Assembly: GCA_025933775.1 (NCBI GenBank)
Contig: JAICZH010000017.1
Span: 1 to 43,197 of the forward strand
DNA: 43,197 nucleotides
Direction: 5' to 3'
DNA from: Chitinophagaceae bacterium
Lineage (GTDB): Bacteria > Bacteroidota > Bacteroidia > Chitinophagales > Chitinophagaceae
Part shown: piece by piece, positions 1 to 43,197 of the stretch
How positions within the stretch are numbered: the first letter of the stretch is position 1
Layout of the letters: every line of letters starts with the position of its first letter
Notes under the pieces: model-generated
The model's database searches: none
What the model was told of the DNA's origin: nothing
Seen by the model: the letters and a program-made list of their open reading frames with translations, nothing else
Position numbers and translations under genes: made by a program

Positions 1-90
1 ATGGAAAATAAAAACAATCATATCAACTTTTCTTCATTACCGGTGATCATCATTTCTACCATCACTATTATTACAACCCGCAAGGGTTGA
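1..90 (+). CDS. thrL: threonine operon leader peptide
   Basis: This is a 29-codon ORF (ATG to TGA) ending 77 nt before thrA. Its second half is loaded with the regulatory amino acids of the operon: Ile at residues 8, 16-18, 21, 23 and 24 and Thr at 20, 22, 25 and 26, then Arg-Lys-Gly-stop. This is the composition expected of an attenuation leader sensing Thr and Ile, as in the enterobacterial thr leader. The last codons overlap a perfect hairpin at 74-89, so ribosome stalling at the Thr/Ile codons could change RNA folding. The Thr/Ile codon run is seen; attenuation is inferred from family knowledge. The ATG is the first base of the window, so upstream promoter and any alternative start cannot be seen. 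Confidence 0.75.
   Translation: MENKNNHINFSSLPVIIISTITIITTRKG
74..89 (+). promoter_or_regulatory. candidate attenuator hairpin at the end of the thr leader
   Basis: CAACCC-GCAA-GGGTTG is a perfect 6-bp stem with a GNRA tetraloop, overlapping the last Thr codons and the TGA region of the leader ORF. The CAACCC strand could alternatively pair, with one mismatch, with GGGCTG at 110-115, giving a possible competing fold. No clear U-run follows, so whether it terminates or only pauses transcription is unknown. Confidence 0.5.
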
Positions 91-167
91 GCATTTCCAT
101 ATAATCTTTGGGCTGTAAAAGCTATCTAAAAAATCAGAATTTTTCATTCACAACTCACAACTCACTT

Positions 168-2612
168 ATGCAGGTTTTAAAATTTGGAGGCTCGTCCGTA
201 GCCGATGCAAAAAATATAAATAAAGTTGTTGCTATTATTCAGCAGGCTGTAAAAAATAATGCTGATACTATTATCATTATTTCTGCTCTTGGTGGCGTTA
301 CCGATGCTTTACTTGAAGCGGCGTCTCTTGCATCTGATGGCGATATTTTGTATAAAGAAAAATTACATGAAATTGAACGCCGGCATCTTACGGTTGTAAA
401 AGAATTAATTCCGCTCGACCAACAAAGCAGCGTGTTGAGCATGGTAAAAAAACGTTGTAATGAAATAGAAGATATATGCAACGGTGTTTTTTTATTAAAA
501 GAATTATCTGTACGCATTAAAGATGCCATTATCAGTTATGGCGAATTAATATCTTCACAAATTATAGCGGCAAAATTAAAATCAATCGGCATCAGCAACA
601 CGTGGAAAGACGCACGGGAACTGATTCTTACCAATTCTGATTTTGGAAATGCTGCTGTTGATTTTATTGTAACAAATAAAATGATACAAGATTTTTTTTC
701 TAATGCTAATGCAAATGTTTTTATTATGCCCGGTTTTACCGGCAAAGAAAAAAGCGGATACACTACCACGTTAGGAAGAGGTGGCTCTGATTATACTGCC
801 GCTATCATTGGTGCAGCGCTTAATGCTTCTGTTGTTGAAATATGGACCGACGTTTCGGGCCTGATGACCGCTGATCCCAGATTGGTAACAAATGCAAAGA
901 TCATTCAACATATTTCTTACCAGGAAGCGATGGAGCTTTCACACTTTGGCGCAAAGGTTATTTATCCGCCAACTATTCAGCCATTAATGAATAAAAAAAT
1001 TCCTGTTTGTATAAAAAATACTTTTGCTCCTTCTGATTCCGGCACATGGATTCGCAATGAAAGCAAACTAACGGGGAGGGCTATACGCGGAATTTCAAGC
1101 ATCAATAAAATTTCGTTGTTAAGTCTTGAAGGTACTGGAATGGTGGGCATTCCGGGGTTTTCAAAAAGATTGTTTGAAGCCTTATCCAATGAAAAAATAA
1201 ATGTAATTCTCATTACACAAAGTTCATCAGAACATTCTATTTGTGTAGGAATAGAGCAGGCAAATGCAGCAAGAGCAAAAGAAGTAATTGATGAAACATT
1301 TGCACATGAAATAGAAATAAAAAAAGTAGAACCATTGTTTGTTGAAAATGGTTTGGCAATTGTTGCACTTGTTGGTGATAATATGAAAAATCATCCGGGC
1401 ATCAGTGGAAAAATGTTTGGAGCATTGGGAAGAAACGGTGTAAATGTAAGAGCCATCGCACAAGGTTCTTCAGAAAGAAATATTTCTGCAGTGATTTCGG
1501 TAAATGATGTAAAAAAAGCAATCAATGTATTGCATGAAGAATTTTTTGAAACGGCTTATAAGCAAATAAATCTTTTCATAAGCGGCACCGGAAATGTAGG
1601 AAGTAAGTTACTTGCGCAATTGCAGCAGCAACAAAAGCATTTGCTCAATCACATGCGGCTGAATGTAAGAGTGGCGGCCATTAGTAATAGTCGTAAAATG
1701 TTTTTCAATGATGAAGGAATTAATTTATCACGCTGGAAAGAATTGTTGCAGGATGCAGAAAAAAATGATATAAATAATTTCATTGAAACTATTCAAAAAA
1801 AGAATTTAAGAAATTCTGTTTTTGTAGACATAACCGCTAGCGATGTTATTGCAAATTCCTATCCGCAATATTTGCAAAAAAGTATTTCGGTTGTTGCGTG
1901 TAATAAAGTTGCCTGTTCTTCTTCGTATAATTATTATAAAAAATTAAAAGACCTTGCAAGAGAATACAACGCTTCCTTTTTGTTTGAAACCAATGTTGGC
2001 GCTGGTTTGCCGGTTATCGGCACATTGAACGATTTAATAAGGAGCGGCGATAAAGTAAACAGGATCGAAGCCGTATTAAGCGGCACACTCAATTTTGTTT
2101 TTAATAATTATACAGGTGAAAAAAGTTTTGCAAAGGTTGTAAAGCAAGCGCAAGACGAAGGATATACGGAACCTGATCCACGGCTTGATTTGAGTGGAAC
2201 AGATGTAATGCGCAAGATAATGATACTGGCAAGAGAAACGGGCGCTGAATTAGAAATGGAAGATATCGCCAATGAATCTTTTATGCCCGAAGTGTGCATG
2301 AAAGGAACTGTTGAAAATTTTTATAAAGAAATGGAAAAACATGAAGAACATTTTTTCAACTTAGTTTCAAAAGCAAAAGCCGAAGGAAAAAAATTAAAAT
2401 TTGTTGCAAGGTTTGAAAATAGTAAAGCTTCCGTTGGATTGCAACACATAAATCCGCAACATGATTTTTATCATTTGTATGGAAAAGATAATGCCGTACT
2501 TTTTTATACTAATCGTTATGTGGAGCAACCATTAGTCATAAAAGGAGCAGGCGCAGGCGCTGAAGTTACCGCCTCTGGCGTGTTTGCAGATATTATAAGG
2601 GCTGCAGGATAA
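168..2612 (+). CDS. thrA: bifunctional aspartokinase / homoserine dehydrogenase
   Basis: This is a fused enzyme catalysing aspartate phosphorylation and NAD(P)H-dependent reduction of aspartate semialdehyde to homoserine, the first and third steps to threonine. From the ATG at 168 it has 814 residues, the usual length. The kinase signature KFGGSS lies at about 5-10 and GRGGSDYT at about 202-209. Two ACT regulatory repeats follow (about 320-455; the Gly/Val-rich cores GTGMVGIPG and VALVGDN are visible). The dehydrogenase half starts with the Rossmann motif GTGNVG near 471 and carries NVGAGLPVIGTL and GYTEPDPRLDLSGTDVMRK. A frame extension to an ATG at 108 would encode leader-region sequence and is not used. 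It is the first structural gene of thrABC behind the leader peptide. The gap to thrB is occupied by a palindromic-pair element. Confidence 0.97.
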   Translation: MQVLKFGGSSVADAKNINKVVAIIQQAVKNNADTIIIISALGGVTDALLEAASLASDGDILYKEKLHEIERRHLTVVKELIPLDQQSSVLSMVKKRCNEIEDICNGVFLLKELSVRIKDAIISYGELISSQIIAAKLKSIGISNTWKDARELILTNSDFGNAAVDFIVTNKMIQDFFSNANANVFIMPGFTGKEKSGYTTTLGRGGSDYTAAIIGAALNASVVEIWTDVSGLMTADPRLVTNAKIIQHISYQEAMELSHFGAKVIYPPTIQPLMNKKIPVCIKNTFAPSDSGTWIRNESKLTGRAIRGISSINKISLLSLEGTGMVGIPGFSKRLFEALSNEKINVILITQSSSEHSICVGIEQANAARAKEVIDETFAHEIEIKKVEPLFVENGLAIVALVGDNMKNHPGISGKMFGALGRNGVNVRAIAQGSSERNISAVISVNDVKKAINVLHEEFFETAYKQINLFISGTGNVGSKLLAQLQQQQKHLLNHMRLNVRVAAISNSRKMFFNDEGINLSRWKELLQDAEKNDINNFIETIQKKNLRNSVFVDITASDVIANSYPQYLQKSISVVACNKVACSSSYNYYKKLKDLAREYNASFLFETNVGAGLPVIGTLNDLIRSGDKVNRIEAVLSGTLNFVFNNYTGEKSFAKVVKQAQDEGYTEPDPRLDLSGTDVMRKIMILARETGAELEMEDIANESFMPEVCMKGTVENFYKEMEKHEEHFFNLVSKAKAEGKKLKFVARFENSKASVGLQHINPQHDFYHLYGKDNAVLFYTNRYVEQPLVIKGAGAGAEVTASGVFADIIRAAG

Positions 2613-2614
2613 TA

Positions 2615-2726
2615 TGCCCCTATCCCCTAAAGGGGTATCAATATTTAAAGAATTATACAAATAAAATATGCAGAAACAGGAGCAAAAAGAAAATGTAAGT
2701 AGTTTCCCTTTAGGGGTTAGGGGTGT
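2615..2726 (+). repeat. palindromic-pair element A (thrA-thrB junction)
   Basis: The left arm at 2615-2638 (CCCC-TAAA-GGGG core) and the right arm at 2703-2726 (CCC-TTTA-GGGG followed by TTAGGGG) are inverted copies of each other. The element starts 2 nt after the thrA stop. Its AT-rich core holds the thrB start codon at 2668, and its right arm is translated as the peptide SSFPLGVRG just before the conserved start of homoserine kinase. Here the arm is read in a different frame from that used in nuoB, nuoD, nuoI and pssA. Confidence 0.8.
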
Positions 2727-3633
2727 TACTGTACTTGCGCCGGCAACCATTGCCAATCTTGTTTGCGGCTTTGATGTATTGGGTATGGCATTGCACGATC
2801 CTTATGATGCGATGCAGCTTACATTGAGTGAAAAGCCAGGCATACGTATAATTCATAATGATACGTATAACCTGCCAACAACGCCTGAACAAAATGTTGC
2901 GGGTGTTTCACTTTTAGAATTAATGAAAGAGTTGCCGGATAATTATGGATTTGATTTGATTATTGATAAACATATAAAACCCGGCAGTGGACTGGGTTCC
3001 AGCGCAGCAAGCGCAGCAGGAGTAGTAGTTGCAGCCAATCATTTATTGAATAATATTTTTTCAAAAGAAGATCTAGTGCGTTTTGCAATGGCTGGAGAAA
3101 AACTTGCATCAGGTGTAAAACATGCCGATAATATTTCGCCCGGAATTTATGGCGGCGTTACATTAATACGTTCAATTTTTCCTTTGGATGTAGTTTCGGT
3201 AAATGCGCCGCCAATGTATGTTGCAGTGGTTCATCCCCAGATAGAAGTAAAAACTTCTGATGCAAGAGAAATTTTGCGCAAAGAAGTTTTATTGAAAGAT
3301 GCGATTAAGCAATGGGGAAATATTGCAGGGCTTGTTGCCGGTTTTATGAAAGGCGATTATGGATTAATAAGCCGTTCATTAGAAGATGTAATTATAGAGC
3401 CGGTGCGCAGTATGCTCATTCCCGGCTTTGATGAAGTAAAAACAAAAAGCGTTTATGCGGGAGCGTTAGGTGGCGGCATTTCCGGTTCAGGGCCTTCCAT
3501 TTTTATGTTGTGCGAGAAAGAAAACACAGCATTAAAAGTTGAAAAAATTATGAAAGATGTTTATGATAATACCGGTTTGAAATATCATACGTATGTTACA
3601 ACAATTAATAATGAAGGGATAAAGTTGATTTGA
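2668..3633 (+). CDS. thrB: homoserine kinase
   Basis: GHMP-family kinase phosphorylating homoserine, the fourth step to threonine. The 321 residues carry the GHMP ATP-binding loop PGSGLGSSAASAAG at about 104-117, and a C-terminal SGSGPSIF motif. The family's conserved N-terminus (VTVLAPATIANLVCGFD) begins only at about residue 20. The preceding stretch MQKQEQKENV-SSFPLGVRG has no family counterpart: it is encoded by the core and right arm of the palindromic element, which therefore supplies the start codon. No alternative ATG, GTG or TTG between the arm and the conserved domain is obvious. It lies 55 nt downstream of thrA in the same operon. Confidence 0.96.
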   Translation: MQKQEQKENVSSFPLGVRGVTVLAPATIANLVCGFDVLGMALHDPYDAMQLTLSEKPGIRIIHNDTYNLPTTPEQNVAGVSLLELMKELPDNYGFDLIIDKHIKPGSGLGSSAASAAGVVVAANHLLNNIFSKEDLVRFAMAGEKLASGVKHADNISPGIYGGVTLIRSIFPLDVVSVNAPPMYVAVVHPQIEVKTSDAREILRKEVLLKDAIKQWGNIAGLVAGFMKGDYGLISRSLEDVIIEPVRSMLIPGFDEVKTKSVYAGALGGGISGSGPSIFMLCEKENTALKVEKIMKDVYDNTGLKYHTYVTTINNEGIKLI

Positions 3634-3635
3634 AT

Positions 3636-3723
3636 TGACAATATGCAATGGACAATTGGCAATATGCAATTCAATAATAAAACAATTCAACAATAAAACA
3701 ATTCACAATTCACTATTCACCAA
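3636..3723 (+). repeat. low-complexity tandem-word spacer between thrB and thrC
   Basis: The whole gap from the thrB stop to the thrC ATG consists of short repeated words: CAATATGCAAT at 3639-3649 and 3660-3670, a 16-nt unit (TTCAAYAATAAAACAA) at 3670-3685 and 3686-3701, then TTCACAATTCACTATTCACC. Similar CAACTCACAACTCAC wording precedes thrA at 151-166. No coding or hairpin role is visible. Confidence 0.7.
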
Positions 3724-5022
3724 ATGCTTTATTTCAGCACAGATAATAATTCACCAAAAGTAGATTTTAAAGAAGCGACTATCAAAGGGCAGGCGCCTGA
3801 TAAAGGTTTATATTTTCCTGAAAAAATTCCTGCGCTTGATAAAAATTTTATTGATCATATCCATCAATATTCAAAAGAAGAAATTGCTTTTAAAGTAATT
3901 CAACCTTATGTAGGCGATGTAATTCCAAATGCAGAGCTGGCAAGAATTGTAGCAGAAACTATCAACTTTGATTTTCCTTTAATAAAAGTGGATGAAGCTA
4001 TTTTTTCACTTGAATTATTTCATGGCCCTACACTCGCTTTTAAAGATGTAGGCGCAAGATTTATGAGCCGTTGCTTGGGTTATTTTGTAAAAGATAGCAA
4101 TAAAAAAATTATCGTGCTAGTTGCTACATCAGGCGATACAGGTGGCGCAGTTGCTAATGGTTTTTATAATGTGGATGGCGTGGATGTTGTTATTTTATAT
4201 CCTTCAGGAAAAGTGAGTAAGGTGCAGGAATTGCAATTAACTACTTTAGGAAAAAATATTAGGGCTTTAGAAATTGATGGCACATTTGATGATTGCCAGC
4301 AAATGGTAAAGCAGGCTTTTGCAGATGAAGTTTTAAATAAAAAATTATTTCTTACATCAGCCAATTCTATCAACGTTGCACGATGGTTGCCGCAGCAGTT
4401 TTATTATTTCTTTGCTTACCAGCAATGGAAAGATAAAAACAACCCTCCCGTGATAAGCGTGCCCAGCGGCAACTTTGGAAATATCTGTGCAGGACTGTTG
4501 GCTTTTCGTACAGGCTTGCCCGTTAGTCATTTTGTTGCTGCATGCAATGCAAATAATGTTATCACCGAATATTTACAATCCGGAGATTATGTTCCAAAAA
4601 AATCTATAGCAACTCTTTCAAATGCAATGGACGTAGGCAACCCAAGCAACTTCGTGCGCATACTTGAGTTGTTTGATAAAGAATTTCAATCATTAAAAAA
4701 TGTAATGAGCAGCTATTCTTTTTCTGATGATGAAACAAAAAATATTTTGAAAGAAGTGTATCAAAATAAAAATTATTTATTGGATCCGCATGGCGCAGTG
4801 GGTTACGTCGCATTAAAAAAATATTTGGATCAGCATCCCCATCACAGAGGAATATTTTTAGAAACAGCCCATCCCGTAAAGTTTTATGATGTGGTAGAGC
4901 CAATCATTCATGCAAAGGTTCCGGTTCCAGATGTTGTAAATAATTTATTAGCATTAAAAAAGGAAAGTATAAAAATGAATGCGGAATACGAAAGCCTGAA
5001 AGAATATTTATTAACACACTAA
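3724..5022 (+). CDS. thrC: threonine synthase
   Basis: PLP enzyme converting O-phosphohomoserine to threonine, last step of the operon's pathway. At 432 residues it has the normal length. The PLP lysine sits in the motif HGPTLAFKDVGARF (Lys about 107), followed by the Ser/Thr-Gly-rich phosphate-binding segment ATSGDTGGAVANG and the later SVPSGNFGN. The C-terminal ETAHPVKFYDVVEP is typical of the family. The start ATG directly follows the CAATTCAC-type word-repeat spacer. It ends the thrABC operon; the next gene is convergent, with only 14 nt between stop codons and no obvious terminator hairpin there. Confidence 0.97.
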   Translation: MLYFSTDNNSPKVDFKEATIKGQAPDKGLYFPEKIPALDKNFIDHIHQYSKEEIAFKVIQPYVGDVIPNAELARIVAETINFDFPLIKVDEAIFSLELFHGPTLAFKDVGARFMSRCLGYFVKDSNKKIIVLVATSGDTGGAVANGFYNVDGVDVVILYPSGKVSKVQELQLTTLGKNIRALEIDGTFDDCQQMVKQAFADEVLNKKLFLTSANSINVARWLPQQFYYFFAYQQWKDKNNPPVISVPSGNFGNICAGLLAFRTGLPVSHFVAACNANNVITEYLQSGDYVPKKSIATLSNAMDVGNPSNFVRILELFDKEFQSLKNVMSSYSFSDDETKNILKEVYQNKNYLLDPHGAVGYVALKKYLDQHPHHRGIFLETAHPVKFYDVVEPIIHAKVPVPDVVNNLLALKKESIKMNAEYESLKEYLLTH

Positions 5023-5036
5023 TATTAAAAATTTCA

Positions 5037-5777
5037 TCAGTAATAAGTATATGTTTTTACAACTGATTCGCCTGTATCTGCAATTATTGTTTCAGAGCTC
5101 AGCCTGTTGCTCGCATCAAAAGTATAAGTATGATTTAATGTACTGATATCCCCGCCATTATTTACAGTGGCTGTTTTTACAAGATTTTTACTTGCCTGGT
5201 AATATGGAACCAAAGGTGGAAGATTGTTTAAAAGAGACGGGTAATACTCGTAAGTTGTTGTTGAAAAATCATCTGTTTCTGTTATCACATTGCCATTGTT
5301 ATCGTAGGTATAATTAGTAGCGTTCCATAAATCACTTCCATATTGTTTTGAATAATCATATTCTTTCAGCGTAATTAATTGTTTGCTGCTGTTGTAAATA
5401 TATTTTTCGGTGGAAGAGTCGCTGGTATCGTTATATTGAAACGAGCTATCCACTAATGAATTGCTGTTAAGAAAAAATACTTCGTGTATGGATAGTGTGC
5501 CGGAGTTATATAAATCCATAGTATAGTTGTTGCCTGAATATTGAAATACAAATTTATCTCCGGGCGATGATGCAGAGATGAGGCTAATTATCCGGTTACT
5601 GTTATCGTAAGAAACATTGAAGGTAATAATGTTGTGTGTACTGCCATCGTAATAGTCTTCTGTATAAGTTTTTAGTTTTACTAATGGTGAATCATTCGGA
5701 TCATTGCTTTTTTCTTTTTGGCAGGAAGCAAAAAGAATAATAATAAAAATAGCAGGTAAAATTTTGATGATTCTCAT
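5037..5777 (-). CDS. secreted lipoprotein of unknown function
   Basis: 246 residues with a lipoprotein signal: a hydrophobic stretch then the lipobox FASC, Cys at residue 19, followed by charged residues (QKEKSNDPND). The mature part is rich in Tyr, Asn, Ser and Asp and has short recurring motifs resembling YD-type or beta-strand repeats, such as SYDNSNR, YDNNGN and TFDASN. This suggests an all-beta outer-membrane or periplasmic lipoprotein, but no specific family is assigned. It is a single gene on the minus strand, convergent with thrC. No catalytic motif is visible. Confidence 0.75.
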   Translation of the reverse strand: MRIIKILPAIFIIILFASCQKEKSNDPNDSPLVKLKTYTEDYYDGSTHNIITFNVSYDNSNRIISLISASSPGDKFVFQYSGNNYTMDLYNSGTLSIHEVFFLNSNSLVDSSFQYNDTSDSSTEKYIYNSSKQLITLKEYDYSKQYGSDLWNATNYTYDNNGNVITETDDFSTTTYEYYPSLLNNLPPLVPYYQASKNLVKTATVNNGGDISTLNHTYTFDASNRLSSETIIADTGESVVKTYTYY

Positions 5778-5940
5778 AATATTTAAGTTTTGGATGTGTG
5801 AATATAAATGTTCTATTCAATATGCTTTACAAACGATTTTCCGGATTAATTATTTCATTAAACATTTTCATTTCTATTTATAAAAAATTAATTTGTGCAA
5901 AAAAAAATTAATAAAACATTTTTTGACATTAGCTTTTCAA

Positions 5941-6687
5941 TTATTTTAGTTTGTACCAAATGTATCCTGCCATCTCTTTTAAATAACTGTCCCATGCCAG
6001 CAATACCGAAGGCTGCGGTATCAGCGATGAAAAAGTAAATCCGCTTCTGCCATCCAAATAATTACATGGAAAACCAATTGCATTGATTCCGGCATTCTTA
6101 AATATCAGCAAGGCTCTTGGAATATGGCGTGCAGAAGTGATAAGAAGATACGGAGATGGCAAATGCAAAGAATCCAAAATTTTTTTTGCATACATCGCAT
6201 TATCATTTGTATCATTCGAGCGGTCTTCTGCAAAAATTATCGAATCAGGAATTCCCATTGCCATCAATTCATTTTTTGCCCATGCTGCTTCGCGAAAATT
6301 ATTATCATTCATTTTTCCGTTTCCCCCGCTTATCAAAATATGTTGAATGACGCCGAGCTTATATAATTTCTCTGCTTGTATAAATCTGTCGGCAGTAGCA
6401 TTAAAATATCCATAGCCATTTTCATCGGGGCTTGCAAAACCGCCGGGAACAATACCACAACTATACACTTTATTTTTATTAATAACCACAGGGGCAGGCT
6501 GCCATTGTTTTGCAAACCAATTCAGCAACCATTGATTGCTGAATACAATAAAAATACATAAGGCAGCAGTGCGGCAAGCCTTTCGTGATGAGGCTTTGCG
6601 AAAAAGAAATCCTGCAATAATTAAAATGATAATCCAGTTGAAAGGCGATAAAAAAAATGATACAACTATCGAGGCTACCTGGTGCAT
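5941..6687 (-). CDS. DUF218 (YdcF/ElyC-like) membrane protein
   Basis: 248 residues. Two hydrophobic segments at the N-terminus (about 8-27 and 37-56) anchor a periplasmic-side DUF218 domain. Typical features are visible: a strand leading to GIVPGG, the motif HILISGGNGK, an acidic stretch (EDRSNDTNDNA) and LLITSARHIPRALLIFKNAGI. DUF218 proteins include E. coli ElyC, implicated in envelope polymer (peptidoglycan or ECA carrier) metabolism, and SanA. The precise substrate here is unknown. Family membership is confident, function is not. It is monocistronic, facing away from the neighbouring thr operon. Confidence 0.85.
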   Translation of the reverse strand: MHQVASIVVSFFLSPFNWIIILIIAGFLFRKASSRKACRTAALCIFIVFSNQWLLNWFAKQWQPAPVVINKNKVYSCGIVPGGFASPDENGYGYFNATADRFIQAEKLYKLGVIQHILISGGNGKMNDNNFREAAWAKNELMAMGIPDSIIFAEDRSNDTNDNAMYAKKILDSLHLPSPYLLITSARHIPRALLIFKNAGINAIGFPCNYLDGRSGFTFSSLIPQPSVLLAWDSYLKEMAGYIWYKLK

Positions 6688-6894
6688 AATGCTTTAATTT
6701 ATTTCAGAAAAATTAAATAAAAATAAACGAAAGTTTTATGCAGTTACTTTTATTGATAATAACATCACGTTGTATCGTTTTGGTTTCACGCATGCTGGCG
6801 GCAGGAAACCCAGATGACAACGCCGCTAAGTTTTTTTTGCGAACTTAATTACTTCGCTACTTTGTGTGAAATAATACTTTTTAAACAGTTTATT

Positions 6895-7413
6895 TTATGC
6901 ACGCACTTTTACAGGCTTTGCAATCATTTTAGAAAGCATTACACTCCAGTATTCTGCTTTTGCTTTTAATAATACAAGCTCTCTTGCTGTATTAACCAGG
7001 CTGTCGTAAAAGATGATGGATGCGGCTTCGGCGCGATTTTTAAATTCAAATTGAAGTTCTATGGCAAATAAATTTTTTTTAGGAGAAGCATTTTTTGCAT
7101 CGTTATCAGAAGATACGTAACGCGTTACCAGTTTACAATTTTGCACATCATTGAGCGATATTAATGAGCAGTTGTATTTATTCCTGATTTTTTCGAGTAT
7201 CATAATTTTTCGATGGATGCCATCAATGCCAATTACTTTATTTTGCAACATTTCCTGGCTGCAAAAAACCAGATCGTTTGCAGTTCCTTCGCGGCTTAAT
7301 TCCAAAAAAGGATCTTTCTTTTTCTTTTTGGCGAAATCAGAAAATAACGTTAGGCTGCGAAAACACAATGCAAGAAATGCAACTAAAATAAAAAGGATAC
7401 TAATCGGAGACAT
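6895..7413 (-). CDS. membrane-anchored protein of unknown function
   Basis: 172 residues: an N-terminal hydrophobic helix (about 3-25), a basic juxtamembrane run FAKKKKK, then a soluble alpha/beta part with alternating charged and hydrophobic stretches. No motif I recognise. The ORF has ordinary codon use and a clear start after an AT-rich leader, so it is probably a real gene. The flanking gaps (6688-6894 and 7414-7620) hold no further genes. The former contains a GC-richer patch at 6779-6842, TTTGCGAAC-type wording and a T8 run, with no convincing hairpin. Confidence 0.65.
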   Translation of the reverse strand: MSPISILFILVAFLALCFRSLTLFSDFAKKKKKDPFLELSREGTANDLVFCSQEMLQNKVIGIDGIHRKIMILEKIRNKYNCSLISLNDVQNCKLVTRYVSSDNDAKNASPKKNLFAIELQFEFKNRAEAASIIFYDSLVNTARELVLLKAKAEYWSVMLSKMIAKPVKVRA

Positions 7414-7620
7414 AGAACAATTGAATTAAAAAATAATTACTAACATTAATATAATAACTACTTTTTTAAAAAATAATTGTTCGTTGGGTAAAATTTTATT
7501 AATAATAAATTTTATCGTCAAAAAAAGAAAGTATAAATACGAAATTGGCCTGAAAATTTTTCTGTTGATTCGTTTTTTGTTTGTGTTTTTCACGTAGGTA
7601 ATTTACGTGTAACAACCGAT

Positions 7621-8148
7621 TTATTTTAAATCAAATAATTTTTCTGCTTCCAGCCAGTTATTGATTCTTTCATATTTTGTTTCATTTACATTGTGCGGAG
7701 AGGTAAAGATGATGGGCCTTCCATCAAAAACAGAAAGATTGAAATCATGATCATCAATCAGCACATCACCTTTTAGTATGCTTTTATCGCCGCAAAAAAT
7801 CCGTTGCTTCCAGTGTATAAAAGGAAAATGTTCATCGAGCCAGTTATTTTTATGAGGCAATGAATATGGAAATTCCATAGCAGCGGAAGCAATGTAAATT
7901 TCAAAAGTGTTATTCAATTCTTTTACTACTTCAATGCTGTTTTCAATAACCGGAAGGTCTTTAAAAAAATCTTTATGATGGGGATATTCTTTTACTGCCT
8001 TGCGATGTGGTTCCGGAACGATGAGCTGGAGCTTGGTTCCATTAATATCTTCTTTAGTATAATGCACGCCAAAATCTCTTTCATACCATTCAAGAAAGCG
8101 GCTCACCGCGTCTGCCAACACATCATCCATATCAATAAGTATGCGCAT
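7621..8148 (-). CDS. 5'(3')-deoxyribonucleotidase-like HAD phosphatase
   Basis: 175 residues matching the NT5C family of HAD phosphatases, which dephosphorylate deoxynucleoside monophosphates. HAD motif I is DMDDVLAD at residues 6-13 (nucleophile and acid/base Asp). Motif II falls in IYIASAAMEFP. The C-terminal lysine/acid region DKSILKGDVLIDDHDFNL carries the metal-binding Asp pair. Cytosolic, with no signal peptide. It stands alone on the minus strand between an unknown membrane protein and the tRNA-Val gene. A TAATTTTG box lies at 8234-8241 (minus strand), 86 nt upstream, as a weak promoter candidate. Confidence 0.87.
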   Translation of the reverse strand: MRILIDMDDVLADAVSRFLEWYERDFGVHYTKEDINGTKLQLIVPEPHRKAVKEYPHHKDFFKDLPVIENSIEVVKELNNTFEIYIASAAMEFPYSLPHKNNWLDEHFPFIHWKQRIFCGDKSILKGDVLIDDHDFNLSVFDGRPIIFTSPHNVNETKYERINNWLEAEKLFDLK

Positions 8149-8322
8149 AATTATTTTGTTTTAAAAAATTAAAATTAAAAATGATTTTAAAGTTAAATCA
8201 TTACTGTTTGTAAAACGGGTAATAATTATCAAACAAAATTAGAGAGCAATATTTTTTAAGAAGAAAATAATCAGGGTGAAAATTGCATTCACAAAAAATG
8301 GCAAAAGAAGGAAAGTAATTTG

Positions 8323-8397
8323 TGGGAGCACACGGGTTCGAACCGCGGACCCTCTGCTTGTAAGGCAGATGCTCTAAACCAACTGAGCTATGCTCCC
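8323..8397 (-). tRNA. tRNA-Val (anticodon TAC)
   Basis: The minus strand folds as a full cloverleaf. Acceptor strands GGGAGCA and TGCTCCC pair perfectly with discriminator A. A D-arm (TAGCTCAGTTGG) follows, then anticodon arm TCTGC-CTTACAA-GCAGA (anticodon TAC) and T-arm with GGTTCGAAC. CCA is not encoded (ACA follows the acceptor stem). A good promoter lies 16 nt upstream. Confidence 0.95.
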
Positions 8398-8413
8398 TTT
8401 ATTTTTGGGAGTG

Positions 8414-8440
8414 CAAATATAAGAGAAGGCTGCAATTCAA
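8414..8440 (-). promoter_or_regulatory. promoter of tRNA-Val
   Basis: On the minus strand a TTG (-33 type) at 8438-8440 and TATATTTG at 8414-8421 match the Bacteroidota housekeeping promoter TTG-spacer-TAnnTTTG. The spacer of 16 nt is slightly short, and the -7 box ends 16 nt before the tRNA 5' end. Confidence 0.65.
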
Positions 8441-8591
8441 AAAAATTTAATCTATTTCAAATATGTTTGAATGTGCTATGAACTGTCAACTTCAACTCAT
8501 AAAATTTTTGTCTTTACTATTATCATTGTTTTTAAAAAAATCTTTGATTAAATTAGGCTAATTATTTTTATAACCCCACTACTGCAAATTC

Positions 8592-10955
8592 ATGAAGCAG
8601 TTTTTATCAAGAGTATTACTTTTTATTTCCCGGCTGTTACAATCAATATGGCTTTATTTTCCTGCAATAATATTTTTATTGCTTTCTATTTTTTGTTTCT
8701 GGATGCTGGGGCAGGGAAAAGATATTATCATTGCCTTTACAGAAAATAAGTCAAGAACTATTTTCTCATTAAATTATACACGCATTATATTTTTTGTGGC
8801 AATCGGTTTTTGGGTATATGTAAGTTGGTATTCATCACGCATTATTTCTTACATAAAAAAAGCAACGCAGGAAGAAGATGATAAAATAATTGCCGGCGAG
8901 GTTGGTGTTAAAAAATATACGGAGCCGTATCCTTTTTCTGAAACAGGAAAAAGTTTTCTTGAAAGGTTTCCGCGCATTATTGGCAATATATGTTTTTTAA
9001 TATTAGAACTTGCTACGTTGCAGTCTCCGGCTTTTTTGTACGCCATTTCACTTAAAGCGGCCTGGATTATTTTTTTCATTTCATTAATAATACTTCGTTA
9101 TATAAATGAATGGGCAAAAAATAAACTTGCACTAAAACCCGCATTTACCAAATGGTTTTATGCATTGTTGTTTTTATTTAGCGCGTTTATAGTAATAGCA
9201 TCTTTATTTCCCAAAATTTATATTCTCACCCTTTTTGGTTTGTTGCTGCTTTTTCATGTTGTTTTTATTTTATATACCAATCTCCGCAGAGTGCAGGTGC
9301 GGCAAAAAGCGCAGCAGATCGCGCTTACACAAAAACAATTGCGCAAAGAACCTATGTTGTTTGAAAGATTCATGAATTACCTTTATATACCGAAAGCAGA
9401 GAGCGGTTATTTCAAATGGTTTGTATTTATCAGCGCTGCCGGTATTATTTTATACATTGCATCCATCATCTGGCTTTCATTTGCAAGAAGCATCGGACCT
9501 TTTCCTTTTATCATCCTCGCTTTTGGTGTATTGCTTGCATTTGGAAATTTTGTAGCTGCGTTTTCGGTAAAGTATAAAGTGAACTTTCATTTTCTTTTAT
9601 TCTTATTAGCGTTTATACTTGGTTTTGGCGAAACACATTATGTAAGAACGATTAACCTGCACGCAAATAATACTTATGAAGTGCGGCCCGATTTAAAAAG
9701 TTATCTCCGAACATGGCTTGCCGATAGAAACATTGCAGCGCTTCCCGATTCTGCAAAGTATGATGTGTATTTTGTAATGAGCAACGGAGGCGCATCCCGT
9801 TCCGGTTACTGGACTGCCGGAGTTTTGGGCCGGCTTGAAGATGTGTCTCTTGCTTACGATACATCCAACAGGTTTTCCAATCATATATTTTGCCTTTCAG
9901 GAACTTCCGGGGGTGGAGTAGGGGTGGCTACTTTTTTTTCATTGTTAAGAAATAAACAATTGCATACTGATGCAAAGTATGAAGCATCAGCAAAAAATTT
10001 TTTAAAACAAGATTACTTTACCTACACGGTTGCCCGTATGCTTGGCCCCGATTTTTTCAATTATATATTTCATGTAAGCGCCGCTAAAGACAGGGCTGCA
10101 GCATTGGAAATATCTTTTGAAGAATCTTCGCACAATAAAAATGACAGCAGTTATGAAGTTCCCTTTTATGATACCTTATCAAAATTTCCAGCAATAAAAA
10201 ATGGCAAAATTTATTTGCCCATACTTTTTGTAAACACTACAAGAATGCAAGACGGGAACCCCGGAATTGTTACCAACCTTAAGCCAGATTCAGGAGTTTA
10301 TAATGAAAGAATTGATGTGTTGCATTTATTAAATAGTAATAACGACATTAGCCTTACAACGGGCGCCATTCTTGGCGCACGGTTTCCTTACTTAAGCCCT
10401 GCCGGGAGAATTGGCGATAGTTATTTTGTAGATGGTGGCTATTTCGATAATTCGGGGGCAGGCGTTATTCAGGAAACGATACGCGGCATTTTGAATATTG
10501 AGAAAGAAGACAGCCTTACTAACGGTGATGCGTACACGCAAATAAAAAAATTACGATTTATAGTATTGCACATTGTAAACAGCCCTGTAAATGCCGATTC
10601 AAGCAATATTGTGCCGGTGGCCCCCATTAAAAATGATTTGCTTAGCCCCATCGTTACCATTGAAGGCGCTTACGATATGCAAACAACGGTAAATGATATT
10701 CGGCTTATTAATTATATTAGCGACATTAATAAATATGGCGGCCATCCGGCAATTTATAAACGAATCTCTTTATATGAAGATACCACCGAATGGAATCATG
10801 ATGCATTACATACAAGGTATAATAAAGAACCGCCTTATGCAATGAATTGGTTCATGTCGGATACTTTGCTGCGCCGGATTGATAAAAGATTAATCCAATG
10901 CCCGCAATTAAACGACCTGATAAATTATATTTTGAAAAAAAATAAATTAAAATGA
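8592..10955 (+). CDS. multipass membrane protein with patatin-like phospholipase domain
   Basis: 787 residues. The first roughly 370 contain about eight to nine hydrophobic segments with a cytosolic basic loop (RRVQVRQKAQQ). The C-terminal half is a patatin-like hydrolase: an oxyanion-type glycine motif (MSNGGASRSGYW), nucleophile elbow GTSGGG with Ser about 438, and catalytic Asp in VDGGYFDNSGA (about 614), giving a Ser-Asp dyad expected of a lipid acyl hydrolase. Location: inner membrane with the patatin domain attached. Substrate unknown; a membrane phospholipase or lysophospholipase is likely. Its stop overlaps the start of the SDR gene (ATGA), so the two are co-translated. Confidence 0.88.
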   Translation: MKQFLSRVLLFISRLLQSIWLYFPAIIFLLLSIFCFWMLGQGKDIIIAFTENKSRTIFSLNYTRIIFFVAIGFWVYVSWYSSRIISYIKKATQEEDDKIIAGEVGVKKYTEPYPFSETGKSFLERFPRIIGNICFLILELATLQSPAFLYAISLKAAWIIFFISLIILRYINEWAKNKLALKPAFTKWFYALLFLFSAFIVIASLFPKIYILTLFGLLLLFHVVFILYTNLRRVQVRQKAQQIALTQKQLRKEPMLFERFMNYLYIPKAESGYFKWFVFISAAGIILYIASIIWLSFARSIGPFPFIILAFGVLLAFGNFVAAFSVKYKVNFHFLLFLLAFILGFGETHYVRTINLHANNTYEVRPDLKSYLRTWLADRNIAALPDSAKYDVYFVMSNGGASRSGYWTAGVLGRLEDVSLAYDTSNRFSNHIFCLSGTSGGGVGVATFFSLLRNKQLHTDAKYEASAKNFLKQDYFTYTVARMLGPDFFNYIFHVSAAKDRAAALEISFEESSHNKNDSSYEVPFYDTLSKFPAIKNGKIYLPILFVNTTRMQDGNPGIVTNLKPDSGVYNERIDVLHLLNSNNDISLTTGAILGARFPYLSPAGRIGDSYFVDGGYFDNSGAGVIQETIRGILNIEKEDSLTNGDAYTQIKKLRFIVLHIVNSPVNADSSNIVPVAPIKNDLLSPIVTIEGAYDMQTTVNDIRLINYISDINKYGGHPAIYKRISLYEDTTEWNHDALHTRYNKEPPYAMNWFMSDTLLRRIDKRLIQCPQLNDLINYILKKNKLK

Positions 10956-11638
10956 TAGCAGTTGTAACAGGGGCTTTCGGCAACCTTGGAAAAGCAGTAG
11001 TAAAAAAATTTATTAAGGAAGGATATTTTGTAATCGGCACTGCAGCACCAAATGAAGAAGCTTCCACTCATTTCCCTGAAGATAAATTTGAGAAAATTAT
11101 TGTTGACCTCGGGAACGAAGAAGAATCAAAAAAATTTATTGATGCAGTAATTGCAAAACATCACCAAATTGATGCAGCCATACTTACCGCTGGCGGTTTT
11201 GCCATGGGCGCCATTGCTAATACAAGCACAAGCGATATTTACAAACAATATAAACTGAATTTTGAAACTGCGTATAATCCTGCCCGTTATATATTCATTC
11301 AAATGATGCAGCAAAACAACGGTAGAATTTTTTTGATCGGGTCAAAGCCGGGACTTCATGCAAAGAATGGAAAAGGGATGATTGCATACAGCTTGTCGAA
11401 GTCGCTTATTTTTCATCTTGCCGAATTGATGAACGACGAAGCAAAAGAAAAAAATGTAGTTACAACAGTTGTAGTGCCCGGCACCATTGATACTGCGCCT
11501 AACCGAAAAGCCATGCCTGACGCTACTTTCAGCAATTGGGTAACGCCCGAAGAAATTGCAAATATTATTTACTGGCATTGCACCAATGAAGCAAATGTTC
11601 TTCGCGAGCCCGTTTTGAAAGTGTATAATAAAGCATAA
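10952..11638 (+). CDS. short-chain dehydrogenase/reductase
   Basis: 228 residues. N-terminal nucleotide-binding TGAFGNLGKA (about 6-15) and the catalytic YxxxK as YSLSK (Tyr about 146) with an upstream Gly-Ser region (IFLIGSKPGLHAKNG) define a classical SDR Rossmann enzyme. LTAGGF replaces the usual NNAG element, and the overall size resembles dihydropteridine-reductase-like short SDRs, but the substrate cannot be told. Its ATG overlaps the patatin gene stop by 4 nt (ATGA), an operon with translational coupling, so it may act on a lipid-derived product; that is inference only. Confidence 0.9.
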   Translation: MIAVVTGAFGNLGKAVVKKFIKEGYFVIGTAAPNEEASTHFPEDKFEKIIVDLGNEEESKKFIDAVIAKHHQIDAAILTAGGFAMGAIANTSTSDIYKQYKLNFETAYNPARYIFIQMMQQNNGRIFLIGSKPGLHAKNGKGMIAYSLSKSLIFHLAELMNDEAKEKNVVTTVVVPGTIDTAPNRKAMPDATFSNWVTPEEIANIIYWHCTNEANVLREPVLKVYNKA

Positions 11639-11666
11639 TTTTTTTAAAAATTTATACCACACAACT

Positions 11667-12014
11667 ATGGCATATAATGAAAAATTAACCAATAAAGTTC
11701 GTTCTGCTCTTTCGCACATTACTAATGTAGAAGAGAAAAAAATGTTTCGCGGTATTACATTTATGGTAAACAATAAAATGTGCATCAGTGCAGGCGATAA
11801 TGAATTGATGTGCCGGATTGACCCTTCTTTGCATGAAGCATCTGTTGAAAAAAATGGCTGCCGCCCGGTTATAATGAAAGGCAGAGAATGCAGAGGCTAT
11901 GTTTACGTTAACGAAGAGGGAATGAAAACAAAAAAAGATTTTGACTATTGGATTGGCCTTGCGCTTGAGTTTAATAAACGCGCCAAAGCTTCAAAGAAGA
12001 AAAAGAAAAAGTAA
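11667..12014 (+). CDS. TfoX N-terminal domain protein
   Basis: 115 residues fitting the TfoX_N family (named after the competence regulator TfoX/Sxy N-terminal domain): VRSALSHITNVEEKKMFRGITFMVNNKMCISAG followed by LMCRIDPSLHEA and GYVYVNEEGMKTKKDFDYWI. The domain occurs alone in many bacteria and its role there is unknown; no DNA-binding C-terminal domain is present. The protein ends in a lysine-rich tail (KASKKKKKK). It lies 28 nt after the SDR gene and is probably the last gene of the patatin-SDR transcript, given the terminator-like palindrome at 12215-12264. Confidence 0.87.
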   Translation: MAYNEKLTNKVRSALSHITNVEEKKMFRGITFMVNNKMCISAGDNELMCRIDPSLHEASVEKNGCRPVIMKGRECRGYVYVNEEGMKTKKDFDYWIGLALEFNKRAKASKKKKKK

Positions 12015-12185
12015 GTTTTTATTTTAAATAAAATGTTTGCAAAATAAAAAACCCCTGTTTCCAGGGGGATTTGGTTAGTAAAATCTATTTTTTGATTTCA
12101 ATTATATAACGCAGCATAGGTACTTTTTATTATGTTTTAAATTTTTAAAATAAAAAGAAATGAAGCTCCATGTTCCTCAAAAGCG

Positions 12186-12243
12186 GGCGGTGTGGACACT
12201 GTCCACGGCGAGCCACAGCCGTTGGTGAGACACCAAGGGCTGT
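12186..12243. repeat. palindrome cluster, family R2 (copy 1)
   Basis: A perfect odd palindrome GTGGACA-C-TGTCCAC at 12192-12206 is followed by a nested one at 12215-12243: outer ACAGCC/GGCTGT, inner TTGGTG-AGA-CACCAA. The GTG-(N)GGA-CAC core recurs in GC-rich islands at 20151-20174 and 36199-36214, each in a non-coding gap beside accessory genes. Confidence 0.6.
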
Positions 12244-12264
12244 ATTGTTTTTACTTTTTTTTTT
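12215..12264 (+). terminator. candidate terminator of the patatin-SDR-TfoX unit
   Basis: A stem of 12 bp plus one G-G mismatch (12215-12243) is followed by a T-rich tract including a T10-type run (about 12245-12264). This matches an intrinsic terminator on the plus strand, about 200 nt after the TfoX-N gene. Confidence 0.5.
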
Positions 12265-12378
12265 ATAAAAAAATGAATCTTACAGTTCTTAAAAATAATT
12301 TCTTCAATTTTTAAACAAAATATTTTTTCTGATTAATAAGTATCTTGCCTGTACTTTTAATTAAAAAAAATACATTCC

Positions 12379-13269
12379 ATGAAAAAGATTGCTTTTATTT
12401 TCTTAAGTTGTATGTGCATTTTTATTTTAACCAAATGCACATCATCAACTTCATCAACCAACACAAACACAGATTCAACTGCCATGAAAGTTTCCGACAC
12501 AAACAATGTAACCGACAATTGGAAAATCGGCATTCAGATGTGGTCATTCAGAATGTTTCCTTTTGCAGAAGCCCTCGATAAAGTAGATAGCTGCGGCGTA
12601 AAATATATTGAAGCATTTTGGGGACAACCACTCGGCGCAGGAATGAAAGATAGCTTCGGCGTGCGCATGAGCAATGATAGTAAAGCCAAACTAAAACAAC
12701 TTCTGCAACAAAAAGGAATCAGCATTGTTGCCATGGGCGTAATTGTTCCGAAAACAAAAGAAGAATGGAAACAGGCTTTTGATCTTGCAAAAGAATTTGG
12801 ATTGAGTTACATAACTGCCGAGCCGCTCAAAAATCAATGGGACATGGTAGATAGCATGGCCGGCGCTTATGGAATTAAAGTTGCTATTCACGATCATCCA
12901 AAACCCAATGCATACTGGAGCCCTGATTCAGTTTTGGCTGCAACCGTTGGCCATCCTAACATTGGCTCCTGCGCCGACCTGGGGCATTGGGCGCGAAATG
13001 GTGTAAACCCTGTTGATGCGCTTAAAAAATTAGAAGGACATGTATTTGGCGTGCATTTAAAAGATGTGGTAAAGTTTGATGACGTTCATGCCGCAGATAC
13101 TGTTGTGGGAAAAGGAGTAATTGATTTTGCGCCGATATTCCAGGAGCTGAAACGCCAGCATTTCAACGGAATGTTTTCGATAGAACATGAATCCAACTGG
13201 TATCACAGCGTGCCGGATATAATTGCAACCGTTCAGTTTTATAAAGATCAAATAGCAAAACTGAAATGA
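12379..13269 (+). CDS. lipoprotein with sugar phosphate isomerase/epimerase TIM-barrel domain
   Basis: 296 residues. Lipoprotein signal with Cys at residue 20 (ILTKC), then a Ser/Thr-rich linker and a xylose-isomerase-like TIM barrel (AP endonuclease family 2 fold). Visible barrel motifs are IGIQMWSFR, GVKYIEAFWG, VAIHDHPKP, SCADLGHWARNGVNP, GVHLKDV and FSIEHE, which supply the Glu/Asp/His metal ligands usual in this fold. Such exported barrels in Bacteroidota are thought to act on sugars or inositols at the cell surface or in the periplasm. The substrate is unknown. Monocistronic by spacing. Confidence 0.87.
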   Translation: MKKIAFIFLSCMCIFILTKCTSSTSSTNTNTDSTAMKVSDTNNVTDNWKIGIQMWSFRMFPFAEALDKVDSCGVKYIEAFWGQPLGAGMKDSFGVRMSNDSKAKLKQLLQQKGISIVAMGVIVPKTKEEWKQAFDLAKEFGLSYITAEPLKNQWDMVDSMAGAYGIKVAIHDHPKPNAYWSPDSVLAATVGHPNIGSCADLGHWARNGVNPVDALKKLEGHVFGVHLKDVVKFDDVHAADTVVGKGVIDFAPIFQELKRQHFNGMFSIEHESNWYHSVPDIIATVQFYKDQIAKLK

Positions 13270-13389
13270 TGATTACAGGACCCTCTCAAAAAAATTTTCG
13301 ATTATGAAACGTTGTAATTGAGATTTTTTATTTTTAAATTTATAGCCCATCCGTGGCCTGTATTTCTTCACATTTTAAAACTTACAGCT

Positions 13390-13686
13390 ATGTTTATTGT
13401 AAGAGACATTTTTAATTTACAATTCGGAAAGTATAAAGATGCCAAAGCATTATTTGATGAGGCAAAAAATAAAAAAATGCTTCCGGACACCAACAGTCTT
13501 AGATTGCTAACAGACTTTACCGGCGATTCGTACCGGATGATAATGGAATTAAGTTTCGATACGCTTTCAGATTATGAAAAATCAATGACGAGCAGCCTGA
13601 ATGAAGAAGAATGGAAAAAATGGTATGAAAGATTCAAACCATTAGTGCGAACCTCAAGCCGCGAAATATTGAAGCAGGTAGGCTGA
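13390..13686 (+). CDS. small conserved protein, NIPSNAP-like alpha/beta barrel (tentative)
   Basis: From the ATG at 13390 it has 98 residues (MFIVRDIFNLQFGKYKDAKALFDEA...). An upstream in-frame start at 13318 would add a hydrophobic leader encoded by AT-rich non-coding-like DNA and is less likely. The pattern beta-strand, FGKYKDA helix, strand LTDFTGDSYRMIMELSF and helix SDYEKSM resembles dimeric alpha/beta-barrel (NIPSNAP or ABM-like) proteins. No catalytic residues can be assigned. The gene ends 2 nt before the first R3 repeat. Confidence 0.65.
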   Translation: MFIVRDIFNLQFGKYKDAKALFDEAKNKKMLPDTNSLRLLTDFTGDSYRMIMELSFDTLSDYEKSMTSSLNEEEWKKWYERFKPLVRTSSREILKQVG

Positions 13687-13688
13687 AC

Positions 13689-13714
13689 CTAACGGTAACG
13701 CGTACACGAAAACT
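13689..13714 (+). repeat. R3 repeat, copy 1 (left flank of a one-gene cassette)
   Basis: 26 nt beginning CTAACGGTAACGCGTACACG. An imperfect direct copy lies at 14405-14430 and a third at 33001-33026. Copies 1 and 2 bracket a single gene with its own terminator. Confidence 0.6.
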
Positions 13715-13732
13715 TTAAATTGAGTGTATGCA

Positions 13733-14275
13733 ATGGACTTAAATACCATAAGTAAGAGAATGACAACAAAAACCAAATCTGACATTTTAAAAATCGGATG
13801 GTATCAAGTTTTTGGCGGATGTATTGGCGTTTTAAATATTCTTTATTCATTTTTTAATCCTGTTCAATTTTTAGCGCTAAATATTCTGATTTATTTTTTT
13901 ATGTTTTTGTTTTTTGCATATTCAATTTTCTGCGGGATACTTTGTTTGAAACATAAAGCCAACGCTTTGAAGCATTCTTTAATAAATCAGTTTTTACAGT
14001 TAATAGGTTTTGCAGTTTTCGGTTTTGCTTTTATTTATGTTGCTGGATTTTATTTATCAATCGGGCTTGACTTGTCAAATTCTATTGATGTTAAAATTGA
14101 TTTTGGCATTTTAAAGTTTGATTTTAACATAAATCGTCAATATGATCGAACAGAAATGAGTTTCAATTTAGTTGCATTTGCTCTTATTTATTGGATTGAT
14201 AGGCTTGTAAGAAGAACTAAAACTGAAAAAACTAATATTGAAATTGCATCAATTGGAACTAAGGATTTTGCTTAA
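13733..14275 (+). CDS. small integral membrane protein of unknown function (cassette gene)
   Basis: 180 residues from the ATG at 13733 (a GTG at 13724 would add three residues). Three to four hydrophobic helices are visible: about 24-41, 44-67, 77-104 and near 140-155. Between the last two is a polar, beta-looking segment (IDVKIDFGILKFDFNINRQYDR). Unknown family and function. The gene is flanked by direct R3 repeats (13689-13714 and 14405-14430), is more AT-rich than its neighbours and has its own strong terminator, all suggestive of an acquired single-gene insert (inference). Confidence 0.7.
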   Translation: MDLNTISKRMTTKTKSDILKIGWYQVFGGCIGVLNILYSFFNPVQFLALNILIYFFMFLFFAYSIFCGILCLKHKANALKHSLINQFLQLIGFAVFGFAFIYVAGFYLSIGLDLSNSIDVKIDFGILKFDFNINRQYDRTEMSFNLVAFALIYWIDRLVRRTKTEKTNIEIASIGTKDFA

Positions 14276-14303
14276 TGACGCATTTTTATAAATTTTTTAT
14301 AAT

Positions 14304-14341
14304 AAAAAGCTGAACAGTTTTATCATTGTTCGGCTTTTTTT
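14304..14341 (+). terminator. intrinsic terminator of the cassette membrane-protein gene
   Basis: Left stem AAAAAGCTGAACA at 14304-14316 pairs with TGTTCGGCTTTTT at 14327-14339 (one G-U), loop of 10 nt, followed by further T. It lies 28 nt after the stop codon. Confidence 0.85.
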
Positions 14342-14404
14342 ATCAGAAGAAACAAATAATTATTCTTCATTAATTTTATCTTTATTTTACTTTGTTACAA
14401 GTAA

Positions 14405-14430
14405 CTAACGGTAATGCACACACGAAAAGT
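14405..14430 (+). repeat. R3 repeat, copy 2 (right flank of the cassette)
   Basis: 26 nt beginning CTAACGGTAATGCACACACG, matching copy 1 at 13689-13714 in about 21 of 26 positions and in the same orientation. Confidence 0.6.
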
Positions 14431-14467
14431 AATAGATATTTATAACCTCTGCAAAAAATAAATTCTT

Positions 14468-16237
14468 ATGAAAAAAAATTTATCGGCTAAAAAAAAATTT
14501 CAATACATCATTCTTTTTCTTGCCTGCAATATTTTTTTTAATACATTATCTGCGCAAGGTTTTTTAAAAGCTGATGGAAAAGAAATTGTAAATGCAAAAG
14601 GCCAAAATATTTTATTAAGAGGCGAAGGCCTTGGCGGCTGGATGCTTCAGGAAGGATACATGCTGGGCGTTTATAAAGATGCACAACAAAATAAAATAAA
14701 AAAAAGAATTAGAGAATTGATTGGCACTAAAGAAACGAAAGAATTTTATAATGCTTGGCTGCATAATTTCATTCGTAAAATTGATATGGATTCCATGCAT
14801 GCCTGGGGCTTTAATTCTGTGCGGTTGCCTATTCATTATAATCTTTTTACTTTGCCCGTTGATGAAGAACCTGTTGCCGGAAAAAACACATGGCTTAACA
14901 AAGGTTTTATTTTAACCGATAGTTTACTGGCATGGTGCAAAGTCAATCGCATTTATTTAATTCTCGACCTGCACGCAGCGCCCGGCGGCCAGGGGAATGA
15001 TTTGAATATTTCTGATCGTGATAGCAGCAAGCCTTCGCTTTGGCAAAGCGAAGCCAACCAGCAAAAAACAATTGCGCTTTGGAAAAAATTAGCAACGCGT
15101 TATAAAAATGAAAAATGGATTGGAGGTTATGATATTTTAAATGAGCCTAATTGGGGATTTACCGATCCAATAAATGATAAGAATGGATTAAAAGAAAAAA
15201 ATAATGCTGCAATAAAAAAATTATTTCAGCAAATAACAAATGCCATTCGTTCGGTTGATACCAATCACATCATTATTATTGAAGGCAATGGGTGGGGAAA
15301 TAATTACAATGGAATTTTACCAACCTGGGATAAAAATATGGTGTTGAGTTTTCATAAGTATTGGGATTATAATAAACCTGAAAATATTCAACGCATACTT
15401 GATGCAAGAAATAGATACAATGTTCCGGTATGGCTTGGAGAAACCGGAGAAAACTCTAATGTTTGGTACACCGAAGAAATTCGGTTGCTCGAAAAAAATA
15501 ATATCGGATGGAGTATGTGGCCGTTAAAAAAAATGGGCGCTAATAATCCTTTGGAAATAAAATCAAATATTAATTATGATTCAGTAAAAAATTATTTAAA
15601 CGGAAACGGTGAAAAGCCAAATGAAAAAAATGCTTACAAAGGGCTACTTCAACTAACCCAATCTGCAAAAATGAAAAATAATATTTTTCATAAAGATGTA
15701 ATTGATGCTATGTTTCGTCAGCCATTTTCTGACAAAACCATTCCATATCATTCTTATAATTTAAAAAATAATGTAACCATAAACGCAGTAGATTATGATT
15801 TGGGAAGAAACGGAGCTGCATATTTTGATATGGATACTGCCAACTATCGCACTTCAGGAGTGAGTGGCACCGGCAATCGCGGCCATGTGTATCGCAACGA
15901 TGGAGTTGATATTTATAAAGATTCTTCAAAAGAAAATACTTATTATGTAGGCGATATTGAAAATGGTGAATGGCTACAATACACTATCAATGTTTCGAAA
16001 AACGGAAACTATAATTTTATTATTTCTTATGAAGGAGGCAAATCAGATGGAAAAATCTCTATCACTTCCAATGGCAAAATCGTTAAAGAAATTAATCTTC
16101 CTTCTACTGATAAAGATGAATGGACAACAGTAACTTTAAAAAATATTTTTCTTTCAAAAGGAATTAACAGGTTAGTTATTAAAATAATAAAAGGAGGATT
16201 TAAATTACAAAGTATAAAAATTTATAGGATTAAATAG
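14468..16237 (+). CDS. secreted GH5-type glycoside hydrolase with C-terminal CBM6/35-like module
   Basis: 589 residues. A Sec signal peptide (ending near LSAQG) precedes a GH5-like (beta/alpha)8 barrel, with LLRGEGLGGWMLQEGY, FNSVRLPIHYNLF, LILDLHAAPGGQG and the catalytic acid in YDILNEPNW (Glu about 225). The nucleophile is in WLGETGEN (Glu about 324). The last roughly 140 residues form a beta-sandwich carbohydrate-binding module: an N-terminal YDLGRNGAAYFD, then YVGDIENGEWLQYTINV and a C-terminal LVIKIIKGGFKLQSIKI. Probable role: endo-acting hydrolysis of an extracellular beta-glucan or related polysaccharide; specificity is not readable. No SusC/SusD pair or other carbohydrate genes adjoin, apart from the sugar isomerase-like lipoprotein upstream. 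Confidence 0.92.
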   Translation: MKKNLSAKKKFQYIILFLACNIFFNTLSAQGFLKADGKEIVNAKGQNILLRGEGLGGWMLQEGYMLGVYKDAQQNKIKKRIRELIGTKETKEFYNAWLHNFIRKIDMDSMHAWGFNSVRLPIHYNLFTLPVDEEPVAGKNTWLNKGFILTDSLLAWCKVNRIYLILDLHAAPGGQGNDLNISDRDSSKPSLWQSEANQQKTIALWKKLATRYKNEKWIGGYDILNEPNWGFTDPINDKNGLKEKNNAAIKKLFQQITNAIRSVDTNHIIIIEGNGWGNNYNGILPTWDKNMVLSFHKYWDYNKPENIQRILDARNRYNVPVWLGETGENSNVWYTEEIRLLEKNNIGWSMWPLKKMGANNPLEIKSNINYDSVKNYLNGNGEKPNEKNAYKGLLQLTQSAKMKNNIFHKDVIDAMFRQPFSDKTIPYHSYNLKNNVTINAVDYDLGRNGAAYFDMDTANYRTSGVSGTGNRGHVYRNDGVDIYKDSSKENTYYVGDIENGEWLQYTINVSKNGNYNFIISYEGGKSDGKISITSNGKIVKEINLPSTDKDEWTTVTLKNIFLSKGINRLVIKIIKGGFKLQSIKIYRIK

Positions 16238-16295
16238 ATTAAACACAATCATTAAACTTTTCAATTGCATCAGCCTGAAATACTGGAAAAAAATT

Positions 16296-16829
16296 ATGAA
16301 TAAAGAAGTATGGACTATTGGCCACTCAACGCATTCTTTAGAAGATTTTATTGCAATGCTTCAATCGTTCCGGATTAAATTACTTGCCGACATCAGGAGC
16401 TTTCCCGGTTCGCGAAAATTTCCTCACTTCAATAAAGAAGCGTTGCAGATTTCATTACCTCAAAATGGAATTAAATATATTCATATAAAAAATCTTGGTG
16501 GAAGAAGAAAAGCAAATCCGGATTCAAAAAATACTGGATGGCGGCACATCGCATTTCGTGCTTATGCCGATTATATGGAAACAAATGCATTTGCAGAAGG
16601 AATACAGGAACTTGAAAAAATGGCGCTCCAGCAACACACTGCTTTTATGTGTTCTGAAGCGCTGTGGTGGCGCTGCCATCGCTCCATGGTTTCGGATTAT
16701 TTAAAATGGCAAGGATGGAAAGTAATGCATATAATGGGTATTGAAAAAGCAACCGAACATACTTACACATCGCCTGCAAGAATTATAAATGGCAAACTAA
16801 ATTATGAAAAAGATGAAAATAAAAGTTAA
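16296..16829 (+). CDS. DUF488 family protein
   Basis: 177 residues with the DUF488 hallmarks: N-terminal WTIGHSTHSLEDF, LLADIRSFPGSRKFPHFNKEAL, YIHIKNLGGRR and FMCSEALWWRCHRSMVSDYL, where the Cys-x-Glu and Cys-His-Arg residues cluster. The family's biochemical role is not established. Cytosolic, no signal. It lies 58 nt after the GH5 gene on the same strand, but no functional link is apparent. Confidence 0.9.
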   Translation: MNKEVWTIGHSTHSLEDFIAMLQSFRIKLLADIRSFPGSRKFPHFNKEALQISLPQNGIKYIHIKNLGGRRKANPDSKNTGWRHIAFRAYADYMETNAFAEGIQELEKMALQQHTAFMCSEALWWRCHRSMVSDYLKWQGWKVMHIMGIEKATEHTYTSPARIINGKLNYEKDENKS

Positions 16830-16922
16830 TGGTATCTTTTAGATACTATATTAATGCGTTACAAAATTTACAAATTAATTTTTTTAAAGAAATTATTTAT
16901 TAAAAATGCACAGAATATATTT

Positions 16923-17276
16923 TTACTGTACAATTATTTTACCCTTCATTACTTCGTGGATGGCGCAAAAATAATTGTAGCTATTTTCCACCGCCATTTT
17001 CCATGAGCCACCCGCTGCAATTTTACCTGAAGTCCATGCTTTAGTTAGTTCCTCCGTTACACAATGAGTTACTATATCGTGATTTACCCAAATAACCGTA
17101 TCGCCTTTCTTTACGGTAAGTTCTTCGGGCTGAAATTTCATGTTTTTAATTTCCACTGTGTAAACTTCGGGACCTTTATTGATGGCATTCTCTTCAGGTG
17201 TGGTGCAACCATTTATGAAAAAAAGGAGAAACAGATAAATAAATATTATTCCTCCAAGTTTAAAATTATTAATCAT
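16923..17276 (-). CDS. cupredoxin (pseudoazurin/plastocyanin-like) lipoprotein
   Basis: 117 residues. Lipoprotein signal with Cys at 24 (FINGC). The mature domain is a type-1 copper fold: VEIKNMKFQPEELTVKKGDTVIWVNHD followed by the copper ligands His (THCV region) and the C-terminal loop CAIHEVM, i.e. Cys-x2-His-x2-Met as in pseudoazurin. Predicted to be a periplasmic or surface small electron carrier or copper binder. It overlaps the DUF4142 gene by 4 nt (ATGA), so both are expressed from the ECF-type promoter at 17848-17873. Confidence 0.92.
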   Translation of the reverse strand: MINNFKLGGIIFIYLFLLFFINGCTTPEENAINKGPEVYTVEIKNMKFQPEELTVKKGDTVIWVNHDIVTHCVTEELTKAWTSGKIAAGGSWKMAVENSYNYFCAIHEVMKGKIIVQ

Positions 17277-17812
17277 TTCTTTTCAATCTTTTTCTGTAGC
17301 ATTTCCGCATGTGCCAGGTGAGCCTTTAGAGTAGGTACTACATCCTGTAATAATTTTTTTAATTCTGCATTTTGAGCTTGAGGAATTAACAAACCTTCCA
17401 CGGTGCTTATAACCGCCTTATGATATGCAACTTCATTATCTATATATGCTTTATCAAAAGCTTTTGCAGGTTTTGCAATCAATTGTTTTTTTGTTTTTTC
17501 TGCATCAGATAAAAGTTTACGGCTTACTGCATTGTCTTTTGGAGTAACTTTTAATTTTGTAACCAATGCCACAGCCTGATTAATTACCGCAGTATGATCG
17601 TCGCTCATTGTTTGTGCAAATTTTAATACATCTGAATTTTTTGATCTGGTCAATGCAATCTTGGCATAGTTAACATCTACTTGATTAGCCGTAACTGCTA
17701 CAGAAGCTATTTCAGGATCTGTTAGTTTAGGATTTTTTTGTGCATACGCAGATCCAAAAACTATAATTGAGCATACAACTATAGCCATATTTAATTTCAT
17801 AAACTGTTTCAT
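17273..17812 (-). CDS. DUF4142 secreted protein
   Basis: 179 residues with a signal peptide ending near SAYAQ. The mature part is a helical-bundle DUF4142 domain, ferritin/four-helix-like: VTANQVDVNYAKIALTRSKNSDVLKFAQTMSDDHTAVINQAVALVTKL, and later YIDNEVAYHKAVISTVEGLLI and LAHAEMLQKKI. DUF4142 proteins are periplasmic and often associated with stress responses; molecular function unknown. It is first in a two-gene operon with the cupredoxin, and its upstream region carries the same promoter motif as the ECF sigma gene and folE. Confidence 0.92.
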   Translation of the reverse strand: MKQFMKLNMAIVVCSIIVFGSAYAQKNPKLTDPEIASVAVTANQVDVNYAKIALTRSKNSDVLKFAQTMSDDHTAVINQAVALVTKLKVTPKDNAVSRKLLSDAEKTKKQLIAKPAKAFDKAYIDNEVAYHKAVISTVEGLLIPQAQNAELKKLLQDVVPTLKAHLAHAEMLQKKIEKK

Positions 17813-17847
17813 AATTTTTTATTTTTTTATTTGTTTATAACCTATTG

Positions 17848-17873
17848 GAGTAACTGTTTAAGGAAAGGTTACA
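17848..17873 (-). promoter_or_regulatory. ECF-type promoter of the DUF4142-cupredoxin operon
   Basis: Minus strand reads TGTAACCTT, 11 nt spacer, TTACTC; the -10 side is 36 nt from the start codon. Identical elements with identical spacing lie upstream of the sigma factor gene and folE. Confidence 0.75.
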
Positions 17874-17923
17874 AAAGGGAGATAAAAATTTGAGCAAAAA
17901 AATAACGGAATTGATAATGGCTT

Positions 17924-18598
17924 TTAAAGTATCTTTTTCATTACTGCATTTACTATTTTATCGCAATAGGTAAGATTAAATTCATAAATATCTTCAGGCG
18001 AATAAATTTTTTCTATTTCTTTTCGCAGCATCATTTTAGCGCGGTTCAATCTTACTTTTACATTCGATGAAGTGATGTTGAGTAACTCAGCAGTATCGGC
18101 CACACTCAAGCCGGTAAGCTGCCGCAGCGTAAATGTAATTCTGTAATCTTCAGGAATATTTTTTAAAGCAGCTTCAATTACATTTTTTAATTCTTTATTA
18201 ATAAAAGAGCTATCCGGATTATCATGGCTTGTGGTAAGAAACATGGAACCGGTTTTTTTATTCACAGATATTTCCACAGCAGGTTTATTGATGAGGTAAT
18301 TTATTTTTTTAGATTTATGATAACATTGGTTGAGCATAATTCTTATTATCCATGTTTTAAAAGATGAGCGGTTTTCAAACTTAGCAAGGTTTTGAAAAAT
18401 ATTAATGAAAGCCTCTTGCATCAGGTCTTCCGTATCCTGGTGATTGTAACCGTAACCTCTTCCTACTTTATACAAATCCGGATTGTACCTGCGAATTAAT
18501 AATTCAAACAATGCTGTATTGCCCGATATAATTTCACTTATAATCTCTTTGTCGGGAAACTGCAGTGTGTTCTTATATGCAAAGCCATAATTCATCAT
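17924..18598 (-). CDS. ECF-family RNA polymerase sigma factor
   Basis: 224 residues. Sigma region 2 is visible as LFELLIRRYNPDLYKVGRGYGYNHQDTEDLMQEAFINIFQNLAKFENRSSFKTWI; region 4 is IPEDYRITFTLRQLTGLSVADTAELLNITSSNVKVRLNRAKMMLRKE with its helix-turn-helix. A C-terminal tail (YEFNLTYCDKIVNAVMKKIL) is common in Bacteroidota ECF factors. No anti-sigma gene is adjacent. The gene's own upstream region contains TGTAACCTT-N11-TTACTC, also found before folE and the DUF4142 operon, so it is probably autoregulated and controls its neighbours (inference from the shared motif). Confidence 0.95.
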   Translation of the reverse strand: MMNYGFAYKNTLQFPDKEIISEIISGNTALFELLIRRYNPDLYKVGRGYGYNHQDTEDLMQEAFINIFQNLAKFENRSSFKTWIIRIMLNQCYHKSKKINYLINKPAVEISVNKKTGSMFLTTSHDNPDSSFINKELKNVIEAALKNIPEDYRITFTLRQLTGLSVADTAELLNITSSNVKVRLNRAKMMLRKEIEKIYSPEDIYEFNLTYCDKIVNAVMKKIL

Positions 18599-18652
18599 TA
18601 CTATTTCTATTTTTAAAATTGATTTTTTTAAAAAAATAACTCAATTAATATA

Positions 18653-18678
18653 GAGTAAATAACTGGCAGAAGGTTACA
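18653..18678 (-). promoter_or_regulatory. ECF-type promoter of the sigma factor gene
   Basis: TGTAACCTT-N11-TTACTC on the minus strand, 55 nt upstream of the sigma gene start; same motif and spacing as the two neighbouring promoters, suggesting autoregulation. Confidence 0.75.
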
Positions 18679-18723
18679 ACTTATTTATTTTTATACAAAA
18701 TTCAAAAAAATAATTTTAATGCA

Positions 18724-19395
18724 TTAACCGATTGCATTTAAAAATTCATTTTTTATTTCAGGCAATAAAAATTTACCTCCATAAAAAGAAGTGATTGTGC
18801 TGCTGTTGGTATCTTTCACTCCTCTCGATGCAACGCAAAAATGCACGGCGTCAATAACCACAGCAACGTCTTCAGTGTGCAACACCCGTTTCAGTTCTTC
18901 AGCAATTTGGTTGGTAAGTTTTTCTTGTACTTGTGGCCTTTTGCAATAATATTCCACAATGCGATTGATCTTTGACAAGCCAATAATTTTTCCGCTTGAA
19001 AAGTAGGCCACATGCGCTTTTCCGGCGATCGGAACAAAATGATGCTCGCAACAAGTATAAATGGTAATATTTTTTTCAACCAGCATTTGGTTATACTGGT
19101 ATTTATTTTCAAAAAGAGTAATAACTGGTTTATTTTTTATTTGCAATCCACTGAACATTTCTTTTACATACATTTTAGCCACCCGATGAGGGGTTTGTTT
19201 CAAACTATCGTCGTGCATGTTCAGCCCAAGAAGTAACATGATTTGTTTAAAATGATCGCTGATTAATTTTATTTTAGTTTCATCATCTGGCTCAGCTTCA
19301 TTAATATGCTGTAATCGTTCGTTTGTAATGCTATTTATTTTTTTTAATTCTATTTCATCAAACCCTGCTGAAAAAATATTTCCATTTTGATCCAT
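18724..19395 (-). CDS. folE: GTP cyclohydrolase I
   Basis: 223 residues. It converts GTP to 7,8-dihydroneopterin triphosphate, the first step of tetrahydrofolate/pterin (or, via QueD, queuosine) synthesis. Signatures: TPHRVAKMYVKEMFSGL, the zinc Cys-His pair in TCCEHHFVPIAGKAHVAYF, GLSKINRIVEYYCKRPQVQE, and VHFCVASRGVKDTNSSTITSFYGG with the second zinc Cys. The N-terminal roughly 40-residue extension is normal for the family. Its promoter carries the ECF motif found before the sigma gene, which is an unusual setting for a housekeeping gene and suggests an inducible second copy or stress-linked pterin synthesis. Confidence 0.97.
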   Translation of the reverse strand: MDQNGNIFSAGFDEIELKKINSITNERLQHINEAEPDDETKIKLISDHFKQIMLLLGLNMHDDSLKQTPHRVAKMYVKEMFSGLQIKNKPVITLFENKYQYNQMLVEKNITIYTCCEHHFVPIAGKAHVAYFSSGKIIGLSKINRIVEYYCKRPQVQEKLTNQIAEELKRVLHTEDVAVVIDAVHFCVASRGVKDTNSSTITSFYGGKFLLPEIKNEFLNAIG

Positions 19396-19430
19396 TAGCT
19401 TTAATTTAATTATTTTTTATTTATAGTATT

Positions 19431-19456
19431 GAGTAAATAAAAAACAAAAGGTTACA
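19431..19456 (-). promoter_or_regulatory. ECF-type promoter of folE
   Basis: TGTAACCTT-N11-TTACTC on the minus strand, 36 nt upstream of the folE start; the third copy of the motif in about 1.6 kb and the same distance to the ATG as in the DUF4142 operon. Confidence 0.75.
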
Positions 19457-19614
19457 AAACAAATGCTTTTATATTTTCAATGTGTATGTTTTCAATAATT
19501 TTTAAAAAAATATATTCAATAAACCCGTGAGGCGATTAACGTTGCCAGTGTTGCGTTGGCGGGGACAGATAACTATATACGAGTTAGACCATAAGACCAT
19601 AAAAAAATATTTTT

Positions 19615-19980
19615 TTAATATTTAGGCATGTAGGCAGAAGGTGGGAAAAAACCATAATAATATTGTATAACTATAAAAATAGCTGTAAATACTATTGCTT
19701 TAAAAAGTATATTTAAAATATGAAACCATAAGGGGGGTATAATAATTGTTTTACCATTTTCTACTTTTTTAAATATATGAGCAGAAATCCTATCCATTAA
19801 TTCTGAAATACAGTAACCTGCTGCACCCCCGATAAATAATATTAAACCTAAACCGCCATAGCGATAACCGAAACCATGAGGAATTGAAACTATTAATACT
19901 GTTATGCCAGATAGCATAACCCAGAAAAATAAACCAAATCTTTGAACATTGCTATCTTTTATTAAATCTTCTAAACCCAT
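19615..19980 (-). CDS. small membrane protein of unknown function
   Basis: 121 residues with three hydrophobic helices (about 14-33, 41-60 and 87-108) and a short basic/polar loop (RISAHIFKKVENGKTIIIPP). No family recognised. Its start overlaps the end of a 48-residue basic ORF by 10 nt, so the two are probably co-translated. The pair is flanked by GC-rich repeat islands (19525-19570 and 20141-20174) like those near other accessory genes in the window, suggesting acquired cargo (inference). Confidence 0.75.
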   Translation of the reverse strand: MGLEDLIKDSNVQRFGLFFWVMLSGITVLIVSIPHGFGYRYGGLGLILFIGGAAGYCISELMDRISAHIFKKVENGKTIIIPPLWFHILNILFKAIVFTAIFIVIQYYYGFFPPSAYMPKY

Positions 19981-20117
19981 AAATTATTTTTTATTATTTT
20001 TCTTATTGTCTTTCTTTTTGGTTTAGGATTTCTTTTTACAGATGCAGCCATAATATTGTGAAAGAGATTAGATGATTCTTTTGCTGGTTTCTTGTCCTCT
20101 TTCTTATTTTTTACCAT
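19971..20117 (-). CDS. small basic protein of unknown function
   Basis: 48 residues, lysine/arginine-rich: an N-terminal KNKKEDKKPAKE tract, a short hydrophobic NLFHNIMAASV stretch, and a basic tail (KRNPKPKRKTIRKIIK). The TAG stop lies inside the start of the downstream membrane-protein gene (10-nt overlap). A TATATTTG box ends 4 nt before its ATG, implying an almost leaderless mRNA. I know similar short lysine-rich ORFs ending a conserved ASVK-NPKPK motif in other Bacteroidota, always unassigned. DNA-, RNA- or membrane-binding roles are only speculation. Confidence 0.6.
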   Translation of the reverse strand: MVKNKKEDKKPAKESSNLFHNIMAASVKRNPKPKRKTIRKIIKNNLWV

Positions 20118-20121
20118 TGTA

Positions 20122-20129
20122 CAAATATA
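20122..20129 (-). promoter_or_regulatory. -7 box of the small basic protein operon
   Basis: TATATTTG (TAnnTTTG consensus) on the minus strand, only 4 nt before the ATG at 20117. No clear TTG lies at -33. Confidence 0.5.
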
Positions 20130-20150
20130 ATTAATAAATTAGCGTTAACC

Positions 20151-20174
20151 GTGGCCCGTGTCCTCACCGGCCAC
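20151..20174. repeat. 24-nt imperfect palindrome, family R2 (copy 2)
   Basis: GTGGCCCGTG-TCCT-CACCGGCCAC: 9 of 10 bp pair around a TCCT loop. The core GTGTCCTCACC is shared with 36199-36214 (reverse strand) and loosely with 12186-12243. It sits in the divergent gap between the accessory pair and the ClC gene. Confidence 0.6.
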
Positions 20175-20286
20175 TTTCCAATTCAATGATATTCTTTAAA
20201 TATATTTTATCAAAAAAAATTTAAGTTTTGCATCAAATTATCTAAAGTGTAAATGGATTAAAATTTACAAAACATGATTTATATCA

Positions 20287-20294
20287 TATTTTTG
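20287..20294 (+). promoter_or_regulatory. candidate -7 box of the ClC gene
   Basis: TATTTTTG fits TAnnTTTG and lies 26 nt before the ATG at 20320. No good -33 TTG is visible, so support is moderate. Confidence 0.42.
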
Positions 20295-20319
20295 CACGCA
20301 AAAGAACAGAAAGAGATTC

Positions 20320-22212
20320 ATGAAAAAATATGAAAGACCTGAAAATGGAATACCTATTTCAATTTCCCTGCAACCCACTCTCGAGGCTGAAAGCATTCCC
20401 CGCCCTGTAATTGCTGACAAAAACAGGGTGCTCACCATATCGTTTCTGTCTGTAATAGTAGCCATTTGCATCAGCTTCATTGCAAAATTTTTAATTTATT
20501 TAATTAATCTTGTTACCAATATTTCTTTTTATGGCAATTGGTCTATTGCCGGTAATAGCCCTGCCAATAATTCAATTGGTTTATATGTAATCATAATCCC
20601 GGTTATTGGTGGAATTGTTGTAGGTCTCATGGCATTATTTGGATCAAAAGCAATAAGAGGGCACGGCATTCCCGAAGCCATGGAACAAATTTTAACCAAT
20701 CAAAGTAAAATAAAACCAACAGTTACTTATTTAAAACCAATTTCATCCGCTATTGCAATCGGCACTGGTGGCCCGTTTGGCGCCGAAGGACCGATCATTG
20801 CTACCGGCGGCGCTTTAGGAAGCACCTTGGGACAGCTTTTAAAAATAACACACAACGAAAGAAAAATATTATTAGCTGCCGGTTCTACGGCGGGCATGGC
20901 TGCCATTTTTGGAAGCCCCGTAGCCGGTATTTTTTTAGCAATAGAATTATTGCTTTTTGAATTTTCTCCACGTTCTATCATTCCTGTTGCATTAGCTTGT
21001 ATAACGGGCGCTGCGGGGCATCATTTATTATTTGGCGCAGGCCCTGTATTTGAAATGAGCAAACTGATCGAAACACCTTCCAACACTGCGCTTGCGGCGT
21101 ATAGTGTTATGGGAGTTGTAATTGGTTTCTTTTCGGTAGCAGTTACAAAAATTGTTTATTTAATTGAAGATGGTTTTGAAAAACTTCCTATACATTGGAT
21201 GTGGTGGCCGGCAATCGGCGGTTTAGCAGTTGGCATCATTGGTTATTTTTCTCCGCGTACGCTTGGCGTTGGTTACAATAATATTACCGATATACTTTCT
21301 GTAAACCTCACGATGCGTATTATACTAAATCTTTGTTTGCTTAAATTTATTTCGTGGGCAGTTGCATTAGGTAGCGGTACTTCTGGTGGAACGCTTGCCC
21401 CGTTATTAACGATAGGAGGCGCTACAGGTGTGCTTTTGGGAAGTTTTGTAATTTATTTATTTCCTGCATCGGGAGTTAGTTTGCCGCTGGCTGCATTAGT
21501 GGGCATGTCGGCTTTATTTGCCGGAGCCTCACGGGCATTTTTAACTTCTATTATTTTTGCATTGGAAACCACGCATCAATCCAATGCATTATTGCCATTG
21601 CTTGCCACATGCGGAGCATCTTATATTGTATCGTACTTTTTTATGGAAAGTACTATTATGACTGAAAAGATTTCAAGAAGAGGTGTAAAAACACCCGATT
21701 CGTATGAGCCGGATATTCTTGAAAAAATTACGGTAGAAAATGTAATGGAAAAAAACGGTCTTATCATCAGCGACGACACGCCCGTAAGTGAAGTACTGAA
21801 TTGGCTTGACAAAGAACCGGATTATAAAAGTAATTATTTTATAGTTTCAAATAAAAACGGCGAATACAAAGGCATTGTAAGCTCCTCTAATTTGTTTAAT
21901 AAAATGCATAAAGCAGATACTTTAACAGGAGCGCTCATAAAACGAAAAAATATTTCGGTGCATGTTGATAACAGCCTGCGAACTGCAGTAGAATTAATGG
22001 CAAAAGAAAATTTAGACGTATTGCCTGTTTTATCTCAAGAAAATAATAAAGTAATTGGCATTTTATCTTATCATAATATCATTGCCAGCTACAAAAAAGG
22101 TATGGATGATAATATAAAAAAACGCCCCGACATTTCTTTAAAAAGAAGAGGGTTGAGGATTTTGGTTCGTGGCCAAAAATTAATAAGCAATATTAAAAGT
22201 ATGGCAGAATAA
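20320..22212 (+). CDS. ClC-family chloride channel/antiporter with CBS domains
   Basis: 630 residues. About ten to twelve hydrophobic helices carry the ClC selectivity motifs: RGHGIPEA (variant of GSGIP), GPFGAEGPI with the gating glutamate (variant GKEGP), and GSGTSGGTLAPL (variant GSFSGG). After the membrane domain, two CBS modules follow (about 465-590: VENVMEKNGLIISDDTPVSEVLNWL and LRTAVELMAKENLDVLPVL), likely nucleotide-sensing. The variant SerCen loop (GHG instead of GSG) is worth noting for ion selectivity. Integral inner-membrane protein. It is convergent with the nuo operon, with only 22 nt between stop codons. Confidence 0.94.
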   Translation: MKKYERPENGIPISISLQPTLEAESIPRPVIADKNRVLTISFLSVIVAICISFIAKFLIYLINLVTNISFYGNWSIAGNSPANNSIGLYVIIIPVIGGIVVGLMALFGSKAIRGHGIPEAMEQILTNQSKIKPTVTYLKPISSAIAIGTGGPFGAEGPIIATGGALGSTLGQLLKITHNERKILLAAGSTAGMAAIFGSPVAGIFLAIELLLFEFSPRSIIPVALACITGAAGHHLLFGAGPVFEMSKLIETPSNTALAAYSVMGVVIGFFSVAVTKIVYLIEDGFEKLPIHWMWWPAIGGLAVGIIGYFSPRTLGVGYNNITDILSVNLTMRIILNLCLLKFISWAVALGSGTSGGTLAPLLTIGGATGVLLGSFVIYLFPASGVSLPLAALVGMSALFAGASRAFLTSIIFALETTHQSNALLPLLATCGASYIVSYFFMESTIMTEKISRRGVKTPDSYEPDILEKITVENVMEKNGLIISDDTPVSEVLNWLDKEPDYKSNYFIVSNKNGEYKGIVSSSNLFNKMHKADTLTGALIKRKNISVHVDNSLRTAVELMAKENLDVLPVLSQENNKVIGILSYHNIIASYKKGMDDNIKKRPDISLKRRGLRILVRGQKLISNIKSMAE

Positions 22213-22234
22213 TATTTTATTCGATACAAAGAAA

Positions 22235-22621
22235 TTAAGCCTTTCTTTTTTCAAAATAAGGGACTTCATCATGGCTTATATTTTCTTTCTGTTCCCAATA
22301 AGCTAATGTAATTACATGCCCATCGGGAGTTTTTAAAAGCCTTCCAAAAATGGCATTGATGGGATTAAATGTATAATCAGTTACGCCTACAATAAATGTT
22401 TCAGCAACAGGAGAAGGTGTTGTTGCAATTTCTGTTGAATCTTTTGTAACCTGCGCCGGGGCTGCTTTTGGAGGAGGCGAAGGAACTACCACCACTTCAA
22501 ATCCATTATATGCTAATATTTTTTTTAAAAAAGCAACTCTTTCTGCAGATACATCTTTTTCAACAATTCCGCATTTTATTCCGTTCAATTCTTCAAACAA
22601 ATGATTTTTATTTATTGCCAT
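22235..22621 (-). CDS. small conserved protein downstream of nuoN, unknown function
   Basis: 128 residues, soluble. An N-terminal part (HLFEELNGIKCGIVEKDVSAERVAFLKKILAYNGFEVVVVPSP) looks like an alpha/beta fold, followed by an Ala/Pro-rich linker (about 50-70) and a C-terminal part (FIVGVTDYTFNPINAIFGRLLKTPDGHVITLAYWEQKE). No family motif recognised. It starts 5 nt after nuoN, so it is the last gene of the nuo transcript. A role in complex I assembly or an unrelated passenger cannot be distinguished. Confidence 0.8.
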   Translation of the reverse strand: MAINKNHLFEELNGIKCGIVEKDVSAERVAFLKKILAYNGFEVVVVPSPPPKAAPAQVTKDSTEIATTPSPVAETFIVGVTDYTFNPINAIFGRLLKTPDGHVITLAYWEQKENISHDEVPYFEKRKA

Positions 22622-22626
22622 AACTA

Positions 22627-24024
22627 TTAACTTAATGATTGTATATAATCATAAATCCAGCTTAACATTCCTGCCAATATAATGCCGGCAGAACAAATGA
22701 TCAATGCAAATTTAGTTGATGGATGAATATTTATTTTTTCTAAAGGGTTTTCATTTTTATCCATAAACATTGATCGTATTACTTTTAAATAATAATACAA
22801 CGATACAATCATATTTAACGCAGCAAAAAGAATAAATCCATAATTAGCATTAGATGCGCCCGCGTTTAATAAAAATAATTTACCAAAAAAACCGGCAAGC
22901 GGCGGAATGCCGGCCAAAGAAAATAAAGCCAGCGCCATTACCCAGCACAATACCGGATTGGTTTTATACAAATTTTTATAATCGTCAATTTTTTCTTTTC
23001 CTGTTTGTGATGAAATGGCCGCCGCAACGCCAAATGCAGCAAGGTTGGATAAAATATAAATTAAAATAAAATAAACAACCGAAGATGTTCCCTGCTGAGA
23101 ATTACCCGAAACGCCCACTAAAATAAAACCCATTTGCGCAATAGATGAAAAAGCAAGAAAGCGTTTTATGTTTTGTTGTCGCAATGCAAAAAGATTTCCA
23201 ACAATCATCGTTATGATTGATAAAAGCATAATTATATTATACCAAACTTCATGCATTGGCTGAAATACTTTATACAACACCGAAATAAAAACAAATGCAA
23301 CACCTCCTTTTGAAATTACTGATAAAAAAGAAGTGGCTGCAATTGGGGAACCTTCATACACATCTGCCGTCCATAAATGAAAAGGAACGATGGATAACTT
23401 AAATGCGAATGCAGTTATTACAAATACCAAAGCAAGTATTTGTAAAAAATTTCCGTTGAGCTGTGCGGGAAGTTCAGTAAAATTGATAGTGCCGGTGGCG
23501 CCATAAATTAAAGAAATGCCAAACAAAAAAATACCCGAAGAAAAAGCTGACGATAAGATCATTTTCATAGCAGCTTCTGAAGATATTTTTTTTTCAAGAT
23601 CAAAATTACTCATCGCCGCCAGTGGAATAGTTGCCAGTTCAAGCGATAAAAAAAACATCAAAAAATTGCCGCTCGAAATAAGGAAATCCAGTCCCAGCAA
23701 GGAAGACAGCATCAATAAAAAAAATTCAGACAAATGTTCGGTATTCATAAACCAATCAGCAAATAATAAAGAAATAAGATACACGCCAAAATTCAAAATG
23801 CATTTTTGAAATGCAATTAATTCATCGGTATGATACATGCCATCGAAAAGAATACCCGATGTATTGAAAAAAAATGCCGCCAAAAAATTTAACAACAACA
23901 AAACCTGAATAATTAATAAAAGCAAATCATTTTTTATTGTGCCGCTCAATTTTATAAACAGCAATATAAAAATGATAACTGTTATCATCAACTCAGGTTT
24001 CATCAATATAAAAAATTCATTCAT
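22627..24024 (-). CDS. nuoN: NADH-quinone oxidoreductase subunit N
   Basis: 465 residues, about fourteen transmembrane helices, one of three antiporter-like proton-pumping subunits of complex I. Signatures: FFLSLELATIPLAAMSNF (essential Glu), AFKLSIVPFHLWTADVYEGSP (conserved Lys and loop), and FLAFSSIAQMGFILVG. It lies 10 nt after nuoM, the last nuo gene. Confidence 0.96.
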   Translation of the reverse strand: MNEFFILMKPELMITVIIFILLFIKLSGTIKNDLLLLIIQVLLLLNFLAAFFFNTSGILFDGMYHTDELIAFQKCILNFGVYLISLLFADWFMNTEHLSEFFLLMLSSLLGLDFLISSGNFLMFFLSLELATIPLAAMSNFDLEKKISSEAAMKMILSSAFSSGIFLFGISLIYGATGTINFTELPAQLNGNFLQILALVFVITAFAFKLSIVPFHLWTADVYEGSPIAATSFLSVISKGGVAFVFISVLYKVFQPMHEVWYNIIMLLSIITMIVGNLFALRQQNIKRFLAFSSIAQMGFILVGVSGNSQQGTSSVVYFILIYILSNLAAFGVAAAISSQTGKEKIDDYKNLYKTNPVLCWVMALALFSLAGIPPLAGFFGKLFLLNAGASNANYGFILFAALNMIVSLYYYLKVIRSMFMDKNENPLEKINIHPSTKFALIICSAGIILAGMLSWIYDYIQSLS

Positions 24025-24034
24025 TCAAATTATT

Positions 24035-25516
24035 TTAATGCGGCATTGATAATTTCTGCATAATAATTTCTGCGCCGGGCTTTATTAAATCATTTATCCA
24101 AAAAGGCGCAATGCCAATAGCTAATATTCCTGTTACCAAAATAATTGCCGCTAATTTTTCATTCCACCTGGCATCTTTTAAATTCAAATAACTTTCTTTA
24201 ATTGGTCCCATGGCCGTTTTGCTGATGGCGCGTAAAATATATACTGCAGTTACTACAATGCTCATACATGCTAAAACAGTTGCAAAGCGATGAAAAAAAT
24301 CAGGATGTTCCCAACCGCCCATAAACACAGTTACTTCAGCCACAAAACCACTGAGGCCGGGTAATCCCAACGAACAGAATCCCACAATAAAAAATACCGT
24401 TGTAATAAATGGCATTACTTTCAGCAAGCCGCCCATTTCATTTATTTGCCTGGTGTGGGTGCGTTCATAAATCATTCCTATCACTGCAAAAAAAAGAGCT
24501 GTCATTACGCCATGACTTACCATTTGAATTACTGCGCCCGTTATGGCAGTTTGGGTTAACATACCAATGCCAAATAAAACAAAACCCACATGACTGATGG
24601 AAGAATAAGCATTCATGTATTTAAGATCTTTCTGCATCATAGTTGCGAACGCTCCATATAAAATGGCAATCGTTGACAGCACGATAATTATATTCGCATA
24701 TTCTTTTGCAGCAATGGGCATAAGGTACACGGCTACGCGCAAACAGCCATAACCCCCTAACTTCATAGATATACCGGCTAAAAACATAGAACCTGCTGTG
24801 GGCGCGGATGAATGCCCATCGGGAACCCATGTATGAAAAGGAAATAGAGCAGTGAATACGCCAAAACCTACAAACAATAATGGAAAACAAATGCGTTGTA
24901 TATAAACCGGAATTTCTGATTGAGATAATTCTATTAAATCGAAAGTTCTTTGCGAATTACTAAAATATAATCCAAGCATCCCTACCAAAACCAATGCAGA
25001 AGCGCCCATAAGCATTAGCGCTAATTTATTAGCAGCATATTCTTTTTTGCCGCTTCCCCAAATTCCGATTAATAAATATTTTGGGATCACTGCAATTTCC
25101 AAAAAGAAAAATAAAACAAAAAGATTAAGTGATAGAAAAAAACCATAAGCTCCAAAACTTAAAATCATTAGCATGAAATAAAATTCTTTTGTCATCTTTT
25201 CTGTGTTCCAGGAAACAAGCACACCAGCAATAACAACAAATGCAGTTAATAAAATCATGGCAATAGAAATACCGTCGACGCCCAAATGAAAGCTGATGTG
25301 CCATGAAGGAAACCATTCATATTTTTGTTGAAATAAAAATGAATCTGTATTACCGGATGCAATTTCATTTTTATAAACAAATAATAATATAAATGCTAAA
25401 ACAAGCTGAAAAGTGGCTCCGGACAAAGCGATCCATTTTACCTGTTGTTTCTTTTGCACCAACAAAACAGCAATGGAAGTAAGCAACGGAACGAGTATGA
25501 GCCAGAGTAAATTCAT
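24035..25516 (-). CDS. nuoM: NADH-quinone oxidoreductase subunit M
   Basis: 493 residues, about fourteen helices, antiporter-like proton-pumping subunit. Key motifs: FFFLEIAVIPKYLLIGIWG (conserved Glu), FPFHTWVPDGHSSAPTAGSMFLAGISMKLGGYG (conserved loop and Lys), and KYMNAYSSISHVGFVLFGIG. An ATG start after AT-rich DNA. The preceding gap to the nuoL stop (25517-25632) is not empty: it encodes the missing C-terminus of nuoL in the -1 frame. Confidence 0.96.
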   Translation of the reverse strand: MNLLWLILVPLLTSIAVLLVQKKQQVKWIALSGATFQLVLAFILLFVYKNEIASGNTDSFLFQQKYEWFPSWHISFHLGVDGISIAMILLTAFVVIAGVLVSWNTEKMTKEFYFMLMILSFGAYGFFLSLNLFVLFFFLEIAVIPKYLLIGIWGSGKKEYAANKLALMLMGASALVLVGMLGLYFSNSQRTFDLIELSQSEIPVYIQRICFPLLFVGFGVFTALFPFHTWVPDGHSSAPTAGSMFLAGISMKLGGYGCLRVAVYLMPIAAKEYANIIIVLSTIAILYGAFATMMQKDLKYMNAYSSISHVGFVLFGIGMLTQTAITGAVIQMVSHGVMTALFFAVIGMIYERTHTRQINEMGGLLKVMPFITTVFFIVGFCSLGLPGLSGFVAEVTVFMGGWEHPDFFHRFATVLACMSIVVTAVYILRAISKTAMGPIKESYLNLKDARWNEKLAAIILVTGILAIGIAPFWINDLIKPGAEIIMQKLSMPH

Positions 25517-25537
25517 TAAATGTTTTAAATTAAAATT

Positions 25538-25642
25538 TTATTTCCACCAATAAATAAATAAAACTGCCATTGCCAGCGCTGCTATTAAAAAGTAAACTGC
25601 ATACTGCTGCACTTTTCCAGATTGAATTCCTTTTATTTTTTT
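25538..25642 (-). other. C-terminal end of NuoL in the -1 frame
   Basis: Starting from the A7 run at 25636-25642, the -1 frame reads IKGIQSGKVQQYAVYF, then LIAALAMAVLFIYWWK and stop at 25538. This is the normal end of NuoL, a GKVQQYA motif plus a last transmembrane helix of about 20 residues. The annotated frame instead stops at TAA immediately after the A7 run. A single missing A (mutation or sequencing error) or slippage on A7 would explain it. Confidence 0.85.
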
Positions 25643-27477
25643 GAAATAAACTGAGCGCTATTGCCCGTACCATCTATTAATCCATCCACTATATGTTTAT
25701 CAAACCACGCTGAAGGTTTTGCTACCAAATTGAATAATATTTTTTTGGTAACAAATAAATATATTTCATCAAAATAAAATTTATTTGATGCCGCATTATA
25801 TAATCCTTGAATAGATGCTGCAATTTTATTAGGTGCATCATTTTGCTTTTTATACAACTTCATAGCAATGAAAATTCCTATCAATGCAAACGCAACAGGA
25901 ATAATAGAAAGTTGCAAATGAAATTTGCTTTCTAAAATTTTTCCATCGGAAGTAATAAAATTTCCAAAGGGAATAAAACCTGCAGTGGCTGTGCCGATGG
26001 CTAATAATATTAATGGAAATATCATTGCAAAACCACCATCAACCCTATACTCACGGTGTAGCATACCCGAAAATTCTTTATTCCAAAAAATAGCAAAGTA
26101 CAATCGAAACATATAAAAAGCAGTAAGTCCCGATGTAAATAAACCAATCCAATAAACAACGATGTTGTTTTGATAAGCGGCTAATAAAATTTCTTCTTTA
26201 CTAAAAAACCCTGAAAACGGCGGTATGCCTGCAATTGCGAGGCATGCAATTAAAAAAGTAATATGCGTTACCGGCAAAATTTTTCGCAAGCCGCCCATAT
26301 CTTTCATTTCATTGCTGTGAATAAAATGAATAACGGAACCGGCGCATAAAAATAATAATGCTTTAAACATTGCATGTGTAAACAAATGAAACATCGAAGC
26401 GGTATAACCCAATCCGTTTTCACCACCATATTTCGAAACGCCTAATGCAAACATCATATAACCTATTTGCGAAATGGTAGAAAATGCGAGCACTCTTTTA
26501 ATATCAGTTTGTGTACACGCAATCATTGCGGCCAACAATGCGGAGATGGCTCCCACATAAGCGATCAACACTAAAGCATCCTGCGCTGATGATGCATAAA
26601 CAGGAAATAATCTTGCAACTAAAAAAACACCAGCCACCACCATTGTTGCAGCGTGTATTAATGCAGATACAGGTGTGGGGCCTTCCATTGCATCAGGCAA
26701 CCAGATTTGTAATGGAAACATAGCGCTCTTTCCTGCTGCGCCGATAAATACCAAAATCATTGCCCACGTTAATGCAGAAACACCCATGAATGATGAAGCA
26801 AGAGCAGCCTGTAATTCCGGAGAAGCTGCGGTTGTTAATCTTTCAATAAGTGTATTAAAATCTAATGTTCCGGAATAAAATGAAAGCATCAGAATACCAA
26901 TTAAAAATCCAAGATCGGCAAAGCGTGTTACAATAAATGCTTTTTTGCTAGCCGCAGCAGCGCTGGGTTTATCGTAATAAAATCCAATTAGAAGAAAAGA
27001 AGAAACACCCACGAGTTCCCAAAAAATATATATTTGAAAAATGTTAGAAGAAATTACCAAAGCCAGCATAGAAAAAGTAAACAGCCCTAAAAAAGAATAG
27101 TAAGTAGCGAATCGTTCTTCATCTTTCATGTATGCCAAACTGTAAATATGCACCATTAATGAAATAAAAGTGATTACCACAAGCATCATACACGTAATGG
27201 GATCGAGCAATACCCCCATATCAATAGAAAGGCTTTCAGAGAATTGCAGCCAGGTATATTTTAATGGAATTAATTTTTCATAAATGCCATTTATTTTTCC
27301 GTATTCAAAAAAATAACCGTAAGCAATATAGATTGCTAAAATGGTTGAAGCCAACAATAATATAGTTGCAATAATACCGGAAGCATTCTTAAAATATTTT
27401 TTTCCAAACAAGCCCATTATTAAAAATGATGCGAGAGGCAACAACGGAATTAAAACTATGAAAGTTGTATTAAGCAT
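25633..27477 (-). CDS. nuoL: NADH-quinone oxidoreductase subunit L (frameshifted at its 3' end)
   Basis: 614 residues in frame. The largest antiporter-like subunit of complex I, with about fifteen helices. Conserved: FWELVGVSSFLLIGFYYDKPSA (Glu), FPLQIWLPDAMEGPTPVSALIHAATMVVAGVFLVARLFP, and LAFSTISQIGYMMFALG. The frame closes at TAA right after an A7 run (25636-25642). The following 32 codons in the -1 frame encode the expected last helix. The in-frame product therefore lacks its terminal membrane helix unless slippage occurs. It begins after a 9-nt tandem spacer following nuoK. Confidence 0.95.
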   Translation of the reverse strand: MLNTTFIVLIPLLPLASFLIMGLFGKKYFKNASGIIATILLLASTILAIYIAYGYFFEYGKINGIYEKLIPLKYTWLQFSESLSIDMGVLLDPITCMMLVVITFISLMVHIYSLAYMKDEERFATYYSFLGLFTFSMLALVISSNIFQIYIFWELVGVSSFLLIGFYYDKPSAAAASKKAFIVTRFADLGFLIGILMLSFYSGTLDFNTLIERLTTAASPELQAALASSFMGVSALTWAMILVFIGAAGKSAMFPLQIWLPDAMEGPTPVSALIHAATMVVAGVFLVARLFPVYASSAQDALVLIAYVGAISALLAAMIACTQTDIKRVLAFSTISQIGYMMFALGVSKYGGENGLGYTASMFHLFTHAMFKALLFLCAGSVIHFIHSNEMKDMGGLRKILPVTHITFLIACLAIAGIPPFSGFFSKEEILLAAYQNNIVVYWIGLFTSGLTAFYMFRLYFAIFWNKEFSGMLHREYRVDGGFAMIFPLILLAIGTATAGFIPFGNFITSDGKILESKFHLQLSIIPVAFALIGIFIAMKLYKKQNDAPNKIAASIQGLYNAASNKFYFDEIYLFVTKKILFNLVAKPSAWFDKHIVDGLIDGTGNSAQFISKK

Positions 27478-27500
27478 TCAGTGGCAGTTGGGTTTTGATG

Positions 27501-27535
27501 GTTTAGTGGTTTAGAAAGTTTAGAAAGTTTAGAAT
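27501..27535. repeat. 9-nt tandem-word spacer between nuoK and nuoL
   Basis: On the plus strand, GTTTAGTG then GTTTAGAAA twice and GTTTAGAAT (27501-27535), directly abutting the nuoK stop at 27536 and ending 24 nt before the nuoL start at 27477. On the transcript it reads as TAAACTTTC words. It is comparable in placement to the spacers before thrC and rsmI. Confidence 0.65.
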
Positions 27536-27850
27536 TCAATATTTCAATTCTTCCGCTACATCCACATCAATTGAATGATGAGTTCTGTATAAATTAATAA
27601 TGATTGCAATAGCAACTGCTGCTTCTGCAGCGGCTATCGCAATTATAAAAATGGTAAAAAATAATCCGGTCAGTTTATCGGGCCACAAATATTTATTGAA
27701 TGCGATAAAATTTAAATTCACACTATTTAAAATTAATTCTACGCTCATTAAAATAGTTATTAAATTTCTTCTTATAAAAAAACCATACATGCCAATAAAA
27801 AAAAGGGCAGTGCTGATAAATAAAATATGATATAGTCCGGGCTGCATCAT
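27536..27850 (-). CDS. nuoK: NADH-quinone oxidoreductase subunit K
   Basis: 104 residues, three transmembrane helices. The two membrane glutamates of the proton path are present, in LMSVELILNSVNLNF and AAAEAAVAIAII. The start overlaps the end of nuoJ (ATGA, 4 nt). The stop is followed at once by a tandem-word spacer leading to nuoL. Confidence 0.96.
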   Translation of the reverse strand: MMQPGLYHILFISTALFFIGMYGFFIRRNLITILMSVELILNSVNLNFIAFNKYLWPDKLTGLFFTIFIIAIAAAEAAVAIAIIINLYRTHHSIDVDVAEELKY

Positions 27851-28404
27851 GTTGTTTCAGATTTAAGTTTGTTAGTTGGGGGTTCTCCCTTTTTGAGGAA
27901 GTTTGAGGGGGCCGCAATTACAATGCATCCTACTAAAGCAGCGAGCAATAACATGCTTACCACTTCTAACGGTAACGCATACCCGCTTTTATTTATTCCC
28001 ACCATTTCATTACCGATATTTTCAATCCCCGGCTGTATTGCAGTATTTATAGTACTTTGAAACGAATGTTGCATAATTTGAATCATAATTAAAACAAAGC
28101 CGCAAAATGCAGCCAAGGATGAAAATATTTTCCTGTTCATTTTTTGTTTTGGCATTTTTTCTCCTGCCTGCTGGGTTAAAAAAATAGAGAAGATAATTAA
28201 AACAGTAATACCGCCAACATACACTACTATTTGCACAGCAGCAATAAACTCATACTGCATCCAGAAAAATAAACCAGCCACGCCTATTAAAGAAAATAAT
28301 AAAAATACTGCGGCTCTGAATATCTGGCGGGTACTTACAGCAAGCATTCCACTTATCAATGTGAGCAAAGCCAGCATGTAAAATATAATTGTTGACCCAA
28401 TCAT
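27847..28404 (-). CDS. nuoJ: NADH-quinone oxidoreductase subunit J
   Basis: 185 residues, about five helices. Conserved features: FLLFSLIGVAGLFFWMQYEFIAAVQIVVYVGGITVLIIFSIFLT and the YALPLEVVSMLLLAALVGCIVIA helix. Overlaps nuoI by 1 nt (TAATG) and nuoK by 4 nt. On the opposite strand of its YALPLEV codons lies a chance-looking match to the R3 repeat (27966-27985). Confidence 0.96.
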   Translation of the reverse strand: MIGSTIIFYMLALLTLISGMLAVSTRQIFRAAVFLLFSLIGVAGLFFWMQYEFIAAVQIVVYVGGITVLIIFSIFLTQQAGEKMPKQKMNRKIFSSLAAFCGFVLIMIQIMQHSFQSTINTAIQPGIENIGNEMVGINKSGYALPLEVVSMLLLAALVGCIVIAAPSNFLKKGEPPTNKLKSETT

Positions 28405-28925
28405 TATTCTATTCCCTCCATAATTTTAGAACCGGGATTGTTTAATATTTTGGTTAATTGACTACGATCAAAAACACTGTGCTCAAATGTTTGCGCCATT
28501 ACAATCGCATCAGAAGGACAGGCGGTAATACATAAATTACACATGGTGCAGAGTTCCAAATGATATACTAATTTATCAATTGCTTTTTTCTTTTTTCCAT
28601 CGGGAGTTATATCAAACTTAGTAATTACTTTGATAGTTCCATTGGGGCACGCAAGTTCACAAGCCGTGCATCCGGTACAACGATGTTCATTGTTTTCATT
28701 ATGCGGCATCACCACTTCACCTTTAAATCTTTCAGGCAGATTCAAGGTTTCCCTATTATCAGGATATTGTTGTGTAATGATTTCTTTGTGATGTGTAAAA
28801 TAATATCCTGTTCGTCTCAATCCAACAAACAATGATTTTACAGCATTGAAAACTTCTTTAAAATAAGCCCCTAACCCCGAAGGGGAAACTGTGGAGTTAT
28901 TTAATTTTTTTGAAGTGTTGCTCAT
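28404..28925 (-). CDS. nuoI: NADH-quinone oxidoreductase subunit I (with element-derived N-terminus)
   Basis: 173 residues from the ATG at 28925; a TTG at 28955 would add ten residues. It carries the two [4Fe-4S] ferredoxin motifs: CTGCTACELACP (about residues 80-91) and CTMCNLCITACP (about 126-137). The first roughly 20 residues (MSNTSKKLNNSTV-SPSGLGA) come from the palindromic element at 28865-29018, where the right arm is translated. The rest of the protein is normal. NuoB starts with a very similar element-derived stretch (MSETSND...PPSG). The iron-sulphur electron relay toward NuoB is intact. Confidence 0.95.
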   Translation of the reverse strand: MSNTSKKLNNSTVSPSGLGAYFKEVFNAVKSLFVGLRRTGYYFTHHKEIITQQYPDNRETLNLPERFKGEVVMPHNENNEHRCTGCTACELACPNGTIKVITKFDITPDGKKKKAIDKLVYHLELCTMCNLCITACPSDAIVMAQTFEHSVFDRSQLTKILNNPGSKIMEGIE

Positions 28926-29018
28926 TATTGAAAATATTTCTTTATTAGCTTTCAAAAATCTTCCCTTGTAACTTCAACTGTCAAGGCTTGCTTTTCTCCC
29001 CTTCGGGGTTGGGGGCTT
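28865..29018 (-). repeat. palindromic-pair element F (nuoH-nuoI junction)
   Basis: The upstream arm 28992-29018 touches the nuoH stop codon, and the downstream arm 28865-28890 lies inside nuoI. Both contain CCCCTTCGGGG followed by TTGGGGGCTT or TTAGGGGCTT, inverted to each other, so they could pair over about 25 bp. The core contains the nuoI ATG and an extra small CCTTG...CAAGG hairpin absent from other copies. It is the longest copy. Confidence 0.8.
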
Positions 29019-30095
29019 TTAAAAATACCATCCTGCAATTGCCATTGCTGTTACCAATAAAATATTAAACAAACTGATTGGCAACAAATATTTCCATTCA
29101 AGATTTAATAACTGATCAATCCGCAATCTCGGGAAAGTCCATCTGAACCACATGATCACGAATATTAAAAAAAATGTTTTTCCAAAAAACCATAAACTTG
29201 AAGGAATAAAATCCATTACATGATTAAATGATTGCCAATGACCAATATGAAAAGGCATCCATCCGCCAAAAAATAAAGTAGCGCCAATAGCACATACAAT
29301 AAAAACATTCACATATTCTGCTAAAAAAAACAAAGCGAATTTCATTCCCGAATATTCGGTATGAAACCCGGCTGTTAATTCTGATTCCGCTTCAGCCAAA
29401 TCAAAAGGGGCACGATTAGTTTCTGCAGTTACTGCAATTATAAAAATGATAAAAGAAATAATTACGGGAATATGTCCTTTAAAAATCCACCAGCCATCAG
29501 CCTGAGATTGAATAATGGTATTTAAATTTAAACTTCCTGCAAGCACTACTACCGAAAGTATAGAAAGCCCTGCAGACAATTCATAGCTTACAATCTGCGC
29601 CCCGCTTCGCATAGCGCCCATTAAAGAATATTTATTATTACTCGACCATCCTGCTATTAAAATACTTATTACAGAAACGGATGAGATAGCAGATATATAT
29701 AACACGCCAATGTTTACATTCCACATCTGGAAATTTTTTGCAAAGGCCAGCGGCGCCATTAATAACATGGCCACTACAAGTGCAATAAAAGGAGCCAGGT
29801 TAAATAAAAATTTATCTGCGCCGGATGGAGTCATTCCTTCTTTCACTAACAATTTCATGGTGTCCGCAACTGACTGAAACATTCCTTTTGGCCCAACCCT
29901 GTTTGGCCCCATTCGAATTTGTATCCATGCCGAAACTTTTCTTTCCATAAGAACTAATACTAATCCTAAAACTGCAAATAAACTTATTACACAAATACCG
30001 GCAATTATCATTTCAAAAATAACAGCAACAGATGGATGGAATGTTTCATTCAACCATTGATGAATAGAATCGGCTATGTTGCTAAAGCTCCACAT
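29019..30095 (-). CDS. nuoH: NADH-quinone oxidoreductase subunit H
   Basis: 358 residues, about eight transmembrane helices, forming the quinone-entry part of complex I. Typical motifs: LMERKVSAWIQIRMGPNRVGPKG, LFNLAPFIALV, AETNRAPFDLAEAESELTAGFHTEYSGMKFALFFLAEY, and FLRWTFPRLRIDQL-like WFRWTFPRLRIDQLLNLEWK. Its ATG lies 6 nt beyond an element arm. Unlike nuoB, nuoD and nuoI, it has no element-derived N-terminus. It directly follows nuoD: nuoE, nuoF and nuoG are absent. Confidence 0.96.
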   Translation of the reverse strand: MWSFSNIADSIHQWLNETFHPSVAVIFEMIIAGICVISLFAVLGLVLVLMERKVSAWIQIRMGPNRVGPKGMFQSVADTMKLLVKEGMTPSGADKFLFNLAPFIALVVAMLLMAPLAFAKNFQMWNVNIGVLYISAISSVSVISILIAGWSSNNKYSLMGAMRSGAQIVSYELSAGLSILSVVVLAGSLNLNTIIQSQADGWWIFKGHIPVIISFIIFIIAVTAETNRAPFDLAEAESELTAGFHTEYSGMKFALFFLAEYVNVFIVCAIGATLFFGGWMPFHIGHWQSFNHVMDFIPSSLWFFGKTFFLIFVIMWFRWTFPRLRIDQLLNLEWKYLLPISLFNILLVTAMAIAGWYF

Positions 30096-30100
30096 TGGTT

Positions 30101-30231
30101 GGCCTCACCTCAACCCCTCTCCGATGGAGAGGGAACTGAACGGGGGTGGTTTATAAATTTAATGTTTAAATAAAAATTCATTCATGGTTTAATATTACTT
30201 TTGTTCTCCCCTTCGGGGAGTTAGAGGGGCT
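30101..30231 (-). repeat. palindromic-pair element E (nuoD-nuoH junction), atypical
   Basis: The upstream arm 30203-30231 (CTCCCC-TTCG-GGGGAG core, 1 nt from the nuoD stop) and the downstream arm 30101-30141 (CCTCTCC-GAT-GGAGAGG core with CCTCACC flank) are of different subtypes. The core has an ATG but the reading frame closes after eight codons (MNEFLFKH), and the element ends 5 nt before the nuoH ATG. It occupies the site where nuoEFG lie in 14-gene operons. Confidence 0.75.
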
Positions 30232-30232
30232 G

Positions 30233-31387
30233 CTACCTGTCAATATCCGGTATTACTAAATCCAACGTTCCCATCATTGCTATCAGATCTCCCAATTTAC
30301 TGCCTCTCGCCATATGATCGAGTGCAGAAAGATTAGAAAAACCCGGCGAACGAAACTTAATCCTGTAGGGTGTTGTGCCGCCTTCACTCACAATAAAAAC
30401 ACCTAATTCTCCTCTTGCTGTTTCCACTCTTGAATAAAATTCTCCTTTTGGTAATTTTAAAACCACTTTAGTTTTTGCCTGAAAATCTCCTTCAGGAATA
30501 TTATCAATTAATTGTTCAATAATTTTTATAGATTCATTCATTTCTTTAATGCGGACCATATATCGTGCAAAAGAATCGCCACCGTTTTCTATCACTTCAT
30601 TAAATGATATTTTATCATACACTTCATACGGATATAATTTACGAATGTCGCAACTTAGGCCGCTGCCTCTTGCCGTGGGGCCGCTGCATCCGTAAGATAT
30701 TGCATCTTCAGCAGATAAATAGCCAACATTTTTCATACGATTTTGAAAAATAATATTGCCCGTAATTAATTCATCATATTCTTTAATCTTTAATTTATAT
30801 AAACTAATAAATTCTTTTACTCTTTTTTGAAAGTTGGGATGAATGTCGGCCATCAATCCGCCGGGAACAAAATAATTCATAGTGAGCCTTGCGCCGCAGG
30901 TTTCTTCCATAATATCATTGATGGTTTCTCTTTCTCTGAATGCATGAAAAAAAGGTGTGAATGCGCCAACATCCATTGCCAAAGCGCCCCACCACAATTC
31001 ATGCGAAGCAATTCGTGTAAGCTCATCAAGCAATACTCTTACCACTTGTGCTCTGTGTGGAATTTCTAATTGCAATCCTTTTTCAACGCACAATGCACAA
31101 GCATGGTTGTTGATGTGTGCAGAAAGATAATCCATGCGGCTGGTAACATAAATAAACTGGCGATAGGTAAGGCTTTCGCACATTTTTTCAATGGAACGAT
31201 GAATGTATCCTAAATGCGGCTCTACTTTTTTTATCGTTTCTCCATTTAATGTAATTACTAAATGCAGCACACCATGCGTAGCCGGATGCTGTGGTCCTAC
31301 ATTGATGATTAAATCACCAGCCTCCCCAAACCCTCCAGGGGAGGGGCTTTCGGAATCGTCGCTTATTATTTCAGTTTGTCTATACAT
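30233..31387 (-). CDS. nuoD: NADH-quinone oxidoreductase subunit D (with element-derived N-terminus)
   Basis: 384 residues. Homolog of [NiFe] hydrogenase large subunit, forming the quinone-binding cavity with NuoB and NuoH. The conserved start INVGPQHPATHGVLH is preceded by a foreign stretch (MYRQTEIISDD-SESPSPGGFGEAGD) encoded by the palindromic element at 31319-31428. Other family motifs: HRSIEKMCESLTYRQFIYVTSRMDYLS, TAR-GSGLSCDIRK and the C-terminal MGTLDLVIPDIDR. The catalytic core appears complete. Confidence 0.96.
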   Translation of the reverse strand: MYRQTEIISDDSESPSPGGFGEAGDLIINVGPQHPATHGVLHLVITLNGETIKKVEPHLGYIHRSIEKMCESLTYRQFIYVTSRMDYLSAHINNHACALCVEKGLQLEIPHRAQVVRVLLDELTRIASHELWWGALAMDVGAFTPFFHAFRERETINDIMEETCGARLTMNYFVPGGLMADIHPNFQKRVKEFISLYKLKIKEYDELITGNIIFQNRMKNVGYLSAEDAISYGCSGPTARGSGLSCDIRKLYPYEVYDKISFNEVIENGGDSFARYMVRIKEMNESIKIIEQLIDNIPEGDFQAKTKVVLKLPKGEFYSRVETARGELGVFIVSEGGTTPYRIKFRSPGFSNLSALDHMARGSKLGDLIAMMGTLDLVIPDIDR

Positions 31388-31428
31388 AGTTTAATGCTCC
31401 TGCCTTTCCCCTTCAGGGTTACGGGCCT
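31319..31428 (-). repeat. palindromic-pair element D (nuoC-nuoD junction)
   Basis: The upstream arm 31402-31428 (CCCCTTCAGGG) abuts the nuoC stop. The downstream arm 31319-31350 (CCCCTCCCC-TGGA-GGG...GGGGAGGCT in coding sense) lies inside nuoD. The two arms are of different subtypes. The core holds the nuoD ATG preceded by ATTAAACT, a sequence shared with the ATTAAACC-ATG of element E. Confidence 0.75.
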
Positions 31429-31884
31429 TTATAATCTTATCATATTTACCGGATCTTCAAAATCTTTCAGCAAAGGTTTTTTCCCTTCCCAACCATCTGG
31501 CAAAATGAGCAATCGTAAATCAGGATGATTAATAAAATTCACCCCAAACATTTCATACACTTCTCTTTCATGAAATTCTGCTGTCTTCCATATTTTACTC
31601 GCTGTTTCTATTTCGGGATGATTGCGGTCAAGTTTAGATTTTACAACAATGTTATAACGGTAACGCGTAGACGATAAATGATACACCATGGTAAGATGCG
31701 TTTTCCAATCAATACAGGTAAGGCAAAAAAGGTAATTGAAAAATAAAGAATCATCATTGCGCAATTGCTGTGCAAATGCTGGCCAGTCCTTTGCTTCCAC
31801 GTTTACGGTAAGCCATTCGCCTTCTTCAAAAGTTGCTGAAGGAAGTAATTCCGTTATTTTATTTTTTAAATCTTCCTTCTCCAT
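31429..31884 (-). CDS. nuoC: NADH-quinone oxidoreductase subunit C
   Basis: 151 residues, the 30-kDa subunit fold. C-terminal signature HEREVYEMFGVNFINHPDLRLLILPDGWEGKKPLLKDF is complete. Not fused to NuoD, unlike in enterobacteria. The ATG overlaps the nuoB stop by 1 nt. There is no element between nuoB and nuoC, consistent with the lack of a gap there. Confidence 0.96.
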   Translation of the reverse strand: MEKEDLKNKITELLPSATFEEGEWLTVNVEAKDWPAFAQQLRNDDSLFFNYLFCLTCIDWKTHLTMVYHLSSTRYRYNIVVKSKLDRNHPEIETASKIWKTAEFHEREVYEMFGVNFINHPDLRLLILPDGWEGKKPLLKDFEDPVNMIRL

Positions 31885-32447
31885 TAATCTTTGCTCGTTT
31901 TTATTTGTTCCCTGGTAAGCCCGCTTTTTATTTTTTGTTGCAAACTAATTAATGCATGTAGCAATGCTTCCGGCCTTGGCGGACAGCCTGCCACATACAC
32001 ATCTACCGGTATTACATGATCGGCGCCTTTTACAACCGAATAAGTATTGTAAAAAAAAGGACCGCCGCTAATGGCGCAGGCGCCCATTGCAATTACATAC
32101 TTAGGATCGGCCATCTGATCGTACAATCTTTTTAAAACCGGAGCCATTTTATTTACAATGGTTCCTGCAATAATTATTACATCGGCCTGGCGTGGCGAGG
32201 CTCTTGCCACTTCAAAACCAAATCGAGAAAAATCATACTTGGCAGATGCAACCGACATCATTTCAATACCACAGCAGCTTGTAGCAAATGTGAGGGGCCA
32301 CAATGAATTGGAACGCGCCCAATTAATTATATCATCGAGTTTGCTCAATACAATTCCGCCACCGGGTGTTTCAATAACCTTAACAGCCCCCTCCGCCCCC
32401 GAAGGGGGAACCTGAGAAGTCTCTACATCATTTGAAGTTTCACTCAT
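31884..32447 (-). CDS. nuoB: NADH-quinone oxidoreductase subunit B (with element-derived N-terminus)
   Basis: 187 residues. Carries cluster N2, with the tandem Cys in [12 protein letters not shown], Cys in [10 protein letters not shown] and Cys in [14 protein letters not shown]. The conserved domain begins at [10 protein letters not shown]. The preceding [21 protein letters not shown] is encoded by the palindromic element at 32385-32500, its right arm being read in frame. There is no other start between the arm and the conserved part. Confidence 0.96.
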
Positions 32448-32500
32448 TATTTAAACATTAAATATTACAATCTTCTTCTCCCCTTCGGGGTCGGGGGCTT
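32385..32500 (-). repeat. palindromic-pair element C (nuoA-nuoB junction)
   Basis: The upstream arm 32473-32500 is 1 nt from the nuoA stop, and the downstream arm 32385-32419 lies inside nuoB. Both have a CCCC-TTCG-GGGG core and ends AAGCCCCC/GGGGGCT, and inner GAGAAG/CTTCTC also match. The core contains TTTAATGTTTAAATAATGAG, where the second ATG starts nuoB. The reverse complement of a 17-nt part of this core is found in element E. Confidence 0.8.
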
Positions 32501-32501
32501 T

Positions 32502-32852
32502 TTATTTCCATTTCAAAGCTCCTTTTTTATGTGCATATAAAAATCCCATAAATAATATAAAAAAGAAAATAACAATTTCAATCAATGCCGTCCATCCTGC
32601 ATGTTTGGCAACTACCGCCCATGGATATAGAAATATAAGCTCTACATCAAATATTAAAAATATCAATGCAAACAAGTAATAGCCTACGTTTAGTTGTTTC
32701 CATGTTTTGCCATGCGTGGGAATGCCGCATTCATAAGGCTCTCCTTTTTGCAAATTGGTAGTAGCTTTTGTTACCATTTTAGCAACAAGAATAGCAACGG
32801 AAGAAAATACGATTGCAGCTATTATCAAAACAATCATTGAAGAAGGGCCCAT
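32502..32852 (-). CDS. nuoA: NADH-quinone oxidoreductase subunit A
   Basis: 116 residues, three transmembrane helices, with the conserved YECGIPTHGKTWKQLNVGYYLFALIFLIFDVELIFLYPWAV including the membrane Glu/Asp pair. First gene of the minus-strand nuo operon. No TAnnTTTG box was found in its 5' region, so the promoter is unassigned. Confidence 0.96.
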   Translation of the reverse strand: MGPSSMIVLIIAAIVFSSVAILVAKMVTKATTNLQKGEPYECGIPTHGKTWKQLNVGYYLFALIFLIFDVELIFLYPWAVVAKHAGWTALIEIVIFFFILFMGFLYAHKKGALKWK

Positions 32853-33288
32853 AAAAAAATTTCAAATTGATTTATTAAATTATTTTACAAATGAAAGGTA
32901 ATAAATTATGTTATGCGATTTTTATTTATCCGATGATTTTAACCTTGCATCTTTTATTAGTTTGCCGCGGGAGATTAATTTTGTGAAAAATATTTACCTT
33001 ATAACGGTGGCGCATACCCGAAGATTATCAGGGTACTTTTAAAAAATATAATGAACCCTTGAATAAAAAAAAAACAATGCTGCATTCTAAAATGGTAGCA
33101 GTGAAATATTGAAGATGATGTGTTGTAATAGGATGATGAAGTACTTAAGTCAATTACTACTTTAAAATAAATTTTTTATTTAATTTTTCAAAACATTCGG
33201 GAATGCTTATTCAGAATTTCGCAAATGATGTGATTATCATTTCTTATCAGCAAGGTTTTATGAAGAATTTATAATTTATATTTACCTT
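32853..33288. other. divergent intergenic region between nuoA and the methyltransferase gene
   Basis: No gene supported in these 436 nt. Contains an R3 repeat at 33001-33026 with an adjacent weak inverted pair (TACCC/GGGTA, 33015-33036). A TATATTTA motif about 10 nt before the methyltransferase ATG is a near-match to the -7 box. The nuo promoter could not be located with confidence. Confidence 0.55.
33001..33026 (+). repeat. R3 repeat, copy 3
   Basis: ATAACGGTGGCGCATACCCG followed by AAGATT resembles copies at 13689-13714 and 14405-14430 (shared TAACGGT, GC-AC-CGAA positions). It lies at the left border of the methyltransferase and toxin-antitoxin region. Confidence 0.5.
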
Positions 33289-34920
33289 ATGAACCATCTT
33301 TATTTTGGCGACTGCTTAGATGTTTTAAAAGAATTGAAAGCGCAACACCCGCAACCTTTTATTGACCTCATTTATATTGACCCGCCGTTTAACAGCAAAC
33401 GCAATTACAACGTGCTTTTTGAAAGCATTGATATGAAAGACGCCAATGCGCAAAAGCAGGCCTTTGCTGATACCTGGAGCAATTATGATTATGTAAATAC
33501 GCTCAATGAAATGGCAGGCTTGCATAAAGATATTTATGATGTGCTTACCATGTTTCATAAATTAAAAAGCATAAGCGATAGCGCTGTGGCATACCTAACT
33601 ACCATGGCTATACGCATTTTTTATATGCACAAATTGTTGAAAGATACGGGGAGTTTTTATTTGCATTGCGATTCTACCATGAGTCATTATTTAAAATTAA
33701 TGTGTGATATGATTTTTGATGAAAAAAATTTTAAGAACGAAATTATCTGGCAAAGAACTTCAACACATAATGATGCAAAACAAGGAGCAAAACATTTCGG
33801 CAGAGTTTCAGATTCTATTTTTTTTTATGCAAAGAATATAAAACAGCAAAAGTTTAATCCAATTTATCGTCCTTATTTAAGTGAATATTTAGATTCAACT
33901 TATAATAAGGCTGATGCTGATGGAAGAAAATTTAAATCTTCAGATTTATCTGCCGCGAAGCCAGGAGGAAATACAAGTTATGAATGGAAAGGGATTAAAC
34001 CTCCATCTGGAAGGTTTTGGGCTTATTCATTTGAAAACATGCAAGAGTTTGAAAAACAAAATCGCATTTATTATTCCACCACAGGAAAGCCATACTTAAA
34101 ACATTACTTAGATGAGATGCCCGGAAATTCAGTTGATAATATTTGGACTGATATAGGATTAGCTGAAAAAGATGAACGTCTCGGTTATCCCACACAAAAA
34201 CCAGAAGCACTTTTAGAAAGAATAATAAAAGCAAGCAGCAATGAAGGCGATGTAGTTGCTGATTTTTTTTGCGGTTGCGGCACTACCATTGCGGCAGCGC
34301 AAAAGCTGGGCAGGCAGTGGATTGGCGCCGATATTAGCCATCTCGCCATTCGCTTAATTGTAAAACGATTAACGGAAACTTATGGTCTGGGTATAAAGCA
34401 TAATATAAAAATTCATGGCATGCCGCGTGATATTGCGAGCGCAAAAGAGCTGGCGCAAAATGTAGATGGCGGCAGAATATCTTTTCAGGATTGGGCAATA
34501 GAAGTAATGCTCAATGGCGTGGTAAATGAAAAGAAAGTAGCAGATGGCGGTTATGATGGTTACCTCACTTTTAATTCGCAGGCAGGGAAACAATTTGCAT
34601 TAATAGAAACCAAAAGCGGCAATGTGAATGTAAAAAATGTGCGTGAATTTGTAGATGTGGTAAACACGCAAAAAGCGGCGGTGGGCATTTTTGTTTGCTT
34701 TAAAGAACAGGTAACAAGAGAAATGATTAAAAAAGCAAAAGAAACAGGTCATATAAAAATTGAGCAGGTAGAATTTCCGCAGGATAAAATACAAATCATT
34801 ACGGTAGAAGATTTGTTTGAAGGCAAACAACCGCAATTGCCATTCAATGCCGATAATCAAACATTTAAAAAAGCAAAACGCAACGAAGATAAAGCAGTGA
34901 GCAAGGGATTGTTTGATTGA
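33289..34920 (+). CDS. DNA adenine/cytosine-N4 methyltransferase fused to a Mrr-like nuclease domain
   Basis: 543 residues. Catalytic motif IV DPPF at 31-34 (IYIDPPFNSKRNYNV) precedes the AdoMet motif VADFFCGCGTTIAAAQKLGRQWIGADIS at about 320-345, the beta-class order; the stretch between, about 140-290, would be target recognition. The C-terminal roughly 150 residues look like a PD-(D/E)xK nuclease: GYDGYLTF (about 420), IETKSGN (about 439, E-x-K), and a helix NVREFVDVV with the later AVGIFVCF, as in Mrr. A single-chain restriction-modification enzyme is possible, or a methyltransferase with a degenerate nuclease. No separate restriction gene or specificity subunit adjoins. Confidence 0.87.
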   Translation: MNHLYFGDCLDVLKELKAQHPQPFIDLIYIDPPFNSKRNYNVLFESIDMKDANAQKQAFADTWSNYDYVNTLNEMAGLHKDIYDVLTMFHKLKSISDSAVAYLTTMAIRIFYMHKLLKDTGSFYLHCDSTMSHYLKLMCDMIFDEKNFKNEIIWQRTSTHNDAKQGAKHFGRVSDSIFFYAKNIKQQKFNPIYRPYLSEYLDSTYNKADADGRKFKSSDLSAAKPGGNTSYEWKGIKPPSGRFWAYSFENMQEFEKQNRIYYSTTGKPYLKHYLDEMPGNSVDNIWTDIGLAEKDERLGYPTQKPEALLERIIKASSNEGDVVADFFCGCGTTIAAAQKLGRQWIGADISHLAIRLIVKRLTETYGLGIKHNIKIHGMPRDIASAKELAQNVDGGRISFQDWAIEVMLNGVVNEKKVADGGYDGYLTFNSQAGKQFALIETKSGNVNVKNVREFVDVVNTQKAAVGIFVCFKEQVTREMIKKAKETGHIKIEQVEFPQDKIQIITVEDLFEGKQPQLPFNADNQTFKKAKRNEDKAVSKGLFD

Positions 34921-34976
34921 TGAAATTGCCAGACACCTTATTAATTTTATGTAAATTTGAAACACAACACATAAAC

Positions 34977-35147
34977 ATGACAGAGATAATTATAGATAAA
35001 AAAAAATATGTTCTTATCCCTGATAAAGATTATCAGTTACTTCAAAAAAAAGCGGCATTAAAAACAACATCTGAAAAGCTTCTTACTCTTGAAGGCGCAC
35101 GTGCTTACAGCAAAAAATTAATTCGCAAGAGGGCAACAAAAAAATAA
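34977..35147 (+). CDS. putative type II antitoxin
   Basis: 56 residues from the ATG at 34977 (an ATG at 34917 would add 20 residues but overlaps the methyltransferase end). MTEIIIDKKKYVLIPDKDYQLLQKKA followed by a basic tail is the N-terminal pattern of short antitoxins paired with RelE/ParE toxins. The gene is followed directly by a truncated toxin frame (35138-35236), so the pair appears decayed. Confidence 0.6.
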   Translation: MTEIIIDKKKYVLIPDKDYQLLQKKAALKTTSEKLLTLEGARAYSKKLIRKRATKK

Positions 35148-35236
35148 CGGTAAAAGAAAGCGTGGCTGAGAGCATTGCTGCAATTTCATGGTATATTGAA
35201 TCGCAAGATATGGTAGCGACCGCTGGGGGTAAGTAA
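35138..35236 (+). pseudogene. truncated ParE/RelE-like toxin remnant
   Basis: The frame KKITVKESVAESIAAISWYIESQ and then DMVATAGGK-stop overlaps the antitoxin end, and its codons resemble the N-terminal helices of ParE-type toxins (VKESVAESI..I.WYIE). Only about 30 codons remain, with no start codon and no C-terminal catalytic part, against about 95 in family members. Confidence is limited because of the short length. Confidence 0.55.
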
Positions 35237-35242
35237 AGTGAT

Positions 35243-35860
35243 TTATTTCTTCTTAGCTCCAATAGTACCTGTCTTTACTTTTCCAGCTCGTTTGTAAGTG
35301 GCAATAATAACTCCTTTTGATGTAACAATACTCTCTGTTAATATAAATGCTGCCGGAATCGCTCCATTGTCAAAAAGTTTTTTTCCTTTGCCTAAAGTTA
35401 AAGGATGAATTTTGAGTCGGAGTTCGTCCACTAAATCATTTTTAAGAAGCAGATGAACGAGTTCGCTGCTGCCCCAAACTTGAATGTGAGATCCTTCGGA
35501 TTTTTTGAGTTTTTTAATATCTGTTACATTTTTTATTACTACGGAATTTTTCCACCCGGTAACTGTTGTGTTGCGCTTTTTCATGCTTTTAGAAAACACA
35601 TATTTTGTACCTTTATTAATACCCGGCCAAAAGTCTCCGTGTTGCGGCCAGTAGGCGGCCCAAATTTCAAATGTTTTTCTGCCCAAAAGATAATCTGCAG
35701 GTTCGAGTTCTTTTTGCACTACCTTATTATAAACATCGTTACCATACGGTTCAGTCCATCCGCCGTATTTGAAACCGCCTGATGTATCTTCTGTTTGTCC
35801 ACCAGGAGCTTGCATTACTCCATCTAATGTAATCATTGATAAGACAATTATTTTTCTCAT
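35243..35860 (-). CDS. RibD C-terminal / dihydrofolate reductase-like protein
   Basis: 205 residues: MRKIIVLSMITLDGVMQAPGG at the N-terminus and a C-terminal IQVWGSSELVHLLLKNDLVDELRLKIHPLTLGKGKKLFDNG, characteristic of the YwjB/YyaP group of RibD_C-type reductases (NADPH-binding alpha/beta fold). Function in the group is uncertain. Single gene on the minus strand, close to the toxin remnant but in the opposite direction. A basic tail (TGTIGAKKK) follows. Confidence 0.88.
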   Translation of the reverse strand: MRKIIVLSMITLDGVMQAPGGQTEDTSGGFKYGGWTEPYGNDVYNKVVQKELEPADYLLGRKTFEIWAAYWPQHGDFWPGINKGTKYVFSKSMKKRNTTVTGWKNSVVIKNVTDIKKLKKSEGSHIQVWGSSELVHLLLKNDLVDELRLKIHPLTLGKGKKLFDNGAIPAAFILTESIVTSKGVIIATYKRAGKVKTGTIGAKKK

Positions 35861-36097
35861 ATTATTGATGATTTATTAAGTACAAATTTCGCAAACAAAT
35901 ACGGAGTCATTGCAGTGTGAATGCGATAATATTAGTGGCTCAATACGACAAACTGTATCGTTGCTTACTCATAAAGCAGCCATGTTTAATCAATTTTCAT
36001 TGCAATACCTGCATGAAAATTTTTTCACCAACATATCTGGTGCATGAATAATATTTGATTGCATTAGCGTTAATTTTTTAAGCTTTAAAAAAGAAAA

Positions 36098-36114
36098 GCA
36101 ACCGTTATGGTTGC
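36098..36114 (-). terminator. downstream intrinsic terminator on the minus strand
   Basis: GCAACC-GTTAT-GGTTGC stem; on the minus strand it is followed by TTTTCTTTTTT. Lies about 150 nt after the PAP2 stop, beyond a first hairpin. Confidence 0.6.
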
Positions 36115-36198
36115 CTAAAATATCTCCTGCCCTCTTTCACCTACATATTTAAAGATATTTCTCATATCGGACTAAGATAATATTTATTCATGAAATGT

Positions 36199-36214
36199 CG
36201 GGTGAGGACACCCG
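36199..36214. repeat. palindrome CGGGTG-AGGA-CACCCG, family R2 (copy 3)
   Basis: A perfect 6-bp stem with AGGA loop inside a GC-rich island (36198-36232). The complementary strand shares the GTGTCCTCACC core with 20155-20168. Confidence 0.6.
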
Positions 36215-36237
36215 CCAAGGAGGAGGCTCGGATTTTA

Positions 36238-36274
36238 AAAGAGTTGACAACTTTTAAAAAGTTGTCAACTCTTT
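36238..36274 (-). terminator. long perfect hairpin overlapping the PAP2 stop codon
   Basis: AAAGAGTTGACAACTTTT at 36238-36255 and its exact reverse complement at 36257-36274 give a 16-17 bp stem. The PAP2 stop TGA (36265-36267) lies inside the stem. On the minus strand it is followed by TTTTAAAAT. It is a candidate terminator that uses coding bases. Confidence 0.65.
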
Positions 36275-36894
36275 CGCAATAATTGTTTAAAAAATTTTTG
36301 CAAAAACTTCCAGCAAAAAATTGCAGATAAAAAACCTATTAATGCACCTGCTAACACATCGTCAATAAAATGTTGCGCAAGATAAATACGGCTGTAGCCA
36401 ACTAAAATAGCTGCGGTTAAAAAAAGTATAGAATAATTTTTATTTTTTGCACCAAAGCTCAAAACCGCAGCCAGTGCGAATGCTGAGGCTGAATGCCCTG
36501 AAGGAAATGCATGAAAATTGTGCAGGGTTACTTCATCAATAAAATATTGATAAGAAGAATTTTTTAAAAAAACCGCCGGCCTTGCTTCGAGAATATAATA
36601 TTTTAAAACCTGTGCAATAATTCCTGAAATGGCATAGCTGCTCCAAATCATCAATGCGGTAAATCTTTTTTTAAAAAGAAAAAATAATAACCCGATTCCG
36701 ATGCAAAAAAAACCATCGCCGAGGTAAGTAAAATAAATAAAAATAAAATCGGTGAAATGAGAATGATAGGGATTTAAAAAATAAAAACCGTTTGCTTTTG
36801 TAAAAAAAATTAAAATAAAAAACGATGCAAGTACAAATAAAAAAAAACCAATAAAAAAAGAACGGTTGTGTTTGTACAAAGTTGTAAGAGTCAT
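36265..36894 (-). CDS. PAP2-family phosphatase
   Basis: 209 residues, about six transmembrane helices. The three PAP2 motifs are present: KYYILEARP (98-106), PSGH (131-134) in FPSGHSASAFA, and SRIYLAQHFIDD (168-179) with the catalytic His and its Asp. It probably removes phosphate from phosphatidic acid, undecaprenyl pyrophosphate or a related lipid at the outer face of the inner membrane; substrate not determinable. The stop codon lies in a strong hairpin. It is divergent from the phosphate-uptake genes that follow. Confidence 0.92.
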   Translation of the reverse strand: MTLTTLYKHNRSFFIGFFLFVLASFFILIFFTKANGFYFLNPYHSHFTDFIFIYFTYLGDGFFCIGIGLLFFLFKKRFTALMIWSSYAISGIIAQVLKYYILEARPAVFLKNSSYQYFIDEVTLHNFHAFPSGHSASAFALAAVLSFGAKNKNYSILFLTAAILVGYSRIYLAQHFIDDVLAGALIGFLSAIFCWKFLQKFFKQLLRKS

Positions 36895-36915
36895 TCAATC
36901 TTAAATTCAATCTTT

Positions 36916-36923
36916 CAAAAATA
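36916..36923 (-). promoter_or_regulatory. candidate -7 box of the PAP2 gene
   Basis: TATTTTTG on the minus strand, 22 nt from the ATG at 36894; fits TAnnTTTG. No convincing -33 element. Confidence 0.42.
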
Positions 36924-37054
36924 GTTAAGTAAACCGATTCTATTAATGCTTTCTTATTTTAATTTATTATATAATTTTTTGGGCGATCATTTACCAAAAT
37001 ATGAAAGATGGCGGCAATGTGTAAAAAATGATATAAACTATTGAGGTTTCATAT

Positions 37055-37062
37055 TACTTTTG
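37055..37062 (+). promoter_or_regulatory. candidate -7 box of the DUF47-Pit operon
   Basis: TACTTTTG fits TAnnTTTG and ends 15 nt before the ATG at 37078. It covers the TTG at 37060, so that TTG is unlikely to be a start codon. Confidence 0.5.
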
Positions 37063-37077
37063 CGCAAATTCTTTTTC

Positions 37078-37725
37078 ATGCCTTTAAATTCTATCTTAAA
37101 ATTTTTTCTGCCAAAGGATAAAGTTTTTTTTCAGTTATTTGAAAGCGTTGCTGAAAGTGTAACAGCGATGGCTGTAAAACTAAAAAGTGTAGTCAATGAA
37201 AAAGATTTTGAAAAAAGAGCTTTGCTCATTAAAGAAATTGAAGACCTGGAGCATGTAAATGACGACCACACCCATCGCATATTTACTGAACTGGGAAGAA
37301 ACTTTATCACTCCGTTCGACAGGGAAGATATTCATTATCTTGCCACATCGCTCGATGATATTTGCGATTATATTTATGCTTCAGCAAAAAAAATAAATTT
37401 TTATAAAGTAAACCCTGACGATGCTGGTTTTCATAAAATGGCCGATCTTATTTTAAACAGTTGTACCGAAGTGCAAAAGGCAGTTGCCGAATTAAGAGAT
37501 ATGAAAAACCTTCGAAGAATTACCGATGCTATGGTAGTGATCAATAGTATAGAAAACCAGGCTGATGATATATTTGACATGAGCATTGAAAAGCTTTTTG
37601 AAAATGAAACAGACGCTAAAGAAGTAATTAAAAAAAGAGAAATTTACCAGGTAATGGAAATTGTAACCGATAAATGTGAAGATGCCGCCAACGTGATTGA
37701 ATCCATCATTATTAAATATGCATAA
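37078..37725 (+). CDS. DUF47 (PhoU-like) protein, partner of Pit
   Basis: 215 residues from the ATG at 37078 (a TTG at 37060 falls in the promoter box and is rejected). Almost entirely helical, in the PhoU-like DUF47 pattern: FQLFESVAESVTAMAVKLKSVV, KEIEDLEHVNDDHTHRIFTELGRNFITPFDREDIHYLATSLDDICDYIY. Such proteins are regularly encoded next to Pit phosphate transporters and probably regulate them. The Pit gene follows 40 nt downstream in the same orientation, supporting that role. Confidence 0.93.
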   Translation: MPLNSILKFFLPKDKVFFQLFESVAESVTAMAVKLKSVVNEKDFEKRALLIKEIEDLEHVNDDHTHRIFTELGRNFITPFDREDIHYLATSLDDICDYIYASAKKINFYKVNPDDAGFHKMADLILNSCTEVQKAVAELRDMKNLRRITDAMVVINSIENQADDIFDMSIEKLFENETDAKEVIKKREIYQVMEIVTDKCEDAANVIESIIIKYA

Positions 37726-37765
37726 GAGACTTTTTTAAAAAAGTTTCCATTTTTAAAAATTTATT

Positions 37766-38776
37766 ATGCTCGTTTTTCTTATTACCATTATTGTATTGGC
37801 GCTTATTTTCGATTATATAAATGGTTTTCATGATGCGGCAAACTCAATAGCCACCATAGTTTCCACAAAAGTTCTCACGCCGTTTCAGGCGGTGCTTTGG
37901 GCGGCTGCTTTCAATTTTATTGCTTTTTTTATTTTTAAAGAACATAAAGTAGCCGGCACTATTGCCAATATTATTTCAGAAGATATTATCAATTTTAAAG
38001 TGCTTACTGCAGCTACCATTGCCGCTATCGGATGGAATCTTTTAACCTGGTATTACGGCATTCCATCCAGTTCATCGCATACACTTATTGGAGGCCTTGC
38101 CGGCGCAGGATTAGCCGCAGGCGGGCTTGCAGGAGTAAATACCTATCCCATATTTATTGCATTATTATTTATGGTATTGTCGCCCATCATTGGTTTAATC
38201 TTTGGATTTTTAATGACATTGATTACCGTAAATCTTGCAAAAAAATCAAGGCCGGCAAAAGCTGAAAAATGGTTCAAGCGCCTTCAGTTAGTTTCATCAG
38301 GTGCATTGAGCCTTGCGCATGGCGGAGGCGATTCACAAAAAACAATGGGATTAATTCTTACCGCCATTTGGTTTTATAATAAAATAATTCATGGAAATAC
38401 TATTTCAGTAAAAGATATGCCTATGCCCGAATGGCTGCCACTGGCATGTTATTCAGCCATTGCATTAGGAACTATGAGCGGCGGATGGCGTATTGTAAAA
38501 ACAATGGGCACACGCATTACCAAAGTAAATCCATTGGAAGGCGTATGTGCAGAAACAGCCGGCGCATTAACTATTTTTCTTACAATTATGTTTGGAATTC
38601 CAGTAAGTACTACGCATACGCTCACAGGCTCTATTGTAGGAGTGGGCGCCACTAAAAGGCTTTCGGGAGTAAGGTGGGGCGTTACTTTCAATCTTCTTTG
38701 GGCATGGATATTAACCATTCCGGTAAGTGCTATTGTAGCGGCTGTTGTTTTTTATATTATACATTTTATTACCTGA
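37766..38776 (+). CDS. low-affinity inorganic phosphate transporter (Pit family)
   Basis: 336 residues, about ten helices. The duplicated PiT signatures are visible: DYINGFHDAANSIATIVSTKVL near the N-terminus and GIPVSTTHTLTGSIVGVGATKR in the second half, plus the first-half copy GIPSSSSHTLIGGLAGAG. Proton- or sodium-coupled uptake of phosphate (or metal-phosphate) across the inner membrane. Shorter than E. coli PitA, lacking the large central loop, as is common in this clade. Operon with DUF47. Its 3' end overlaps an unused upstream extension of galE. Confidence 0.94.
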   Translation: MLVFLITIIVLALIFDYINGFHDAANSIATIVSTKVLTPFQAVLWAAAFNFIAFFIFKEHKVAGTIANIISEDIINFKVLTAATIAAIGWNLLTWYYGIPSSSSHTLIGGLAGAGLAAGGLAGVNTYPIFIALLFMVLSPIIGLIFGFLMTLITVNLAKKSRPAKAEKWFKRLQLVSSGALSLAHGGGDSQKTMGLILTAIWFYNKIIHGNTISVKDMPMPEWLPLACYSAIALGTMSGGWRIVKTMGTRITKVNPLEGVCAETAGALTIFLTIMFGIPVSTTHTLTGSIVGVGATKRLSGVRWGVTFNLLWAWILTIPVSAIVAAVVFYIIHFIT

Positions 38777-38843
38777 TAATTTTTTTCACTTAACTATTAT
38801 TTTTTATCCCATAACTATTGTTGTTTTTCTTTTTCTTTGTAAT

Positions 38844-39899
38844 ATGAAGAAAGTATTAGTAACAGGAGGATGTGGATATATAGGCGCTCATACTATTGTT
38901 GATTTAATAGAAAATAATTTTGAGCCGGTTTGTGTAGATAATAATTCCAGGTCAACAACCGCCTTGCTGCAGGGAATAAAAGATATTACGGGCAAAACCA
39001 TAAAAAATTATAAAGTAGATCTTTGCAATTTTGATGATACGTACGCCGTTTTTCAGGAGAACAGCAACATTGAAGGCATTATACATTTTGCTGCATTTAA
39101 AGCAGTGGGTGAGTCGGTAGAAAAACCTTTATTATATTTTGAAAATAATTTATCATCGCTTATTAATATTTTAAAATGCGCAAAAGAATTTCATGTTCCA
39201 CATTTTATTTTTTCTTCTTCATGCACCGTGTATGGAAGTCCTGATAAAATTCCGGTAACCGAACAAACGCCGGAGAAACCTGCAGAATCGCCCTATGGCG
39301 CTACAAAACAAATGGGTGAAGAAATTGTAAAAGAAACAACAAGCGCCACCGATATGCAAAGCATTTTATTAAGATATTTTAATCCGGTGGGCGCTTATCC
39401 ATCAGCGCTTATTGGCGAATTACCTGTTGGCAAGCCCGAAAACCTGGTGCCTGCTATTACACAAACTGCTATTGGAAAAATAAAACAACTTATAGTTCAT
39501 GGCGATGATTACCCAACAAGAGACGGATCGTGCATACGCGATTATGTGCATGTGTGCGATATTGCTCATGCGCATATTCTCGCATTGCAATATTTAATTG
39601 ATAAAAAAAATAATTCACCTTGCGAAATTTTTAATTTAGGAACCGGCAATGGCGTAAGCGTTCTGGAAGTGATACATTCATTTGAAAAAGTAAGTAATGT
39701 AAAATTAAATTATACAATTGGCCCTCGAAGGCCGGGCGATATTATGGCCATTTATGCAAATAATTCTTTGGCAAAAGAAAAACTAAACTGGGCGCCGAAA
39801 TACTCTTTGGATGAAATGATGCTCACCGCATGGAAGTGGGAATTAAAATTAAAAGATGATGAAGCCCTTCATGGAAATCCCAATTTTCAAATGAACTAA
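38844..39899 (+). CDS. galE: UDP-glucose 4-epimerase
   Basis: 351 residues from the ATG at 38844. An upstream in-frame start at 38745 would run through the end of the Pit gene and is rejected. NAD-binding VTGGCGYIGAHT at 6-17, catalytic Ser/Thr region FSSSCTVYG (124-131) and YGATK (Tyr 151, Lys 155) are those of extended SDR epimerases. It interconverts UDP-Glc and UDP-Gal for envelope polysaccharide and galactose metabolism. The 170 nt after it hold no gene. Confidence 0.95.
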   Translation: MKKVLVTGGCGYIGAHTIVDLIENNFEPVCVDNNSRSTTALLQGIKDITGKTIKNYKVDLCNFDDTYAVFQENSNIEGIIHFAAFKAVGESVEKPLLYFENNLSSLINILKCAKEFHVPHFIFSSSCTVYGSPDKIPVTEQTPEKPAESPYGATKQMGEEIVKETTSATDMQSILLRYFNPVGAYPSALIGELPVGKPENLVPAITQTAIGKIKQLIVHGDDYPTRDGSCIRDYVHVCDIAHAHILALQYLIDKKNNSPCEIFNLGTGNGVSVLEVIHSFEKVSNVKLNYTIGPRRPGDIMAIYANNSLAKEKLNWAPKYSLDEMMLTAWKWELKLKDDEALHGNPNFQMN

Positions 39900-40069
39900 T
39901 GCCCGATCGAATTATAAATTTATTTAAGCTTCATGTACCATGCCGATAAATAATAAAACCTTACCAGTTGAATAAATAAATTTTTAAAGAGCTACTATGT
40001 AGATTAATATTTTTTGAAAAATTAAAACTCCTTTATTCATGTATATTGCAACTTATAATTTTTTATTTT

Positions 40070-41362
40070 ATGAAATATCTTCCGCTCAATCCTGAGATTT
40101 TTATTCAGAACAGAAAAAGATTTACTGCAAAGATGGATAAAAATTCTATTGCCATTTTTAACAGCAATGATGAATTGCCAATGAATGGCGATGCAACCTA
40201 TCCGTTTGTTCAAAATGCTGATCTGCTCTGGCTTTCAGGCATCAACCAGGAAAACTCAATGGTTATTTTATTTCCTGATAACCCTGATCCAAAATATAAA
40301 GAAGTGCTTGTGTTAGTAAAGCCTGACGAATTAAAAGAAAAATGGTATGGCCATCAGCTTCGCACAAAAGAAGCGCAGGAAATTTCAGGAATTGAAACTA
40401 TCGTTTGGTTGGATGCTTTGGATAGTTTGCTGCAACAATGGATACATTTGGCCGATACGATTTATTTAAATACAAATGAAAATGACCGCAAAGCCAATTT
40501 GGTTCCTGTGAGGGATTACCGGTTTGCTGCGTCTATGCGTGACCGTTATCCTTTGCATAATTATAAACGCAGTGCAAAAATTTTAAAAGATTTGCGGGCA
40601 ATAAAAACACCTTTGGAAATTGAAGTAATTCAAAAAGCAATTGATATTACTGATAATACTTTCAGAAGGTTGCTGCAATTTATAAAACCCGGTGTGATGG
40701 AATATGAAATTGAAGCGGAAATTTATCATTCATTTTTATCACAGCGTGCTACCGGCCCCGCTTACGGAAATATTCTTGCAAGTGGAGATAATGCAAGAGT
40801 TTTACATTACGTAAATAATAATCAGCAATGCAAAGACGGTGATTTAATTTTAATGGATTTTGGCGCAAGCTATGGAAATTATAATGCCGATCTTACAAGA
40901 ACAATTCCTGTAAATGGAAAATTTGGAAGAAGACAAAAAACAATTTATAATGCCTGTCTTCAATTGCATCAATATTGCGCTTCTATTTTAAAACCGGGCA
41001 TCAGCATAAATGAATACACTGATAAAGTAGGTGATGAAGCAACAACCGTTTTTCAAAAAATAGGATTGCTAAAAAAATCAGATATTAAAAACGAAGACCC
41101 TGAAAACAGGGCTTATCGCAAATATTTGTATCATGGCATTTCGCATCATCTTGGGATGGATGTTCACGATTTGGGAACTAAAAATGAGCCGATAAAAGCA
41201 GGAATGCTTTTCACAATTGAGCCGGGCATTTATATTGAAGAAGAGCATATCGGCGTTCGCATTGAAAATAATTACTGGATAACAAAAAACGGGAATAAAG
41301 ATTTAATGAAAAATATTCCGATAACGGTTGAGGAAATTGAAGGGATGATGAAGACCAACTAA
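40070..41362 (+). CDS. pepP: Xaa-Pro aminopeptidase (aminopeptidase P)
   Basis: 430 residues from the ATG at 40070. A TTG at 40046 would prefix eight unmatched residues and is not chosen. Peptidase family M24B: N-terminal creatinase-like domain followed by the pita-bread metallopeptidase. The metal ligands are MDFGASYGNYNADLTRT (Asp pair, about 263-275), HGISHHLGMDVHD (about 355), FTIEPGIY (Glu about 384) and GVRIENN (Glu about 398). It removes N-terminal residues preceding proline, in the cytosol. Its stop codon is followed without any gap by palindromic element B leading to pssA. Confidence 0.95.
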   Translation: MKYLPLNPEIFIQNRKRFTAKMDKNSIAIFNSNDELPMNGDATYPFVQNADLLWLSGINQENSMVILFPDNPDPKYKEVLVLVKPDELKEKWYGHQLRTKEAQEISGIETIVWLDALDSLLQQWIHLADTIYLNTNENDRKANLVPVRDYRFAASMRDRYPLHNYKRSAKILKDLRAIKTPLEIEVIQKAIDITDNTFRRLLQFIKPGVMEYEIEAEIYHSFLSQRATGPAYGNILASGDNARVLHYVNNNQQCKDGDLILMDFGASYGNYNADLTRTIPVNGKFGRRQKTIYNACLQLHQYCASILKPGISINEYTDKVGDEATTVFQKIGLLKKSDIKNEDPENRAYRKYLYHGISHHLGMDVHDLGTKNEPIKAGMLFTIEPGIYIEEEHIGVRIENNYWITKNGNKDLMKNIPITVEEIEGMMKTN

Positions 41363-41483
41363 AAGCCCACCTAAATCCTCCCGAAGGGAGGACTTAAAAA
41401 TCCTTTTTAAATAATAGCTTTATTACATGATTGAAAAATCCAATTTTAAGAAAAGTTTTTTCTCCCCTTCGGGGCTGGGGGCT
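41363..41483 (+). repeat. palindromic-pair element B (pepP-pssA junction), best-preserved copy
   Basis: The left arm 41363-41395 runs from AAGCCC to GGACTT with a TCCTCCC-GAA-GGGAGGA stem. The right arm 41453-41483 runs from AAGTTT through CTCCCC-TTCG-GGGG to GGGGGCT. The left arm starts at the base after the pepP TAA. The AT-rich core carries the pssA ATG at 41427. The right arm is read as the peptide SFFSPSGLGAA. The outer AAGCCC and inner GACTT/AAGT ends define the arm boundaries. Confidence 0.85.
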
Positions 41484-42248
41484 GCTATCCCAAACATTTT
41501 CACACTCCTCAATCTCTTCTTCGGTTGCATGGCAATTGTATTTGCTTTGCAAACCAATGCCGTAATCATTTATTTAAATGATGAATTTAACAGCAGCTTC
41601 AATATCCCTGAAAAGCTTACGTGGGCTGCATTTTGTATTATCATTGCTGCAGTCATAGATTTTTTAGATGGCTTTGTTGCGCGGTTGTTAAATGCAACTT
41701 CTGGTATGGGTAAGCAGTTAGATTCATTGAGCGATGTGGTAAGTTTTGGTGTGGCGCCTTCGGTAATTATTTATCAGTTATTGCGGTTTAGTTTTGCAAG
41801 AGAAGAAAACGGATTGAATGTTTCATTGTGGTGTTTAATTCCAGCATTTATTATCAGTTGTGCTGCGGCTTACAGGCTGGCACGTTTTAATTTGGATGAA
41901 TCGCAGGATGTAATTTTTAAAGGTGTACCGGTTCCTGCAGTTGGCTTGCTCGTTGCTTCCTTTCCACTCATTTTACATTTTAATTCTTTCAGCGTTGTAA
42001 ACAATTTTCTTATTAATAAATGGTTTTTGTATGCGCTGATTATTGTATTAAGTTATCTGATGATTTCCAATTTAAAAATGATGTCATTAAAATTTACCGA
42101 CTTTATTTTTAAAAATAATATTTCAAAAATAACTTTGCTGATCATTGCAATTATCACAGCCATTTTTTTACAATGGATTGCTGTGCCGGTTGTATTTATT
42201 TTTTATATTTTATTATCTCTTACAACAGTTAAAATAAAAAGCGAATGA
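41427..42248 (+). CDS. pssA: CDP-diacylglycerol--serine O-phosphatidyltransferase (with element-derived N-terminus)
   Basis: 273 residues. It makes phosphatidylserine, precursor of phosphatidylethanolamine, from CDP-diacylglycerol and serine, in the inner membrane. The CDP-alcohol phosphotransferase motif is complete: DFLDGFVARLLNATSGMGKQLDSLSD (D-G-x2-A-R-x8-G-x3-D-x3-D). Several helices are visible. The family start IPNIFTLLNLFFGC is preceded by MIEKSNFKK-SFFSPSGLGAA, which derives from the palindromic element rather than from the ancestral gene. Overlaps purS by 4 nt (ATGA). Confidence 0.95.
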   Translation: MIEKSNFKKSFFSPSGLGAAIPNIFTLLNLFFGCMAIVFALQTNAVIIYLNDEFNSSFNIPEKLTWAAFCIIIAAVIDFLDGFVARLLNATSGMGKQLDSLSDVVSFGVAPSVIIYQLLRFSFAREENGLNVSLWCLIPAFIISCAAAYRLARFNLDESQDVIFKGVPVPAVGLLVASFPLILHFNSFSVVNNFLINKWFLYALIIVLSYLMISNLKMMSLKFTDFIFKNNISKITLLIIAIITAIFLQWIAVPVVFIFYILLSLTTVKIKSE

Positions 42249-42490
42249 ATTTTATTGCCGAAATAAAAATAATGCCTTTAAAAGAATTACTTGATCCGCA
42301 GGGCAAAGCCGTAATGGGAGGGCTTTCCAACCTTGGAATAAAAAATATTGATGACGTTCGCATTGGCAAGCACATTCAATTGAACATTGAAGCTGCCAAT
42401 AAAGAAGAAGCCAAAAAAATTGCAGAAGAAGCTTCACAAAAATTATTGGCAAACCCTGTGATGGAAGAATATATGATTTTAATTAGCTAA
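42245..42490 (+). CDS. purS: phosphoribosylformylglycinamidine synthase subunit PurS
   Basis: 81 residues, the usual size. It bridges PurL and PurQ in the fourth step of purine synthesis. Features: FIAEIKIMPLKELLDPQGKAVMGGLSNLGIKNIDDVRIGKHIQLNIEA. The start overlaps the pssA stop by 4 nt (ATGA). Its stop is directly followed by a low-complexity spacer leading to rsmI. No purL or purQ is nearby. Confidence 0.92.
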   Translation: MNFIAEIKIMPLKELLDPQGKAVMGGLSNLGIKNIDDVRIGKHIQLNIEAANKEEAKKIAEEASQKLLANPVMEEYMILIS

Positions 42491-42595
42491 TTAGCCAATT
42501 AGCTAATGTGCTAATGATTAGCTTCTGATTTTAAAATATTATTTCATTTTACCTAATTGGCATATTGGCTAATTAGCACATTAGCAAATTAACAA
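42491..42595 (+). repeat. word-repeat spacer with inverted copies, between purS and rsmI
   Basis: Occupies the full gap from the purS stop to the rsmI ATG. Left part: words of TTAGCTAATTAGCC and CTAATGTGCTAAT. Right part: ATTGGCTAATTAGC and ATTAGCACATTAG, which are reverse complements (14- and 13-nt matches). The 10-nt palindrome GCTAATTAGC occurs on both sides. Confidence 0.7.
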
Positions 42596-43197
42596 ATGCT
42601 CTACATCGTTCCTTCGCCAATAGGCAACTTAGCTGATATTACTTTCAGGGCAATTGAAATACTTAAATCAGTTGATTTAATTTTAGCAGAAGACACCAGA
42701 ACTTCGTCTATCCTTCTCCGTTATTATGAGATTGATAAGCCAACAACTCCATATCATCAGCATAACGAACATAAAATTTATAATCATCTTATTAGTCAGT
42801 TGCTTTCAGGAAAAACTATGGCATTGCTTACCGATGCAGGAACGCCGGGCATAAGCGATCCCGCTTTTTTATTGGTTCGTGAGTGTATAAAAAATAATAT
42901 AAAGATTGAATGCCTTCCCGGCGCAACAGCATTTGTGCCCGCTCTTGTAAACAGCGGATTGCCTATAAACAATTTTTGTTTTGAAGGTTTTTTACCAATA
43001 AAAAAAGGAAGACAAACTTTATTAAAAAAACTTGCTGAAGAAGAAAGAACAATGGTTTTTTATGAAAGCCCGATGCGATTAATAAAAACTTTAAAAGATT
43101 TTATTGAATATTTTGGGAAAGAAAGACAATGCTCGGTAAGCCGTGAATTGACAAAGGTTTTCGAAGAAAATAAAAGAGGAACCTTGCAACAAGTGCA
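42596..43197 (+). CDS. rsmI: 16S rRNA (cytidine1402-2'-O)-methyltransferase, 3' end cut by window
   Basis: About 200 residues visible before the window edge. It begins MLYIVPSPIGNLADITFRAIE, the diagnostic start of RsmI (tetrapyrrole-methylase fold). Also seen: ILAEDTRTSSILLRYY, LLTDAGTPGISDPAFLLVREC (AdoMet-binding glycine motif), CLPGATAFVPALVNSGLP and the catalytic-side FEGFLPIKKGRQ. It 2'-O-methylates C1402 of 16S rRNA in the ribosomal P site. The gene continues beyond the window. Confidence 0.95.
   Translation, partial: MLYIVPSPIGNLADITFRAIEILKSVDLILAEDTRTSSILLRYYEIDKPTTPYHQHNEHKIYNHLISQLLSGKTMALLTDAGTPGISDPAFLLVRECIKNNIKIECLPGATAFVPALVNSGLPINNFCFEGFLPIKKGRQTLLKKLAEEERTMVFYESPMRLIKTLKDFIEYFGKERQCSVSRELTKVFEENKRGTLQQV

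Follow-up and report, generated by a model that had tools for sequence, protein, structure and literature searches.

The closest described systems are REP sequences in their REPIN and BIME arrangements with RAYT transposases, which, like the elements described here, are short GC-rich palindromes present in high copy, forming inverted doublets and lying near ORF 3' ends. Intervening sequences (IVS) in 23S rRNA are associated with the IVP protein. In the accessible part of one source, REPs are described near the 3' ends of ORFs and also within N-termini, and some supply stop codons (PMC3733652). Comparable excerpts report that E. coli REPs are proximal to stops (PMC12306157) and that E. coli inverted repeats are enriched just after stops and 25-60 bp after start codons (PMC6060812). 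Two further groups resemble our elements, as far as the available text of their sources goes: Rickettsia palindromic elements (RPE), about 150 bp long and inserted in frame in many unrelated protein genes (PMC10969869), and the RU and MITE-like repeats of enterobacteria, which are small, non-autonomous and both intergenic and intragenic (PMC2759123, PMC2229807). REPs next to stops and in N-termini have been published before, at least in the excerpt of PMC3733652, and the view of the initial annotation that no description of such placement was known is too strong. Among the matches listed, which covered titles and the beginnings of abstracts with the subscription literature largely outside, none dealt with doublets of this kind that capture a start codon, or with nuo junctions as recurrent landing sites.

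The window, that is the whole 43,197-nt stretch analysed here, contains six arm pairs, at nuoA-nuoB, nuoC-nuoD, nuoD-nuoH, nuoH-nuoI, thrA-thrB and pepP-pssA. All six had been listed in the initial annotation and were located, and in each of them the first arm starts no more than a few nt from the upstream stop, as it had stated. It had also placed the elements between stop and start, which is the case at nuoD-nuoH only: there, arm 1 (30202..30232, minus strand, 26.1 bits with arm model R1) lies immediately 3' of the nuoD stop (TAG), arm 2 (30105..30135, plus strand, R1 22.8 bits) is non-coding and 5' of the nuoH ATG (30095), and an in-frame TGA precedes that ATG. The other five elements reach from the stop into the downstream gene (NuoB, NuoD, NuoI, ThrB, PssA), with the downstream ATG between the arms and arm 2 in coding sequence. 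At nuoA-nuoB, arm 1 (32474..32504, minus strand, R1 29.7 bits) adjoins the nuoA stop (TAA) in the sequence, an AT-rich core (32414..32473, minus strand, delimited from the sequence) holds the nuoB start codon (ATG at 32447), and arm 2 (32383..32413, plus strand, R1 27.8 bits) encodes the NuoB peptide VPPSGAEG. Arm 1 at nuoC-nuoD (31402..31432, minus strand, R1 22.3 bits) adjoins the nuoC stop, the nuoD ATG (31387) is inside the core, and arm 2 (31319..31349, plus strand, R1 18.9 bits) is in nuoD coding sequence (MYRQTEIISDDSESPSPGGFGEAG). The nuoH-nuoI element has arm 1 against the nuoH stop (28992..29022, minus strand, R1 29.4 bits), the nuoI ATG in its core (28925) and arm 2 in nuoI coding sequence (28861..28889, plus strand, R1 28.5 bits; SPSGLG). 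On the other strand, arm 1 at thrA-thrB (2612..2640, plus strand) adjoins the thrA stop and was recognised from the sequence, being a member of alignment A1 and not among the 127 R1 matches; the thrB ATG (2668) is in the core and arm 2 (2700..2730, minus strand, R1 23.0 bits) in thrB coding sequence (SSFPLGVRG). Finally, pepP-pssA has arm 1 next to the upstream stop (41365..41395, plus strand, R1 24.5 bits), the pssA ATG in the core (41427) and arm 2 in pssA coding sequence (41458..41488, minus strand, R1 28.4 bits; SPSGLGAA).

As had been observed before, the gapped junctions in the first half of the nuo operon all carry an element (A-B 54, C-D 41, D-H 137 and H-I 63 nt, measured to the ORF start used), and the overlapping ones (B-C -1, I-J -1, J-K -4) do not. 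In the second half, the K-L (58 nt) and L-M (116 nt) gaps have no arm and no R1 match. The arms are read in at least two frames, giving SPSGLG and FPLGVRG, and, in contrast to RPE, no single conserved element peptide results, though PSG-like motifs recur. The elements also differ from RPE in being at gene ends more often than inside genes, and those of the window in carrying a start codon. Conserved segments of the nuo, thr and pss genes begin just beyond the end of arm 2.

Six copies had been counted initially, and the genome contains at least 127 arms at E<=10 (model R1), a lower bound because only 150 of 300 candidates were scored. Exact CCCCGAAGGGG occurs 44 times in the genome and the same pattern read backwards not once, while a strict arm finder returned eight arms in the window and none in each of three single-base shuffles; this excess and the empty shuffles indicate that the arms are not due to chance. 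A partner arm was found for 24 of the 127, several pairs being counted from both sides. Of 22 neighbouring arms no more than 250 nt apart, 19 are convergent, with their tails facing, three are in tandem and none diverge. In ten of the 20 pairs listed, one arm falls within N-terminal coding sequence of the following gene, a difference from REP, REPIN and BIME elements, and 13 of the 23 N-terminal arms have no partner among the R1 matches. As in MITEs, the arm pairs form terminal inverted repeats without coding capacity of their own. The two arms of one pair can belong to different sub-types, and the cores (33-113 nt in 24 core listings) differ in length and sequence. A common core was sought among those of the window and only A-B and H-I were alike (one of 15 comparisons); cores that are mostly non-homologous between copies fit a mobile unit poorly.

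The position of the arms relative to genes is far from random. Of the 125 arms that could be used, 34 have a stop codon ending 2-4 nt in front of the head, where about one would be expected (132 of 17,205 random positions), and no stop was found at this distance on the tail side of 124 arms. Within -12..+8 nt, a stop is present on the head side of 50/125 arms, on the tail side of 6/124 and at 5.5% of random positions. These counts include only stops closing an open frame of 50 or more codons, with two of the 127 arms dropped from the head-side count and three from the tail-side count. Stop adjacency was seen again in G009/G015, where loci were made for 30 arms and 8 of these showed it. When the 127 arms were sorted by class, with limits of 32 and 23 codons chosen after the data had been seen, 46 followed directly on a same-strand stop, 13 were in C-terminal and 23 in N-terminal coding sequence, 19 were mid-gene, 25 unassigned and one farther away. 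Genes are here long ORFs defined without a gene finder, and some of the N-terminal starts are GTG or TTG. All 36 C- and N-terminal coding arms are head-inward, and the 19 mid-gene arms contradict the claim that copies are always at an operon junction. For the arms in open frames (N-terminal, C-terminal and mid-gene), insertion is demonstrated against a relative in a few cases.

Comparison with relatives of the same genus revealed that the same junctions can be empty, hold similar arms or hold another repeat family, a mixture pointing to gain by insertion or to loss, with vertical descent in some cases. In the relative Ginsengibacter hankyongi, the thr junction is occupied. Arm counts range from 0 to 107 at E 1 (up to 150 candidates scored per genome). 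The insertion view taken initially is favoured by these counts, by the junctions without arms in same-genus genomes and by the non-random placement, whereas the thrA-thrB element is common to the window's genome (G000) and its sister genome G016 through vertical descent. Armless relatives have short native starts, of the MK..VKVLAPA type in ThrB, MKQIPN in PssA and MVEEIGTT in NuoD. At nuoC-nuoD of G001 the arrangement is unfused: arms, an own ATG and a stop (MYRQTKII...GGRYN*TL) are followed by the intact native MVEEIGTT start. A G000 gene resembling what we take to be hisC has a single in-frame arm that is absent in G016. No target-site duplication was seen by eye at ten sites compared with G016, one of them not alignable and most with blurred boundaries, and no parent transposon of the doublets was found; nor was a conserved full-length unit seen, in contrast to RU and MITE-like repeats. 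MYR-type NuoD starts, labelled from a text pattern, are present in 35 of 86 rows, some without an arm in the vicinity. Their distribution on the NuoD tree requires 17-19 changes, 2-3 of them forced by starred branches (G008 was too short to be included and two genomes are in the tree twice). This start may predate the arms or be unconnected with them, and was set aside as proof of a moving cassette because it is also found without them.

Mobilisation of the arms as classical REPINs by the genome's own RAYT, as suggested in the initial annotation, is unlikely. High copy and inverted doublets of short GC-rich palindromes do link the elements to REPINs, and the genome encodes one RAYT, the sole protein among those scanned to exceed the cut-off for REP-associated transposases (NF047646, 86.2 bits, cut-off 80). 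In addition, the Bacteroidetes RAYT subclass 2.6 is said, in the accessible text of PMC6006769, to be atypically flanked, by structures copied elsewhere in the genome. However, this RAYT gene, in locus L003, has GTTGGTCGGAGACCA on its flanks, a palindrome that was detected in 2 of 300 loci, both overlapping at the gene itself, and no arm above chance level is beside it, the nearest being 556 nt away. The likeness to REPINs also lacks a similar spacer, the arms within one pair are unlike each other, and no conserved tetranucleotide such as GTAG or CGTC is present at the head of 125 arms, where G precedes at -1 in 90 and A at -2 in 72. Moreover, a Y1_Tnp match is present in each of the 20 genomes of the genus, although their arm counts vary as above. 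IS200-like transposase genes were rejected as carriers, with five weak arm matches at 3 of 19 Y1 loci of the genus (E<=0.5). Among the flanks of eight Y1 loci, L174 (G011) and L169 (G017) have same-stem CCCC/GGGG palindromes near the gene, L175 and L123 related palindromes, and L001, L168, L170 and L171 other ones; these are a lead and establish no link to the arms.

Only slightly less improbable is a model in which the elements are non-mobile intercistronic RNA hairpins under selection at gene ends, acting in mRNA stabilisation, processing or translation coupling. Flush placement after stops and arm-arm pairing would agree with it, as would the GC hairpins counted at 80 loci of the family, which exceed the shuffled means at five nuo junctions: A-B 18/77 (shuffled mean 1.4), C-D 15/79 (0.5), D-H 10/77 (0.9), H-I 9/72 (0.5) and I-J 7/71 (0.3). 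The same counts leave any given junction without such a hairpin in most loci, however, several same-genus relatives lack the elements at the same junctions, the mid-gene arms are hard to accommodate, and there was no Rfam match in 22000-33200. That the GC-rich hairpins directly 3' of stops are intrinsic terminators is highly improbable: one sense-strand terminator-like site overlaps arm 2 of nuoH-nuoI (28885-28868), but the region 27000-33000, with four of the six elements, has six sites where 5.2 would be expected, the other site that overlaps an element is antisense to transcription, no arm 1 has a sense-strand site, and the elements are internal to operons and extend in part over coding sequence. 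Neither Rfam families nor terminators gave a convincing identity. A more serious competitor, although we consider it doubtful, is survivorship alone, with random insertion followed by loss from all other sites. Insertions in conserved domains would be harmful, and the end of arm 2 right before conserved segments is what such loss would leave. Scatter would be expected in that case, and not a sharp 2-4 nt peak, as same-strand gaps in 400 kb of G016 have a median of 85 nt and 35/206 are <=10 nt, with gap lengths overestimated by the use of ORFs of 100 or more codons.

We favour, as the probable origin, insertion-derived, non-autonomous palindromic doublets of the REP-doublet or MITE-like kind that became fused into gene starts. 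The positions, the orientation rule, the open frames through arm 2, the armed and armless junctions and the unfused G001 arrangement can be read directly in the sequences. Doublets with a head-stem-core-stem-head layout, heads outward, would have entered operon junctions beside the upstream stop, perhaps by transposition with a Y1-type enzyme supplied in trans. At tight junctions, the inserted doublet would have come to lie in front of the native start or replaced it; a start codon in the AT-rich core could then have taken over, with arm 2 read through in frame. The downstream protein would thereby have gained an N-terminal extension of about 10-25 residues ahead of its first conserved segment, if the core ATG and the predicted N-termini are those used in the cell, and the result may be maintained or merely tolerated. 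In the mRNA, the arms could pair mutually around the start region. In the minimum free energy structures, arm 1 is paired with arm 2 for five of the six elements, z ranges from -1.0 to -5.8 across all of them, and the predicted unpaired probability of the start-codon bases is 0.05-1.0, poor for nuoC-nuoD and thrA-thrB. The start codon is thus not reliably open in the modelled RNA, which counts against this explanation. Also against it are the searches in which no enzyme and no target-site duplication could be tied to the arms, the 13 unpartnered N-terminal arms and the MYR-type starts found without arms.

A bolder proposal, which we hold to be speculative, is that arms, initiation region and ATG form mobile start-codon cassettes that copy from junction to junction, preferentially within an operon, and rewrite N-termini, and that across this bacterial family the nuo operon is a permanent target on which several unrelated families of repeats land. 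The 25-nt start region of G000 nuoI is 23/25 identical to that of G015 nuoB (score 40, best of 1000 shuffles 28); scores against nuoB of G000 (30, best shuffle 29) and G001 (29, best shuffle 28) just exceed the shuffles, and the G006 nuoB comparison is not significant, 117 of 1000 shuffles being as good. A second repeat family, modelled from the nuo copies of G006, G016 and G008 with 150 candidates scored per genome, has 8/8 of its matches in the nuo region in G016 (5.5 Mb), 5/6 in G008, 8/21 in G006 and 2/3 in G001. The small gene that it flanks at these junctions encodes a protein with a match to the IVP family (PF05635), which recalls the 23S rRNA IVS; the present case differs in being an mRNA operon, and no such gene is found between the CCCC arms of the window.

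If the favoured explanation is right, short repeats supply start codons and first residues and are not merely neighbours of genes, and the proteins affected would include core enzymes: complex I subunits, the GHMP kinase ThrB and the CDP-alcohol phosphatidyltransferase PssA. The armless, unfused and fused junctions would then form natural sets for gauging the effect of intercistronic palindromes on translation. Such insertions would offer a testable route to new N-termini and a warning for start-site annotation in Bacteroidota.

The six elements of the window, which is contig C183 of a 3.25 Mb draft genome (G000), follow one plan: arm 1 adjoins the upstream stop, an AT-rich core follows, and an inverted arm 2 closes the element. 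Read from head (outer end) to tail (inner end, facing the core), the arm consensus is approximately AGCCCC(C)TAA-CCCC-GAA-GGGG-A(G)AA, variants with a longer stem being also present. The complex I identity of NuoA, NuoB, NuoD, NuoH and NuoI is backed by Pfam, which also matches ThrB to the GHMP kinases, PssA to the CDP-alcohol phosphatidyltransferases and the gene preceding pssA to aminopeptidase P; the remaining gene names are those of the initial annotation or are putative. The initial annotation had placed the elements between stop and start. That description fits nuoD-H, which is wholly intercistronic, but the core contains the start codon at nuoB, nuoD, nuoI, thrB and pssA, where the reading frame opened by this ATG continues through arm 2. 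We infer that these five core start codons are used in the cell.

A covariance model built on 37 arms (150/300 candidates scored, E-values rough) found at least 127 arms in G000 at E 10 or less, 11 of them in the window. Forty-six of the 127 stand flush behind a same-strand stop, 13 fall within the last 23 codons of a gene, 23 within the first 32 codons and 19 mid-gene, while 25 have no called gene and one is farther from a stop. In the terminal coding parts the head points into the gene in 36/36 arms. The head follows the end of an open frame by 2-4 nt at 34/125 arms, against 132/17,205 random positions, and the tail does so at 0/124; a stop occurs within -12..+8 nt of 50/125 heads and 6/124 tails, compared with 5.5% at random. 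The relatives G009 and G015 together gave 8/30 arms with an open frame ending 2-4 nt ahead of the head, in 30 loci of 95 + 85 model matches. In the 22 genes that hold the 23 N-terminal arms, the usual order is a short start, then an arm-derived PSG-like or PLxGVRG-like peptide, then the apparent first structured segment; homology beginning directly after the arm was examined at the nuo, thr and pss genes. Similar gene 3' ends (approximately NPVKSLRTE, then stop) were seen at C122:4280 (L020), C23:19731 (L098), C165:3376 (L085) and C17:1591 (L089), each followed by an arm; the four arms differ in sub-type, and the sequence beyond them is alike. The window also carries at 42474-42606 an array of ~8-nt units (TTAGCTAA-like) in seven 35-nt copies in register, and similar short runs lie near arms in loci L012 and L025.

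Within the genus, no nuoA-B arms were found in G002, G008, G012, G016 or G027; the nuoC-D junction is short in G002, G012 and G027, and nuoH-I in G001, G008 and G027. At nuoH-I of G015 the fill is exact: the G of the TAG stop comes from the arm head, and the ATG directly follows the other head. For thrA-thrB, 17 genomes matched, 16 loci were examined and 7 of these read, the anchor motif having failed in the other 9; the element is common to G000 and G016, a short native ThrB start is found in G001, G004, G006 and G018, and G008 has a longer start with unread bases and no recognisable arm. Among 18 pssA loci (G008 left out), the element is present in G000, G009 and G015 and decayed in G001, and none was seen at 13 of the 17 loci read. 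Comparison with 400 kb of G016 gave ten arm sites with matching sequence close by; at the C10 site the alignment did not extend over the arm, and the other nine show absence, replacement or a decayed counterpart (C34:20954). The elements thus have a history both of insertion or loss and of vertical descent.

The nuoC-D junction of G001 is unfused: the nuoC stop is followed directly by arm 1, ATG TAT AGA CAA ACT... and arm 2. A stop comes next, and 6 nt beyond it, with the frame unchanged, stands the native MVEEIGTT ATG. NuoD of G000 carries a similar MYRQT start fused to its body and lacks the MVEEIGTT start. A caution is that MYR-type starts occur in 35/86 NuoD rows, including rows without an arm close by, and require at least 17 changes on the NuoD tree, the starred branches forcing 2-3; these starts may have arrived with the elements or independently of them.

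The nuoA-B and nuoH-I cores of G000 have a 25-nt start region in common (score 30; best of 1000 shuffles, 29). Compared with the nuoH-I copy, nuoA-B of G015 is closer (23/25) than that of G000, and G001 is similar; no significant likeness was found in G006, nor any further copy at up to 2 mismatches in the DNA examined. A second repeat, GAACAAGGAATA, is present at nuo junctions in G016, G008, G006 and G001. The nuo region contains 8/8 model matches (E 0.1) and 5/5 exact 17-mers in G016, and 13/21 matches in G006 lie outside it; as the model was built from nuo copies and 150 candidates were scored per genome, concentration in the nuo region is only suggested. At nuoJ-K of G016 (L155/L292), G006 (L154) and G008 (L162), a 128-131-codon open frame adjoins GAACAAGGAATA copies, and the protein in G016 has matches to TIGR02436 and to PF05635, the 23S rRNA IVP / four-helix-bundle family. 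The arrangement resembles a ribosomal intervening sequence, but sits inside an mRNA operon. Other cargo comprises a broken GxxExxY-like gene at nuoH-I of G009 (L157; 62-aa fragment, under the curated cut-off) and a palindrome-flanked IS200/IS605 transposase gene at nuoL-M of G008 (L297). Among the best 80 of 272 loci, between 7 and 18 (of 71 to 79) have a GC hairpin at each of the junctions A-B, C-D, D-H, H-I and I-J, more than in single-base shuffles, and none has one at B-C (0/78) or J-K (0/68); most family members thus have no GC hairpin at a given junction.

The RAYT (REP-associated transposase) gene of G000 (L003) is flanked by its own palindrome, GTTGGTCGGAGACCA, at 1372-1386 and 1972-1986, which among 300 loci was found only there and in the overlapping L008. 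Arm-type CCCC-GAA-GGGG stem-loop palindromes were noted near IS200-like genes in G011 (L174:1330-2300) and G017 (L169:1250-1520).

Passages of PMC3733652 already describe REPs near stops and within N-termini, so such placement is not in itself new; neither start codons within such a doublet nor nuo junctions as repeated sites were found in the literature searched, coverage of which was incomplete. Survivorship, with arms persisting where they stand beside a stop, may be a large part of the cause of this placement. However, the median same-strand gap in G016 is 85 nt (ORFs of 100+ codons), so survivorship alone would not readily yield the sharp stop-adjacent peak. In the mechanism we consider most likely, some enzyme would insert the doublet, with least harm beside a stop. 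Where the insertion blocked the native start, the core ATG would take over and arm 2 would be read through. In 5/6 elements the predicted fold has the two arms paired with each other. Such pairing would draw the upstream stop and the downstream start together and might couple translation; in two elements the start codon itself is mostly paired.
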